A stretch of 64,000 bases of DNA, taken from Trichobilharzia szidati. Lineage: Eukaryota > Platyhelminthes > Trematoda > Strigeidida > Schistosomatidae. Position 1 is the stretch's first letter, and every line of letters starts with the position of its first letter. The stretch lies in the NCBI GenBank assembly GCA_944472155.2, contig OX235275.1, positions 28,200,865-28,264,864 on the forward strand, given 5' to 3'. The translations under genes were made by a program, and so were the position numbers. Positions 1 to 64,000 of this stretch are shown here, piece after piece. Under the pieces are notes generated by a model. The model saw only the letters and a list, made by a program, of their open reading frames with translations, did not search any database and was not told where the DNA came from.

Positions 1-327
1 GTTTTCAGTAAATCGAGCAAGTGATGGCTGTTATGGATAGCAATTGCCAGAGTAGCCTACTTCTTGTGAGACTGGTCAAGTCTTCGAATTGATCTTGGAT
101 TTGGCGATATTTCACCATTAATTTAGCGTAACTGTAACGTGTTTTAGTTAAAAAAACTGTAAGCTTTTGAATTACTAAATATGTGGTTCAGTCTTCTTAT
201 TATTGTAAGACTGGCGATCACACGATAAGTGTAACTGGTAGTCTAGTAAACAAATATATAACTATGCACACATAGAGATAATGGGATTTAGTAAATCTCG
301 TCACGAACCAAATATCAGTTAGAGGTA

Positions 328-500
328 GACCATTGAAAACCGGGGGACACTGGACAGCTGTGTTTCCTAGTAGCTTGAATCTCTTCAAGAGTGCACACCC
401 ACATCCTCATCAAGAATCGAACCCAGGACCCTTGAGTTACCAGGTTAACAAGATCGGTGACTACTCATCCACTTCAGCTGGAATTCAGTGACTCGTGAAT
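328..500 (-). repeat. Decayed hammerhead SINE (S-alpha type)
   Basis: On the minus strand: a tRNA-like head with a B-box remnant (ggttcgattc-type, around 412-425), then a degraded hammerhead region (cttgaagag ... taggaaacacagctgtccagtgtcc) and the typical tail gttttcaatggt. The core CTGATGA and GAAA are both altered. Confidence 0.6.
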
Positions 501-649
501 CCCAACTTTTGTTAATCTGTTGATTGTGTGATATAGCGCTGCCCATAACCAATGCCTTCGACCGTACTGACCACGACTCCTCAGTACAATTTTTAGGACA
601 TCCACCTAGTCGTCATCACTGAACTGACCATCGATATCTAAATTATGGA

Positions 650-765
650 TATTTTTGTAGAGATTTATTTTACTTTTATTCATCAAACACTCTTGATGAG
701 TCCCAGACTATGATGAAACACCTCTCCAGTTCTCTCTAGTTTTCTATTATCTGTAAATGATGTTG
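650..765 (+). repeat. 3' part of a decayed hammerhead SINE
   Basis: Contains ttgatgagtcccagacta and tgaaac, a damaged hammerhead core (first C lost, stem II partner mutated), followed by the SINE tail. It faces the minus copy at 328-500. Confidence 0.5.
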
Positions 766-889
766 ATTCGTGGTACACTACTTTGAGGTTTATACATGTC
801 ATTATTCTTCATTACTATTAATATTTTGAGTTACACTTGAGAACATGTAATGACCTTATTTTTATGTAAGTTGGTTCGAGTACAATCAA

Positions 890-960
890 TCTATGAGGTT
901 TACGAAGCCATATCGATTGAGATGGCTAGGGTGTGTGTGTGTTGTTCATGTCTATCCATC
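890..960 (+). repeat. Possible short RTE fragment
   Basis: The frame reads YRLRWLG, like the LHRLRWLGHVLRMP motif near the RTE C-terminus, but nothing else nearby matches. Could be chance. Confidence 0.25.
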
Positions 961-1599
961 GCCTTCCTCGTTAAGCATTGGTAGCTGGTGTGTTGTTGAA
1001 CAGCCTGTTTGTGAAATATGGACTACGAAAATACTCAGTCATTATATTGCATATAATTTCTCTTGTTCAGTTTGTTTTAATCTATTAGAATACAACCTCT
1101 AATGGTATTTTCTACTCTCTCCAGTATTTAAAATGTCTACAATCTGCTGATTTTTACAAGTTTCTACTAAACTTGAGAAAAAGAAAAATTATGGGTAGCA
1201 ACGTATTCCAATAGGTGAGATAAGTGTGTTCCTGATATTTTCAGTACAAACTGTCACCGCGTGAGCAATAAGACTAATTACTCAGGTATCTTCAAATATT
1301 GCGCAGTAATTATCTCCTTGGGTCAGACAGTGTGCTTCTGCACCTTGCTTAATTGCCTTTCAACGAAGTGTTGTGCACTTCTCGAAGGAGGGAGGCAAAG
1401 AAGCAATGTTGTGTAAGGGATTGGTTTTTGTTTTAGGTCAGAGAGCAGTGTTTCGCTCGATTCGCTGTCAGTTACTGTTTTACTTGAAGGTGCTGGACAA
1501 ATAGAAACTATTAGGTAATAATTTCCACTGAAAATTCTATACATTATATAAACACTCTTCAAAATAAAGCTATCATTATATGATGAAAAAAAATCAAAT

Positions 1600-1930
1600 A
1601 ATGGCGTCAATGCAAGAAGTCTTTGACTGTCGGTTAACATGGATGGAGGTGTAGACCGCCTGGTTGGGGGTCCTCAGTATACTAAGAACCAATTGCTAGA
1701 GACTATTGGTTGTATGATTCGAACCCGTTTTCAGTAGTGCATCCATTCGTTGTTATCTCCTAGATCCATTAAGTCCTCATGTTCCATGTAATTATTCGTT
1801 CTACTGGACATTTCTGCTCACTACAGTTCTTTGGAATTTCTTTTCTTTTCTTTACCTTTTTGCTATGTATACAGTGTATTAACTTCTTCATTTCTAGGCA
1901 GAGTTCTACGCTGAACCTCAGTTAGTCAGT
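1600..1930 (+). repeat. RTE non-LTR retrotransposon 3' tail, decayed
   Basis: Shares ggaggtgtagaccgcctggt, tactaagaaccaattg and a T/C-rich 3' UTR with the better copies at 16.5-17.4 and 39.9-40.8 kb. No ORF survives. Confidence 0.55.
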
Positions 1931-1979
1931 TATCACTTGAATTTCCTTTTAGATTTCAAGACATTTTTCTCATCATTTC

Positions 1980-2115
1980 CATCATTGAAAACCATGGAGC
2001 ACTGGATAGCTATTTCTACCCAATTCGTGACTCTTTACCAGTTCTCACTAACAGTCCGATTGTAGAAATCGAATTCAGGACCAGTCGTATGAAGCTGAGT
2101 GTTCAATTGGCTCAA
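1980..2115 (-). repeat. Decayed hammerhead SINE, minus copy of a head-to-head pair
   Basis: Tail cattgaaaaccatggagcac, then a degraded hammerhead and a tRNA-like head (gaattcaggacc) ending near 2110, where the plus copy begins. Confidence 0.5.
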
Positions 2116-2235
2116 CTTTTGCCCTGAAAGTCTTAGTTTTGATCCCCCAAAGATAGATTGGTGTGTATTGATGATGAGTCACAAACTAGGACGAAACAGT
2201 TCTTTGGTTTCCAATGATTCTTCAACTGATGTGTG
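2100..2235 (+). repeat. Hammerhead SINE, plus copy of a head-to-head pair
   Basis: Contains tgatgagtcacaaactagg followed by acgaaacagt. The UGAUGA and GAAA boxes are present, but the leading C is replaced and stem II has a mismatch, so it is probably inactive. Confidence 0.55.
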
Positions 2236-2417
2236 CATTGAAATAGGTGTTCATCGATTTCTAAAACTCTCTTCTTAATCTGAAAATTAAAATTGCCCAT
2301 GAAATAAGAAATGAAACAGTGTCGCAAATTAGTTTTTACCTTCAATTGTTAGGCATGTGAATTCATAACTGAATAAAAGATTACCTGTCTACAATTTAAT
2401 TGTATGCATTTCTTTAG

Positions 2418-2730
2418 GGGTAAATTTGCATTCTTGGAAAATTTAAGCTGCCGTATCCGTCCAGGATGTCGTGATCATCCTGCCTGGCCTGATGGTATTT
2501 GTACAAAATGTCAACCGAATCCAGTAACCTTAGAAATTCAAGCATATCGTCATGTGGATTTTGTACAATTTGAAAATCCTCAATTAATGGATACATTTTT
2601 AGACTATTGGCGACAAACAAATTGTCAACGTATCGGTATTCTACTTGGACGTTATGCTCACTTTGATGCACCTGGTTCCCCACCATTAGCAATAAAAGCT
2701 GTTGTCGCTGCAATTTATGAACCAGCTCAA
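2418..2730 (+). CDS. NPLOC4: NPL4 exon: zf-NPL4 end and start of MPN-like core
   Basis: The acceptor is ttctttag before 2418, and the donor gtaagc follows CCAGCTCAA at 2731. The first base completes a codon begun upstream. The translation shows the NPL4 zinc-finger cysteines (SCRIRPGC, GICTKC) followed by YRHVDFVQFENPQLMD, FLDYWRQ and VVAAIYEPAQ, the conserved beginning of the NPL4 core. An ATG at 2404 is in frame but lies upstream of the acceptor, so it is not the start codon. Confidence 0.93.
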
Positions 2731-5700
2731 GTAAGCAATTTAGGTTTCATGACTCTCTTGTTTCCTAATCAAAACTGGTAGCATTTTTTTCGTGATATGG
2801 ATTTAAAATACAAACAACAAGTGTTAGTAAAACAGGATTTAATGAATTCATCAAATTTTCTTAGAATGCTTCACCGGAATACACACGACTCTCGTCGATT
2901 TCCTGAAACATTTTCAACTGTGTATATCAATTTGTGTTTGTGTGGAGGCAAATACATAAACGATTGTCTACTCGCATGACAGAGTATTTGTCCAAGTGGT
3001 TGAAAAAAAAACACACACTGAAACCAAGGTATTATAAAACACAGCTCAAGGACAATGTGTCTAATGGACTAAGAGTTATTATATTGACACGCAAGACTTT
3101 CAGTCTTATTGATGAATCCTCCATTTGCGTTGATCATTTTGTTCAACTGTATGTATGAATGAGATCACAGTCTGTTGCACTCAGATATCTGATGGTTAAA
3201 ACTCAGTTACGCTGGTGAAATTTTTCGTGTACACTAGACTATGAGCCACATTCATAGTACTTCTCACTTACTGGAATGCGGTACCTGTTGCAGCTATGAA
3301 CTGAAGTCAAGGAGTCACATCTTCATGGGTATGGCTCGCTCAAGTTGAGAAAATCTAAACTAATTATTTGTGCTCATTCAAAGTGTGTTAATTATCAATC
3401 TGCTGTTTTAGATTTGGTCATTCAGGTGAGTTAATTAGTCACTGAACGCGTCCACTTTAATCCCTATTATCATACACATTATAGATAAAGATCAGTTTTG
3501 AAGTAATATTTCACGTGTGGAATAGGTGAAAAAAGAATGTTAAATATCGTTCAACTGTCACTCAGTAGATTTAGCAGGGCTGAGCTAAAATCTCTACTTT
3601 GGTTGTTCAGTGGTAGGTAGAACACTCGTCAACCACACACACATGAGATCCAGGTTGGATTTCCGGCCAACACAATCCTTAATCTCTCCTGGAGGGCTGT
3701 AAACCTGGTGAAGAGAGAAGATTGCACCTGGGGCTGACGACTGCCTCACTCCCCTTAAAACGAGACAACACCACCTCCACTGAAATTTCGAATCCTGAAG
3801 TCCTATTTTCCACCTAAGACGAAAAGAAATCGATGTGTTTAGACTATTTCCCTCATGAGACTAATCTTTCTAAACCTGAGGATGTCATCCCTAAAATAGA
3901 AATAGCACTAAGTGGGATAGACAAAACTATGGCTGATGAAGTACGGACACAATGTGCACTGACATTAAAACCACAAAAATGTGGAAAGCCTAACCTGACA
4001 AAACAAGAGATAGAAGCCCTGAATCATCTTAAGAATAACAAGGATATAGTTATCACAAAGTCAGACAAAAGAAATGTAACAGTAGTATTAGGTAAATCAG
4101 ACTATTTGGACAAGGTAAATGCTCACATACAAACAGGACCATATGAGGAAATTAATAAACCAATAGATACAGTTATGAATAAAGTTATGAAATCCACAGC
4201 GGATCTTATACGCCGAATGAAGCCGTTTCTAGGTGAGTCTAAGTGGTTTAATTTAATGCCCAAAACTAATAACCCCAGTAGGATATATGGTGTTGTTAAA
4301 GTTCATAAGTCAGGATACCCTATTAGGCCTCTAGTTGATTTTAGAAATTCACCTACATATGAATTATCTAAATATTTAGCCATGGTATTAAATCCTCTAA
4401 AAATCCACTCGAAATCTAGACTAACTAATTCTTATGAACTAAAACATAGATTAGATAATTAAAAATTAGATAATGAAGAAAAAATGGTTAGTTTTGACAT
4501 TGTCAGTTTATACACACGTATACCAATAAATATGGCTATGGAGGCAGTTAAAAACGAACTCATTTCTGACCAAGAACTCGAACTTAGGATAAAAGTGCCC
4601 CTTGAGAACATAATGCTGCGAGTACAGCTATGCCTGACTTCCACAGTATTTAAATTCCAAGGGAAAATATACAAACAAACTGAAGGAGTTGCCATGGGAT
4701 CACCAATATCCCCAGTTGTAGCAGATATATTCATGGACAGGTGGGAGAACATAGCGATTGAAACGTTCACCTCCCCCTCCAAAAGTATGGTGGAGGTATG
4801 TAGATGACACGTTCACTGTATTTACAACACAAGATATAGATAGGTTTTTCGAACACATCAACTCGAAGGTTGAAGCAATTCAATTCACTTATGAATTGGA
4901 AAATCAGGAAGGGGAGCTGCCAGTGTTAGATCGCAACGTAAATAGGAAAGAAGATGGGAAGTTAAACACTAGTGTTTACAGGAAACCCACACACTCAAAC
5001 AGATATTTAGACTTCCGATCGTCCCATCCTATGTCAGTAAAAATAGGATTGGTGAAATGTTTAAATGACAGGGCACAAAAACTAAGTAGTAACAAAGAAA
5101 ATCTAAAACAGGAACTGATACACATAAAAGAAGCCTTGAAACTTAATAATTACCCTGATAAATTAGTCAGGAAATATGTAAGGAAATGTAAAAATAAAAT
5201 AAAAAATGATAGTAGTGATAGTGATAATAACAATAATAATGATAATAATAATAATATCGGTGACGACACCAACAATAAAGAATCTAAATCATCAGTAGTA
5301 ATTCCATACAAGGAAGGAACCTCGGAAGCCTTGCGCAAAATTCTTAACAAGGCAAGAATAAAAGTGGCATACAAACCCACAAACTCAATTAGAAACAAGC
5401 TTTGTCGGTTAAAGGATCCTGTAGAACCTTTAAAACAAAACAATTTAGTTTATCTAATACCCTGCAATGATTGTCAGGTCAAATACATAGGTCAAACTAG
5501 TAGAACAGGGGCAGTCAGACTAGCTGAACATAAAAACTTAGCAAAATCTAGATTGGTTGATCCAAATAAGATAAGAAATCTAGAGAGTAGTTTAGCTATA
5601 TAACTACATGCAGTTACACACAACCATACAATAGGATGGGATAAGATGGCATTTTTAAAGTCTAATGTCACAGGGTATAGGGAGAGATTGATAACAAAAG

Positions 5701-8700
5701 CTTTGTTTATTGAATCAACTGCAAATACATGTAATAAGAATGACTCATCGCCTGTCCCCGATATCTGGAAAATTCTCTTACCCCTACGACAAATAGGAGA
5801 AAACAAAGAAAACTATAAAACTCAAGTGTCAAAGTCGTGTGATTACAATTGATATGATTATGAACAATAAATTTTATTCGAAACGTCATCCAATAAATAA
5901 TACTGTTTCACTGTGTGATATATCTAATAAACAAACTAATATGGAGTTTCTAAGCTAAGCAAATAGATGGAGATCTTCAATAGGGACATGTATACTACAT
6001 ACAGGTCATTAAAAACTATCCCGATAACTTTCCGATTGATCTATTATTATTATTATTATTAATGTTATTACTATTTCTTCAATAGGAATCCACATCTAGA
6101 TCAGTGAAACTGACTGGTCCACTTGACAGTGTCTTTCCAAAACATGTTGCAGAAGTTGCTAAACGAATCGGTTTACAACCTGTTGGATGGATTTTTACAG
6201 ATTTAGTTGCTCAAGATCCTGGTGGCAATGGTGTAGTGAAGCATTTTCGTGGGTCTATTGTAAGTTTAACTTTGTTCTTTGTTTATTTATTTATTTTTTG
6301 AGCAATTAATTTATACTCCATCAATGTTTGTAATGCTTTAGTTTTGAAAAAAAAGATAAGAAATTAAATTTTCATGTCTTTTCCTAAGTAGATTGTTGAA
6401 TAGGTGGTACTCAAGTAGACTGTTTATCTAATTTGAAAGCATTCAAAGCTCTACAAAACTAACACTTGTAAATTAATCCATATTTCCACCCGCCACACAC
6501 ACCCACACCCCATTATAGTGATGACTGACTACGAATTAGACTTCTTGGAGTGTGTCTAGTGAGAAGTTGTGACCACCAGGATCCATCAAGCTGGTCGTGT
6601 GGATAGGTATTCATCGATTATTATATCATTGGTGGTCGACAGTAGCACTGTATATCAGCAATTGACAGAGATGTAAGAATTCACTAGCCTACTGAATTCT
6701 GTTTTCCACTGACTAATTGGCCAGGTGTTGTTCACCTTTTAACTCCCGAGCGTCATGGATGTATACTGTTGAAAAGAGTTTCGGACTAGGAGGAAAATGA
6801 CTGTCCAGTACTGGTTTTCAATAGTGTTCTATTGCTGATAATGGTTCATGATGTAGCCTAACTTGAAATATTCTAATTTTTCTTTACTAAAGTAACCTAA
6901 GTGAGATGATTGAGTACCACCACTTTCATAGAGATATTCAGTTTCAACGAGAAATATAAGCCGAATTTACTACAGGTTTTCGAACTTCAAAATTGGACTC
7001 AACAATGATATCTTTAAAGTCAGTATTACCTGTGGAATGCAAGACTTATATTTCCCTCTACTATTTCATGGCTCAGTAGCCTAGAAGTTTGTGTTTTTGC
7101 GTTTAGAACATAGTATGTCGTGTTTAAGTGTCAGTAGGAACGCTATGATTTAGTAAAGAATATTCAGGTTATCATTTCATTTTATTCCTTTGCGCGTTCC
7201 GTGTGAAATATATATATATATATATATATATAATTATGTTTGTAAAGTCTCAGCGAGATTGAAATGAATAATTCCAACGTTTCGTTCGGCAATCTGGTCC
7301 GAACTTCTTCAGGGAAATTAATCGAAATTAACATAACAGAGGTTTATATATAAAAAGGAACATCACTTGTTTTTAAAAATTTGTCCAATCATGAGTCATT
7401 CAACGAGTATCAACAAGTAAAATAAACAAAATTTGACCTCGGACTTACAAATATTGGTCTACCTTTGTTAAACACTTTGAACAGAGTGTGTATGTGTGTG
7501 TGGGTAAACAGTTGTAAGACATTTCTTAATGTCTCCATAAGAAGATATGGACAGTCAAGAATTTTAACCAAGTATTAATAATTAGTGATACATATCCATT
7601 TTTTATTTATTAATTATTCTGTCAAATCTTGATGACAGTTCATTTGAATTATTTCGCAATCGAGTTAAATTAACAAAGAAACTGTGTAATTGGCACAATC
7701 ATCGTGTTTTCACTCTCCGTTGGCTGCAACAGAATGCATATCCTAAATCCGTAGCTGTAGAGTCACCTGACAACTCCAGTAGGTCGATCAATCTTCAGAA
7801 AGAAGACAAAGCAATAAGTCAGACGGGGTGCTTCTACTAAACTCTAATCCTAAACACCATAATTTTGAAAATACGTCTAATCATAAAATTCTAGATACTA
7901 ACCGTTTGAACAGCCATGAAGGCGTGATGTTAGCTGATGCATAGGAAATTCTTATTAATAAATAAAAAATGGATATGTATCACTAATTATTAATACTTGG
8001 TTAAAATTCTTGACTGTCCATATCTTCTTATGGAGACATTAAGAAATGTCTTACAACTGTTTACCCACACACACATACACACTCTGTTCAAAGTGTTTAA
8101 CAAAGGTAGACCAATATTTGTAAGTCCGAGGTCAAATTTTGTTTATTTTACTTGTTGATACTCGTTGAATGACTCATGATTGGACAAATTTTTAAAAACA
8201 AGTGATGTTCCTTTTTATATATAAACCTCTGTTATGTTAATTTCGATTAATTTCCCTGAAGAAGTTCGGACCAGATTGCCGAACGAAACGTTGGAATTAT
8301 TCATTTCAATCTCGCTGAGACTTTACAAATATAATTTTTTACAAACGTCTGCTTCTCACTCGGTGCCCAAATATTTTAGAACTATTCTGTGAAATCTTGA
8401 CGACAGTTCATTTGAATATATATATGCATATATTTATAAATATGTATAGAACCTCGCTTAGATTACTAGCTCACTAGTTTTCTAGCCGGTCCGAAGCCCA
8501 GGTGGAACGGACGAGGATGTCAAATCGAGAATCGGGAAGGCGAAAAACACATTCATCAACCTGAAGCCAATCTGGAAATCGTCACTCAGCATGAACGACA
8601 AATTTCGGATTTTCAATACAAACGTCAAGTCACTTCTTCTATACGGATCAGAAACTTGGCGGCGGGTGACAAAGAATATTTCCAACAGCCTGTTGCAGAC

Positions 8701-11700
8701 CTTTATCAACAACTGTCTTCGCTCTATACTGAAGATCAGATGGCCGGAAAGAACAAGAACCAATAAGAAACAATGGGAACAAACAAAACAAGAACCAATC
8801 GCCCAACCAATATGCAGGAGAAAGTGGAGATGGATTGGACACTCGCTGAGGAGGTCGCTGGGTGACATCACGCGTCAGGCCATAGCTCGAGTGGAACCCG
8901 AAAGGGAAGCGGCGAGTGGGACGTCCAAGGGTGACATGGAGGAGATCGTATGAAGAGGAATTGAAACAGTATGGATTAACATGGATGCAGGTGAAACGTA
9001 CAGCAGAAGACAGAAGCAAGTGGAGATGTGCAGTTGAAGCCGTATGTTCCACTAGGAACCCAAGGGAACAATAAATTAATAATAAATATATATATATATA
9101 TGTATAGAGCTTCAGTTTGCAATTAATAGTGTTCTCTGAGCTGGTTGGTTTAGTTGCGAAGCTTTCGTCGTCCTTCTGGACAACATCTTCAGCGCAATAT
9201 TTAGCATAAAGTGAAATGATTTAAATTTCTTCATGAGTGATATAATTGCGTCTCCTGGTAACCATCTTTACATATGTATTGACCATTTTCTATTGACTTG
9301 GATTTTAAACTTTCTGGTCACCTGATTTACTTTTTATTAGTTGGTATATTTCGTCTATATTAACGTGTTTGTTAATTGCATTTTCGTTTGAGTACCAGGC
9401 TTCTAGGAATTCCCTGGCACTTTTGGTGTTTCCTCTGTCTAAGATTTTGACATTATCCCAATCAAATTGATGTCCATAATTGTCTATATGCATTGATACT
9501 AAAGAATACATATCGTGTCTTTTCACGGCTGATTTGTGTTCTTGGATTCTGATTCGAAGGGGACGCCCACTTTGGCCGATGTAATGTCTGTTACAGTTCA
9601 TACAATTTATTTTGTAAATGGTATTAATTTTATCCCCTTTTTCTGTTGGATCTTTCGGTTTGCATAATATCGAATTAAGCGATTTGACTGGCTTGTGTGC
9701 TATATCTATATCAAACGGTTTCAGTATTCTAGCTGTTATTTCAGAGATATTTCTCATGTATGGTAGGATGAATTTTCTTGTGGTCTTTGATGATGGTTCC
9801 TTGTTGGTGTTTTGATTCGACTTTAAACACTTTTTGATGAAATTTTGTGGATAACCATTCTTTTTGAAGACCGTTTGTAGGTACTTTTCTTCCATTCTTT
9901 TCAACTCTGGAGTGCTACAATGTGTCTGAACTCTTTTAAACAATGTCTGCACACAGTTTCGTTTGTGAGTAACTGGATTATTGCTAGTATAGTTGAGTAT
10001 TTGATCTGTGTGCGTTGATTTTCTATATACTTGTGTTTCTAAATTTCCTGTGTTGGTTCTCCTGATTAAGACATCTAAAAATGGGATTTTGTTATCTAAT
10101 TCTTCTTCTCTTGTGAATTTGATGTCTTCAAATATGTTGTTTATTAATTTGTGGGTATATTCTAAATCATTTCTCTTAATTATTACAAATGTATCATCAA
10201 CGTAACGTACCCAGATTTTCGGTTTAATTATAGGTAGAGCTATTAATTCTAATCTTTGCATAACGGCTTCAGCTATTAATCCTGATATGGGCGATCCCAT
10301 TGGTGTTCCTTTTATTTGTTCATATATTTGAGTATTGAATTGGAAGTATGTTGTAAGGCATAATTTTATGAGTTCTATCCAAGTTGAACATTGCGTTTTT
10401 ATGTTTTCATCACTATAGAGTAATTGTTGCATAGTTTCTGTTGCTAGTTTTGGACTAATTGAAGTATATAATGCTGTGACATCAAAGGACACCATTATTT
10501 CATTGTCTTCTACTTGAATGTTTTTGATTTTCTCTAAAAATTGGATTGACGAATTGATAGAATGGTCACATGATTCTGTTAGGTAATTTAATTTCCTGAA
10601 AAGTTCTTTAGATAGATTATATGTTGGTGTTCCTGGAAGCGAAACGATTGGTCGTAAGGGAATGTTTGGTTTGTGTAGTTTTGGTCTACCATAGAATCGA
10701 GGTAAAATAGGTCCGTTAGATTTCATTCGCCACTGATCTTGTTCTGTAATTTGTCCTGATTTCGTTAGTTTATTTAACGTTGTTCTGATTTTGTTATCTA
10801 ATGTTTGTATAGGGTTTTTTGTCAACTGTTGATATACATTATTATCTTTGAGTAAATCCTCTGCTTTCTTTATGTAGTCTTCTGTGTCCAGGATTACTGT
10901 TGTTCTTCCTTTATCAGCCGGTAGAATAACTATATCTTTTCTATTCTTCAGTTTCTTCAATGCATTTTGCTCTTCAGTGCTAAGTTGGGAATTATGTCTT
11001 TTCTGTTTGAGTATAGGTATGATACACTGACGTATTTCTTGTTGTACTTCCTCATTTAATTTTGATAATTTGAGTGATGATTCTAAGGAAGCACAAAAAT
11101 CTGTTACTGAAGCGTCACCAGTATTGTAGTTGAGTCCTTTCTGAAGAAGTTGTTCTTCTGCTTTCGATAATGGTTGTTTGGATATCTTAGCTAGTTTTCC
11201 TTTGAGGACAACTCGTCTTCGTTCCTTGTGTCGTTCGCTTAATATTTTAATGGCAGTATTCAATGTTGACAGATGTTCTGGCGTAAGAGTCTGTTCAACC
11301 TTTTCTTTATGGAATCTAATCATATGCTGGTATTTTTTAATCCTATTGTGTGCATCCGTGATCATTAATTTCACCATTTTTTTCCATGTTGTTTGGCTAA
11401 TTTCCAGCCTAGAGGACAGTTAATTGATGATTTATATTTGACACTAGCTGGTAAAATCTGCTGGTGGAGAAATTCATGAAGAAAGAATAGTTGTTCTTCT
11501 GTAGAAACTTGCCTTTTAGCAAAGTCTTCCCATTTTCGACACCAGAGCTTCAATGCCGAACATTTTAAGTTTCAGTAGCAGTGATGCCTTAGCGTTTTAC
11601 GGGTTAGGGTTGTCAGTCTCACACCCAATCCTGCCTGTTTATCAGGCTTTCAATCGGCTAAGCGACGTTTAAGTATGTATCGGCCGGGATTGTACCCTCG

Positions 11701-14700
11701 GCCACATGAGGCGTGGTTGGTGAGTATTCTACCACTGGAACCACTGATGCACTGAAGAGCATTCAGATATCTTTAAAGAACGAGAAGAAATGTACGTTTT
11801 GAGATTGATATTCACCTGATAACCAGCACTAAATATGATATGTGTAACGCTTCATTTGTCGTTTGTTTTCACAATTGTCATTAGAAATACATGTGTCTGT
11901 TTTCACTTGAAATAGACGATCTGGTTTCATGCTCATGTATGATAGATGGCATGGATGAGGATGTCAAAACCAACTAGGGTCGAATCGGATCGGGGAAGCG
12001 AAACAGGCGGTGATTTTTGCATAGAACTCTCTTTGAAGAACTGAAACACTTAGCACAAGAAATAAGAATGGGGATGTTTCACGATAATAGTATCATATCA
12101 GTACTTCTTAGTCGTTCAAGGACCTAGTACTTCACCGGGAACATTTCCAACAGGCTACTTGAAAATGATTTGGATATAAGACTGATGGAACCTTCAAGTG
12201 ACATCACATCAGGCTTTCTAGTGGAAGCTGAATGAAAAGCAACAGGTTGGATGTGCTAGAATAACTTACAGAAGATCATGAAGTGTGGAAAAAACGAACG
12301 TTTGTGGTCAGTCGTGAAAATGGTGGCAGAGAATTTTGCATTGAAGTACAGTAGTTTAGGCTGTCAGCCACCATCCAGCATGCATATGGTGGAGGAAAAA
12401 GAGCGAAGCTAAAGTGTCATAGCTAAAATCACAGTGACCTTGTACAACCAATCAGAATTTAGATGCAACAAAAGTCACATAGTCATTGAGAGATGTATTA
12501 AAAACGTTTTAAACATGATATTACATTGGACAATTTTCTCTAATGTGTTGTAGAAATGTCTCTCAGTTTCTTCAGGGATAATCCTCAGAGATATCTTACC
12601 ACAACCGATACATCTATTCATCGAGGTAGGCTCCTGTAAATCTTACTACTTTGGGATCCACTGATATTCTTGATTCTTTCCCTCTCCCTCACCCAAAATC
12701 CTTCGAAAGAATTAGTTTGGGTGCCTGTGATCGGATCCACGACATCGGAGGAGTGGTTGTCAAGATGGTGAATATAACCCAAACTAGTTATATCCCCTCC
12801 ATTCGTCAATATATGTGTGGTCGTTCCTGGCATTATCAAGCGCTGAACAATTGGAATTAATACCCCGGTACTTCCTTTATTGGGCATTGTTTCCACTAAA
12901 CCTTTACGTACTGAGTGAGGCGTCGTATATTCCAAGCACCCAAACTTGATTAGCCCTTCTCGCTGCCCTGTTACACTTCTTCTTTATGAGGACAGTTTCA
13001 TCAATTTGAACGATCGCACTACCCTTACTTCTCCTCCGAGGAAGGTGGTGATTCTCTCCAACTTCCATAATGTTATGTCTCTACAATTCTGATACTGTAG
13101 TACTGCAGAGACACCGGACTGTTTTCCAGCTGGTGCTGCCCTTAAAACAGGCCTTTGAGAAGTTCAACAATGTATATGAACCGTAGGAAATTTTACAAAG
13201 ACATTTTAGATTTGGAGGAAAAAATACCTAGGGAATAAGTGAAATACTCCACACCTACCCTCACAAACTGATTTTCTCGTATAACATCAATGACATGCAT
13301 AGCAGTATTTATCTCCCACAAGGTCATATTGTGATAGTCTGCCTCAACCCACCATACACACACAGAGACGTCTTCGTCACTGTAATTAACACAGTAGTTA
13401 AATACTCGATCTCCATGGAACACATTAACCAAAGCCATAAAGGCAGGCATAATTTCGATTCGGAATAACCTTCCGTGGTATCCTCTCAACCTGATTGGTT
13501 CTTCAAGATCAACTTTTCGAAGGTCTTGACTTTGGCTACGATAGTTGTTTAACTTCTCCGAGAAAAATATTCAAAAGAACTATTATGAACAGAAATATAT
13601 TCGGAATTGAAGAGCAGTAATATGTGGAAATATAGGGATTCAATCAAAGAGTGAATGCATCTGCACCATTCATTGGTTGGTCCTTAGCATCCCTTGGTTC
13701 CCAACCAGGTAGGTAGTCTACATCCCTCCCGTCCCCCACACCTGTTTGTGGCTCATAAATGGAATTTGTAAATCCTACTGGGAAAACAAACTTATGAGTA
13801 ATAATGAAAATCTAAGTCAATCAATAATAGTTGCAAAATAAAGATTTTCAAGTTCTCGTGTTTTATTTTTAATTCATCACTTTTAATGGTTAGGAGTGAA
13901 ACATACATTCTTTTTTTTCCTCATATCCCATATATAGGACACTTTCTTTTTAAGCGCTGAAGAGTGTATTACAGCTGCACACTTTCAAAATCTGTATCCA
14001 AATATCTGTCGTCTTAGTCCAGATGGGTGTTTCGGATCGAAATTTGTCACTGTTGTCGTCACCGGTGATGCATCAAATCATATCCATTTTGAAGCTTATC
14101 AAGTGAGTAATCAAGCTATGGCATTGGAGAAGGATAATATTTTAGTTCCAACGTATGATGCACCTGAATTGGGTTATATTCGTGAGACTACAAGAGAACA
14201 ATTTGTACCAGAAGTATTTTATGCGGTAGGTGGTGGCGGTGATGGAGGTGTTTCGTTTATTTATCACTTTTATTTTCTGTTAATTAACTGTTATTCATTC
14301 AGAATTCGAACATTTTAACTAGCTTAAGGTGGTTCGTATCTGATGACGTCGGTGTATCGAATGAGTGAGTTGTCATCACCACTACTGGTTATGATTTGAG
14401 GGAGTGGTCTCCGACTACTCGCTATCACTCAATTAGTAGTATGTAACTTGATGTATTATTGTTAATTATCTTCATTGAATTATCGTACCTCGCATATATA
14501 TCCATCTTTTACCAATGGTCAAGTTGAAAGTTGTCACCACTGAACATCTGTGCCAAACGCTAACTGAATAATCAATTGGTTACAGGATTTCATCATGAGT
14601 TGACATCGGTCAGAGTACCATTGAAAATCTAGCAGGGAGTACTGGATAGCTGTTTCTTCCTAATCTGGTACTCCTCACCAGCACGCGCCCACCACAAGAG

Positions 14701-17700
14701 TTCGAACCTATGACCTTCCAGTTACAGGGCGAGTGCGTAGACCATTAAGCCACTGGGACCTCCTGATCCAATGGCCCATACATTCTAACTTCTGCCAATT
14801 CACCATATAGAGCGACCACTAGCCGATGTTTAAGAGCTCGCTTTGTAACCTGTAAGTCCTGGATTCGAGCCCTGGTGGGTGCGTACTGGTGAAGAGCCTC
14901 CGGCTAGGAAGAAACAGCTATCTAATATGCTCAGCTGGTTTTTGCGATGGCTCTCTAATTGATGTCAGCTCATAATGAAATTCTGTAACCAATGTAATCC
15001 CTGCAAACCAACATTTGAATAATCAGTGGTAGAACTTTGAAATAAAGTGCAGCAGTTGAATATGTTCCACTTTGTAAAAGTGCATATTAAGTCACAAGGA
15101 AGAAATGCACAAGAACCATAGTAACAAAAAATGTGCAATAGGAAGAATGATTCTGACGAAGATTTAATGAATGTGTAAGTTGACAAGAAGTGAATTCACT
15201 TGAACCATTGAAAATAATTTTGAGTCATGTTACCAACACTCTCCAACTATTTGTTCTTAGTAGCTTTGCAAAACTATGGATCTCCTTATAAACGTTCTCA
15301 TTGTTATATTATAATTATTATTCCTTTAGACTCTAAGCGAAACATAGGACTTCATTAACAGCATTTGTTGACCGTATCCTGTTGTCTTCAGTCCTCTGTG
15401 GCTGGCTCCATGGTCGCCCATAATCTCTAACCGTTATCTCGCACAATTTCCTCTATGTTACCTTCACATCTATGCACAAATTGTCGCTTCCAGTTCGACT
15501 TCCACTTTAGGCCTAGCCTGGCGCGTTATTTCACTCAAATGAGTGTCCTCAGCGTATGACCATTCCATCTCCATTTTCTCTAGTATATTTGTTGAGCAAT
15601 AGGTTTCTTGGTTGGTTCGTTTTCTAACAAGAGTTTCTTGTTGCTTTTTTTTTGTTTTGACTGGCCATTTGATTCAACGAAAGCAGCTACAGTGCCACCT
15701 GTTAGAAATTATCTTCGTCACGGATGCGCCAACTCTAAACACAATCACTAGTGCTGTTACAATATTCGCTCGATGTAAATTTATTCAACCGATGGTATTT
15801 TTCACTTATCATACATTAACAAATACTGCAAAAAAAAAACACCACGATACTACATACTACTAATAGATTGATATGAGTAGTTGCATCCACTCAAATCATA
15901 CTGTAGCGCTTAGCAGACCCATTAGTTATGATGCAGATGCCCAAACAAAAAGCAACGGACTGCTATTCCATTTTGTGAAAATGTTACTGGTTACTGTACA
16001 ACCACTTGCATTTCCATGCAGTTAGCAATGAGCCATACCTCTTGTATGGAGAGGAGATGACACTGACTAGCTGAACAAACCTCTGTTGGTGGAATGGGAT
16101 TCAAGCCCGTGAAGAACTGGTTGGAAGTTGAGCACCTACGTCAATGGGCCGCAGGTTCATTCCATCTCCTATAACTTTGACTTGGCTTAACTGGTGCTGT
16201 TGTATTCTATTATTCATAGATTTATAACTGTAGAACTTGAAGAAGAAGAAGAAGTTATTGACTAAAAATATTTAACCTCAAAATGTTTCTTGTTTTGAAG
16301 CCAAAGCAGATGGTGAATTACCACCTTGAACTGTGTGTCTAACCTTTGCTAATTGTGACAGAATAGACATAATCTGTCATGTCCACTTGATGCATCTTCT
16401 GTCTATTGGTGGAATGTAATCCAAATGACTGTGAAACTCTCGGGTCCTAAACTAGACATCATTCATCAAACTGCTACCTCCAAAGAATCTTACTACTTAA
16501 TAATATTTAGTAGTGGAAATAGTATTCATAATTTTTTATTGGCATGTGATTTGCTCGTGCCAGATTGCAATACACCGAATTCCAGGTTAAAAATAGAGAG
16601 GGACGTTATAGAGCATGTTGGCCACTTAACTTATCTACAAATCTTCATAGGCCGCAGTGGACTGATTAGTGATGAAATCTCAGCCTGGACACAAAAGGCT
16701 TTTGCGCCATTAGCCAACATACGTCATCTCTGACGAAGGCCTGATATCGGGCTTTCGATCAAACGACGTGCACACTGTGCATGAGTTCACTTCTTCTTCT
16801 TCCTTTTTGGCTGTGAGACATGGCCATTGAAGATGTGAAAAGGCCAGTTGTCTTTGATCACATGTATATTTTCATCCCATCTCGTGTGGTAAGGAGGGAT
16901 ATTCAATCAATGAGCTTATTCAGCCACATCAATCCAGATGGATAGGGCAAATGTCGATCGTGCGGAGTCGTCGCTTTCCTCAATGTGCAATGCTAGTTAA
17001 CAAGTAATTAGGTAGGAAAGGAGTTGGCGATGATCAAACGAAAACCCGTCACCAATCCATGAAGTTATTGACAGTCGATTTGAACCAGCCAAGTAGGGAG
17101 GTGTAGACTGTCTGGTTGATGTCCATGGGATTCTAAGAACCAATAGCTTGAGATCAGTAGTGTTCTCAGTGGCGCAGATGTATAGATTCCCTATGATTCC
17201 CTATATCCACCTAACCATCATCTTTTATTCATGGTACTGTTCTTTCTCCCTCACATTACTGCTTATTTTTCCTATTTTCCCTAACTATGCGTGCTACATG
17301 AATGGAGTTCCTCACTTCTGTGCTAATTTCTATGTTAAAACTGACTCAGTCAGTCAGTCAGTCGAATCTTTTATTCGCGAACTTATGTGGTCACTGTCAT
17401 TTAGCCTACAGCATTAAGTGTAGGTGTTCAACAAAATCCGTTGATAATTGAAATATAATCGCACATATTACTTATCGATTTTTAAGTACTTTTAGTTTCC
17501 TGTGTTTTCTAATTACTTAGGTTAGTTTGTTAATGTGGATGGTAGTTCACAAAAATTGTGCACGTTAGATCAGGCTGTCCTTAGTCCAAGGGATGTCACA
17601 ATCCAGTGGCTGATACCTTGATGTGGTGATTCGGGTTGCATATCGCAATAATTCAACGGGCTGAACTGACTGGAAAGAAGTCTTATGGACTTCCTCCTAA

Positions 17701-20700
17701 ACCATAAATGTTGACTGGATAGAGGTTAGATTAGAGACAGTTATTCATCAGTGGATACGTTTCTTGTACTATGGTAGGGGTCTGAAGACGAATTCCTAAT
17801 GTTTATGATCAGGAGTATAACAGGGGGAAGATGTCTGTCTTGGGCAACGAACAAGTTACTAATACCACCCCTTCTTGTTCTCCGAAAGAGTGTGGTTGGA
17901 AAATTCCTACATCTTAACTTACCCTGAGGTGGTTGAGAACTCAAGAACGGAGCTTTACCTCCGAAAGGGAGCATGTGGGACCAGTTACAACCAGCTGTCC
18001 ATCTCCCCCCTAGTCACTCAGAACTAATGCTTCTACTCTTTCAAGTACTCCATAAAGGAATCAACCTTCAGGGTGTACGATCTAGAAAGTGGAAACCACC
18101 TACAGGCTTTCGTGGTTTTTAAATGCATTCTCATAATCACTATCCCTCTGTTTGTTTTCTCTCACCGATAATTCTCTTCCCAAAACAGTTTCTTTATCTC
18201 CTCTTATTCCTGTGAATATTGTCATTGTCTGTTATAATCACGTCGCCAACTTCGTATTGAAACCTTCAACCGAACTAAACTGTATGTGACGTAGAGCATA
18301 TTATGCGAAGTCAAGCGTCGTACTAGAATTCATGTAGCCACCCACCTAAGAGCTTTTAGAGAGTTGTCGTTGGAAGTGACAGTAAACAGTAGTATCCGTT
18401 TGAGAGGTATACAGGCGAATCTGATTTGTCAACTCAACCGACGATCGATTTACTATCAACAAAAACGCCTAGTTGATTATACATCACTCAGATAGTACAA
18501 TCTTTTAATGACAAAGATGCTGATTTGCCCACAGTTCGAGATAAAATTTCACCACAGTTTCCTTGGAGACAAACCGAAATTATTCATATCTGGTTGACGT
18601 CATAAATGTCAGTCAAGAGAGTAAGCATAATTGAATCACACCTTATACTACTGACTAACTGAAATGAGTAGCTGGATACTACTCACATCAAACCCGTATT
18701 GCCTACCAATCAGATCGAAGTAATTCAAACACTAGACAGTCATTTCACACTTTTGCAGCCCGAACTTATCAGCTCCCCTGAATTCAAGTGCTGAGTCAAA
18801 CCGGTTACACCACCGATGAGCTGGGCTCGCAAACTAACAAAATGGCCATCTAGTAATCCCAACACTTCGATCTGGCTAGCTGTCGAGTGAGTGCTTCCTT
18901 ACTACTCATATCAGTCAATCAGTAGTACATAATATCGAACGAAAACGCTCACTAAACGTAAACTTCTTCTAAACGACCTGAGAGTTGTGTTTTATCCCTG
19001 CCAAATTAATGATGTTGCATAACTGTCCCGATTCAACCCCCCAGTTTATTAACTGCAAGTGAAGTAGTTGATTATGTTGAGTTTTACATGTGCAAGAAGT
19101 TGCATCGGTCTAAAGTCAACTGGTTGCTGGTGAAGTCTGGGAACGGAATGCACAAGGTTCAGTTGGCAGATGTCAGGTTCCCTTGTATTGCTCGTGCTTA
19201 GTGTAAAAGTCATAGCGAAGTCAGGTGTATAGTATGTAGTTGAGTAAAAAGGGAGAGGAAATCCGTCGATGAGGTGATATTGTGATTACTAGGACATGTT
19301 TTGTGTCCACTAAGCGACATCCTTCTTCGCTTACCAATGTTAGCTGTAATGCGATGAGATTGGAGAGTTGTTTGTGGTGATCAGACTGAAAACGTGGCAT
19401 CTATCCATAAAGTAATTAACCAGTGGGATGAAACACACTGAGTTGTTTAACCCTCAAGTACCCAGAAGAGATTTTCCATACTTCAGGTTAAGAGGCAGAC
19501 TTACCATTTGAGTGCTGATAATACTACCCAATTGCCCAGGCTAAACGTATGCAGAGGAAGAGTCGAACCTATCACCCATCGGCTGAAAGCTCAGTGCCTT
19601 AGCCGATGAACTAGATTAGTAGGCATAGGTTGAACATTTGAGGTATTCAGTATGCTCAGAATCAATGCCTGTATAGAGTCTTGGTGATGTGACGCGAAAT
19701 CTGTTCACTGCTTGTATCATCACTCAATTCCTGCCAGTATTAATTTATACTTCTTCTCTCTCTCTCTCCCTCTCTATGCACATCTCAGCCGCATATCTTT
19801 GTTCGTTGTAGCTACATGTAGCAGTTGTATTTTATGATTTAGCACTTTGAGAATCTCTGTTTTCGCCATTTTAGTATGTTGTAAGTACATTTCTTAGAGT
19901 TATTACAAAGAATAAATTTAGACGTAAGAAACTGTGATTCACTTAAAGTACTATTATAAAATAAATGAACTTAACAATAACAGTAGAAATAATACAGAAT
20001 TCATGTATTTTCACACTGAGCTGTACTTTTAAAAATAGTTTCTGTTATGCATTTTATTATCATGCTCATCACTTATATCAAATAATTATACTCAAAAATT
20101 TGTTGTTCAACACAACTTTGACTTGCTTGACACGCATATCGATAGAACATCAGTTAGCTAGTCAGGTGGTTAGTTAGTTAGTGTTGGTTAGTTGGTTCGA
20201 GCTCATCTGGTAACGGGTTATAAGTCAGACATATTTCATGAGAGCTATTGAAGCTAAATGGTTGCATTCTTGCTTTTCTGATAGAAAGCAGTAATAATAA
20301 TAATAATCTACTTTATTCCAAAAACAGTACTTGTAATCCAGAATGGAATTCTCGGCATTTGTCACAATGTTGCATCTGATTTGCTCCAAATATAAATAGA
20401 ATTAACCAGAGTAATTTGTCCACATTTACGGTATAAACTCAAAAATAAGGTTGTAGAGCTACCTTAATGCTACAGTGTGTTCGTGGTTCCAGGGTAGGAT
20501 GCTCGCCAACCACGTACGCACGCACGTGATATTGGTCCGACTCCCAGCCGATGCATTCTCTGAAACCTCGCCTAATCAATCGGTAGTAATCCCCTTATAA
20601 ATGGAAGTTTAGGCATGTGAGTGCGTCTAGCAACCTCCACCCCGTTAAAAGAGAAACTACACGATCCATATTGAAACTTCAAAGACTGAATCTTGAAGTT

Positions 20701-23700
20701 TGGTGTATGTTCCAGTTTTGAATGTAAAGAAAAATCGAAAAGTAGACTACTGTAAATAAGTTAAAAGATGCATAGTTAAACTTTCAACACATGTATTTGT
20801 TATGATATTTATTTTATTGGAGCATGTCTTCATTCCGACATCTTTCGTAGTCTATTTTGATCTGACATTTATGCAAGTATGCGTAGGACATCATGTGTAA
20901 TCCATAAAAGTAATCGTAGTTGTATTGATTATATGCTATTTTAGTTGCGTTGCATCGATGTTTTACACTGTCTCATATATTTAGTAACCACGGGTGTTTT
21001 TGTTCTGTCTCTCGTGTTAGAAGGTATTATATTAGGCGTTAAGATGCTATGTAGGCGTTGTGAAGTCCTCACCACCCTATTCAAACAATGTTAACTGAAA
21101 TAACCATTCGGTTGGAAACGAGTTAGGACATCAACCCATAAGGTCAGTTTGTATGTGCCACACGAAGAGGTGTAGACTGCCTGATTGGGTTCCTAGAGAT
21201 GCTAAAACCCAAGTGATGTAGTTCAAAATCATCTCATTGTAAATTCACTCTGTGATATTCCATATCATCCGTTCCGCCTGTGTGTAGGTGAAGCGATGCT
21301 GCCTAGGTAGATAAGTGAAGAAAGTTACGTCTTTCAAGTTCCTCCCGTGCTGTTTGTTGTTGTTGGTTGGTAGGTTGTCTTCATCATTTCCGTCTTCTCT
21401 ATGTTTACCTTTTTTTTCAGCCAGTTTGTTGGTTTTCACCTGTAAATCTTCGAGTCTGTGTGAGTGACATTAAACATAAATCATCTGCACAACCCATGTC
21501 TGCTGGAATCTTCTCTTCGGTTCAACGTATTCTTGTCTTCTCATTTGCAAGTACTGTCTGACGCATTATTCTGTTCACCACAATTAAGAATATCATCGGG
21601 GATAATAGACAGCCAGCCTTGTCTTACTCCTGTATTCACTTTGAACGCTTCGTTGATTTTTCTGTTGTGGATCATCTGACACGTGGTTTTGTCTTATGGT
21701 TGTTGAATGAGGTTGATGAAGACTTGAGCAATGCATGCCATAGTGCTGAAGTAGTTTCCAAGTTACTTCTCGGTCAACGCTGTCGAAGGCTTTTTCGAAG
21801 TCGATGACGTCGAGGTAGAGGTTTGACTGGAATTCCTTACTCTGTTCGATAAGGATGCATAAAGTTGCAATTTGGTCAGCCTGGAATCCCCAGTGAATCC
21901 GGCACTAGACCACTGAGATTATATAGATGAAACGATGAATGCTGGTCTCGAATCGCAGTGGGAACATCATTACTCACTGAGGAGACAAGTTTCAAATAGG
22001 AGGAGAAAACACGCCTCTTGGATTCTACTGCTAGGCAACAATGAATCATGAGCCGGTAAAATAATCCTTCTCCTAATTAAAATATGGAGATTTTTCTTCC
22101 TGTGTTAATTAACGTCCTTCATTAATAATAAATCACTCCTCTCGTTTTTTTCCTGGTCTACACTTATTTTACAGACAAAGGATAAATATGGCAATCGTGT
22201 AACACGTGTAGCTCGTCCTTTACCAGTGGAATTTTTACTCATCAATATGCCAACTGCTTTCCCAATTGAACCAGCGTATACAATGGCTAAAATACCGAAT
22301 GACTTTCCTGCTAATTGTCGTTTTCCTATTGAAAATCGTGAATGTCTTGGTCAAATTCAAGTGAGTTTTATACTACCATTATTATTACTATTATTATTAT
22401 TATTAAAACAAAACTTGATACATTTTGGGATTCAAGAGATGCGCCAGACAAAATCTTATCTGTCGGTCGGTCGGTTTTCGACATAGAACTTTGCACATAT
22501 GTTCGGCAGTTCAAGTCGCCACACTCCATGTAGCACACAAAACAAGAGAAGAAAGTAGAAGAAATGCATAATATAGACAGTAAACAGAGGTGTGAGAAAA
22601 AGGAAAAGTAATAACGAAGAACAAAACAGTTTAATTGGAAATCATAAGTCACAAGGAGTGGATGCATCTGCGCCTGCCACTGAGAACGATTTTGAGCCAT
22701 GTCACTAATTGTTTCCAACCATTGGTTTTTACCGTCCCGAGAACCCCAACCAGGAAGTCTACATATTTCTACGTGGCTTAGACTAACTGTCGTGGATTTG
22801 ATTGACTGGTGCCATGTTTTCGTTTGACCGCCGCTATGCCTTTTCCAGCTTGGCCCTAACATTGCCCGTCGAGGAGGGCGATGACTAGGCATATGTAACA
22901 CATGTCCCAACCATCTCAGTCGATGTAATTTCACAGTCTCGTCGACTGATTTCCCCGCCTTACCTATCACTCGACGCCTAACCTGAATATTGCTCACCTT
23001 ATTATACCACTTCACGCGGGAGATAGAACGCAGACACCTATGATCGAAGACAGCTAATCTTTTCATGTCTTCTGCTCTCAATGGCCAGGTCTCACAGCCA
23101 TAAAGGAGGACGGAGCGGACTGTTGAGCAGTACACACGCCCTTTGGTCGATAGTCGGATGTCACGTCTACGCCAGAGACGGCGTAAACTGGCATATGCGA
23201 GCCTAGCCCTCTGTATTCGTGCTGAGATTTCGTCGGAGACAAAATCTTATACTTTATGCGAAAGGTATCATACAACCAGGACGCCCAAACTGAAATAGAT
23301 GGTTGTCTGAAAAAGGCTAACCCCGCCACCCCGCAGGTCTTTAACCTGGTGTTTGATCCACAAGGCAGCAGAGTGGAGTCAAAAGCTACGCGTTCCCATG
23401 GTTCCCGATAACCAAAGCAGGTCCATACATTATTCAAACCTTTCGGATTGTGGAGCCCATATACGTGCACTATAGCTTTGGAATCAGTATTTTCCAGCTC
23501 ACTCTAGATAGAGACCTACAACACATGTCCATCAGTCCGGTTGTAGGTGCCGAATATTCGCATTCACCCTTTCACTTTTGTGAGGAGCAGTCCTGTTGCT
23601 AAGTCAAGGTGGTGAATAGGATTTACCTGGTAGAGGGTGTGAACGCGTGACCGAATTAGAGCCATACGAGAAGAGGATTGAAGTCCATCCACCTATTCTC

Positions 23701-23727
23701 AGAAACCACAGGAAAAGTCATCCTGCC

Positions 23728-23771
<44 letters not shown>

Positions 23772-26700
23772 GATGTTTCTGAAATAACATATAGAATAAT
23801 AAAATCATTAGGAATAGATATCACACTAACCAGGACAATCACTTCATTCAATACTACTACGGAACAAAAGAACTAAATGAGAAAGAAGACAAGATCAAAA
23901 TGAATCTCATGAACTGCCATAAATACTGAATTAATCAAAGTGGGCATCCCCTTGAACTCAGAGAGTGCAGTCGCATCATAATCACGGGAGTATTTGGTAG
24001 TGACATAGTCATTTGCAGAAAGGATGAACAGTTATAATGAAATACACAAAAAACCTTATTACATTGAAATCTCTGTTTGCACATGTACTTCTGTTGTCCT
24101 TTCTTCTATGTTTTTTGTGTGTATTCTTTCACAATGGGTTTCCCATTTCTCCTTTTTCACCGTCTAATCTGTCGCTTGGATATTCAATAATTATTGCAAA
24201 AGGCGAGGTCACACGCTCACAATATCCTACTTATTAGGTTTTGTCAGTAGCACACGTCATACAACTTCTTCTGTCACTACACCAGTTAACAATGGTTTTT
24301 ATGGTTTACTTTGACTCTGGTACTGTCAAATGCCTATATTTCAATATAATTATGTCATTCATATTTGTTATCTAACCTACGGTTAGTTGTCTGCACGTAA
24401 CCAGCAAAGCATACCTCACTACTATCAGCCAATGGGATAAGAGTTTAATCCCCTCTGCAACCTTAACCCAACCAATTCTGGGCATTTGGGTAGTGCCATC
24501 GGCTGTCCAACTTTAAGTTTGCCCTCAAAGCATAGCTCGTTACATATAAAAGCACGTTCTTAAATAAGTAGTGAGACATCGTTTAACTCAAGGATAATGA
24601 CAAAAGTTGTTTGTAAAAATGTTTGTACTTTTACTTGGAGAACTTTATCCACAACAAAAGCCTAGTCGTAGCGAAGAATTGAAAAATGCATCAAATGTTT
24701 GACCTCTTCCTACTGTTCTATATTAAATTTTGACTTTTTGTAGGGATTTGATTGGTTTCAGTATAGATTTGAGAACTCAGGAGCACTGGTTATCCGTTTT
24801 GTCTTAGTTTGAGGCTCTTCAGCAGTGCACAGTCATGATCCATCCTACAAAGGATTGGACCCGTGACCTTCTGATGTCAAGGTGACTCATTTGACTATTT
24901 AGTCACTGAGTTAGAATTGAATGATTCACGGATTGCAATTTCTGTGAATTCGTGATATGGTAATATGATATTAGATAGTTGGAGGCAATCGGCAGGAAGC
25001 CTTGGACCTAGGTTTCGTGCTAGTTGGCACTCATCAGCAAGGCGTATCTGCGACCTTGAAGGAACTCATGTCCCTTCTGAGATTTGAACCCGCGTCACCC
25101 AGTGCTGCAGTCAGATATGGTAATATACCAATGACCCTAGTGAATCTGGTCTCTTAACCTGGCGCACTCCTGAAGCATCCATATAGCTGCTGTTACGCCT
25201 TGATTTTCCCCAGCTGATATTTTAGTTCTTGACAAAATCTACATCGAAATTGTCTGTACTCGTATTGTATCTTGGGGTGACCAGTATCGCTGTGTATAGA
25301 TTTCTTCATGCAAAAACCAAATGTTTCTACAGAATAATATGAGGCCATCATTTATTTCGTTGGATTGTCTTCAGCTGCTTACAACCTAAAAGTTGGTTGT
25401 GTAAATGTACACAGAACTTTGTCATAGTTACAAGGATCAACATGATTTTTGTTAGCAGAGACACATGTTAATGAACAACACTAAGAATTTCCACTTCTGT
25501 AACTTATAAAGGAGATCAAGGTTCAAACAAAATGCAAACACACAAAATTAATGGTCGGATACATAGAAAATAGAATTGCATAGTGAAGATAAGAGGCGAG
25601 AAGTTGATGATTGAGATGAAGGGATGAGAAATCGAGTGAGCAATGCAAAGAAAGACTAATAAGCCAATCTTTCTGAACACGTCAGGTTTTAAACGTTCAA
25701 TATTGGTTACTTCGGCTGATTTGAAGAGAGGAGAGTTGTATTGTTTATTAATAATCTTGAAGGATTTCATACTGTCCACCTCATCGCCTGTATCAACAAG
25801 ATCTCTGGCAGTAGCACTGTCCAAAGCATTTGTTCGCTTGAGACGTAAACGTTTTGGTACATGTTCAGCGAATCAATTGAAGATAAGTTCTTCGTTCTGT
25901 TCCCCAATTGATGCGCAACACTTTTCTTACATGAGTCGCAAACGATAGCTGTTTTCTTGACATACTGACTGGTCGGGCTTGTATATCGCTGTCGCTCGAT
26001 GAGCTATGCTGCCTGGAACGTGTGTTCTTGTTTGGATATTGGTTGGACTAAAAGCAGGTATTATCACAGTGTTAGTCGTTTACACTATGTTCGGGGTATG
26101 GTCGGAATATGTGTGCCCTTCAGGTGACCGATTCTCCGCTCTTAGGACAGGTGGCTGAAAACAAATGTCGACCCCGAATATTGTACATTCCGGCCTACTT
26201 TGTGGCGGCCTGTAGCCAGCGGTATGATCCTTATACGAACACACTAACAGATCGTGTGTATGTGTGTATGTGACAGGCCTGTAACATTCGTCCCCTGGCA
26301 TCTGCAGTCACGCAGCACTAATTCTCTAGTGTAGGCAATCGGCAAGTAACAACCACCACCCCGCCACACACACACACACATCCACTAAGCTATAATGAAG
26401 AATGACCCAATAGGCAAACATCTATGACTAATTATATAGAAGTATCGCATAGATGAACAGAGATTGTAAACAGCATTTCTGCCATCAGATTGATTGAATT
26501 AGTCACACAGTGATTTATAATAATAGTTATAAAATCAATATGCCTTTTCTACATTTGTAGTATGTTATCTGTTCATTTGTAGTGTGTGTTGTTATATGTT
26601 CGTTGATCAGTTGACAAACTGAAATAAAAACTGTTTTTCCGATGTAATAGAAACCTTGAAAGTGTGTGTTAGTTACATCGAACTCTCGGCATACATTAAT

Positions 26701-29700
26701 TTGTATGTCTGTCTGTCTGCTCGTGTGTGTGTGTATTTGTGTGCGTGAATACTTAATCTTAAGACTGTCATTCTATTCTTCTTGATTATTATTATTATCA
26801 CCATTGGCCGAATAGTTTTCAAAGTCACATTGCACTTCACTTGCATAATAATAATTATTATTATTATTATAATCATTTATGCTTAACAACTGGTCGACAA
26901 TCGATATCACAAAAAGGTCACCATGTGCATTAAAATTCTGTAGACTAATCATGAAGATAAGAATGAAAATAAGTTAAAAATTCACTTTTATAGGTGATTT
27001 CTTCATCAAATAATCATTACTTTGACTATCGTTGTTCACCTGAAATTGTTAAAGACGAGAGATTATGGAGATTTCTTGATTCTTATTGTTTGATTTGAAA
27101 ATCCCCGTGGAATCATACAATCAGGAAAGACGTTCGCGCTCACTGAAGAGTTAATCTCTTTTCGGCGATATCATTCTCCACCTGCACAATCACTGATATA
27201 TGTGGTAAACTATCGTAGCAACAAAAGGAATACTTTCAGAGCTGTGTCATTAGAATTGTAAATTTAAGATAACAAATTACATGTTGTAGGAAGTGTTAAC
27301 CGGGTAGGAGCTAAAGTAAAATAAAATAAGTAGGTTGAGTGACGCAATATAATTGACGACGTTGAGTGGAATTCAACTAAAATTTGAACGAGAGTGAAGA
27401 TGACAACAGTGGTGATAAGGGGTAGAGATTTACTAGGGTGTGAAGGAAGAAAATAATACAATGAAGAAACAAAAAACAAGACAAAAATTACATGTTTGGT
27501 GTTTGGATAGATAAGGTCAACTGTAGATTTAATGACTGGACAAACTCCTTTTGTATACACAGTTCAGGATTTAACATGTGAATCACAATTACTTCTGCGC
27601 TTTGAAGAAGTTCGATTGGTACTTTTTTCGCGAGATTCCTACATATTCTGTAGATAACATTGAAGTTTCTTTATGTGTTAACTTGGTGTCCAGATTCGAT
27701 CAGGTGTTCCAGAATGGAGCTGCTGGTGGATCATTATAAAGCCACGACAGTAGGTGTTCGATCATACGTTTGAATAGCAAGTGCTCAGTACGGCTAAAAT
27801 ATCTAGCTGCACACGAGCAGATGAACTGATAGAGACAATTGATGAGACAGCAGTGATAGCTTGTCCTTTACATTCATGCGAATCATTGGCTTTATTGTGT
27901 AAGTTAGTCAGAGTTCAGTCAGGAAGAAAGTTTTCTTCAGTGAGCGCGACAGGCACTTTCTCAGCATTTCTGCTGATATTGGTAAGGTGATTCTCTAGAG
28001 TAGGATTCAACAGAAAATATACTTGATGCAACAACAAAAAAAGAAGACTGACAGTTACTCTGGTTTATAATAATTGTACAGAGAGGTTCATAGGGAAATA
28101 TAAAGTGGTCAGAACTCCAAGGTGAATTCTCCAACTCGCCGGTAAAAAGGACGTCATCTACCAATGCTACCTTACATGGGTGATTACAGCAGCTTGGTAA
28201 ATAGGCAAAGATTGAACTCTGCAGTTAAAAGAACAACTTTTTATGCAACTAAGATCTGAATAGTTCACAATGTGAAGCCTATATATATAAACTCTTAGAA
28301 CATACGAAAAATAATGTCACTTCCCACTGTATCTACGTGTGGTCACATATATGTGGGCAGGACTCATCTATCTTTGGAAGTAAGGCCTTCAGAAACAAAT
28401 GGAATCCCCCTGAACCTATTGATAATGGAAACAGAATACTTTGCCCTTCTATTGCGAAAAATATTATCGAGACAGGGCATACCATTAGTGTCTATACCTC
28501 CTTTAAACCTATCTATGAAACGAATTTCGGGGCAATTCCTAGTAGCTAGGAAGTTTGAACCACCTTTACATGTTCAAAAACAATTCCTAATCATATTTAA
28601 CCTTCCTTGGTAAACTTTGTTATGATATCAGGGCAAATGTAATATTATCATCTACCTTCTTTGGTTTATTCATCTCCATTGATATTTTGACCTTCGATAT
28701 GGCTTTTTAACTTGATGTATATGTCTGTCCTCTCACTCCTTCCTGCTTTATTATTTATATGTATGTATATTTCTACGACAAGTATGTGGATAATCAGATT
28801 GTTCGAAACGTGTTGCCTGTTCGAATAGTTTACACGATTCACATCAATTAGGTCTTCTTATTGCTTTGTCGGAACTGTTTTTCAAAAGATTATTTTAACC
28901 CAATTCCCCGAATAGGAGTTTCCACCTTCCTAGCTCTATGAGACACACTTATTGTTGTGTGTGAGTGCTAACGTGATGCAACCATCCAATTGCTCTGGCA
29001 AAATTAGTTGGAGTGGAACTCGAAAAATTGGTACCCACTGGCTGAAGTTGAGTTCTTAAGCCAACTATTCACGTCTCCACCATTTTGAAAATATTCATCA
29101 CTCTCCTGGGTTCTGTGTGGAACAAAGCGCTTCAACAGCACGTCTGCACTTTGTTCTGTTATCTCCAGTCCTCGTTAGCTGGCCCCACTATTGCCCATAG
29201 GCTTTCATTTCCTTCTCACACGACCTCCATATCACCATCGGACCCACCCCCGACCCACTGCTTATCATATGGGTTCCATCCGAGCAGTGACATGGAGCGC
29301 GTGTCACTCGGTAGCCTTCTCAGAGTATATCTGATCCATCTCCATTTCCTTCGGAATATTTGTTGAGCGACATGTTCTTGATTGGTTCATTACAATAGTT
29401 TCTTGATGCTGATTCTTTCTCGCCGACCATCTGATTTTCACTATGCAGCCAGCGAAGCCATCTGTTGATCAAAGATTGCAGTGGCTTGTTAGGAAATGCT
29501 CTTCGTGATGCCACACGTTTCCGACCCATGTAGAAGAAGTGAAATGACATTGGTGATCAAAATCCTGATTTTGTTATTTGTGCTGAGTGCAGAAAATTTC
29601 CCAACTGATTCCAGATTGATGCAAGTATGGCTTGTTTTCTGATTGTAGTTTTGACATCCTCATCAATGCCGGTCGTGTGTATTTGAAACGATGCTGTCTA

Positions 29701-32700
29701 GGTAGATAAGTGAAGGAAGTGACATCTTTCAAATTTCTCCCGTTGATAGTGACTGGTGCTTGTTGTTGTCGGTTGGTAGGTTATCTTCATCACCTCCGTC
29801 TTCTCAATGTTTACCTGAAGTTCTATCTTCGCTGACTGCTTCTTCTGCCAACTTGTTGGTTTTCACCTGTAAGTTTTCGAGTTTATGTGATATTAGACAT
29901 AAATCGTCCGTGATGTTCAGACCTTTTAGAGTCTTCCCATCGACCCAACATTATTTCAAGATACTAATGTGACATAAAATATGGTGACCGAGACTGAAGG
30001 ACTGTAAAGCTAGTTAGGGTAGTTAGTTAGTTAGTTAGATACATATCAACACTTTCTGCATGAGGACTGAATTGATACTACCCACTTGGTCAGACTTAAG
30101 TTCATGGAGCGAGATTTGGATCCCCATTGCATCACTTAAGAGTCGAATACATAAGCCAACAGGCCATATCCCCGAAGTTGTGAAGAAACAAAATACAATT
30201 AACTGCGGTTATTCATCAATGTAAGAAGAGACAGATAAATGCCTAGGATTTTCAAAGAGATTTAGTGTGTATTCAATGCATCGCAACCGGATTTTCACTA
30301 TGTCATTCCAACGTCGAGTCCTCGTTAACACTCTTCATACATACTTATGGATTCCTGACACGTCTCCTGGAGAAGAACATGAAACTAAAGCCAAGAAAGA
30401 AGAATGCAGTTCAGTACTAAAGAAACTACTCTATATGACTCTGGATTCCACGTGATAATTATTGGCAGATATCCAGAAGAGGAGAATCTCTAGTCTTCCA
30501 AAGAAGACCTTTCCTGCAGCTGTACTAACAGTGATATTCTATGGCTGCACACTGCTTCTAAACAATTTGAAGGAATAACTCCCTCCTATGGCTATTCCAA
30601 TGTGCATATATCAGTTCATCTGCTCGTGCAGAGCCATGTTTATAGGTTGATAAAGAAAACAAAACTACCAAAGGCAGTGTGTGTATTTCCGACTACTCTG
30701 TACTGCAGAAACCCTCGCCATGCGCATCGAGAAACTGGGGCTATGTGTTCAGAAGAGACTAGCCCAACCTCTACACTCACTATGGATCTAGTTCGATTTG
30801 ACTCCTCAGTTTTCGTTTGTTTTGTCTGTTTTATTCATTCCTTTCATTTTTCTCATCTTCAGTTATAAAAGGGCTATTATTTCACTTTGTTTCCGTGCTC
30901 ATTCTTCTCACACCTCTCTTCGTTATAAAACAACCTATTTCACACATTATGCAACTATTTTCGGATACTGTGTATGACTTCGTTTCTAATCTATCTTCAC
31001 ACCTTCGGACTTTCATATTAAGTGGAAAATTATTATCATCTTTATTCTCTCCTTTCGTTATTATTATTTTTTAATGACTTTATTCCTTTACGTTCCCAGT
31101 GGTTTCAAGCTAGAGCTGTGACGTTTCGATAGCAGTGGTATTTATTTTTACGGGATGGGGTTGTTAGCCTCATGTCCAACCTTCCCTCTTTACCAGTCAC
31201 TATTGGCTTAGCAAGGTAGAGGAGTGCGTCGGCCAGGGATCCAACGCTGAACCACTTGCGTGGCTAGCGAGAATTCTACCACTGTACCACCAACGCACAA
31301 AATATTATCAGGGCGAGGCACATGCACATAGCTCACATCCTTCTCCAGAACTTTCACAAAACCATCAGGTCGCGTATTATCCCATCGCCCTTGGCAGATC
31401 TGGCAATGAAAGTCACGAGAACACCATCAGAGTATATGACAGGTTAGGTACTTCATTCGTTATTATGTGGAATCAAATTATTATAATCACTGTATATATG
31501 TGAACTTATGTATACAAATGAGAATGGGGAGCTGCTTTTCAGGATGAAATCGCCTAAAAGGCATCAGTTTGCTGAACTTCGTGTTTCTGTTCTCTCCGTA
31601 ACTGAATTCTAACAATCTTATCAGAGATTAAATGCTAATCAACAAATTAACGTAGAGTACCATTATTTTTATTATTATTATTGATATGAAATACATATGT
31701 CCTTAGATGCTTTACTAATTTAATTTCTTGTTCCTTATAAACAATGTTAAGTAGCCTTGTAAGGGTCATTATTTATTGTTTATTGTTTTATTGGGATTTT
31801 CTTGTTATAGTTGTTGTTTGTTCGTTTTAAAAGCGTAAACAACAGTTGGAAACTTGACTGGGTCATTCATTCATTGATTGTTTCACTGGAAAATGTTGTT
31901 TTGCCTTTTGATTGGATGATAACATCTCTGCCTATATTATTAAAATGTATCCTGTTGTATATGGAAACATTTCTGGTTGCTTTAACAAAGGAAGAAGGAC
32001 ATATTTAGCGGGAGACTATGAGCTTATCTTTTACTATGATTTCAGGAATTCTTCCAGACCACTAATTACTATTACTACTACTGTGAAGAAGACAAGACTG
32101 AGGAGACTGAAAGGAATGTTTATTTGGTGAAACGTATGGTACATAGCTAAATTTGGAATACCATATTCTAAACCGGCCATTTGCACATCTTCACCACATC
32201 CTTGACGAATTGGTCGAATATCGTCTCATTCGATAGCTTCTTGGATTCTGCATCATATGGCAACATTCTTCTCATGGTTCTCTTCTTTGATTGCTTTTTT
32301 CGGTGTGCCAAACATGTTGTTACTTCGTTCCTGATATACTACTTATATCGGATTATAAGTAGCACTCACCACACTCGCCCCCTCATTATAAAGTCTCTCC
32401 TGTAACCGCCTTGATCGCCGCACAGACGTTTCTTCCTGCTGCTCTTCTGGTACCTCATCTTGACATTCTTCTCTCCATCTTTGTAGCAGACTGGCGTTTA
32501 CTCTTTTCTCTTTATCTCCTCTCTTTATTGTGTACACTGGACCGCGTCTCGATGTGACCACATATGGTCCCTCCCACTTCGGTAGAAGCTTTCCTGATCC
32601 TGGTCCACTTCCGGTAGTATACTTTCGTTCTCTACATTTCACCTGGTCACCTACTTCAAATAGCTTCCAAGCTTTGATTTGTTTCTTGCCATAATTTTCG

Positions 32701-35700
32701 ATGTCTTTCTTGCGCTTCTCTTGTATATTCTGAATAGCTTGTTTCCGCTCATTTGTCCATCTCTTACTGTTCCATTTTTGTTGTGTTGGCCAAGTCTTAT
32801 GGTGCACCGGTAAGCGTGGTTTCCTCCCATACATCAGATGGAAAGGCGACTTTTTTGTTGTCCCTTGTACTGTGGCACGATGTGCTAGTAATACCAACGG
32901 TAAGTCAGTTTCCCAGTTGCCTCTTTTCGCAGCTAGCCACTCCTTGAGTGTACGATTGTTCCTTTCGGTTAAGCCGTTTGTCTGCGGATGATACGGAGTC
33001 GCTCTAATCCTCTTAATACCCAGTGCCTCCAGACGAGTCTTGAACTCCTCACTTTCAAAACAGGGGCCTTGATCTGTCAATATCATTTTCGGTACACCAT
33101 GATCCGCCACAATATGTCGAATGACCGCCTCGGTTACGGTCTTGGCGCGCTGATCTGGAATCGCTACAGCATTTACCCACCGCGTGGCGTGTTCCGTCAT
33201 CATTAAAATGTATTGATTTCCACTTGCTGTCTGAGGGAAAGGACCCATTATGTCCACGGACCATAAGTCACCAACCGCCGTTACGGGTATCGTTTGTAGC
33301 TGCGGTCGAATGCACCGATCACCCTTCATCAATTGACACTGTGGGCAAGCGAGTACGTAGTTTGCAATATCGCCTCTCATGTTTGGCCAGTATGCACTTT
33401 GGCTCACTAGGTCGTATGTTCGTGTAACTCCTGTATGGGCTAGTTGGTAGCATTCTTGAATCACCCCACGACGAAGGCTCTTTGGTATCACTGTAACCCA
33501 GCTACCATCACTGTCTTTCCAAGTTAGGACGCCGGCAGCGTTTAGTTTGAGTCTATGTTTTTGCTGCAGTAGCATCTTTAACTCTTTATTCTCTGCTGCC
33601 ATTTCAATTTCTTTCCCTTCACGTATCATCTGCATGACTGTCTTAAGAGTAGGATCCGACTTCTGGTGGCGAACAAGTTGTAAGGGATCTTGCTCCAAAG
33701 CGTTTACTGCATACGCTACTTCTGGTAGTTCAGTCTCATTATCTGATCTCGACAAATAGTCAGCTATTACATTTTCTTTTCCTGGAATATGTCCAATCGT
33801 GAAGTCATACTCTTGTAGGCGTAACATCCATCGTGATAACTTCCCTCGTGGATCCCGTGCTGTTTTCAACCACTGAAGAGGTTTGTGGTCGGTCTCAATG
33901 TGGAATCGGCGGCCGATCAGATATGGTCTCCATTTTTCTAGTGCCCATACGATAGCTAAACACTCCTTTTCCACCGTAGAATACTTCTGTTCTGCAAGTG
34001 TCAACACACGGCTAGCGTATTCAACAACCCCATCTGTTTGTCTTAAAACAGCACCTATACCATAATCACTGGCGTCTGTCGAAACTGTGAACTGCTTCCC
34101 CGGCGCTGGCAGTTTCAACGTCATCTGTTGACCATCTAACAGCTCTTTAATTCGCTCAAACGTTTGCTGTGCCTCTTCCGTACACATGAATTTCGCGTCA
34201 CTCAGCAACGTATATAGCGGTTTAGCTATCTCATTGAAATCTTTGACAAATCGGCTGTAGAATGCCGCTCTTCCCAAAAACTGTCTCAGCTTTCGCTTTG
34301 AATTTGGCACTTCGCTGGTTTTGACCGTCAGGATTTTCTCCGGCAATGGCCGTATTTCGCCATTTCCCACTTTGTAACCCAGGAGGACAACCGTGGTTTT
34401 AGCTATTTGGGACTTGTGCTTATTAATACGCAGTCCAAAGTCATCAATTCTCTTTAAGATAGCTTCGATGTGGTCTATATGGTCGCTTTCTGTCTCACTA
34501 TACACCACCAAGTCATCTCCAGATACTTCTACGTTCTTCAGACCCTTCAGTAATAAGGTCATTAATCTTCTGAATGTAAATGGGGCACCTACCAATCCAA
34601 ATGGCATTCGTTTAAACTGGTATTGTTTCTGCCCGACTGTGAAAGCTGTTTTACTTCGATCACTTTCTGCTATTGGGATTTGCCAGTAACCCGATCGTAG
34701 GTCGAACACGGTGAATAAATTGGATTTATGAAGGCGATCAAGAGTTTCTGTTACGGTAGGCATTACACACTGTTTTACTTCGGTGAGGCTATTCAGCTGT
34801 CTGAAGTCGACACAAAATCTATATTTCCCGTTAGCTTTCTTCACCAAAAGGATTGGCGAACTGTACGGACTGTCGGCTTCTTCGATTATTCCGTCGTTTA
34901 ACATTTCTCTGACTTGTCGGTTAACTTCTTCTTCAAGGTGAACCGGAACTCGTCGCGATGAAAAGACTGTCTTCCCCGTATCCTTCAGTGGGATGTTATG
35001 CTTTACCTTACCACAATAACCGTATGGGTCTCCATCACTAGTGAATAAACCGGCATATTTACTCATCAACGTGGTTAGACGTGGTGCTTCTTGCTGAACA
35101 TTGGTTGTGGTTTCCACCTCAGCGACTTCACTATTCTCATGTATCGCGAATTGCCCGTGTTTTGTGACTACTTTTCTATTCTTCATATCGATTACAGCTC
35201 CTACTTCTCTGAGAAAGTCTGCTCCCAAAATCGTTCGTCTTATATCAGAAGTTACAATAAACGGATATCGTATTTTTCCTGCTCCAATCTCTACAACGCA
35301 GTCTGAAACGCCAAGAATGTGCAACGGATGTCCTCCTACCGTCTGAACTGCTAATGTGCACGGCCTTATTTCCTTACACTGTTCTCTACCTATCAACGAA
35401 ACTGCCGCCCCTGTGTCGATCAAACAAACTATTTCTTTTTCGTTCACTCGTAATCTCCCGTACACTGAACCTCTTTCGACTAACCCGACCACCTCTAAAC
35501 GCGAGCGAGAAAAAGAAGGAAGACTGTATCGTTTAAGGTTTTTCTGCCTTCTTTTCGGGCAGCTTCTCTGCCAGTGACCGGTTCCTCCGCAAGCAAAGCA
35601 CCTGTTGTTTGTTTTTTTCCTTATCTGCATAGCCGCCATCTGTTGTTTCAACTCCTCAATCTGGTCTTCGATCTTCTTGGAATCTTGGCCTTCCGACATC

Positions 35701-38700
35701 ACTGGAGCAACATGCGAGGTCATTATCTGCCTTGTCACCTTGGCCATTTCATAGACATCCATTGGCTGAGCTGCGTCAACTAGCTGCAACTGATGAGCGA
35801 TATCTGTCGGGACGCATTCGAGGAACTGAGATGCCAGCAACTGCTCCCGTGAATCTTCGTCTAGGGTGGGTAACGCGCGTCGCAGGTGATTCGTCAGCGT
35901 TACTGCGAGAACCAACGGATCCCCATCCTGGCCAAGTCTCAGCGTCCGAAACTTCTGCAGCGCCTCCTGTCTGTCCGCAGGGCTGTCGAACTCGCACACG
36001 AGCCTCTCGACGACCTTGTCCCACGCCGCCTCACCTTCCAGCTCCCGAGCGTTGTCGTACGCAGCCTTCGCGCGGCCCCTCAGCAGCGTTCCCAAGACCA
36101 CCAGCTTCGCCTTCTGCTCCTGCACTCCAACCAGCTCCGCGACAGCTTCGAAGTCCCTGAGGAACGTCCGCACATCTCCATCCTCGAACACCTGCGGCCA
36201 CAGCACCTTCATCTCCGACAGAGGCAGCGACACCAAATGTGAAGAAGACAAGACTGAGGAGACTGAAAGGAATGTTTATTTGGTGAAACGTATGGTACAT
36301 AGCTAAATTTGGAATACCATATTCTAAACCGGCCATTTGCACATCTTCACCACATCCTTGACGAATTGGTCGAATATCGTCTCATTCGATAGCTTCTTGG
36401 ATTCTGCATCATATGGCAACATTCTTCTCATGGTTCTCTTCTTTGATTGCTTTTTTCGGTGTGCCAAACATGTTGTTACTTCGTTCCTGATATACTACTT
36501 ATATCGGATTATAAGTAGCACTCACCACACTACTATTACTATTAATGCTATTCCCTTGAGTTTCGAGTGGAATACAGAGTTTCAGCAGCATATCTCTACT
36601 TCTTCTTGTTCTTTGAAGTTCTCTTTAGCTGGCTCCTCGATGTCTCATAAGTTTTCATTTCCTCTCTCCACTATCTCATCTTTTCCCCCCTCGAATGCCC
36701 AACCCGTCGTTTTACCACGTGGATTTCCCTCATGGCTGGTTTTACGTGGTGTGTGATGTCCCCCTACGGTCTTCTCACTGTCTTCCACCCAATCCATCTC
36801 CATTTTCTCCTGCATATTTGTTGAACGATAGCGTCTTGGTTAGTTTGTTCCTATAGTTTCTTGTTGCCAATTCTTTCTCACCAGCCATCATATTTTCATT
36901 ATGCAGCCGGCTAAGGCAGATGTTGATAAAAGATTGTAATAGCCTGTTAGCAAAAATGCTCTTCTTGATGCACCAAGTTTCTGACCCGAGTGTTGTTGCT
37001 TATGCTGAGTGCAGAAGATTTCCAAACCGATTTCAAATTGATGAAGGTCTGTGTTAACTTTCGAGTTCTGACTTGCTTTGACACCCTCATCCGTGCCGGC
37101 TGTGTGTATTTGAAACGATGCTGTCTAGGTAGATAAGTGAAGGAAGTGAGATCTTTCAAATTTCTTCCCTTGATAGTGATCGGTGCTTGTTGTTGTTGTT
37201 GTTGTCATTGGCTGGTTTATTGTCTGTATCACTGACTGTTTACAATCTGTTAAACAATATCAAAGTGACTAATCTATGAAACAGAATTTCAACATACTTT
37301 TATCACAGTGACACCAAGTTATTTGATAAGAAATAACGTAAATTTGGAAGGATGAAAGTTATCAAAATTATTCATTGTTGAAATGGATAATTATTTCAAG
37401 GATATATGGTTTGACATCATTTGAAGAATATATGTGAAATATCAGGGAGTAGTAGACAGATGTTTTCTCGTAATGTGGGACTCTTCGAGAGAACTCACCT
37501 GTAAGTCGTCTTCTGATGGTTGTACCCGGGATCTTAATGTTTCACTGGGAAGAAATCCTGACTGACTGAAGTTTCAACATGGAACATTGGATAGAAGTTC
37601 AGCAGCAGTTCAAGTTGCCACACTCCATGAAGCACAAAAAGGCAGAAGAAGGAGACAGGAAGAAATGTGATTCTAAAGGGCCATAATATGCAAAATATTT
37701 TGGGAGAAAGAATAGTTACATGGAGATACACTGGGGTTTAATGGATATGGCGAATCACAAAGAGTGAATATCATTGGGGTAGATCTTCAGTCATATCGTC
37801 ACTTCCATCCCGAAGACCCCAATCAGCGAGCCTACACCTCCCCACGTGGCTTGAACTAACTGTCAAAGATTTCATCAACTGATTCCAAGTTTTGGTATCT
37901 CTGAGGGAATTATTGAAAAGTAGCTGGTAGTACTCGACAGCTATTTTGTGACTCTTTAGCGGGATGCATTATAATAATAATAATATAACAATAACCTGCT
38001 CTCATCAAAACCTGACAACTTGACTTCTCTAAAACGCTATAAACCAGGAACATTCGATTCGTCGCCAGTGGGGTACAGCAAGTCGGGTGTAGTGAAAAAT
38101 AATCGCCAGTGTCATTGGCTAGTGATCACGCTAAATCGTGAATTGGCAGAAGCTGGAATTCGTGAGTCATTTGATTAGGTCCCACTGGCTTAACGGTCTA
38201 CGAGCTCGCTTTGTAACAGGAAGATACTGGTTTCAAACTCCCAGTGGGTACGTACTTCCTGATGAGTCTCAAACTAGGCTAACGAAATAGCTGTCCAGTA
38301 CTCCCTGTATCCGGTTTTCCAATGGTTCACCAACCGATTTCAGCTCATGATGAAATCCAATATTCTAATAAATGAACATGTCTTGCGTATTGTTGAAAAA
38401 ATATTGTACATTATGCAATACTGAGAGTGTTGATTTTTATTTTTCTCTTTCCTTTGGAACAGTCATCATGTACCAATCCTAACCTACTTTGATCCGATTG
38501 TTGTAGTCTTAGCAGTGAAGCTATGATAGCCTCATAAAATATGACCTCTTCTTTGACTTCAAAGATTCTAATCGGCTACATACCCAAACTAGACAATATT
38601 AGAATATGAATTATGAAAGGTCTGGCTGAACATACTTATATCGTGGTGACGTTAAATTGACGTAGTTCCATAAATGATATATGTCGATCAGTTATACAGC

Positions 38701-41700
38701 GCAAAAGAAAGGTGCACCCACCGAAATTCGAAACCGGGACATTCTGGCTTCAAAGCGAGCTCATTAGCCACTAGGACCCGATTCGACAGCTCATGAGTTA
38801 CGACTAGTTACTGGAAGTCCTGTGTCCGAATCCCTGTGGATGCGTTCTGATGGAGAGTCCTGAATTAGGATGGAACCACTTTCCAGTACTCTCTGCTGGT
38901 TTTCCATGGTTCTTTAAATGACAACAATCCGTGACTAAACTTGAAACTAATCAAAACCGTATAATGTTGTGCCTTTTGAAAATACACTTGCTGATATATT
39001 TTTCTTTGTTCAAACTAATAAAGGCAATCGGTTGTCTGAAATTCTTTCTGATGTAATTCTAATTCACCTTTACTGACTATGATTGTATGCCAAAATTAAT
39101 CGCTGAACAGACAAGCATGTATAGGAGTTTGAAGAAGAATTTACTACAAAGAATAGTTCTCTCTAGTTGTTTGTATTCTGAAGCTCATGCGAAACCACTA
39201 GATAGCTGATATCAAATCAACAGTTCCAGAGATAAATTATCCAGCAATATGATTGTGATAACTTACTGAATGAATTGTTCAGATTACAGTTGACCTCATG
39301 TGGAATTGAACGCAATTGTATTTCTATTCCTCTCCGATTTATTCTCTACTTTCCTTGCCTGTGAGAAACTAAATTATTTAATTTCAATCTTTAGATTTCG
39401 TCACGAACACTAACACCATTTAGGGGAGAGATCAATGGACAGTAAGGAGGACTAGACCGTTGTTTCGTCCTATTTCGAGACTCTTTTGAGGTGTGCACTC
39501 ATGAATCCACCAGGAATTGAACTGGAAACCTTGAGGTTACGAGACTGCTCGTTGATGATTCACCCACCTGGGCTGGAATCCAATGACTTGTGGTGAGCTG
39601 CCTAGAATGATGGCCACATTGCAAACCTGACTGATAGAATTCAGTCTGCTCCATAGAAAGGACTAGACACATCACACTAGCTACGAGTGTCCAGTCAAAG
39701 AATTCTAACTTTGTCAACTCGTGGTATAGCAGTTTATCCTTGTGGTGTGATGCAAATTGATAGGTAGCGGTCGAAATTGAAATCAACATTTCAAGTGAAT
39801 AGTCGAAGAAGTAGAAGTGTGTATTCCTCAAACGTGGAAATAACCTCATTGGACCACTTGTTTGACCTTGAGCAGCCAATCATTCGCCCCTGTGAAATGT
39901 AAGATGCTGCTACAGGACTGGACTACGTCAACTCCTTGCTTAGTGATAGGGATTGAAGTAATAGAACATGTTGACCACTTCACCTATTTGGGAAATTGTA
40001 TCAGCACCAACGGATTGATTGGTGACGAAATCTCAGCACGGATCCAGAAAGCTCGAGCTGCTTTCGCTAACTTACACCGTCTCTGGCGTAGGCGTGACAT
40101 CCGGCTGTCAACCAAGGGACGTGTATACTGCTCAGCAGTTCGCTCCGTCCTTCTCTATGGCGGTGAGACGTGGCCATTGAGAGCGGAAGACATGAAGAGA
40201 TTGTCTGTTTTTGACCACAGATGTTTACGATCTCTTTCTCGCGTTAGGTGGTATAATAAGGTAAGTAATGTTGACGTTAAGCGTAGAGTGTTGGGCAAAC
40301 AGGGAAAACCACTCGAAGAGGCTATGAAGTTACATAGATTGAGATGGTTAGGCCACGTGCTGCGCATGCCTAACCATCGTCTCCCCCGACGGGCACTACT
40401 AGCTGATATAGGTGCAGGTTGGAAAAGAGTAAGTGGTGGCCAAACAGAAACATGGCCTCATCAATCCATGAAATCCCTGACAGTTAAACTGAGTCAGGTA
40501 GGGAGGGAGATGCAGACTTCCGGGTTGGGGCCCGGCCTCGGGACTCTAAGAATCAATGGCTGGAGACACTAGGTGACATGGCTCAAAATCGTTGTCAATG
40601 GCGCAGATGTATTCAGTCTCTTTAACGTTCATATTCCTTTCTACCATTACTCATTCTGTTTCACTCTTATACTTATCTAAATTCTATTGATTCTCTTCTC
40701 TCATTTTCCTGTCCACCTTTGTGTGCTATTTTGGAACGTGGCAACTCGAACTGCTGCACTTCGGTGCCAAGTTCTATGTTGAATCCAGCAGCAGGGCAGC
40801 CAATCGTTAACCAATCACGACAATTTATTCTCCTCTGAATATCTAGTCAGTGAAATTTGATTATTGTTAAGAATACATAAATATGATGTTGTATTTCCTT
40901 AATGGAAGGTCTATCACATCCTCACCAATGCCACAAATGTTCAAAAATAAGGATAAAACAGGTGTTCAGTGCTCTCCGTGGTTCTCAATAATCTCTTCAA
41001 CTAATGTCGGTTCTTGACGAAATCTAACAACTGAAATTATTTCGATTCAAATCCGGACAAATCTTACAATCGAAATACTAATTCACATTTATTGTGTCTA
41101 GTATTAAAAAAATAATAAAAATGACATTCCACTTTCTTCATTATTTATAATTGTTGTATAATCCCCTTTTTTGTTTCACTCCTCTATTTATTCTATATAT
41201 AGGATATACCCAGTTTTGCTCGTGTACTGCATAAATTCGGACCAAGTCAAATACACACATGCCTAACCAATTTTCATATTCTTGTATGGTTAGCTGGTAA
41301 TGATACACTCGGTCTACAGCTGTTCAATTCAAGCGAAGATGGTAAAGTGAATGAAGATATTCATGGGATAACTGGCCTTTTGAATGCCATAGCTATAGGC
41401 TGTTCAGGAAAATCGTCTACAAGTGTTAGTGAATCTGAAATAGCTATCAAAAAATGGGCAAATAATTCACCTATATGGGCTACTGTTCAAGAATTGGCTA
41501 ATGCTGTGGTCTCTGGTAAGTACATTCTGTTTGTTTTGCTGTTTTTTTTCTTTGGTTTTTTTCTATAAGTGTATTTATCGAAGAAAATGGAAATGGATCG
41601 GGAAGACGCCGAGGAAACTGTCAGGTGACATCGCAAGCCAGACCTTCGAGTGGAACTTGAGTTGGAAACAATGAGTCGGTCACCCGAGACTGACATGCAG

Positions 41701-43603
41701 GGGAGGAAATGAAAATCTATGGGCAATCGTGCAGCCAGTTAAAGTGGACTTCAGAGAACAGGGTGAAATTGAAATGTGTTGTTGAAGCCATGTATTGCAC
41801 TAAGAACCCAAGGGGGATAATAATAATAATAAGGCATACATACAAATTCCAATACATCGTGTCAATCGTTCCAGTTCGTTTTTTAATTGTTGATGAACGT
41901 GTTTTAAAGAATACGAAACCATTATGAAGCTATACGTGTACTACTGATCTACTGGTAGCAGTAGATGGGTACCACGTGTATCTGAGGTTGACAGCAGGAC
42001 TTCCCCTGAGGTAGCCTGGCACAACATACACTTAGCTGTAGACACACCTGTGGAAGGTGTTAATAACCTAAAACCAAAAGTTAGTAAGAGCCATTGGATC
42101 TCTACTGCCTCATCCGAACTGATTGACGCAAGAAGACTGATTCCGGCGAGCTCCGATTATGAAGAGGAGCGAAAGCTGCTCAAACGCAAACTAACAAGAA
42201 GTCTGAGACAACAGTAAAAAGTGGTGGGTGACAAAAGCGAAAGAGATGGAAAAGGCATCGGCGATTGGTAACACCAGACAATTATTTAGACTTATCAAGG
42301 AAACAGGTGGTAAAAGGCAAACGATAAGTGAAACAATCTCTGAGAAATATGGCATCATAATTAGCTCCCAGGATAGACGACTGGAACGCTGGAAAGAACA
42401 CTTTGAGGAGCAGTTTAATTGACCCACAGCTACAATTATCTTACCGAACATCCAACACCTCTATGAATGGGATATAGACACAGGTCCTCCTTCCCTAACT
42501 GAGGTTACTAAGGCTGTCACCAATGTGAAAGGAGGCAAAGCAGCAGGACCTGGTGGGATGACTCCAGAGGTACTTAAGTACGGTGGAGACAGTTTACTGT
42601 CTGCGTTAACTGAGGTACTAAGAAGCGTCTGGGAATCAGAGGTAGTCCCGTTGGGTTAGTGTAAGTCATTGATTATCCCGATATACAAGAAGAGAGACAA
42701 GTCATCCTGTGATAATCACAGGAGGATTTGTTTAACTAATATGGTATCTAAATTTCTAGGCCCAATAATCATGCGTAGACTAAGCGGTCCACGGGAGGCA
42801 CAAACACGAAGGGAACCAGGTAGGCTTTAGACCAGGAAGAAGCTGTGTTGATCATATATTCACCCTTCGACAGATTCTGGAACATAGGCATACTTACCCG
42901 CGTCCAACAATCGTGACATTCGATACTGTCAACCGAGAGGTACTATGGCGACGCTTGACTGTAAAGGGAATGCCGAGAAAATGCATTGTACAGACGAAGA
43001 CGCTCACTCTACTCGACCTCATGCAGCCAGGTGAGAGCTTACGGCGAGTTGTCATCCGAACTGGTGACAACTAGTGGCGTCAAGTATGCATTTGTAATGT
43101 TAAGCAATCTGACTGGTTGGTTCAGGGTCATTTGTCTGCGGTATCTATTATTTGCTCTTGCGACGTGAATAGAATTGAAGACGATTCATTTCGATTATGG
43201 GAATTACATTCTACCACAGTGCCCAAGTTTTATTCTTATATCAATGATTCATTTCGATATGTTCCTACACAATAATAACGCAACTAACTGGAGGTTTTGT
43301 TGTTTTTCTTTTCAATTTCTAACAGAAATGCCACCTAGTCCTCCACTGCCAACATCTCAGTCGGGTTCTTATCATTCTGCACTTAGTAATTCTGCAGTTT
43401 CTGTTGGCGTAGGCATAACCTCTGCAACACTCAATCCAGCAGATTGGTCATCACAAGCAATTGGATCGGTTACCACAGAGTCAAGAACATCCACACGAGA
43501 CGCTGCTAACCATCAACAACACTGGGCATGTTCACATTGTACTTTTCACAATCATCCAGCTACTGATGAATGTGAAATGTGTCGTCTTCCTCGAAGTGGA
43601 TGA
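2418..43603 (+). CDS. NPLOC4: NPL4 homologue (p97/VCP cofactor), C-terminal six exons, spliced
   Basis: NPL4 pairs with UFD1 and recruits ubiquitinated substrates to the p97/VCP (Cdc48) unfoldase in ER-associated degradation and related pathways. Exons: 2418-2730, 6086-6259, 13938-14225, 22175-22360, 41203-41515, 43326-43603. All have AG acceptors and GT donors, and the phases join without a break into about 516 residues plus a TGA stop. The order is zf-NPL4 region (CRIRPGC ... GICTKCQP), the NPL4/MPN-like core (VGWIFTDLV, CRLSPDGCFGSKFVT, YQVSNQAMAL, DAPELGYIRE, RPLPVEF), an alpha-helical C-terminal part (NSPIWATVQELA) and a terminal NZF zinc finger. Human NPL4 is about 608 residues, so the N-terminal UBX-like part (roughly 190 residues) is missing from what I recognise; its exons lie upstream or escaped me. 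Introns reach 18.8 kb and are packed with transposons. High confidence in family and exon chain. Confidence 0.93.
3590..3690 (+). repeat. tRNA-derived SINE head
   Basis: ggttgttcagtggtaggtag followed by a B-box-like aggttggatttcc. It is a degenerate tRNA-like promoter, one of five related copies here (also 11565, 20463, 31105, 53848). It is not a functional tRNA: the arms do not pair. Confidence 0.5.
3833..5852 (+). pseudogene. Penelope-like retroelement, RT plus GIY-YIG endonuclease, broken
   Basis: Pieces of one ORF lie in order: N-terminal region (KSDKRNVTVVLGKSDYLDKV), RT fingers (IYGVVKVHKSGYPIRPLVDF), motif A (MVSFDIVSLYTRIP), motif B (GVAMGSPISPV), motif C (WWRYVDDTF), thumb (NTSVYRKPTHSNRYLDF) and GIY-YIG (VYLIPCNDCQVKYIGQTSR). 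Penelope-like elements prime reverse transcription at ends exposed by this endonuclease. Damage: an in-frame TAA at 4460-4462, a frameshift between about 4770 and 4795 just before YVDD, and TAA at 5601-5603 inside the endonuclease domain. An Asn/Asp low-complexity run (about 5206-5275) sits between thumb and endonuclease. The copy lies in the first recognised NPL4 intron. Catalytic motifs are otherwise well kept, so the loss is fairly recent. Confidence 0.9.
6086..6259 (+). CDS. NPLOC4: NPL4 exon: core segment VGWIFTDLV
   Basis: A 58-codon exon in phase 0, bounded by aatag at 6081-6085 and gtaagt at 6260. It encodes LDSVFPKHVAEVAKRIGLQ followed by PVGWIFTDLVAQD, the best conserved stretch of the NPL4 core. 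It follows directly on the EPAQ of the previous exon. Confidence 0.93.
6690..6865 (+). repeat. Decayed hammerhead SINE
   Basis: Shows gttgaaaagagtttcggact, then aggaggaaaatgactgtccag and ggttttcaat, the hammerhead-plus-tail layout with most core bases changed. The stretch 6300-6690 before it shows no recognisable feature. Confidence 0.5.
7210..7232. repeat. (TA)n microsatellite
   Basis: About eleven TA units, directly abutting the left arm of the inverted repeat. Confidence 0.9.
7233..7614. repeat. Left arm of a ~382-bp inverted repeat
   Basis: Nearly perfect reverse complement of 7954-8336. On its minus strand (about 7312-7270) it carries CTGAAGA, a GTTCGG/CCGAAC stem, then GAAA and cgttgg, a hammerhead-like layout with one core change. 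The arms probably are the pseudo-LTRs of a Penelope-like element. Confidence 0.85.
7615..7953 (+). pseudogene. Penelope-like N-terminal ORF fragment in the loop of the inverted repeat
   Basis: The + frame from about 7622 reads SSFELFRNRVKLTKKLCNW, HNHRVFTLRWLQQNAYPKS and VESPDNSSRS before a stop near 7838. This resembles the N-terminal region of Penelope-like ORFs (basic, followed by a short 'cre..ip.gl..k.p' stretch). Its first ~35 bases recur as a direct repeat at about 8389-8419, just beyond the right arm. No RT domain is present. Confidence 0.5.
7954..8336. repeat. Right arm of the ~382-bp inverted repeat
   Basis: Reverse complement of the left arm with few differences (for example ataattatg versus the tatatttg counterpart at the outer end). 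The hammerhead-like motif is on the + strand: CTGAAGA 8256-8262, stem GTTCGG 8264-8269 with CCGAAC 8279-8284, GAAA 8285-8288. Confidence 0.85.
8470..9075 (+). pseudogene. RTE-like non-LTR retrotransposon, 3' end (SR2-like), truncated
   Basis: The frame reads SMNDKFRIFNTNVKSLLLYG, SETWRRVTKNISNS, FINNCLRSILKIRWPER and RRKWRWIGHSLRR, the C-terminal domain found after the RT in RTE-like elements. A frame break near 8900-8950 precedes the tail, which ends aacaataaattaataataa followed by (TA)n. It is 5'-truncated, as usual for target-primed insertions. Confidence 0.75.
9150..9196 (-). ncRNA. Hammerhead-like motif at the 3' end of the Penelope element
   Basis: Minus strand: CTGAAGA (9192-9186), a stem formed by GTTGTCC and GGACGAC around AGAA, then GAAA (9166-9163) and gcttcgc. 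The stem-II fold and GAAA box are intact, but the core reads CUGAAGA instead of CUGAUGA, which would be expected to cripple cleavage. The position, 110-155 bases past the ORF stop, matches where Penelope-like elements are known to carry hammerheads. Confidence 0.45.
9305..11377 (-). CDS. Penelope-like element protein: reverse transcriptase + GIY-YIG endonuclease
   Basis: An uninterrupted frame of 690 codons. RT fingers are near 225-255 (LPRFYGRPKLHKPNIPLRPI), motif A 295-305 (MVSFDVTALYT), motif B 356-366 (KGTPMGSPISG), motif C YVDD at 392-395, thumb with VYRKSTHTDQILNYTS near 450-465, and GIY-YIG at about 587-680 (IYKINCMNCNRHYIGQSGR, then RIRIQEHKSA). All catalytic motifs are present, so the enzyme could be functional. 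The Met chosen by the frame is probably not the true start: an upstream frame (11371-11553) with matching N-terminal sequence overlaps it and is offset by one frame at a run of seven A on the coding strand (11377-11383). It sits antisense in the second recognised NPL4 intron. It belongs to a different subfamily from the copy at 3.8-5.9 kb. Confidence 0.9.
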   Translation of the reverse strand: MVKLMITDAHNRIKKYQHMIRFHKEKVEQTLTPEHLSTLNTAIKILSERHKERRRVVLKGKLAKISKQPLSKAEEQLLQKGLNYNTGDASVTDFCASLESSLKLSKLNEEVQQEIRQCIIPILKQKRHNSQLSTEEQNALKKLKNRKDIVILPADKGRTTVILDTEDYIKKAEDLLKDNNVYQQLTKNPIQTLDNKIRTTLNKLTKSGQITEQDQWRMKSNGPILPRFYGRPKLHKPNIPLRPIVSLPGTPTYNLSKELFRKLNYLTESCDHSINSSIQFLEKIKNIQVEDNEIMVSFDVTALYTSISPKLATETMQQLLYSDENIKTQCSTWIELIKLCLTTYFQFNTQIYEQIKGTPMGSPISGLIAEAVMQRLELIALPIIKPKIWVRYVDDTFVIIKRNDLEYTHKLINNIFEDIKFTREEELDNKIPFLDVLIRRTNTGNLETQVYRKSTHTDQILNYTSNNPVTHKRNCVQTLFKRVQTHCSTPELKRMEEKYLQTVFKKNGYPQNFIKKCLKSNQNTNKEPSSKTTRKFILPYMRNISEITARILKPFDIDIAHKPVKSLNSILCKPKDPTEKGDKINTIYKINCMNCNRHYIGQSGRPLRIRIQEHKSAVKRHDMYSLVSMHIDNYGHQFDWDNVKILDRGNTKSAREFLEAWYSNENAINKHVNIDEIYQLIKSKSGDQKV
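11371..11553 (-). pseudogene. N-terminal extension of the Penelope-like ORF, out of frame
   Basis: Encodes KWEDFAKRQVSTEEQLFFLH, EFLHQQILPASVKYKSSI and GWKLAKQHGKKW, then a stop overlapping the Met of the 690-residue frame. The A7 homopolymer at the junction suggests a one-base indel (or programmed slippage) separating what was one ORF. Confidence 0.55.
11565..11765 (-). repeat. tRNA-derived SINE
   Basis: On the minus strand the head reads gtgcatcagtggttccagtg, with gtagaatactcaccaacc (A-box side) and a B-box-like gagggtacaatcc, followed by a body that ends cgtaaaacgctaagg. The same body occurs at 31105-31300, so this is a ~190-bp family. Confidence 0.55.
11920..12400 (+). repeat. Decayed RTE-like fragment
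   Basis: gatgaggatgtcaaaacc and atcgggg-aagcgaaa correspond to the start of the 8470 copy; gtggtcagtcgtgaaaatgg and aagtgtggaaaa match its end. Frames are destroyed. Confidence 0.4.
12600..13090 (-). pseudogene. Merlin-superfamily (ISXO2-like) DNA transposase relic
   Basis: Minus-strand reading gives IVQIDETVLIKKKCNRAARR, ANQVWVLGIYD, then (after a frame change near 12930) GSTGVLIPIVQRLIMPGTTT, ILTNGGDITSLGYIHHLDN, VDPITGTQTNSFEGFW. This follows the ISXO2/Merlin DDE pattern: first D in IDET, an IxPGT stretch, the NH.v.FvDp.TGa.Tq.iE segment with its E kept. The middle Asp position (normally i.sDxw) reads LTNGG, so the catalytic triad is broken. Merlin elements have been described from schistosomes. 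Terminal inverted repeats were not found. The stretch 13090-13930 holds no gene I recognise; a 98-codon minus frame at 13193-13489 may be further Merlin-related or chance. Confidence 0.7.
13938..14225 (+). CDS. NPLOC4: NPL4 exon: core segment FLSAEECIT to PEVFYA
   Basis: A 96-codon exon in phase 0, bounded by tatatag and gtaggt. It encodes DTFFLSAEECITAAHFQN, CRLSPDGCFGSKFVTVV, FEAYQVSNQAMALEKD and DAPELGYIRETTREQFVPE, all classic NPL4 core motifs. A longer reading frame continues past the donor to about 14318 but is intronic. Confidence 0.93.
14600..14765 (-). repeat. Hammerhead SINE, minus copy of a head-to-head pair
   Basis: Full layout on the minus strand: head ggtcccagtggcttaatggt, B-box-like gttcgaac, hammerhead region, tail. 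The hammerhead core is degraded (ggtgaggag ... aggaagaaacag). Confidence 0.65.
14815..14985 (+). repeat. Hammerhead SINE, plus copy of a head-to-head pair
   Basis: Head agagctcgctttgtaacctg, B-box ggattcgagccc, hammerhead remnant tggtgaagagcctccggcta then ggaagaaacagct, tail with ctcataatgaaattctgt. Inactive core. Confidence 0.65.
15340..15720 (-). repeat. RTE-like fragment, decayed
   Basis: The minus strand matches the C-terminal/tail part shared with 29080, 36545, 45990 and 60060 (ttgttgagcaataggtttct, tccatctccattttct on the + strand). No frame survives. Confidence 0.45.
16560..17360 (+). pseudogene. RTE-like retrotransposon 3' part, decayed
   Basis: Reads IERDVIEHVGHLTYL, RSGLISDEISAWTQKAF and ANIRHL, the same region as the better copy at 39862, then TWPLK, and a tail with ggaggtgtagactgtctggt and ctaagaaccaatag. 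Many stops and gaps. Confidence 0.6.
17400..19190. other. No recognisable gene
   Basis: Intronic sequence of NPL4. A 77-codon minus frame at 17741-17974 has a peculiar Pro/Arg-rich composition but no recognisable motif; the surrounding GC-richer 17.57-18.1 kb may be an old repeat. Nothing else seen. Confidence 0.4.
19200..19450 (+). repeat. Decayed RTE-like fragment
   Basis: gaaatccgtcgatgaggtg, ctaggacatgttttgtgtcc and catctatccataaag follow the RTE order (KSVDE..., LGHVL..., H.S.K). Only short matches remain. Confidence 0.4.
20463..20570 (+). repeat. tRNA-derived SINE head
   Basis: gtgttcgtggttccagggta, gatgctcgccaaccac, then ggtccgactcccagccgatg. Same family as 11565 and 31105. Confidence 0.45.
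21090..21240 (+). repeat. RTE 3' tail fragment
   Basis: aggtgtagactgcctgattg, ggttcctagagatgctaa and ttcaaaatcatctcattg match the end of the RTE ORF and tail seen at 40.5 kb. Confidence 0.45.
21250..21860 (-). pseudogene. RTE-like reverse transcriptase fragment
   Basis: Minus strand: NLYLDVIDFEKAFDSVDRE (RT motif A with the DFxKAFD pattern) near 21820-21770, followed by degraded RT sequence and LEDLQVKTNKLAEKKGK plus KHREDGNDEDNLPTNNN near 21430-21360. Several stops. It abuts the plus-strand tail at 21240. Confidence 0.6.
22175..22360 (+). CDS. NPLOC4: NPL4 exon: core end, ARPLPVEFLLI to GQIQ
   Basis: A 62-codon exon in phase 0, bounded by ttttacag and gtgagt. It encodes KDKYGNRVTRVARPLPVEF, then FPIENRECLGQIQ, matching the end of the NPL4 core. 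The next exon of the family continues immediately after this point and is found 18.8 kb downstream. Confidence 0.92.
22440..23240 (-). pseudogene. RTE-like retrotransposon 3' part
   Basis: A 255-codon minus frame (23135-22368) includes VRSVLLYGCETWPLRAEDMK, FDHRCLRSISRVKWYNKVSN, LHRLRWLGHVLHMPSHRPPR, GGQTKTWHQSIK and MAQNRSQW, the complete C-terminal domain of the RTE ORF2. It is 5'-truncated and its end runs into a 3' UTR with the (ATT)n tract near 22376. It lies antisense just after the NPL4 exon ending at 22360. Confidence 0.75.
23240..23640. repeat. Dispersed repeat shared with 47165-47570
   Basis: Both copies contain acaaaatcttata, ttcagattctggagcccat-like, catgtcca(c/t)cagtccggt and cgcattcac blocks in the same order. 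No coding potential; family unknown to me. Confidence 0.55.
23729..23768. repeat. (TA)n microsatellite, about 20 units
   Basis: Uninterrupted TA run, the longest in the window. Confidence 0.95.
24755..24930 (-). repeat. Hammerhead SINE, decayed
   Basis: Minus strand: the complementary stem-I arms gcactg ... cagtgc are kept (the closing arm partly), but the core reads CTGAAGA and AAAA instead of GAAA. The tRNA-like head lies near 24850-24930. Confidence 0.6.
24980..25130 (-). repeat. SINE of a second hammerhead subfamily
   Basis: The minus strand starts with a B-box-like gggttcaaatctc (about 25095), then gacatgagttccttcaagg, then an intact hammerhead (24999-25043) and a tail ttcctgccgattgcctcc. 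The layout is head, ribozyme, tail, as in the S-alpha SINEs, but the sequence is distinct. Confidence 0.65.
24999..25043 (-). ncRNA. Hammerhead ribozyme, type I, structurally complete
   Basis: A self-cleaving RNA. Reading the minus strand from 25043: stem I arm GCCTTG; core CTGATGA (25037-25031); stem II GTGC-loop CAACTA-GCAC; core GAAA (25016-25013); short palindromic stem III CCTAGG; cleavage triplet GTC; closing stem I arm CAAGGC, a perfect six-pair match to the first arm. Every invariant core base is present. Stem III is so short (about three pairs with a two-base loop, palindromic) that efficient cleavage may need a dimer, as reported for other retroelement hammerheads. It lies in a SINE inside an NPL4 intron, antisense to NPL4. 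Confidence 0.85.
25500..25960 (-). pseudogene. Penelope-like GIY-YIG C-terminal fragment
   Basis: Minus-strand pieces in changing frames: IVCDSCKKSVAHQLG, then KRLRLKRTNALDSATARDLV, DTGDEVDSMKSFKIINKQYN, LFKSAEVTNIERLKPDVF. The order and the (IA)xxLxxTGHxVd ... RLKPdl signature follow the C-terminal end of GIY-YIG-bearing Penelope ORFs. Frameshifts near 25830-25860. Confidence 0.5.
26000..27560. other. No recognisable gene; simple repeats
   Basis: Holds (CA)n near 26363-26380, (GT)n near 26724-26740 and ATT-rich tracts near 26790-26870. A frame at 26994 looked like an exon but does not fit NPL4. Nothing else recognised. Confidence 0.4.
27580..27900 (-). pseudogene. Penelope-like GIY-YIG fragment
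   Basis: Minus strand reads YQFICSCAARYFSRTEHLLF, KRMIEHLLSWLYNDPPAA, then a degraded C-terminus. This is the GIY-YIG core (C.C.a.YigRTer.l..R..EHl..W). It has a stop after about 50 residues. Confidence 0.55.
28290..28640 (+). pseudogene. Penelope-like GIY-YIG fragment
   Basis: STCGHIYVGRTHLSLEVR in one frame, then SIAKNIIETGHTISVYTSFK in another, then FEPPLHVQKQFLIIFNLPW back in the first. The combination matches the GIY-YIG core followed by the IAkHlxxTGH and LcVQKqf...LslPW ending of the same family. At least two frameshifts. Confidence 0.6.
29080..29990 (-). pseudogene. RTE-like retrotransposon fragment, decayed
   Basis: Minus-strand frame near 29550-29320: GRKRVASRRAFPNKPLQSL, INRWLRWLHSENQMVGEKE, comparable to the FINNCLRSIL...RWPER region of the 8470 copy, followed by degraded RT sequence to 29990 (tcttcatcacctccgtcttc on + as at 21.38 kb). 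Same family as 36545. Confidence 0.5.
30255..30880 (+). pseudogene. Penelope-like RT thumb/GIY-YIG fragment
   Basis: Reads MHRNRIFTMSFQRRVLVNTL, then TFPAAVLTVIFYGCTLLLNN, then YQFICSCRAMFIG and IEKLGLCVQKRLAQPL. The YQFICSC element is identical in pattern to 27580-27900, and LCVQKrl is the family ending. Several stops. Confidence 0.5.
31105..31300 (-). repeat. tRNA-derived SINE
   Basis: Head on the minus strand gtgcgttggtggtacagtgg then tagaattctcgctagccacg and ttggatccctggccgacg (A- and B-box-like), body ending near 31110 with the same ccgtaaaa-type sequence as 11565. Best preserved of five copies, but not a foldable tRNA. Confidence 0.6.
31300..32077. other. No recognisable gene
   Basis: Intronic; AT-rich with an ATT tract near 31668-31682 and an (ACT/ATT)n tract at 32060-32081 that is the insertion site of the LTR element. 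Confidence 0.5.
32082..32373 (-). repeat. 3' LTR of the gypsy element
   Basis: Same sequence as 36238-36529 by direct reading over all 292 bases. It contains the last 31 bases of the gag-pol frame. Confidence 0.95.
32343..36212 (-). CDS. Ty3/gypsy Gag-Pol polyprotein
   Basis: A single uninterrupted frame, 1302 codons if counted from its opening at 36251 inside the LTR; the first ATG is at 36212 (numbering below uses the 1302-codon count). Gag ends in a zinc knuckle, C218-C221-H226-C231. Protease active site CLIDTG with D279. RT: VDFRQLNS, VFDLRSGYWQ, and at 577-580 SGDD where (Y)xDD is expected. RNase H: D726, E763, D788. Integrase: zinc site Y935-x3-H939-C969-x2-C972 with Tyr in the usual first His place; DDE residues D1000, D1060, E1096; GPY/F-like module near 1228-1260. 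The frame ends inside the 3' LTR. There is no separate envelope gene and no gag-pol frameshift. Length and order fit a full element; whether SGDD and the altered zinc site allow activity is uncertain. Confidence 0.93.
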   Translation of the reverse strand: MKVLWPQVFEDGDVRTFLRDFEAVAELVGVQEQKAKLVVLGTLLRGRAKAAYDNARELEGEAAWDKVVERLVCEFDSPADRQEALQKFRTLRLGQDGDPLVLAVTLTNHLRRALPTLDEDSREQLLASQFLECVPTDIAHQLQLVDAAQPMDVYEMAKVTRQIMTSHVAPVMSEGQDSKKIEDQIEELKQQMAAMQIRKKTNNRCFACGGTGHWQRSCPKRRQKNLKRYSLPSFSRSRLEVVGLVERGSVYGRLRVNEKEIVCLIDTGAAVSLIGREQCKEIRPCTLAVQTVGGHPLHILGVSDCVVEIGAGKIRYPFIVTSDIRRTILGADFLREVGAVIDMKNRKVVTKHGQFAIHENSEVAEVETTTNVQQEAPRLTTLMSKYAGLFTSDGDPYGYCGKVKHNIPLKDTGKTVFSSRRVPVHLEEEVNRQVREMLNDGIIEEADSPYSSPILLVKKANGKYRFCVDFRQLNSLTEVKQCVMPTVTETLDRLHKSNLFTVFDLRSGYWQIPIAESDRSKTAFTVGQKQYQFKRMPFGLVGAPFTFRRLMTLLLKGLKNVEVSGDDLVVYSETESDHIDHIEAILKRIDDFGLRINKHKSQIAKTTVVLLGYKVGNGEIRPLPEKILTVKTSEVPNSKRKLRQFLGRAAFYSRFVKDFNEIAKPLYTLLSDAKFMCTEEAQQTFERIKELLDGQQMTLKLPAPGKQFTVSTDASDYGIGAVLRQTDGVVEYASRVLTLAEQKYSTVEKECLAIVWALEKWRPYLIGRRFHIETDHKPLQWLKTARDPRGKLSRWMLRLQEYDFTIGHIPGKENVIADYLSRSDNETELPEVAYAVNALEQDPLQLVRHQKSDPTLKTVMQMIREGKEIEMAAENKELKMLLQQKHRLKLNAAGVLTWKDSDGSWVTVIPKSLRRGVIQECYQLAHTGVTRTYDLVSQSAYWPNMRGDIANYVLACPQCQLMKGDRCIRPQLQTIPVTAVGDLWSVDIMGPFPQTASGNQYILMMTEHATRWVNAVAIPDQRAKTVTEAVIRHIVADHGVPKMILTDQGPCFESEEFKTRLEALGIKRIRATPYHPQTNGLTERNNRTLKEWLAAKRGNWETDLPLVLLAHRATVQGTTKKSPFHLMYGRKPRLPVHHKTWPTQQKWNSKRWTNERKQAIQNIQEKRKKDIENYGKKQIKAWKLFEVGDQVKCRERKYTTGSGPGSGKLLPKWEGPYVVTSRRGPVYTIKRGDKEKRVNASLLQRWREECQDEVPEEQQEETSVRRSRRLQERLYNEGASVVSATYNPI
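36238..36529 (-). repeat. 5' LTR of the gypsy element
   Basis: Identical partner of the 3' LTR. The ORF-like translations inside both LTRs are duplicates of each other and are not genes. Confidence 0.95.
36545..37240 (-). pseudogene. RTE-like retrotransposon fragment, decayed
   Basis: Same family and order as 29080-29990 (tagcgtcttggttag, cttgttgccaattctttctc, tgtctaggtagataagtgaa on the + strand). Its end near 36545 abuts the (ACT/ATT)n tract into which the gypsy element inserted. Confidence 0.5.
37430..37545 (-). repeat. Decayed hammerhead SINE
   Basis: gacagatgttttctcgtaat then gtgggactcttcgagagaac, followed by a B-box remnant (gtacccggg side). Core lost. Confidence 0.45.
37570..37900 (-). 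repeat. RTE 3' tail, decayed
   Basis: On the + strand cagttcaagttgccacactc, atgaagcacaaaaaggcaga, ccgaagaccccaatcagcga and cctccccacgtggcttgaac parallel the tail of the minus copy at 22440-22800. Confidence 0.5.
38183..38365 (+). repeat. Hammerhead SINE, near full length
   Basis: tRNA-like head ggtcccactggcttaacggt, ctacgagctcgctttgtaac; B-box side tggtttcaaactccc; hammerhead with CTGATGA (about 38263-38269), GAAA and GTC all present, but extra bases sit between stem II and GAAA (aggctaacgaaa), which would break the core; tail ccggttttccaatggttc. The most complete copy of this family here. Confidence 0.7.
38715..38800 (-). repeat. SINE head, minus copy of a head-to-head pair
   Basis: gtgcacccaccgaaattcga, then caaagcgagctcattagcca and ctaggaccc: head and B-box only, truncated before the ribozyme part. 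Confidence 0.55.
38800..38945 (+). repeat. Hammerhead SINE, plus copy of a head-to-head pair
   Basis: tgtccgaatccctgtggatg, cgttctgatggagagtcctg, aattaggatggaaccacttt, then ccagtactctctgctggttt. Both core boxes mutated. Confidence 0.6.
39425..39600 (-). repeat. Hammerhead SINE, decayed
   Basis: Minus strand keeps stem II and the second box (gagtctcgaaataggacgaa, acaacggtc) but CTGATGA has become ctcaaaaga. Head with B-box ggtttccagttcaattcc follows upstream on that strand. Confidence 0.6.
39862..40800 (+). pseudogene. RTE-like retrotransposon, C-terminal ORF2 part with 3' UTR
   Basis: A 236-codon frame (to 40572) with CKMLLQDWTTSTP, VEVIEHVDHFTYLG-type, DEISARIQKARAAFANLHRL, RRRDIRLSTKGRVYC, SVLLYGGETWPLRAEDMKRL, FDHRCLRSLSRVRWYNKVSN and LHRLRWLGHVLRMPNHRLPR. 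The stop at 40572 falls where related copies continue to MAQNR, so it is a broken end. The 3' UTR runs to about 40800. The RT core is missing (5' truncation). Best-preserved RTE C-terminus in the window. Confidence 0.8.
41203..41515 (+). CDS. NPLOC4: NPL4 exon: C-terminal helical region
   Basis: Bounded by ctatatatag and gtaagt, 104 codons plus one base. It encodes DIPSFARVLHKFG, LTNFHILVWLAGNDTLGLQ and KKWANNSPIWATVQELANA. This corresponds to the region after GETQ in animal NPL4 (DFHSLATYLS ... WATIEQL). It contains a serine-rich insert relative to the vertebrate protein. Joining to the 22360 donor keeps the frame and leaves no gap against the family. Confidence 0.88.
41570..41832 (+). repeat. 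RTE 3' end (8470-type), decayed
   Basis: aagaaaatggaaatggatcg, gtgacatcgcaagccagacc, ttcgagtggaacttgagttg and ttgttgaagccatgtattgc then aagaacccaaggggg and (AAT)n align in order with the end of the 8470-9075 copy. It lies just inside the intron after the NPL4 exon ending 41515. Confidence 0.6.
42000..43170 (+). pseudogene. RTE-like retrotransposon, endonuclease-RT linker and RT, decayed
   Basis: Reads RLIPASSDYEEERKLLKRKL, AKEMEKASAIGNTRQLFRLI, KETGGKRQTISETISEKYG, DRRLERWKEHFEEQFN, then AAGPGGMTPEVLKYGGD, SLIIPIYKKRDKSSCDNHR and VRAYGELSSELVTTSGVKYA. These are the RT fingers and palm of the same family as 39862. In-frame stops at about 42212, 42421 and 42657, and frameshifts after 42780. 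It fills most of the last NPL4 intron. Confidence 0.75.
43326..43603 (+). CDS. NPLOC4: NPL4 terminal exon with NZF zinc finger
   Basis: Bounded by ttctaacag; the split codon G|AA joins it to the previous exon. After a Ser/Pro/Thr-rich linker it ends in a RanBP2/NZF finger: WACSHC, then TFHNHPATDE, then CEMCRLPRSG and TGA. The C-x2-C-x10-C-x2-C spacing is complete. The Thr-Phe pair after the second Cys, which NZF fingers use to bind ubiquitin, is present, so ubiquitin binding is likely retained. Confidence 0.93.
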
Positions 43604-43909
43604 ACCATATTGATTGGCATGCGTGTATTCAATGCATAACACAACAACAGAAGAAAGAAAGAACAGTCTGAATGAAATGAATTATTGTTTTCACTTTGTG
43701 ATTTTTCTTTAAATCATCCTAATGTTTGTATCCTTTAATGATCTTTATGAAATGGAAAATGAAAGGAACCGCCGTCTGTTTATGCGTTTGTTTGCCTGTG
43801 TGTGTGTAAACAACCGATGTCTTTTATTCTTTATGTGAAAAAATACAGATCTTCAGTTGTTTCTTTTTTCATATCTATGTGTCATGGTGTCTTGTTTTGT
43901 TTAGTGAAC

Positions 43910-43915
43910 AATAAA
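43910..43915 (+). terminator. Poly(A) signal AATAAA of the NPL4 gene
   Basis: A canonical AATAAA about 307 bases after the NPL4 stop codon, in unique sequence before the RTE debris starts near 43990. It gives a plausible 3' UTR of roughly 330 bases. Confidence 0.6.
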
Positions 43916-43989
43916 AGTTTACCTAAGGCATTCATGAAAGTCAGTATTAGTAGATTATCAGCGTAAATAATAACGAGTTTGTCTATACT

Positions 43990-44460
43990 CAAACCTATTT
44001 AAAGTGTGACGAAGGTGAATCCGCCAACGTCGCCTAGCTTAAAGACAGGTAGTGAAGCGGTACGGCGTGTTGAAATTGCATTTCAGCTCCAATGAATGAT
44101 TGCTGACAAAATCTCAGCAGGGATACACAAACCGCTCATGTGGAAATTCACCAACCTACGTACGTCATCTCTGGCGTCATTTTATCCAGCTTTCGATGAA
44201 GGAAGGAGGTTCGGATTGCACAGAAGTTCACTCTGTCCTCCTTCATGGCTGGCTGTGAGACTCGGTCACTGAAAGTGGAATATATGAAAAGGTTAGCTGT
44301 CTTTGACCACAGATGTCCCCGTTCTATCTCCCGTGTTAGGTGATATAATATGGAAAGCAATATCAAGATTAGGATGTCGAGTGCTAGGTGAAGAGGGAAA
44401 ATCAATCGATGAGGTTGTGAAGCTGGATGGATTGAGATAGCTAGAACATGGATTACGTAG
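43990..44460 (+). pseudogene. RTE-like C-terminal fragment, decayed
   Basis: tgctgacaaaatctcagcag, ggctgtgagactcggtcact, tttgaccacagatgtccccg and atcccgtgttaggtga-like stretches parallel the 39862 copy. The frame is lost throughout. It lies just after the NPL4 poly(A) site. Confidence 0.55.
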
Positions 44461-44463
44461 TAT

Positions 44464-45780
44464 TTATTATTTTCCGTTTAAAACACAAAACCCAGTACAA
44501 TATGGCACCAAGAAGATGCGCCACACAATAATAGTAAAACGACATATGAGGAAACACAAGGTGGACAATGAATAAAGGATTTTATCTGGGAAGAAAGCAG
44601 TTATATTTGACAAGACCAAACAGCATTCGTCGGATTATTTTCAGAAAGGGAAGAAAGAAGAAAATTGCAGCACGCCATTCGCCATTGATTGCGATTCTTG
44701 GCATTATCCGACAACTTTTGAGCCACCGACTCGAGTTGTCTTTAGGACCCCAACCAGAGAGTCGTGACTCACCGATCGATGCTAATGTACCACAAATATA
44801 TTTCCACCCTAGCTTTCATGATACGGTTGGAAATCTCATCCGTCATCCCTCCGCCAGCACTGACACAAATACCCAGATACACGAGCTTATCGACAACTTC
44901 ACGCGATTCACCTGCAAGAGTGAGTGCAGGCACAGACTCCTGCCAATCTTCTAACAGTACTTTGCAGTTAGATGGCGGAAAGCACATACCATACTTACAG
45001 ACACTGATCGTCAAGTGATTAAGTGCGATTTGGGCAGCCTGTGTGCTATCGCACAGCTAGACGGTATTGTCTGCATACTCGAGGTTGAAAAGTCTTTCTC
45101 CAGGAAGCAGATCTACACCACCACCACGCACATCCTTCAGGGTTGACCCCAGAATGTCATCGATGGCAAAGTTAAGGAGGAGTGCATAGATTGGCCAACC
45201 CATTCTAACCCCACTGTCGGTTGGCAACAGTGATGATAACTGGTTGTATACTATCACTCAACCTGAGGTATTTCTGTATACGGACTTCAGGATATTAACA
45301 AACTCCCCAGATACACCCGGTCTCTAACAGACAGTTCCAGAGAACAGCTCTGTCCAACGAATCGAAGGCAGCCCTGATATCAAGAAACCCAACAATTGTT
45401 GGCCTGCAGTACGTGTGGCCGTGTTCCAACAACTGATGAAGGGTGAACACATGATCAGTGCACCCACAGCCTGAACGAAACCCAGTCTGCTCTTCGCGAA
45501 TCGACTTCTAATGTGTTTTACACACCCTGTGAAGCAAGACAGCAGCCAATATTTTAGACGCGAGTGGTAGCAAACTGATACCCCTATGCTTGTTGCGTAC
45601 GTTACGTCGACCCTTTTCAAAGATGGAGGAGGTGATGGCTTCATTCCACATTGATGGCACACCCTCAATTTTCCAAACTTTCCTGAACAAACCGGTCAAA
45701 GCCATGACGAGGATCTCGTCACCACCTTTAATTTGACCTTTGACCGGGAATAATTCTGGAACTTTCTTACCCATTAACTA
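44464..45780 (-). pseudogene. RTE-clade-like reverse transcriptase, decayed
   Basis: Minus strand in order: KGQIKGGDEILVMALTGLF, NEAITSSIFEKGRRNVRNKH, RGISLLPLASKILAAVLLHR, GFRSGCGCTDHVFTLHQLLE, GFLDIRAAFDSLDRAVLWN (motif A), SGVRMGWPIYALLLNFAIDD (motif B), LEYADNTV (motif C with DN for DD), then KYGMCFPPSNCKVLLEDWQE and MTDEISNRIMKAR. Stops and frame changes near 45511, 45325 and 45057. The mutated YADN confirms that it is dead. Confidence 0.75.
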
Positions 45781-45989
45781 TAAATACATGAACCTACAGC
45801 CTAGTTGGTGACTTCGTCAAAAAGAAAATTTTCTTCGCTACAACCGTCTATTAATAATTCCTATGATCCAATGTGCATATTCCGTGAAAATGTCTTGAAG
45901 TACCTCTTACTGACTTGTTAAACACACTGGAATTATGTTAAGTAATTTTGTGTTCTGACAGTTTTGAGTGTAAACTGCTTATCCTAAAT

Positions 45990-46250
45990 TATTACTATTT
46001 CCCTGGCTTCTGGACGGAACATAGCGCTTTAACAGCACATCTACATTTCACCCTGTCCTTTTCAGCTGCTGACTCCACACGATTGACCATAAGCTTTCAC
46101 CTGCACCACACACGAACACGTCCATGTTACCCTCCAACACACAGGCCAAACTTGTTTCCCATTTGGGTTCCACCCATCAGCTAATGCGGCGTGTGAAATT
46201 ACTCAATGCATATCCAATCCATCTCCGTTTACTACTGCATCAACTTAACT
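45990..46250 (-). repeat. RTE-like fragment, decayed
   Basis: On + tctggacggaacatagcgct, ttaacagcacatctacattt and gattgaccataagctttcac match the 29080 and 60060 copies. It lies just downstream of the GFOD-like stop codon. Confidence 0.45.
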
Positions 46251-46553
46251 ATAGAGGAGTAAAGAGAATGAAAGTGATCTAGAGAATAAGACATTAGACG
46301 ATCCTCAAGTGTTTCTTACAGTAGCGGCTCTACAACAAAGAAGAACTCATCAATTTGGCATTAGGCATATTTGGTTAATTAAATTTTATAAAAATACATC
46401 TTCGACTCTTATGAAATATGTTACAAGTTTTGTGCGATAAAGTTAGTATAATCAACGTTGAATCACACTTGGTGAGTGAAAGTAAATGGTACCAACATTG
46501 AGCTTGAATCTGATCATCTGTGCAAAAATTATTGACTTTCACGACATCGATTT

Positions 46554-46690
46554 CTAAAATTTTCCAAAGAAGAAATCGCCAAGTGTTTCCATCACATTAC
46601 AATGCAGAGATTCATTGTCTTCGACTAAATGCACCATACTTTGCATATCCAAGATCACAGCATCGAGAAGGTACATCCTTCGCTCATCTC
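46554..46690 (-). CDS. GFOD-like terminal exon after a 31-bp micro-intron
   Basis: The intron 46721-46691 runs from gtgaac to tccatccag, only 31 bases, a size class known for schistosome genes. The exon continues in frame as DERRMYLLDAVILDMQSM and stops at TAG (46554-46556). The segment matches the position of the last GFOD helix (FDDCLYALCVVD). Moderate confidence: the join is inferred from frame and pattern only. Confidence 0.6.
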
Positions 46691-49600
46691 CTGGATGGAT
46701 ATACACACTACATACGTTCACCGGTTTGTACATCAATCCAACATCTTAACCTAGCAGATTTATTGAGTGCTTGTATAACTGACTGAATATAACTCCAATG
46801 GGATGGGAGTGCTATTAAAGATTCAACTGATTTCCATTCTACTGAAGGGAGGTTTGTCGTTAAACTACTGAACCAATTGGACCATGATTCTCCGATTACA
46901 GATAGTTGACAATAGTGTACACTTTCGCCCGACTCCAGGCTATATGTTGAGTCCTATAAAATAAAACAGTATCGGATTAAAAAGAGAAGCTAAGATATAA
47001 AAATGTCATGTCAACACCTCTGGAAGTAAAACAAAATCCCCGTCTGATGCCATTTTGAAACTGCCATTTATCACCAGACCAGAATTCAACTTATGACTTT
47101 GTCACCCAGATTATTGTGCTCTTAAACGCCGCATTCATTCATTTATGAAAACAAAATTGCTACACTATGGACACCAAGAGATGCACCACACAAAATCTTA
47201 TAGTTTGTGCGAGCGCCAGGAGACAGCTCGGATTCCCAGGCTGGAGCAAGTGGTTGTCTTAGGGGGCCATTTCCCGAGCCTCCAGCTTGAAGTCTGACCC
47301 ATAAGGTAGTGGGGCAGAGTAAGACGCTAAGTCTCCGGAGTTTTCAGTGACCAAAACAGGTTCGTACACTGTTTGATCCTTTCAGATTCTGGAGCCCATG
47401 TACACCACAGGATATGAAGGAATCAAAGTTTCCCAGCTTCCCTAGGGAAGCCTACATGTCCACCAGTCCGGTAGTAAGCGCCAGATGTTCGCATTCACTC
47501 CTCCACTTCTATAAGGAACAACCCGTCCGCGTGAAGGCAGTAAGTAGGACTCATCTAGCAGAAGCTATGAAGGCGTGGCCACTTGACAGCATCTCGAGAG
47601 GAAGAGACTACAGTCTACCCACCCTCAGCCATACTTTCAAAATCTGAATCGAATATAATCAATATTTCCGTTACCAGGTTTTAAAAATATAAACTTTCGA
47701 CTCAATAATCACACGTGTATTACGAATTGTCCTTAAAAATATTGTCCAGAAGATCACACATTCAAAGTAGTTTAGTTCAAACTATGAATTTTGACAAAAC
47801 AATAAGAAAACATCATTTAATCTGAAACGTTTAGGACATTCTCATCACACATGCACTTATAATACGTATCTATATAAAAGTTAACAGTATAAAGGTTCAA
47901 AACTGAGTCAATACAAAAAAGAACTGTTTGAGGGTCAAAATCACAGTTGAGGTGAGAAGAAACCAAACGGGTGAAATTATTATTCCGTGAAATACACCTT
48001 CGCTTTAGCATTGGATTACAAAGGCAGGCTCAAAGTAATAATAAATAATTTCGGAACAAGTACAACCAGTTTAAGGCCTTTCATGGCTTAGGCGTCAACA
48101 AAATGAAGTATGTAACCTAAACCTCTTTTTCATATATAGCTCTAAATGTAATACTTAGGTCGACTCGTCTCTATGATGTACTTTGCGATAGATGACGTTG
48201 GACGTCTATTTCCAGGATTAATTGAATCAGACGATTTTATTCGCAGAAGTTACGTAGATGATATATCGTAACACATCGACAGATGACACAGGAATTCTTA
48301 CAATAAAAAGTAGCATATCATTGACATACGTAGAAGGAAACAATGACTGCTTGCCACCTTTAGATGAACTCATAAACTTACCAACAGGATGGGTCAATAA
48401 GACGACTTGTCTACTTCGACGGGAATTAATCTATAGTTTCTGTCTACTCCAGTATAAAAAGGCGTTAGTAAAATGCTTGTTTAGATGTATTCAATACTTA
48501 TGTGCGGAGGATATCATTTAAGAAGAAATACAAAACCCCACTAATATATTCTAATTATCTCCTGAAATCCATTAAACGCTATAGAAACGTCCACCAATCA
48601 GCTCTTGACAAAGATGTTTGCATAACCTTAACGTTTAAGGGCGATTACCAAAAAATCTGATCACCAAACAAGGACTCAGAGCCACAATCGGTATGACTTA
48701 TTTTGCAGCTAAACTCATTTTCATTGGGAAGTTGGATTAATTTTGTTCCTTAAAATACAACATCTGAACGATAATGCCATATCACACTTTGTTTATCAAT
48801 TAGCATGTATGTGTGGTCACATGCCATCCATCTCTGCAGATGACGTCTATAGAACATATTACTAGGTACCTGTAAGAACAATCGCAATTGATGCAGCTTC
48901 ATAACCTCCTAACTTGAAACCAGATCTAGCCTCAATATTGCTCGCTTTATTGTACTATTTAACACGGGAGACAGAACACGAACACCTATGATCAAAGACA
49001 AGTACCATCCTTATATACTCTACTTTCAACAGCCTTGTCTCACAGTCGTATAGATGGATGGGATGAACGTCCTATCGATAGGCAGATATCACGTCTACGC
49101 CGGAAATGATAGAAGTTATCAAATTCTTCATAATATTGACCACAGCTGCGTGATTTTGAATTCAGTTCCTTGTTTAGTGACATACTTGCTTGGAACTCAC
49201 TTCACGACCAGATATTGCTGCAGTGCCTCCCGGTTAACCGAGTCAAATGCCACCTTCACGTCAAAAAATATGGTGTTTTGGAATCCAGTAAGCATTCCAA
49301 TGTCCCAGAATCCGTTCAGGAATGGAGACATGATCAGGTGCTCTCATCCTGGGGTAAAGCCTGCTGGCTTCGTTTACCCCGATCACCCATTCGTCTACAC
49401 ATAATGCCATGTTAGTCAAGCTCATCCATATGATTACGACAGTAAAACTTGTCTTCCTTCTCCATTATGGATATTGTCTTCCTTCTTATAAGCTCAGATA
49501 ATCAATGATTTATACCAGTTTGATGGAACTACCACTGAATCCTGAACATTACCTAATACTTTAGTTAACCCAGACAACAGTTTTACACCAACATCCTAAA

Positions 49601-51966
49601 ATACCTCTGAAGTCAAGCCAACAAATCCTGATGCTCTACCTCATTTCAGATTACAGAAAGCCTTTGTAATGTCAGTTACATTTGGAAGACCAATGTCTAC
49701 ATCCCACTCAGGTAGATATGCGATTCTGGGCAAATTTAGTTTGTTTGTAGGCCAGTTAAAATGCTCCTCTGTTTTCCTTCCAATATTCCAACTGTCTATG
49801 CGGAGAGACAATTAAACTAGAGTTCTTCTCGGAAATAGTTCCGCTTATCATAGGTTTCTTACGACCCGTTACCCTAAGGACTCTAAATAGGTGTCTAATT
49901 AAAAGACAAGCAGTCGCGTAATTACTTCACAAAACCCAGCTCTCTGCTGAAGTAGTAAGAAGTATCACTAATACAATAAGGCTAACCGGTTACACTCAAC
50001 GTGTGCAATAACGTATAACAAGCCTATAATGTCCTGACATTATTTAAATAAGCCTATTTTCATTTAATTTATATTCCCCAGCTTTAAGTACACACAGAGA
50101 AAGTCCATATACCAGCATGTTACACAAACTACATAGAATAGCACATCATATTTCGAAATGACTTCTTAGTTTATGTGCCTTATGAAACATCCTAAGATAG
50201 GCTTATACATATGCATAAAGTCGTGAAAAAAAGACCTTTCATTACATTTAGGCTGGTAACTAATTCACCTCTCATAAACTGAATCTGAGTATTATGTATT
50301 TACGTGTCCAGATGTCGTTTACCAATGACATTGAGGATTCATCCGCGAAAACTAGGAGACCTGTGGGCAAAAAATATAAGTATGATGACCTCTAACTTGC
50401 TGCACTAATATGACGGTAGCATAATTCCCTAGACACTGATTACAATCACAACTATATTGATAGTCCTACTAAACATACTTTAACAACATTATTTGCTTTT
50501 GTTCTGCACTGGCTCAAATTAATCTTTTCCAAAGTTTATTTATTACCTTGCTGCTATAATTTCTTAGGTTCCACAGTTAAAACATGGGTTTTAAAGTATA
50601 ATATAGACGCTTTGATTTCGTTTATAACTAAATATGTCCATAATTCATACAGGTCACTACGTTCACATTGATAATAATATTAATAATCACATCGACTTAC
50701 ATTCAAAGGTAGGCGTGCAACTTCTGTTATTTCGTTCACTTTTTCAATATGGAAGGGTGGCTTGCTGATAGCCCGAGTTCTAGGGAAGTGATTGGCTTGT
50801 ATCTCCACTAGACCGGTAGAGTATGGTTCAAAATGATCTTTGCCATTAGTTAATTCTGCATCTTTGACTCGTTGTGCTGGTCGTTCATGTGAGGAACCAT
50901 TATAATCGTGCTTTGTCCGTACACTTGAATACTCATCAGATACGTATTTAGCCTTTGGTGAACAAAATTTTCGGCATGTCCAAGATATTTGCCTTTCGCT
51001 TTCATCCGCCACTAAACAACCAGCTGATCCACATATCTCCACTTGCAATTTGAAACGGTGATTATCACAAGAATAGACTTCCGAACGTTTACATGTAACA
51101 TCTTCTGATAATGGAATGTCTGATGAAATGACAATGACAACTACTGGTTTACGAGATTCTGTCACTGAAGCCACATCAAGTTCACCCAACACAGTGACAA
51201 AGTCTTCTGACGAAATTCGACGCGAAGACCGTTCCCGACCACTCAGACTCCCTCCGTACGTTCGACAGACGCATGTAACTGAAGTCAACTGTAAACCAGT
51301 GAGTGAGTACACAAGGTCAATAAGACTACTACAAAAGATGTTCGGCAATCCCCCACCCATATTTCCTGATTCGCATAGCCACGAGTACTCACAGTCTTCA
51401 GTAAGGTTTGTTGTTGACAGTCGTATGTGTATTTTTTCTAGGTTCCCCAAATCCCAGTGTGCTGGTAGTTGGACAGACTCGTACGTTTCGGAAAACTTCA
51501 GCTGTTTGTTTCGGTTTATATGGCGAAATAATAGAGTTGACACGGGAAGTCTTCTGAAGGGCATTGCAACACCAACTTTATTTCGGAATAATTTAAGCAA
51601 CTCAAAATCATAATTTGGTGAAAAAGGAGGAAAAACTATCACATAAGGCAGATCTGACACTTGTTTGACATTTGAATTCTGGAAACATTTGATTTGCTCA
51701 CAAAGTCTCGAAACAAAACTCTGTTGATTGAGAGGAGTATCACAGAGAAACAGGAAATGTATCTCCTTATTAGACAGCAAGTCCTCGAAAGTGCCACCAA
51801 TCACCTTGATACCAGCCACATCTGCATGAAGTTGAGACTTCACCGAATCACACCAATACCCAACTATATTCACATATTTGTTTCTTCGAATGATTCTGAT
51901 CACAGATGAAGTCAACTCATTCCTCCCACATATCACGGCATTGAGCGGACTCATTTGCATTTGCAT
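46554..51966 (-). CDS. GFOD1/2-like protein (Gfo/Idh/MocA fold), three exons, spliced
   Basis: Exons 51966-50701, 46953-46722 and 46690-46554 (minus strand) join in frame to about 544 residues. The N-terminal part resembles the Rossmann half of GFOD1/GFOD2 (NAVICGRNELTSSVIRIIRR; GGTFEDLLSNKEIHFLFLC). The second half has the family's YSWLCESGNMGGGLPN, then SSLIDLVYSLTGLQL, ISSEDFVTV and a GSAG turn. GFOD proteins are predicted NAD(P)-binding oxidoreductases of poorly known function; the classic GxGxxG is not clear here. The start is taken at the Met of MQMQMSPLN because the family begins just before the first strand; an open frame continues to 52029, but possible acceptors (ttcag) lie there. 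It is longer than vertebrate GFOD (about 390 residues) owing to a divergent C-terminal half. It converges on NPL4. Family call fairly sure; activity unknown. Confidence 0.8.
46722..46953 (-). CDS. GFOD-like exon 2
   Basis: The acceptor is ttttattttatag; the frame opens in phase 0 directly after exon 1 and encodes DSTYSLESGESVHYC, then ESWSNWFSS, SVEWKSVESL and YIQSVIQALNKSARL, resembling the C-terminal helices of GFOD (kMMqAvrqAf). It ends at G|gtgaac. Read straight on, the frame hits TAG at 46708-46710, so the micro-intron is needed to continue. Confidence 0.7.
47165..47570. repeat. Dispersed repeat shared with 23240-23640
   Basis: See the 23240 copy; here accaagagatgcaccacaca precedes acaaaatcttatagtttgtg. 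It lies in the long GFOD-like intron. Confidence 0.55.
47600..48850. other. No recognisable gene
   Basis: AT-rich intron sequence of the GFOD-like gene. The 87-codon + frame at 48258-48521 has no recognisable motif and is probably chance. Confidence 0.4.
48850..49870 (-). pseudogene. RTE-like retrotransposon, internally deleted and decayed
   Basis: Minus strand from 49870: EEHFNWPTNKLNLPRIAYLS, EWDVDIGLPNVTDITKAF, GRASGFVGLTSEVF (palm start), then motif-poor sequence, then LYDCETRLLKVEYIRM and FDHRCSCSVSRVKYNKAS-like residues near 49050-48950. The middle of the RT is lost. Confidence 0.6.
49880..50690. other. No recognisable gene
   Basis: AT-rich intron sequence following the GFOD-like exon 1 donor. 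I see no repeat family or frame of note. Confidence 0.4.
50701..51966 (-). CDS. GFOD-like exon 1 (of those seen)
   Basis: 422 codons from the probable start Met to a clean donor (CTACCTTTGAAT|gtaagt). The frame would stop ten bases after the donor, which supports splicing. It carries the whole recognisable GFOD similarity. A 5' UTR exon upstream of about 52010 is possible, because two consecutive ttcag acceptor-like sites precede the Met. Confidence 0.8.
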
Positions 51967-52399
51967 GCAAAGTCCCGCCACATACGCTATCGTGAGAATT
52001 TGCTCCTGAAAAACACCTGAAATGTACAATCACAAAAGCAAAGTCATATAATTTCAAACTGAACTGATTTGAGGTTTTCATGTCACCAACACTACATGTT
52101 TAGTCTCATCTGCAGCAGTCACTATTAAATCTATCCAATATCCTGATTACGAGCTAATATAAACCAGTGATTTCTTTGAGCTCACTTCTTGATTGTAAGG
52201 TAGAGGTTTTAAATCTTCGGTGAACTTATGCGCAGTAAATCCCACCACTCGACTGCTTTAGCTCTGGTAGACTCCAAGAGGAGTGGTGCGGGGATTGGTC
52301 AAAATGTGGTTTGTAGTGTGCAGTATGTTAGGACTCAGCTGCTGCCGTGAATGCAGTTTGACCTAACACCCGTCGGTCATTCGGTGTAGTCATAAAAGC

Positions 52400-52905
52400 A
52401 GAATAGTAATAATAATAGGCTGTAGTGTAGATAATATAGGTTGAGATAAGTGAAATAATAAAGGTGAAATAATAAAGAAAGAAAGAAAAGATAGAGTAGT
52501 CGGTACAGTGAGAGAAGACAGAACGGGTCGTGGGGATTTAGCTTGTATGCTTATCCATTGACAATGTGGTTTCAAATTTTAAGAGGATAAGACATTAAGA
52601 CATAAGCCTCGCATTTCCGCATGATTTTTCAGCTTCCGCTTAAAAGTCTCCACAGATGGCGCTGTAGTCACGGCCACCGGTAAAGCGTTCCAGAGACGGC
52701 AAACTCGAAGCGAAAAGAAATGTGAACGCACTCGAGTCTTTGGTCCCTGGCGTGCTATCCTTAACGGGTTACCTCGTGGAAGCCTATAATCACTTAATGG
52801 CAGGATGCTTTTATTTGGGTGGGCCTGGTCAACCCTGTGACCACGGTAACTAAGTGTGAAAAGACTTAATTTCTTCAATCTTTCGTCGTATGATTTGTTG
52901 CTCAT
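52400..52905 (-). pseudogene. CR1-like non-LTR retrotransposon 3' end
   Basis: The minus frame 52905-52579 encodes YDERLKKLSLFTLSYRGHRV, then LRIARQGPKTRVRSHFFSLR, VCRLWNALPVAVTTAPSVET and FKRKLKNHAEMRG. This is the conserved C-terminus of CR1-type elements (YeeRLkkLgLfsL.yRR...R...FF..RvvnlWNaLPe.vv.a.svn.FK..Ld). The segment between the two halves is shorter than usual, an internal deletion. A 3' UTR with aataaaggtgaaataataaa (as seen on the + strand) follows to about 52400. It is 5'-truncated at the upstream end. Confidence 0.75.
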
Positions 52906-52989
52906 CTCTGAACACTTTCTATTGGGAGGAATGGACGCCAGAGAGCGAATTACTGTGTTAGATGAGACTCAAAACCTGAGAGTGGTGCA

Positions 52990-53330
52990 ATTCTGATTAA
53001 TGCCTAAGCTCCAAAGAATCGTGAATCTATTGAAGTGCAGAAGGATATTTGATAGACTGCAACAAATGACAGTCTGTTGTATAAGAGTGAGAGGAACAGC
53101 TCCAAAGGCGGAGAAAAGTGTTGTTATTCAGGGTTCCCGAGCAGTAAAGGTTAAAATAGTGATGATCCTCAGACTTATGCAGGTTTACGTCACTAATGTC
53201 CACAGTCTTCTGAATAAACGTGGTGAACTGTGTACTATGACTGACTCTGCAAACCTGTATGTTATCACAGAGCTATGGCCAACATCTGAAGCTGGCCATA
53301 GTTAATTCAACCATTGAGAATTTGCAGCAT
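52990..53330 (+). pseudogene. Possible CR1-like endonuclease N-terminus
   Basis: The + frame has MQVYVTNVHSLLNKRGELCT then MTDSANLYVITELWPT, similar to the start of CR1 endonucleases (.N.RSL..K..eL......pDii.iTEtWL). It ends after about 100 residues. Plausible but short. Confidence 0.45.
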
Positions 53331-53847
53331 ATACCGCAGGTCATCTATAAATCGTCTAACAGTCGGCTGTCTCCACACCTCATCGGCCCAGCAGCACTAC
53401 CCTTAGACATTTCCCCTTAGCATAAGGTGTCGTGATCCTCCGTTTCATTGGCTGTAGTCCAGAACGTGAGACACTTACGCGTCATGATTTTCGGCAGTTC
53501 ACCTCAGCTTTGAACCTTACTTTCACCACGGCAGGGATGGGGCGTTATGCAACAACTCCCACATCTAGAACGAAGTGACCACATTTTCTACACGTTTAAT
53601 TTTAAAGTGGGTGCAATATCCTTGGCCGAAACCTCTGTTCGATCAAATGTGTGGAGGGCCGGCACAAACACCACTTCAGCAGGCTCACCACAAGACTGAG
53701 GCATGATTCCATGATCTGTGAAGGCTGCATGTAGCCGATTTGGGTGGGCTTGCACCTGCGTAACAGAACTTTTCAATCTACGGTCTACTCTAAAGGACCT
53801 AAAATACTGTCCTTAAGTGATTAGCCGGGATCTCCGTAGACTTTTCA

Positions 53848-53930
53848 TGCGTCGGTGGCACAGTGGTTAGGACTCTCGCCGACAATGCACATGGTCTGGG
53901 GTTCAATTCCCTGCCGATACACACCCGATA
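53848..53930 (+). repeat. tRNA-derived SINE head
   Basis: gcgtcggtggcacagtggtt then aggactctcgccgacaatgc (A box) and tggggttcaattccctgccg (B box). Clear Pol III-type boxes, but the acceptor and anticodon arms do not pair as a tRNA. Confidence 0.6.
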
Positions 53931-55260
53931 TCTTTGGTCGGCCTGTAAAATTTGGGCTGCCATGCTGAAAATTCCATACTTGTACTGAAATTACGGTGTG
54001 GCATCAAGCTGTAATCAAAATTAAAAATTATGTGTAATTGTTTAATACACCTGGGGCAACATGGCCAGATAGCTGTACACCGTAGCCATCAGAAGAACAC
54101 ATCGCCGAAATACGAACCTCTGTTTCAATTTAGCATAACCGAAGAGAATATTTTCATAAATGAGCCTCAAAAATAAGACAACCAAAGGAGTAACGAATTT
54201 GGCTGCTGATATTGACACAATCCAAACTTGGTCAGGAAGAAAACGAAGCAGTGGCAGACTACATCTCCACGTACTCGACACAGGGCTCTTCATTGACTAT
54301 AGCAGTAGCACTGATCATGCCAGGAGACAACTTCTTATATCCCATCGAAAAAGATCAAGACATCTGATGACTTCCATGCAATGACTGTGGTATTCCGGGT
54401 ATCTCTATCGAATACAGGGATTCCACGCGAACGAAAAGCTTCGGTAACCCATATCCGCAAAGGATGATCAACATACCACTCTGAATGCATCAGTGATATG
54501 CAGACTGTCAGCCATGAAAGGGTTCTTTGAATGTCATGAATAAACAGAACCCACTCATATAAATGAGTGACGGAGATAAAATCCCGCCCATTTTCTGCTT
54601 AAAATGACACCACGGTTGTCAACAGAACCCCATAGTTCATATAAGTGACCTCATTCATATAAATGTATAACACTCGCACAATTTACATGCTACCTGTGCA
54701 TATACAGTGGCATTTGATGTAATTATACTGTTTATAAAATCGTTGACACTGTTAATTGCATTGAATTGCGAAGCTCAACATTAGTGTCAGTAAATGTGAT
54801 GTAAACGAGGTTTGTTACTAGATAAGTGGTGGTTTAAAATGACTGCTATGAAAATGAAACACAAAGACTGCAACATTTATAACGATTAGTGGTTTATGTG
54901 ATCTGAAACACTCGCTTCGACCTTAGATATGGTTTTTTAGAAGTCCAACAAATATGCTGTTACTGAGAGATACATCATTGTCACGTAATGCAGTAGCAAT
55001 TTGCATTCCCCTATGACTTCATGAAAAGATCTCGAAGCGCAGTTAATTTGAGTTTCAGTCAGGCATGAAGACTACAAAGTGAATGTCATAAAGTTGCAAT
55101 CTCAAAACCCGTTTCGCTTATCGCTCGTGTGAAGTAACTTTGGGGTGTCACTACTGTGATCCAGAGTGGCAACTGAGAATAGAAGGAAAATATAAAATGT
55201 TTTGAGTATTTACCTCAGAAATTCGTCAGATGTCATAATTCCTAAGCTGTTGCATTCCGC
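53930..55260. other. No clear gene
   Basis: A + frame at 54160-54384 contains GVTNLAADIDTIQTWSGRK, vaguely like an RT connection region, but is too short to assign. The remainder shows nothing recognisable. Confidence 0.3.
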
Positions 55261-55264
55261 CTGG

Positions 55265-55430
55265 AAGACCACAGGGCTCGTCTCGTAAATTGAGAGTCTC
55301 CAGTTAAATTCATGATAGGATCATTTGTGAATGCTGGTAACAGCTTCGGGCCAGGAAGAAACAGCTTCCAGTAACTCCCGGCTTTCAGTGGCTCTCTAGA
55401 CGATACCAGTGTGTGATCGAATTTGAAAGT
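55265..55430 (+). repeat. Decayed hammerhead SINE
   Basis: agggctcgtctcgtaaattg, gagagtctccagttaaattc, then gggccaggaagaaacagctt, ccagtaactcccggctttca: head, dead ribozyme and tail in the usual order. Confidence 0.5.
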
Positions 55431-55970
55431 CTCAACCCCTATAGGCCCATAGCCATACTACCAATAGTATGAAAGGTAATGGAAAGACAACTGGATAATG
55501 AGTCAGTCTTCACTAATAATAAGTGAACAATTTATCCCACAACACTTATTTGGGACTGTCTTCTTCTAGATAGAGGCAGCAGGACCTCGTCGGCATCTGA
55601 TGAGTGAACCAGCTTTCGATTCCAAATATGCAGGAGATGCAGGCAGAGCTACCAGAGCAATCAACCATGCGCCCAAGCATCTGGCCAGAGATATATGACG
55701 GGCAAAGAACCACGGTATTTCTCGGGACAATCAGGAGATTAAGGCTTATCAGGCGGCCGTAACAAAAGTGTGGGCATACTTCATTTCCCCTATGCTTCAC
55801 AATATAGGAAGTTAACTGACTAACGCAGTGGTGACTGCTATGCCAGTGAGTGGTATCAGGAGGAGGGTAGAATATATAGCAAAAATGATAGGTTCCTGCT
55901 GACGTATGAGGGAAATGGTTGAATTCAGGGAGGTTGTACAGGCAATACAAACATCTCACTCATTTTTACA
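55430..55970 (+). pseudogene. Possible non-LTR RT fragment
   Basis: A + frame near 55440 reads RPIAILPIV-like then KVMERQLDNE, similar to the fingers of non-LTR RTs (yRPIaLL....K..E). The following sequence has open stretches (ITDAVVTAMPVSGIRRRVEY-like) without family match. Confidence 0.3.
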
Positions 55971-56419
55971 TATGTCACAACTTCATCCTAATTTAAACTA
56001 CATTTATTCTTTACCTTCCGTCCATTCTCGCTCTTTACATTACCTTTATAGTTTTCGTGCAAATGCTCCCACTGCAGTAACAGTCTAAAAGATAACCATC
56101 TTGACCTACCACGCAGTTGTTTTGCTTGCCCTTTCCTTCGACTCCGTCTTAAGTCGTATAAAACCTCATTTTCGGAGTGCTGACCAACTAACTTGTAGGA
56201 AAGATACTGATATTGGATCGAACAGTTTCGTAATGTTGATATCTGTAGAATTTTGTCCTGTATGTAAAATACGTGGGAAATAAACATTATTAGGTGCTTA
56301 AACAGTAAGTAAACAATGACACACACTGAATGTAGCAAAACGTGGACTGGTGACCACATGAAAGAAGGACTATATAATGTCATTTATTTATTCATATATT
56401 GCTCTCTTTTGAACCTTGC

Positions 56420-58960
56420 TGACTAAAAAACTCCGTGTCTCAAGGAAACGGCAAGCCGTGGTTCGCAACGATATGTCGAATCACTGACTCATTGATCGGG
56501 GATCACGACTGCGCCTAGCCATCGTAAGGCATGTTATGTCATTACCAGAAGGTATTGATTGCCACTGAACGTCTGTCGAAAAGGTCCCATTACATCTACG
56601 AACCACAATTCACCCACTGCTGTCACTGGAAGCAACTGCAGTGACGGTTGTATATACTGGTCACCTTTCATCAGCTGATATTTCATACACCCTGTTACGT
56701 ACCTCTCAACATATTCTCTTATACCTCGCCAGTACATGTTTTGTCTCAGGAGATGGTTCGTTCTGGCAACACTTGTGTGTACTAGTTGGTGACATTTTTT
56801 TATCATCTCTTGGCCCAGGCATCAAGGTAATACTGCGAAGCAGCTTCCACCATCCTCCCGCCTCGTCAACATTCCACAGCCATTGAAGCTTAGCCGGTCT
56901 TTCTGTTTGAGTAGTAGATTTAACTCACGATTCGCTGTAGGGGGATTCACCTTTTTTGCGTTAGTTATCAATTGAATGACAGTTTGCAGGATGTCGTCCG
57001 GTTTGTGACTCTGGACAAGTCTTGCTGTGTCTTGCTCTAAAGCATCTACACCATATGTTATTTGAGATCACTCTACTTCTTCTCCTGTCCTAGATAAAAT
57101 ATCCAGTAACAAGTCCTCTTCTCCTGGGACATGAAAGATCGTGAAATCATACTCTTGTAGGCTTAACATCCACAGTGACAACTTCTTAAGTCGGTATCTA
57201 GCGGTTCTCAACCAGGGCTCATGATCAGTCTTTACGAGTAAGTGTTGACCAAGTTAGTAGTATCTCCATTTGTCTAACGCCCAGACAATCGCCAAACATT
57301 CCTTCTTAATTGTTGAATACTTTCGTTCCGTGTGCGATAAAAAACACGGCCGGCGTATTCGACGACACCACCACCCTATCCGGGTACTGCGCCTATTTCG
57401 TGATCAGTGGCATCGGCAGACAATATGAAGCAGCATCATTCTCTGGTGATCCATCAGCTGTTTGATACCCTCTGCGAGTCTTCTGACCAGACAAACTTTG
57501 ACTCGCCTAATATCCGGTATAGCGGAGCCGCCACTTTGTTGAAGCTTTTCACAAACCGACAATATAACGCCTCTCTCCCCAAAAACTCTTTTCATTTCTT
57601 GTTCGAGCTCAGGGACTGAGTGGACTTGACTGCTAAAATTTTTTCAGGTAGTGGTGTTATCTCGCCGTTTCCCACCTTATGTCCTAAAAGAGTAACGTTC
57701 TTCTTAGCAATCTGAGATTTCGTCTTGTTGATGCGTAGACCGAATTCTTCATTATGTCTTAGCACTGCCTCTACATGTTCTACGTGGTCACTCTCGCTCG
57801 CATTGTACATCACTAGATCGTCTCCATAAACTTCGACGTTCCTCAAATTCTTAAGCAACAGTCATTAATCGTCTAAATGTGAACAGGGCACCCGGCAATC
57901 CAAAAGGCATGCGTTTAAACCGATATTGTTTCAGTCCTAAAAAGAACATCATCTTATCTCTATCTCCTCGTTTTATTGGCACTTGGCAGTACCCTGATCG
58001 CAGATCTAAGACTGTGAACAGCTTCACACTTGTAAGCGATCTAAGATTTCTGCTATGGCTGGCATCGCACATGGTCTCAGATCTGTTATGCTGTTCAACT
58101 GTCGGAAATCAACACAAAATATGTATTTCCCGTTTCCTTTCTTCACTAATGGCACTGGAGAACTATATCGGCTATCGGCTTATTCAATAATGTCACCCTT
58201 CAACATCTCTTCCACCTGTCTTGCAATGTCGCTTTCTAAATGACAAGTAACCCTTCGAGTTATGAGTGGTTTCACTTCCCTCTTGTCAATGGAATTTCGT
58301 GCCACACTTTATCACGGTAACCGTAAGGATCTCCATCTCCAGTGAAAAGATGGTCATGTTTGCTGAGTAAAGTTGCTACACTTAGGACTTCCGACGTTGC
58401 AATCCCTGCTACCTCACTATTCTCGTGTATGCTGAAACACCCATACTTCGTTATGACAACCCTTTTCATTACGTTAATCACTGCATCTACTTCTCGCAGA
58501 ACGTCTGCCCACGGATTGTTCGGCAAAACTCAGACACAACAAGGAGTGAAAACGTCACGTTATCCTCTCCAATACTGACGTTGGAGCCTGACACTCCAGC
58601 GATTCTTAGCACCTCTCCACCCCACTATCTGCACTATCAACGAACATGGACTTGCACTCTTATATAAGCTCCTACCTACGAGTGAGACTGCTGCCCCCGT
58701 GTCGATTAAACACACCGACTCACCGTCATTTACGCGCAACTTCGAATACATCGCCCTCCTTCTAATCTCCCCTAGTACCTCTAGTCTCAAAAAGCAGAAA
58801 GACACAGTATACTTTTTAAAATGTTTTTCTGTCGTTTTTCCGGGCAAAGGTCTTTCCAGTGTCCCAGTTTGCCGCACGCGAAACGCTGGTTTCTGTCCAC
58901 GCTCATTCTCAGTACGGCCATGGTACAAACGCTATTTCTCTTTTTGCCATGCATTCATCT
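56420..58960 (-). pseudogene. Old Ty3/gypsy copy related to the intact element
   Basis: Minus-strand order from 58928: zinc-knuckle remnant, protease (SVCLIDTGAAVSLVGRSLYK), linker (SKHDHLFTGDGDPYGYRDKV), RT (LFTVLDLRSGYCQVPI, FKRMPFGLPGALFTFRRLM, VEVYGDDLVMYN), RNase H debris, integrase zinc site (KKCHQLVHTSVARTNHLL) and SGNQYLLVMT. Identity to the 32-36 kb polyprotein is obvious but clearly below that of a recent copy, with many frameshifts and stops. Gag and the DDE core are missing, and no LTRs were found. Notably it keeps YGDD and the first integrase His, both of which differ in the young element. Confidence 0.85.
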
Positions 58961-58999
58961 ATTTTTCGCTCACTAGGTTAACCTTATGAATTCTACTTT

Positions 59000-60050
59000 T
59001 GTACTAATTTACTCAGTGATTTAGCCATCTTATTTAGTCATCCCAGGGAGTTAATTATTATCATCAGGTGTGTAAAGACTTACATTTAAGGAGAAGGTAA
59101 TTGGTTGGCAATGAATAATAAGAGTGAGGCAGTAATAAACAACAAAATAAAGTGATCTTCAGCATTTAGATGAACTTGCGTGTAGAAAGCGGGATGATTT
59201 CTCATTTCAAATACCATTGGGAAACCAAAGGGCTTACACAGCATACGAAGTGGTGATGTTTTCCTTACGTCCTTTTGATGTTTATATAAATAAACTTTTT
59301 TTAATTTGTATGATATTGACGTTCATCATGCCTTTTGGCTGTTCTCGATCACTTGGCAGGTTCATCATCTTTTTCGCTTTCCTTTGTTTGTCATGCTAGA
59401 ATCACAAGTAGCACTTTGACACAATAATTCTGTGTATTTTAGGCAGCACAATATGGTGACCCTTTGTGACGTATGTCTTGATATTCATGAGTATTAAATG
59501 CCGTTTTTGATTACACACACGAAGACATTTTCAAATACAAAGACATTTCTTTTATTGACTAATGTTATTTCTCCGCGTTGACAAGATCATTTACATTTTT
59601 ATTAATGCTGTATTCGTATCTATTTATGGGGAAATTTCAGTAGAGCTAATTGAGGGTGGCAAAATACAACTGTACTCCTCCACTCCAGCTCACTAGAACC
59701 CTTGAATGTTGAAATGATAGTTTTAATTATTCAAAAACAATAATAATATTGATTATAATCGTAGCTATTTGAGGAACAAAGGTGGCAGTATTACGTAAAC
59801 ATAGGGGTATTTTTCGGTTCACAAAAAGCAGACGTGAAAAATGAATATTTATATTTCGTATAAACAGACAAGTTGGCACAGATTTCATGTAAAATCACCT
59901 GTTTTTATGAAATATAAAAAGTTATATTGTTATTTACTGTTCACGTCATGCTTCACATAACGACGAAAATACTCCTACTTATAGTAATACTGTTATTATT
60001 ATTACTGAAAATTTGCGAAATGACAAAAGCCAGTCGGGGATATTATTAAT
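59000..60050. other. No recognisable gene
   Basis: Very AT-rich. Short frames only; no repeat family recognised. Confidence 0.4.
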
Positions 60051-60059
60051 ACAATTCGT

Positions 60060-60750
60060 TCCTAATAATCGGAGTGGAACAAACGACTTCAATATCACAT
60101 CTCCATTTCGCTTGGTTCTTTGACATAGATTTCAGCTGCTTTCACGACTCTCTAGAAGCCTTCATTTCCTCCTTATACCATCTACTCCATGTCATCATGG
60201 GAGGTCAAACTCATCCAACTGACGCCCATTTGCGATCCATTAGTAAGCCTGCTGTGTGGCGTCTCTTGAATATCTCCTCAACGCGTAAGTTTAGTCTGGC
60301 TACATTTTCTTTTGAAAACTTATTAGCCAAAACCTTCTTGCCTTCTGGTTGACTTTCAGTGTTCCTTTTACTTATTCCTCCTTCCCATCTGATCCTCATG
60401 ATTTAGCGAATTCAAGAATTGATAAAAGTATGCATCAGTTTATTAGAGGTGCTTCTCGTGACGCCTTTAGTCTCTGAAACATAAGCAAATGCTCGTCAAC
60501 TTGATGTTAGGTTTGGAAATTCGGATCTTGTTCCTCGTGTTGGGTATTGTGAATTACCACATTGACTTCAGAATAATGATATCCTCTCCTGCCTTCCTAA
60601 TCCCACCTGTTTTTGACATCTTCACTAATTTCGCCTGCATGTGGTTAATCAATGCTTCTCAGGATAAAGAAGGAGACAATTTCCTAGAGATTCCTCCCAT
60701 CGTTTGTGATATTTACTGCTTAAACTTCCGTTGAAGATTACACTCCCTAG
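60060..60750 (-). repeat. RTE-like fragment, decayed
   Basis: + strand gagtggaacaaacgacttca, tctccatttcgcttggttct, ccactgacgcccatttgcg-like and cctctagtctctgaaac-type blocks follow the order of the 29080 and 36545 copies. No frame. Confidence 0.45.
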
Positions 60751-61375
60751 TGTGGTCTAGTTGTTTGTTGTTCAGCAGAAGGCTAGAGCAATACGATCAG
60801 AAGTATTATTGCAGATTATACTGATGTTTGTTTATAGACTTTGAGGCTGCAACATTTGTTTGAAAGCTGTCACCATCTGTACTATAATCGTCTTGTTCTG
60901 CTGGTTTCTTTGTCATTGTCAATTCTTCTTCTAATATTTTCAAGTTGGTTGCAGTTCATATTATTATGCATTGCGTTTATTGGTCTTCTGGCAACAACAC
61001 CAGCCTCGAGATCAGTGAATTGAGAGTCTTCGAAGCTTTTACATTTACTTCGACTTGAATGCATTCGCTGAAAAATTGGGTGAGGTAGTTATAGTTAGAT
61101 GTTTATCTAATTAGGCCAGGAGACTAACTAGTAGGTCAGAAAATTTAAATATATGAATCAAACAAATAAGGGAAACATAAATTTAAAGTAACTACTTATC
61201 AAATTTTATTCACAAATGTATGAAGACCCATAAGAAAGATAAGAGTGCTGATATAAATAATGAAAACAATATAAATGATAAGGAATTCAAATCCTCGATA
61301 GTACTGACACATAGAGAAGAAACATAGAAGGCTTAACGCTAGTTTCTTTATAAAACTGGATTTAGATGTCATTTG

Positions 61376-61995
61376 AGCCAACCAACTCACTCAGGGACAA
61401 ACTTTGTTCTCTTAAGGACCAGAGAGTTTCAATTAAGGAAATTATAGAATTTACCAAGTACTATGTAACGACTGTGTGGTAGAATACATAGGTCAGAATA
61501 ATAGCTTGGGATCAGGTAGACTATCAGAACACCTAAATTCACGGAGAGCAAAGCCAACTGACGCGGATAAATTAAGTAATCTGGAAAAAAACTCGATCAC
61601 TGTAATGCATTCAACTGAGTATAGTCACATAGTGTAGAGTATTAGTGTGGAAAAGTGATGTATTCAGGTGAAGATAAAGGCTAACAATAGAATTTTCATT
61701 CATAGAATCAAATTCAAATACTCACCTATACCAGATACATTTAAAATTACGATACAAAAAACAACGAAGCGTTGAGCTACATGAAACGAGTTATTAGGTG
61801 GTGTCAATACACTGATATACTACGAGCAGCAATAAATTTTGCTCTAAATGTAGTCATTCAGTTATTACTAATGTATTGCATCACTAAGCGTCTGTGTTCG
61901 GTTGTATCGAATAAACTTATCTAATATGTATCGAGTTATCTTTACGATCCTCTCAGTAAGCTCTCCAGGTTGAAACGTCGGAATGTTCTGGGTTA
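61376..61995 (+). pseudogene. Penelope-like GIY-YIG fragment, decayed
   Basis: NSLRDKLCSLKDQRVSIKE corresponds to NSIRNKLCRLKDPVEPLKQ in the 3.8-5.9 kb copy, followed by a stop-ridden GIY-YIG region (gtagaatacataggtcagaa = VEYIGQN with one frameshift) and a 3' end with gttgaaacgtcgg near 61970. It is the last part of that subfamily. Confidence 0.65.
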
Positions 61996-62041
61996 GTTGT
62001 GCCATAAAACCATTTCATAGAGTATCACTAACGAATACAGG

Positions 62042-62225
62042 TTTCGATAGAGAAAGACCAGTTTTGCAGTATAAAATGATATCATCATTCTATTTCACAG
62101 ATTCTTATCAGCTGCAAACTACCCGAAATTACAATGGTTCTAAATAATAACATTTCATACTTCAATGTTTTAAAGGTGATAAAGAAAAAATTATAAGATG
62201 AACGCATCCGGAATATAGGTATTAC
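62042..62225. repeat. Left arm of a ~185-bp inverted repeat
   Basis: Close reverse complement of 62503-62688; shared blocks include ttcttatcagctgcaaacta, acaatggttctaaataataa, catttcatacttcaatgttt and agatgaacgcatccggaata. About 280 bases separate the arms. It starts about 50 bases after the Penelope relic. Confidence 0.85.
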
Positions 62226-62502
62226 AATTTTTAGTTTAAGTCACCATCAATTTATATGCTATCAGACTATGAAAAAAGGGAAGTGAGAGAAGACAGAAAA
62301 CAGAAAAATCTAATAAACAGTGTTAGCTTGTACGTCAACATGGCAACTCAATAAAGTTAAAGTTCATCTAATTGAAAACTTGCTTAGTGAGCTGAGCTCA
62401 CTGGTGTGTATGACTAATCAGTATAATGAAAGTTATACAGTTACAAAGACAGTGAGAGATTGACCACACTCCCTTTCTGTGTGATTAAGTGTGGTCTGAA
62501 AC

Positions 62503-62688
62503 GTAATACTTATATTCCGGATGCGTTCATCTTATAGTGTTTTCTTTATTACCTTTCAAACATTGAAGTATGAAATGTTATTATTTAGAACCATTGTAAT
62601 TTTAGGTAGTTTGCAGCTGATAAGAACCTGTGAAATATGACGATATCGTTTTGTACTGGAAATCTGGTCTTTCTTTTTCTATCGAAAT
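62503..62688. repeat. Right arm of the ~185-bp inverted repeat
   Basis: Reverse complement of the left arm with scattered substitutions (roughly 10 percent by eye) and small indels. No ORF in arms or loop. Confidence 0.85.
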
Positions 62689-62699
62689 TTATCAACGGA

Positions 62700-64000
62700 A
62701 CCAAATGTATGGAATACAGGTTTAATTTTGTCAATAATGACTACACCTGTTTAATTTGTAATAATAATAATTTTTATTTCGTGTAAACTGGTGTTTACAA
62801 GAAATGCATGCCATTTTTACAGGCACGATCAGTTATGTTATAAATTGCAATCGTGAAGTATCATAAATTAATACTTTCTCAAAAGTTTAAATCGTTCGAT
62901 AATGGCTCAAGCGATCAGAACAGGTTCTTATTAATGGTAAATTGTAAACCCTTCACAATGGTTACCATCGAAGTTGAGCGACAACCCAAACTTTCTTTCG
63001 ATTTTTGCTGATAGCAATGGTCAACCAATGAACAGCCTATATTTGCGTAAGTGCTATGCCACCACGTGATTAAAAGCTATTTCAGGAAGAGGAGAACATC
63101 CTAGCCAACTGCAAAATGGCATAAAATACAATTATGGATAACAAATCATTGAAGTACATCTACAAGATATATACACGGAGGAGGTGGAGACTTCTTGGAA
63201 TGATAGCATACTTTTGCAATGTATAATGCTAACCATATTGGTCTTAGCATGGAAACCATGACGTTTTCGACGAAAATATAGCTTTGCTCAAACAGTGATG
63301 TTGTTGGGGTTTTCATCAAAGCAACCAGACTTTGGGCAAGCAACAAATATGAACAAAGTGTAAGTTTTAGCTTTAATAAAGGCCTAGATAATTAAGATAA
63401 AATAGAGTATAATAGTGCGTAAATAAAAAGATTATCGTGAGGTAGATAAGTGATATTTCAGTGAGAAGTGAATTCAAAGATCTGGAAGATTGAAACTCGT
63501 AGGACAAGCTGACCTGTAAGATGTCTCATGAATTTTTGCAGGGCCCATGTAGTAGCACCTTAACAAGAAGCTGAACAGGCTGGTAGATGGTAGGAGAAAA
63601 AGCAGTTTTTATAATTTAGATCTGTATAAACCTTATTGTTTAGTTTGTTAAGGAACTAGACTAATATTTAATTCTCGAGCTGTCAAAAATGCATGCTGCT
63701 GTCCTACAGATCGAAGCGACCACTACCATATCTGCTGATCAGCATGCGCCACCCTCCCTCCTTTTTAATGTTAAGCTCTGAGACTTTTTTGACAATAGCT
63801 GTAGTTGCATCGCTCTGAGCCCGTCTCAGTCATTCAACATGCCGCACATTAACAGCTTCCCATTAGGTCACCAGATGCATCGATACCTGAGGAGATTCTT
63901 AGCAGTTTCCCTATTATACATGTATAAATATATATAAATATTCGTTACAAACGACTAGGAAATTAAGTTTCCCTTATGTAGTCACACTGTCATTTCTATC
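62700..64000. other. No recognisable gene
   Basis: AT-rich sequence. The 66-codon minus frame at 63146-63346 has no recognisable motif. Nothing else supported. Confidence 0.4.

Follow-up and report, generated by a model that had tools for sequence, protein, structure and literature searches.

The hammerhead ribozyme between positions 24999 and 25043 of the window, which is the whole 64,000-nt stretch analysed here (C5:28200865-28264864 of the 1.11-Gb assembly that we searched), is, by its sequence, part of a 5'-truncated copy of a non-autonomous hammerhead SINE of the avian schistosome Trichobilharzia szidati, an element that could equally be described as an animal retrozyme. The most likely means by which these hammerhead SINEs are inserted is Penelope-type reverse transcription from both target strands. 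Taken whole, our best explanation joins the truncated SINE copy to Penelope-type two-strand insertion, a ribozyme that would cut multimers and an RNA template that would be uncut or resealed, and we put its probability at roughly 0.7.

A ribozyme in a truncated SINE copy

The SINE features of the window are as follows.

24992 to 25051, minus strand: full-length hammerhead ribozyme of 60 nt, including the outer stem and internal loop
24999 to 25043, minus strand: match to Rfam Hammerhead_1 (RF00163 covariance-model search)
24967 to 25113, minus strand: 147-bp 5'-truncated SINE body (63-209 of a 340-nt unit), from identity to the array monomer
25114 to 25126, no strand: target-site duplication on the element's 5' side (ATATTACCATATC on the minus strand), a 13-mer repeat
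24954 to 24966, no strand: target-site duplication on the element's 3' side, a 13-mer repeat
25081 to 25090, minus strand: B-box-like (pol III) GGTTCAAATC
38252 to 38301, plus strand: degraded hammerhead of a third SINE family, from its bit score and alignment
14575 to 14993, no strand: old inverted pair of third-family SINEs, placed head-to-head, from a self-inverted repeat (68% over 430) and alignment

A covariance-model search, which the original prediction of a structurally complete hammerhead had proposed as a check, gave a single match above a family cut-off in the window, that of RF00163, over model positions 1-45, to minus-strand 25043..24999 with 43.4 bits (gathering score 34) and E 8.7e-8; under permissive thresholds the top-scoring model at the same place was HH9, at 45.4 bits and under its own cut-off of 52. 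The letters bear out what had been read there by eye, namely the core of a type I hammerhead (CUGANGA, GAAA and NUH), stem I (GCCTTG/CAAGGC), stem II (GTGC/GCAC) and a palindromic stem III, which is the 8-nt ACCTAGGT; an outer stem, GCAG/CTGC, lies across an internal loop beyond the bounds first given. Cleavage is predicted between C25005 and C25004, presuming that the known GUC rule holds. The other hammerheads of the window had been described as damaged, and as far as the model sees this is the case: the only other one listed by the permissive search, at 38252-38301 (+), is a remnant with 21.8 bits and E 1.2. Structural completeness, on the other hand, had been taken as special and proves to be ordinary in this genome, which has 2,626 exact copies of the window's 39-nt core (control 0) and in which all 74 scored RF00163 matches, out of 368,299 first-look candidates, are over the cut-off. 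A pattern scan of viral contigs gave no hit. As a separate observation, CTGATGAG..GAAATA-like motifs recur in another repeat (L048, L050, L072 and L073; window 25374, minus strand); they resemble a minimal hammerhead without stem III, and have no obvious stem I.

The perfect 13-mer occurs exactly twice in the window, once on each side of the SINE body, and 24965-25115 is identical to the array monomer at 146 of 151 positions without gaps. The A-box that the monomer carries at unit 43-53 is missing from the window copy, and ARAGORN found no tRNA in the window. The insert probably sits in an intron of an NPL4 gene, whose domains lie at 2377-2781 and 13938-14318 (+), with a zinc-finger exon at 43169-43603 (+; Pfam score under its cut-off); since it is antisense to that gene, NPL4 transcripts would not contain the ribozyme. 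Elsewhere in the window, a 383-bp inverted repeat of 99.7% identity (7232-7614 and 7954-8336, spacer of about 340 bp) is probably a very young inverted insertion, and identical 294-bp direct repeats (32082-32375 and 36238-36531) around a gypsy-type frame at 32343-36275 mark a very young LTR retrotransposon. Two sub-threshold Rfam mir-3492 matches (39976-40053 and 16623-16700, minus strand) sit in a repeated ORF region (16593-16830 against 39946-40180, Pfam DUF6451 in the second), and this microRNA family may be a retrotransposon fragment.

The original prediction had also pointed to a genome-wide search for copy number and tandem units, and had put the unit at 150 bp. Our DNA search gave 43 matches among the 40 scored of 2,173 first-look candidates, window copy included, of which 41 span approximately window 25115-24965 at 92-98% identity (window copy aside) and two are short pieces. 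Tandem units are present, and the unit is in fact 340 nt long, the window copy being a fragment of it without the A-box. The unit consists of a tRNA-like head, a type I hammerhead and two end sites, which we call A and B; the monomer has its A-box at 43, its B-box at 86 and its predicted cut at 171/172, and contains no TTTT, whilst site B lies about 34-59 nt past the predicted cut and site A is the unit end. Copies occur as singles, as pieces longer than one unit, as tandem arrays (with a 340-bp period at C4:78.37M and C5:13.87M) and as head-to-head pairs. Exact junctions at which a unit end meets a unit start number 646 in the genome (reversed control 0), and 38 of the 100 junction places listed belong to one array at C1:150.86M.

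The thirty loci fetched from the RF00163 genome matches were all of another kind, which we take to be S-alpha type from the Rfam score and from likeness to the published ribozyme; their unit is 327 nt long. Many intact ribozymes are found among these elements too, and the suggestion that the window's family was active more recently than S-alpha gains no support. The proposal that the window's SINE is a family separate from S-alpha stands up in a comparison with this genome's S-alpha-type unit (rather than published S-alpha), in which local similarity does not go beyond a single ribozyme stretch of 40 nt (score 40, with a maximum of 27 on shuffling). Within that stretch, the ribozyme helices of the two units differ by matched changes. 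In an alignment of 17 hand-chosen variants (10 of the 45 distinct ones of the 340-nt family and 7 of the 16 of S-alpha type), 96.5% of pairs are standard, against 25-36% when the alignment is slid, and both sides have changed in 7 of 17 pairs. Three of five covariation measures (cells paired, cells changed on both sides and the covariation score) top all 500 shuffles; the remaining two do not, at 7 against 6.4 for pairs changed on both sides and 11 against 12.9 for further pair types, as would be expected where most changes amount to a single difference that separates the two families. The palindromic stem III is common to three families in different letters (ACCTAGGT in the 340-nt family, ATGCGCAT or ACGCGCGT in the S-alpha type and ACAGCTGT in the third-family consensus), an arrangement that would suit cleavage as a dimer. 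Of the family's 102 ribozymes read at the loci, those of array units among them, 26 carry the window's letters, which makes this form the second most frequent.

That the hammerhead arose by chance, or is no more than a relict, is in our estimation very improbable: its folding energy alone is unremarkable (z -0.53, no significance) and the window copy is truncated and lacks the A-box, against which stand the E-value, the covariation between two families and the abundance of exact core copies. The sequences support the reading that the type I hammerhead is real and that its tRNA-headed SINE family is not the S-alpha type with which it shares the genome; as far as the literature searched goes, the 340-nt family of T. 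szidati is a new member of the schistosome hammerhead SINEs.

Head-to-head pairs and a proposed two-strand insertion

We annotated 91 loci of the 340-nt family: L009-L046 without the arrays L013 and L026, chosen for best similarity to the window copy, and L077-L131, which are exact-junction places on contig C1 (58 of the 62 listed outside the big array were taken and four left). Matches at most 30 bp apart were counted as a pair and farther neighbours left uncounted, such as a tail-to-tail neighbour 71 bp off in L020. These samples are non-random, selected as they were by similarity or by a C1-only exact junction, as is that of the S-alpha type, selected by best hammerhead score. The complete compounds comprised 45 head-to-head pairs and 40 singles, with no tail-to-tail ('+-') or other two-part arrangement among them; 14 further compounds were cut by locus edges, including nine more head-to-head pairs, left unclassed, and one three-part compound.

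Most 3' ends lie at one of the two sites, A (unit 335-340 or 1-12, above all 1-5) and B (195-232, above all 206-211 and 217), and with four shared-flank loci dropped, 40 of 43 pairs have one outer end of each kind, the others being one BB pair and two odd-ended pairs. The A/B pairs number 17 of 18 in the similarity sample and 23 of 25 in the junction sample; were ends independent at 0.5, 40 A/B pairs among 41 classed would have a probability of 1.9e-11, a rough figure as the samples favour B-end or junction copies. The singles include 25 B-ended and 11 A-ended copies. A duplication of at least 10 bp surrounds the whole pair in 27 of 45 cases (0.1 expected from swapped flanks), and one of at least 7 bp in 36 (2.2 expected); 18 pairs have no 10-bp duplication, and two long duplications (L023 and L029) are AT repeats. 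Inner junctions vary from locus to locus, shared-flank duplicates apart, which rules out the pairs as copies of a single master inverted element, and the single duplication and the A/B rule dispose of two nested insertions. Within a pair, the arms diverge by at most 3.5% in 25 and by at least 8% in 16 of 48 comparisons, a total that takes in edge-cut pairs and one duplicate locus; for unrelated copies the median is 8.7%. It follows that one event can use two RNAs. In L132, about 4.5 tandem units make up one arm and at least five the other.

The S-alpha type behaves in the same way. In 26 loci (the 30 minus four duplicates, picked by ribozyme score) there are 25 pairs, all head-to-head, of which 24 are A/B and one AA, plus four singles. 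Duplications of at least 12 bp surround 17 of the 25 pairs (null 0), the modal length of 13 bp accounting for 13 of those, and four pairs have no duplication of at least 6 bp. Head-to-head insertion within one short duplication, which we took as the mark of Penelope mobilisation, is accordingly a feature of both SINE types. A and B share short words within a family, CAATTAAAT in the S-alpha type and TCAAATCAA in some 340-nt copies, which lie at the unit end and at about 212 (S-alpha type) or about 211 (340-nt), as if they were copies of one start signal.

Could these be ordinary SINEs mobilised by a LINE, with the pairs arising by twin priming on one RNA? The tRNA head and the duplications fit a LINE-dependent SINE, and inverted 5' parts are known from LINEs. 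However, in twin priming the outer end of the inverted part varies and the stretches taken from one RNA do not overlap, whereas here the outer ends are nearly always A and B, the arms overlap and a third of the comparisons (16 of 48) give arms at least 8% different. Four other repeat queries yielded 76 HSPs and no head-to-head neighbours, although this is a weak control, and one that leaves the LINE reading some room, because most of these repeats seem to be broken up and old, older indeed than the SINEs, with 65-84% identity among copies. Three of the four have Pfam DUF6451 in their frames, and these we take to be RTE-like. We consider LINE twin priming unlikely, and already disfavoured.

Self-priming or fold-back on an antisense transcript seems less probable still. 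It has been proposed for the head-to-head Penelopes of rotifers (in the accessible part of PMC3846280), and some inner junctions of the SINE pairs are palindromic, as in L132. Yet fold-back builds both arms from one molecule, whilst 16 of 48 pairs differ as unrelated copies do, six of them within a duplication of at least 10 bp (L031, L045, L046, L108, L112 and L122); barring later gene conversions, such divergent arms within one duplication tell against it, and it leaves outer ends of one A and one B unexplained.

Penelope-like elements are themselves present in the window.

3818 to 5951, plus strand: Penelope-like copy PLE2, frame broken and 3' end approximate, a relative of copies that insert head-to-head
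9305 to 11419, minus strand: Penelope-like open frame PLE1, 704 aa, RVT_1 (Pfam)

PLE1 has a named T. szidati protein 96% identical over 56% of its frame. PLE2 resembles PLE1 by tblastn and shows polymerase and GIY-YIG-like letters by eye, with no Pfam match for its C-terminal piece. By blastn, PLE2 has four head-to-head neighbours in 13 loci with matches (window included) and no other arrangement, on only four readable pairs. In L011 the pair lies within a 14-bp duplication, one arm stopping before and the other after a tail of about 40 nt; L020 and L081 each have one tail-less and one tailed arm, and in L070 a remnant of the tail can be made out by eye on one of the arms. A clean duplication is seen only in L011: in L020 it has 9 exact letters, or more by eye if one mismatch is allowed; in L070 it was located by eye; and around L081, where a SINE interrupts the flank, none was found. 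The same blastn test found no head-to-head neighbours for PLE1 (4 loci, 6 HSPs) or for a gypsy piece (2 loci, 4 HSPs); tblastn does show one PLE1-like copy, in L016, in a head-to-head arrangement. Neither a hammerhead nor a pLTR was found beside the window's PLEs by self-comparison and pattern, and Rfam recognised no hammerhead at the PLE2 end in one PLE2 relative (L040). CTAATAT is common to the tail-less PLE2 end and SINE site B, possibly by chance, with no clear link between the end sequences otherwise.

Fixed A/B ends, one duplication, variable inner junctions and arms that can stem from two RNAs are what would be expected of two cDNAs primed on opposite target strands. We posit that a Penelope-type reverse transcriptase/endonuclease would cut the target with a stagger of about 13 bp, that both target strands would prime from RNA start sites A and B, sometimes on two different RNAs, and that the cDNA tips of both strands would then be joined. 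Whether this extends to schistosome hammerhead SINEs at large, as parasites of Penelope and not of LINEs, with an RNP that loads A and B, one per strand, and joins the tips, we regard as evenly balanced. If true, these elements would form a SINE class of their own, and the genome would hold a clear record of target-primed reverse transcription on two strands.

The predicted ribozyme cut and the copied RNA

As a setter of 5' ends the ribozyme cut can be dismissed: 2 of 131 5' ends fall in unit 170-174, against 1.9 expected if uniform, with only L020 starting exactly at unit 172. Among A-ended copies, 11 of 54 5' ends fall in unit 169-187 against 3.0 expected, a post hoc count that another interval equals for A, and among B-ended copies 13 of 77 fall in unit 255-273. 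More broadly, 5' ends cluster at unit 55-64, about 180-198 and 255-273, away from the cut, where hairpins or RNA modifications may halt the reverse transcriptase. As B-ended copies cross the cut and 5' ends are unenriched there, the RNA that was copied would itself be uncut, or resealed, at the ribozyme site, and the ribozyme step is then probably the processing of multimeric transcripts. We envisage that the hammerhead would probably cut multimeric or array transcripts, and best as a dimer, by way of its palindromic stem III.

A full retrozyme cycle, in which ribozyme-cut and circularised RNA serves as template, is compatible with Penelope-type two-strand insertion, and we entertain it tentatively. 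Circles or multimers would fit copies longer than a unit that run across unit end to start, the arrays, and head-to-head arms of several units as in L132, and animal retrozymes do make circRNAs (according to the accessible part of PMC7229834). The 5' ends show no excess at the cut, however, and linear array transcripts would account for the same copies.

Comparison with known systems

Hammerhead SINEs have already been described from schistosomes, and S. mansoni has some 38,500 candidate hammerheads (accessible part of PMC2770079). The 340-nt family resembles the S-alpha SINEs (Sm-alpha and Sj-alpha), as far as these are described in the available portions of PMC2770079 and PMC8490949, in its tRNA-like head with A- and B-box, its dispersed copies with target duplications, its type I hammerhead of equal helix lengths and palindromic stem III, its end about 40 nt past the cut and its unit of several hundred bp. 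It differs in sequence outside the ribozyme core, and similarity over the full element to S-alpha, as represented by this genome's S-alpha-type unit, is lacking. No Penelope-type insertion signature was found for schistosome SINEs in the titles and opening abstract lines listed from the literature searched, in which most subscription papers were absent.

The animal non-LTR retrozymes, in the text available of PMC7229834, offer a second parallel: units of 170-400 nt, a type I hammerhead, tandem repeats, target duplications of more than 4 bp, and platyhelminths among the named hosts. Indeed, the 340-bp arrays fall within their description as 150-450-bp tandem repeats with a type I hammerhead. 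Unlike them, the 340-nt SINE has a tRNA-like promoter head, and the text available reports no head-to-head pairs with two fixed ends. As the source of the enzyme that mobilises hammerhead SINEs and animal retrozymes, the same text names Penelope-like elements as strong candidates from co-occurrence, tandem copies and shared hammerheads. A/B pairs with a duplication of about 13 bp are genomic evidence on this point, spanning two hammerhead SINE families and a few copies of one Penelope family in the same genome, and the A/B-pair test can be applied to any schistosome assembly.

The Penelope-like elements themselves offer a third comparison. In rotifers, the accessible part of PMC3846280 describes head-to-head ends (pLTRs), a single duplication of 8-10 bp and a tail that one inverted repeat may carry, whilst in vitro the Penelope protein of a lizard cleaves both strands, extends them and initiates reverse transcription at internal positions (PMC11167929). 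The SINEs share with such elements their head-to-head inverted terminal parts, one short duplication that encloses the entire insert, a choice of two 3' ends, one tail-less and one tailed, and partial tandems; they differ in that the SINE codes for nothing and in an A-B distance of about 130 nt against 30-40. In the pairs described here, the priming on both strands that was seen in vitro for the lizard enzyme would have its in vivo counterpart.
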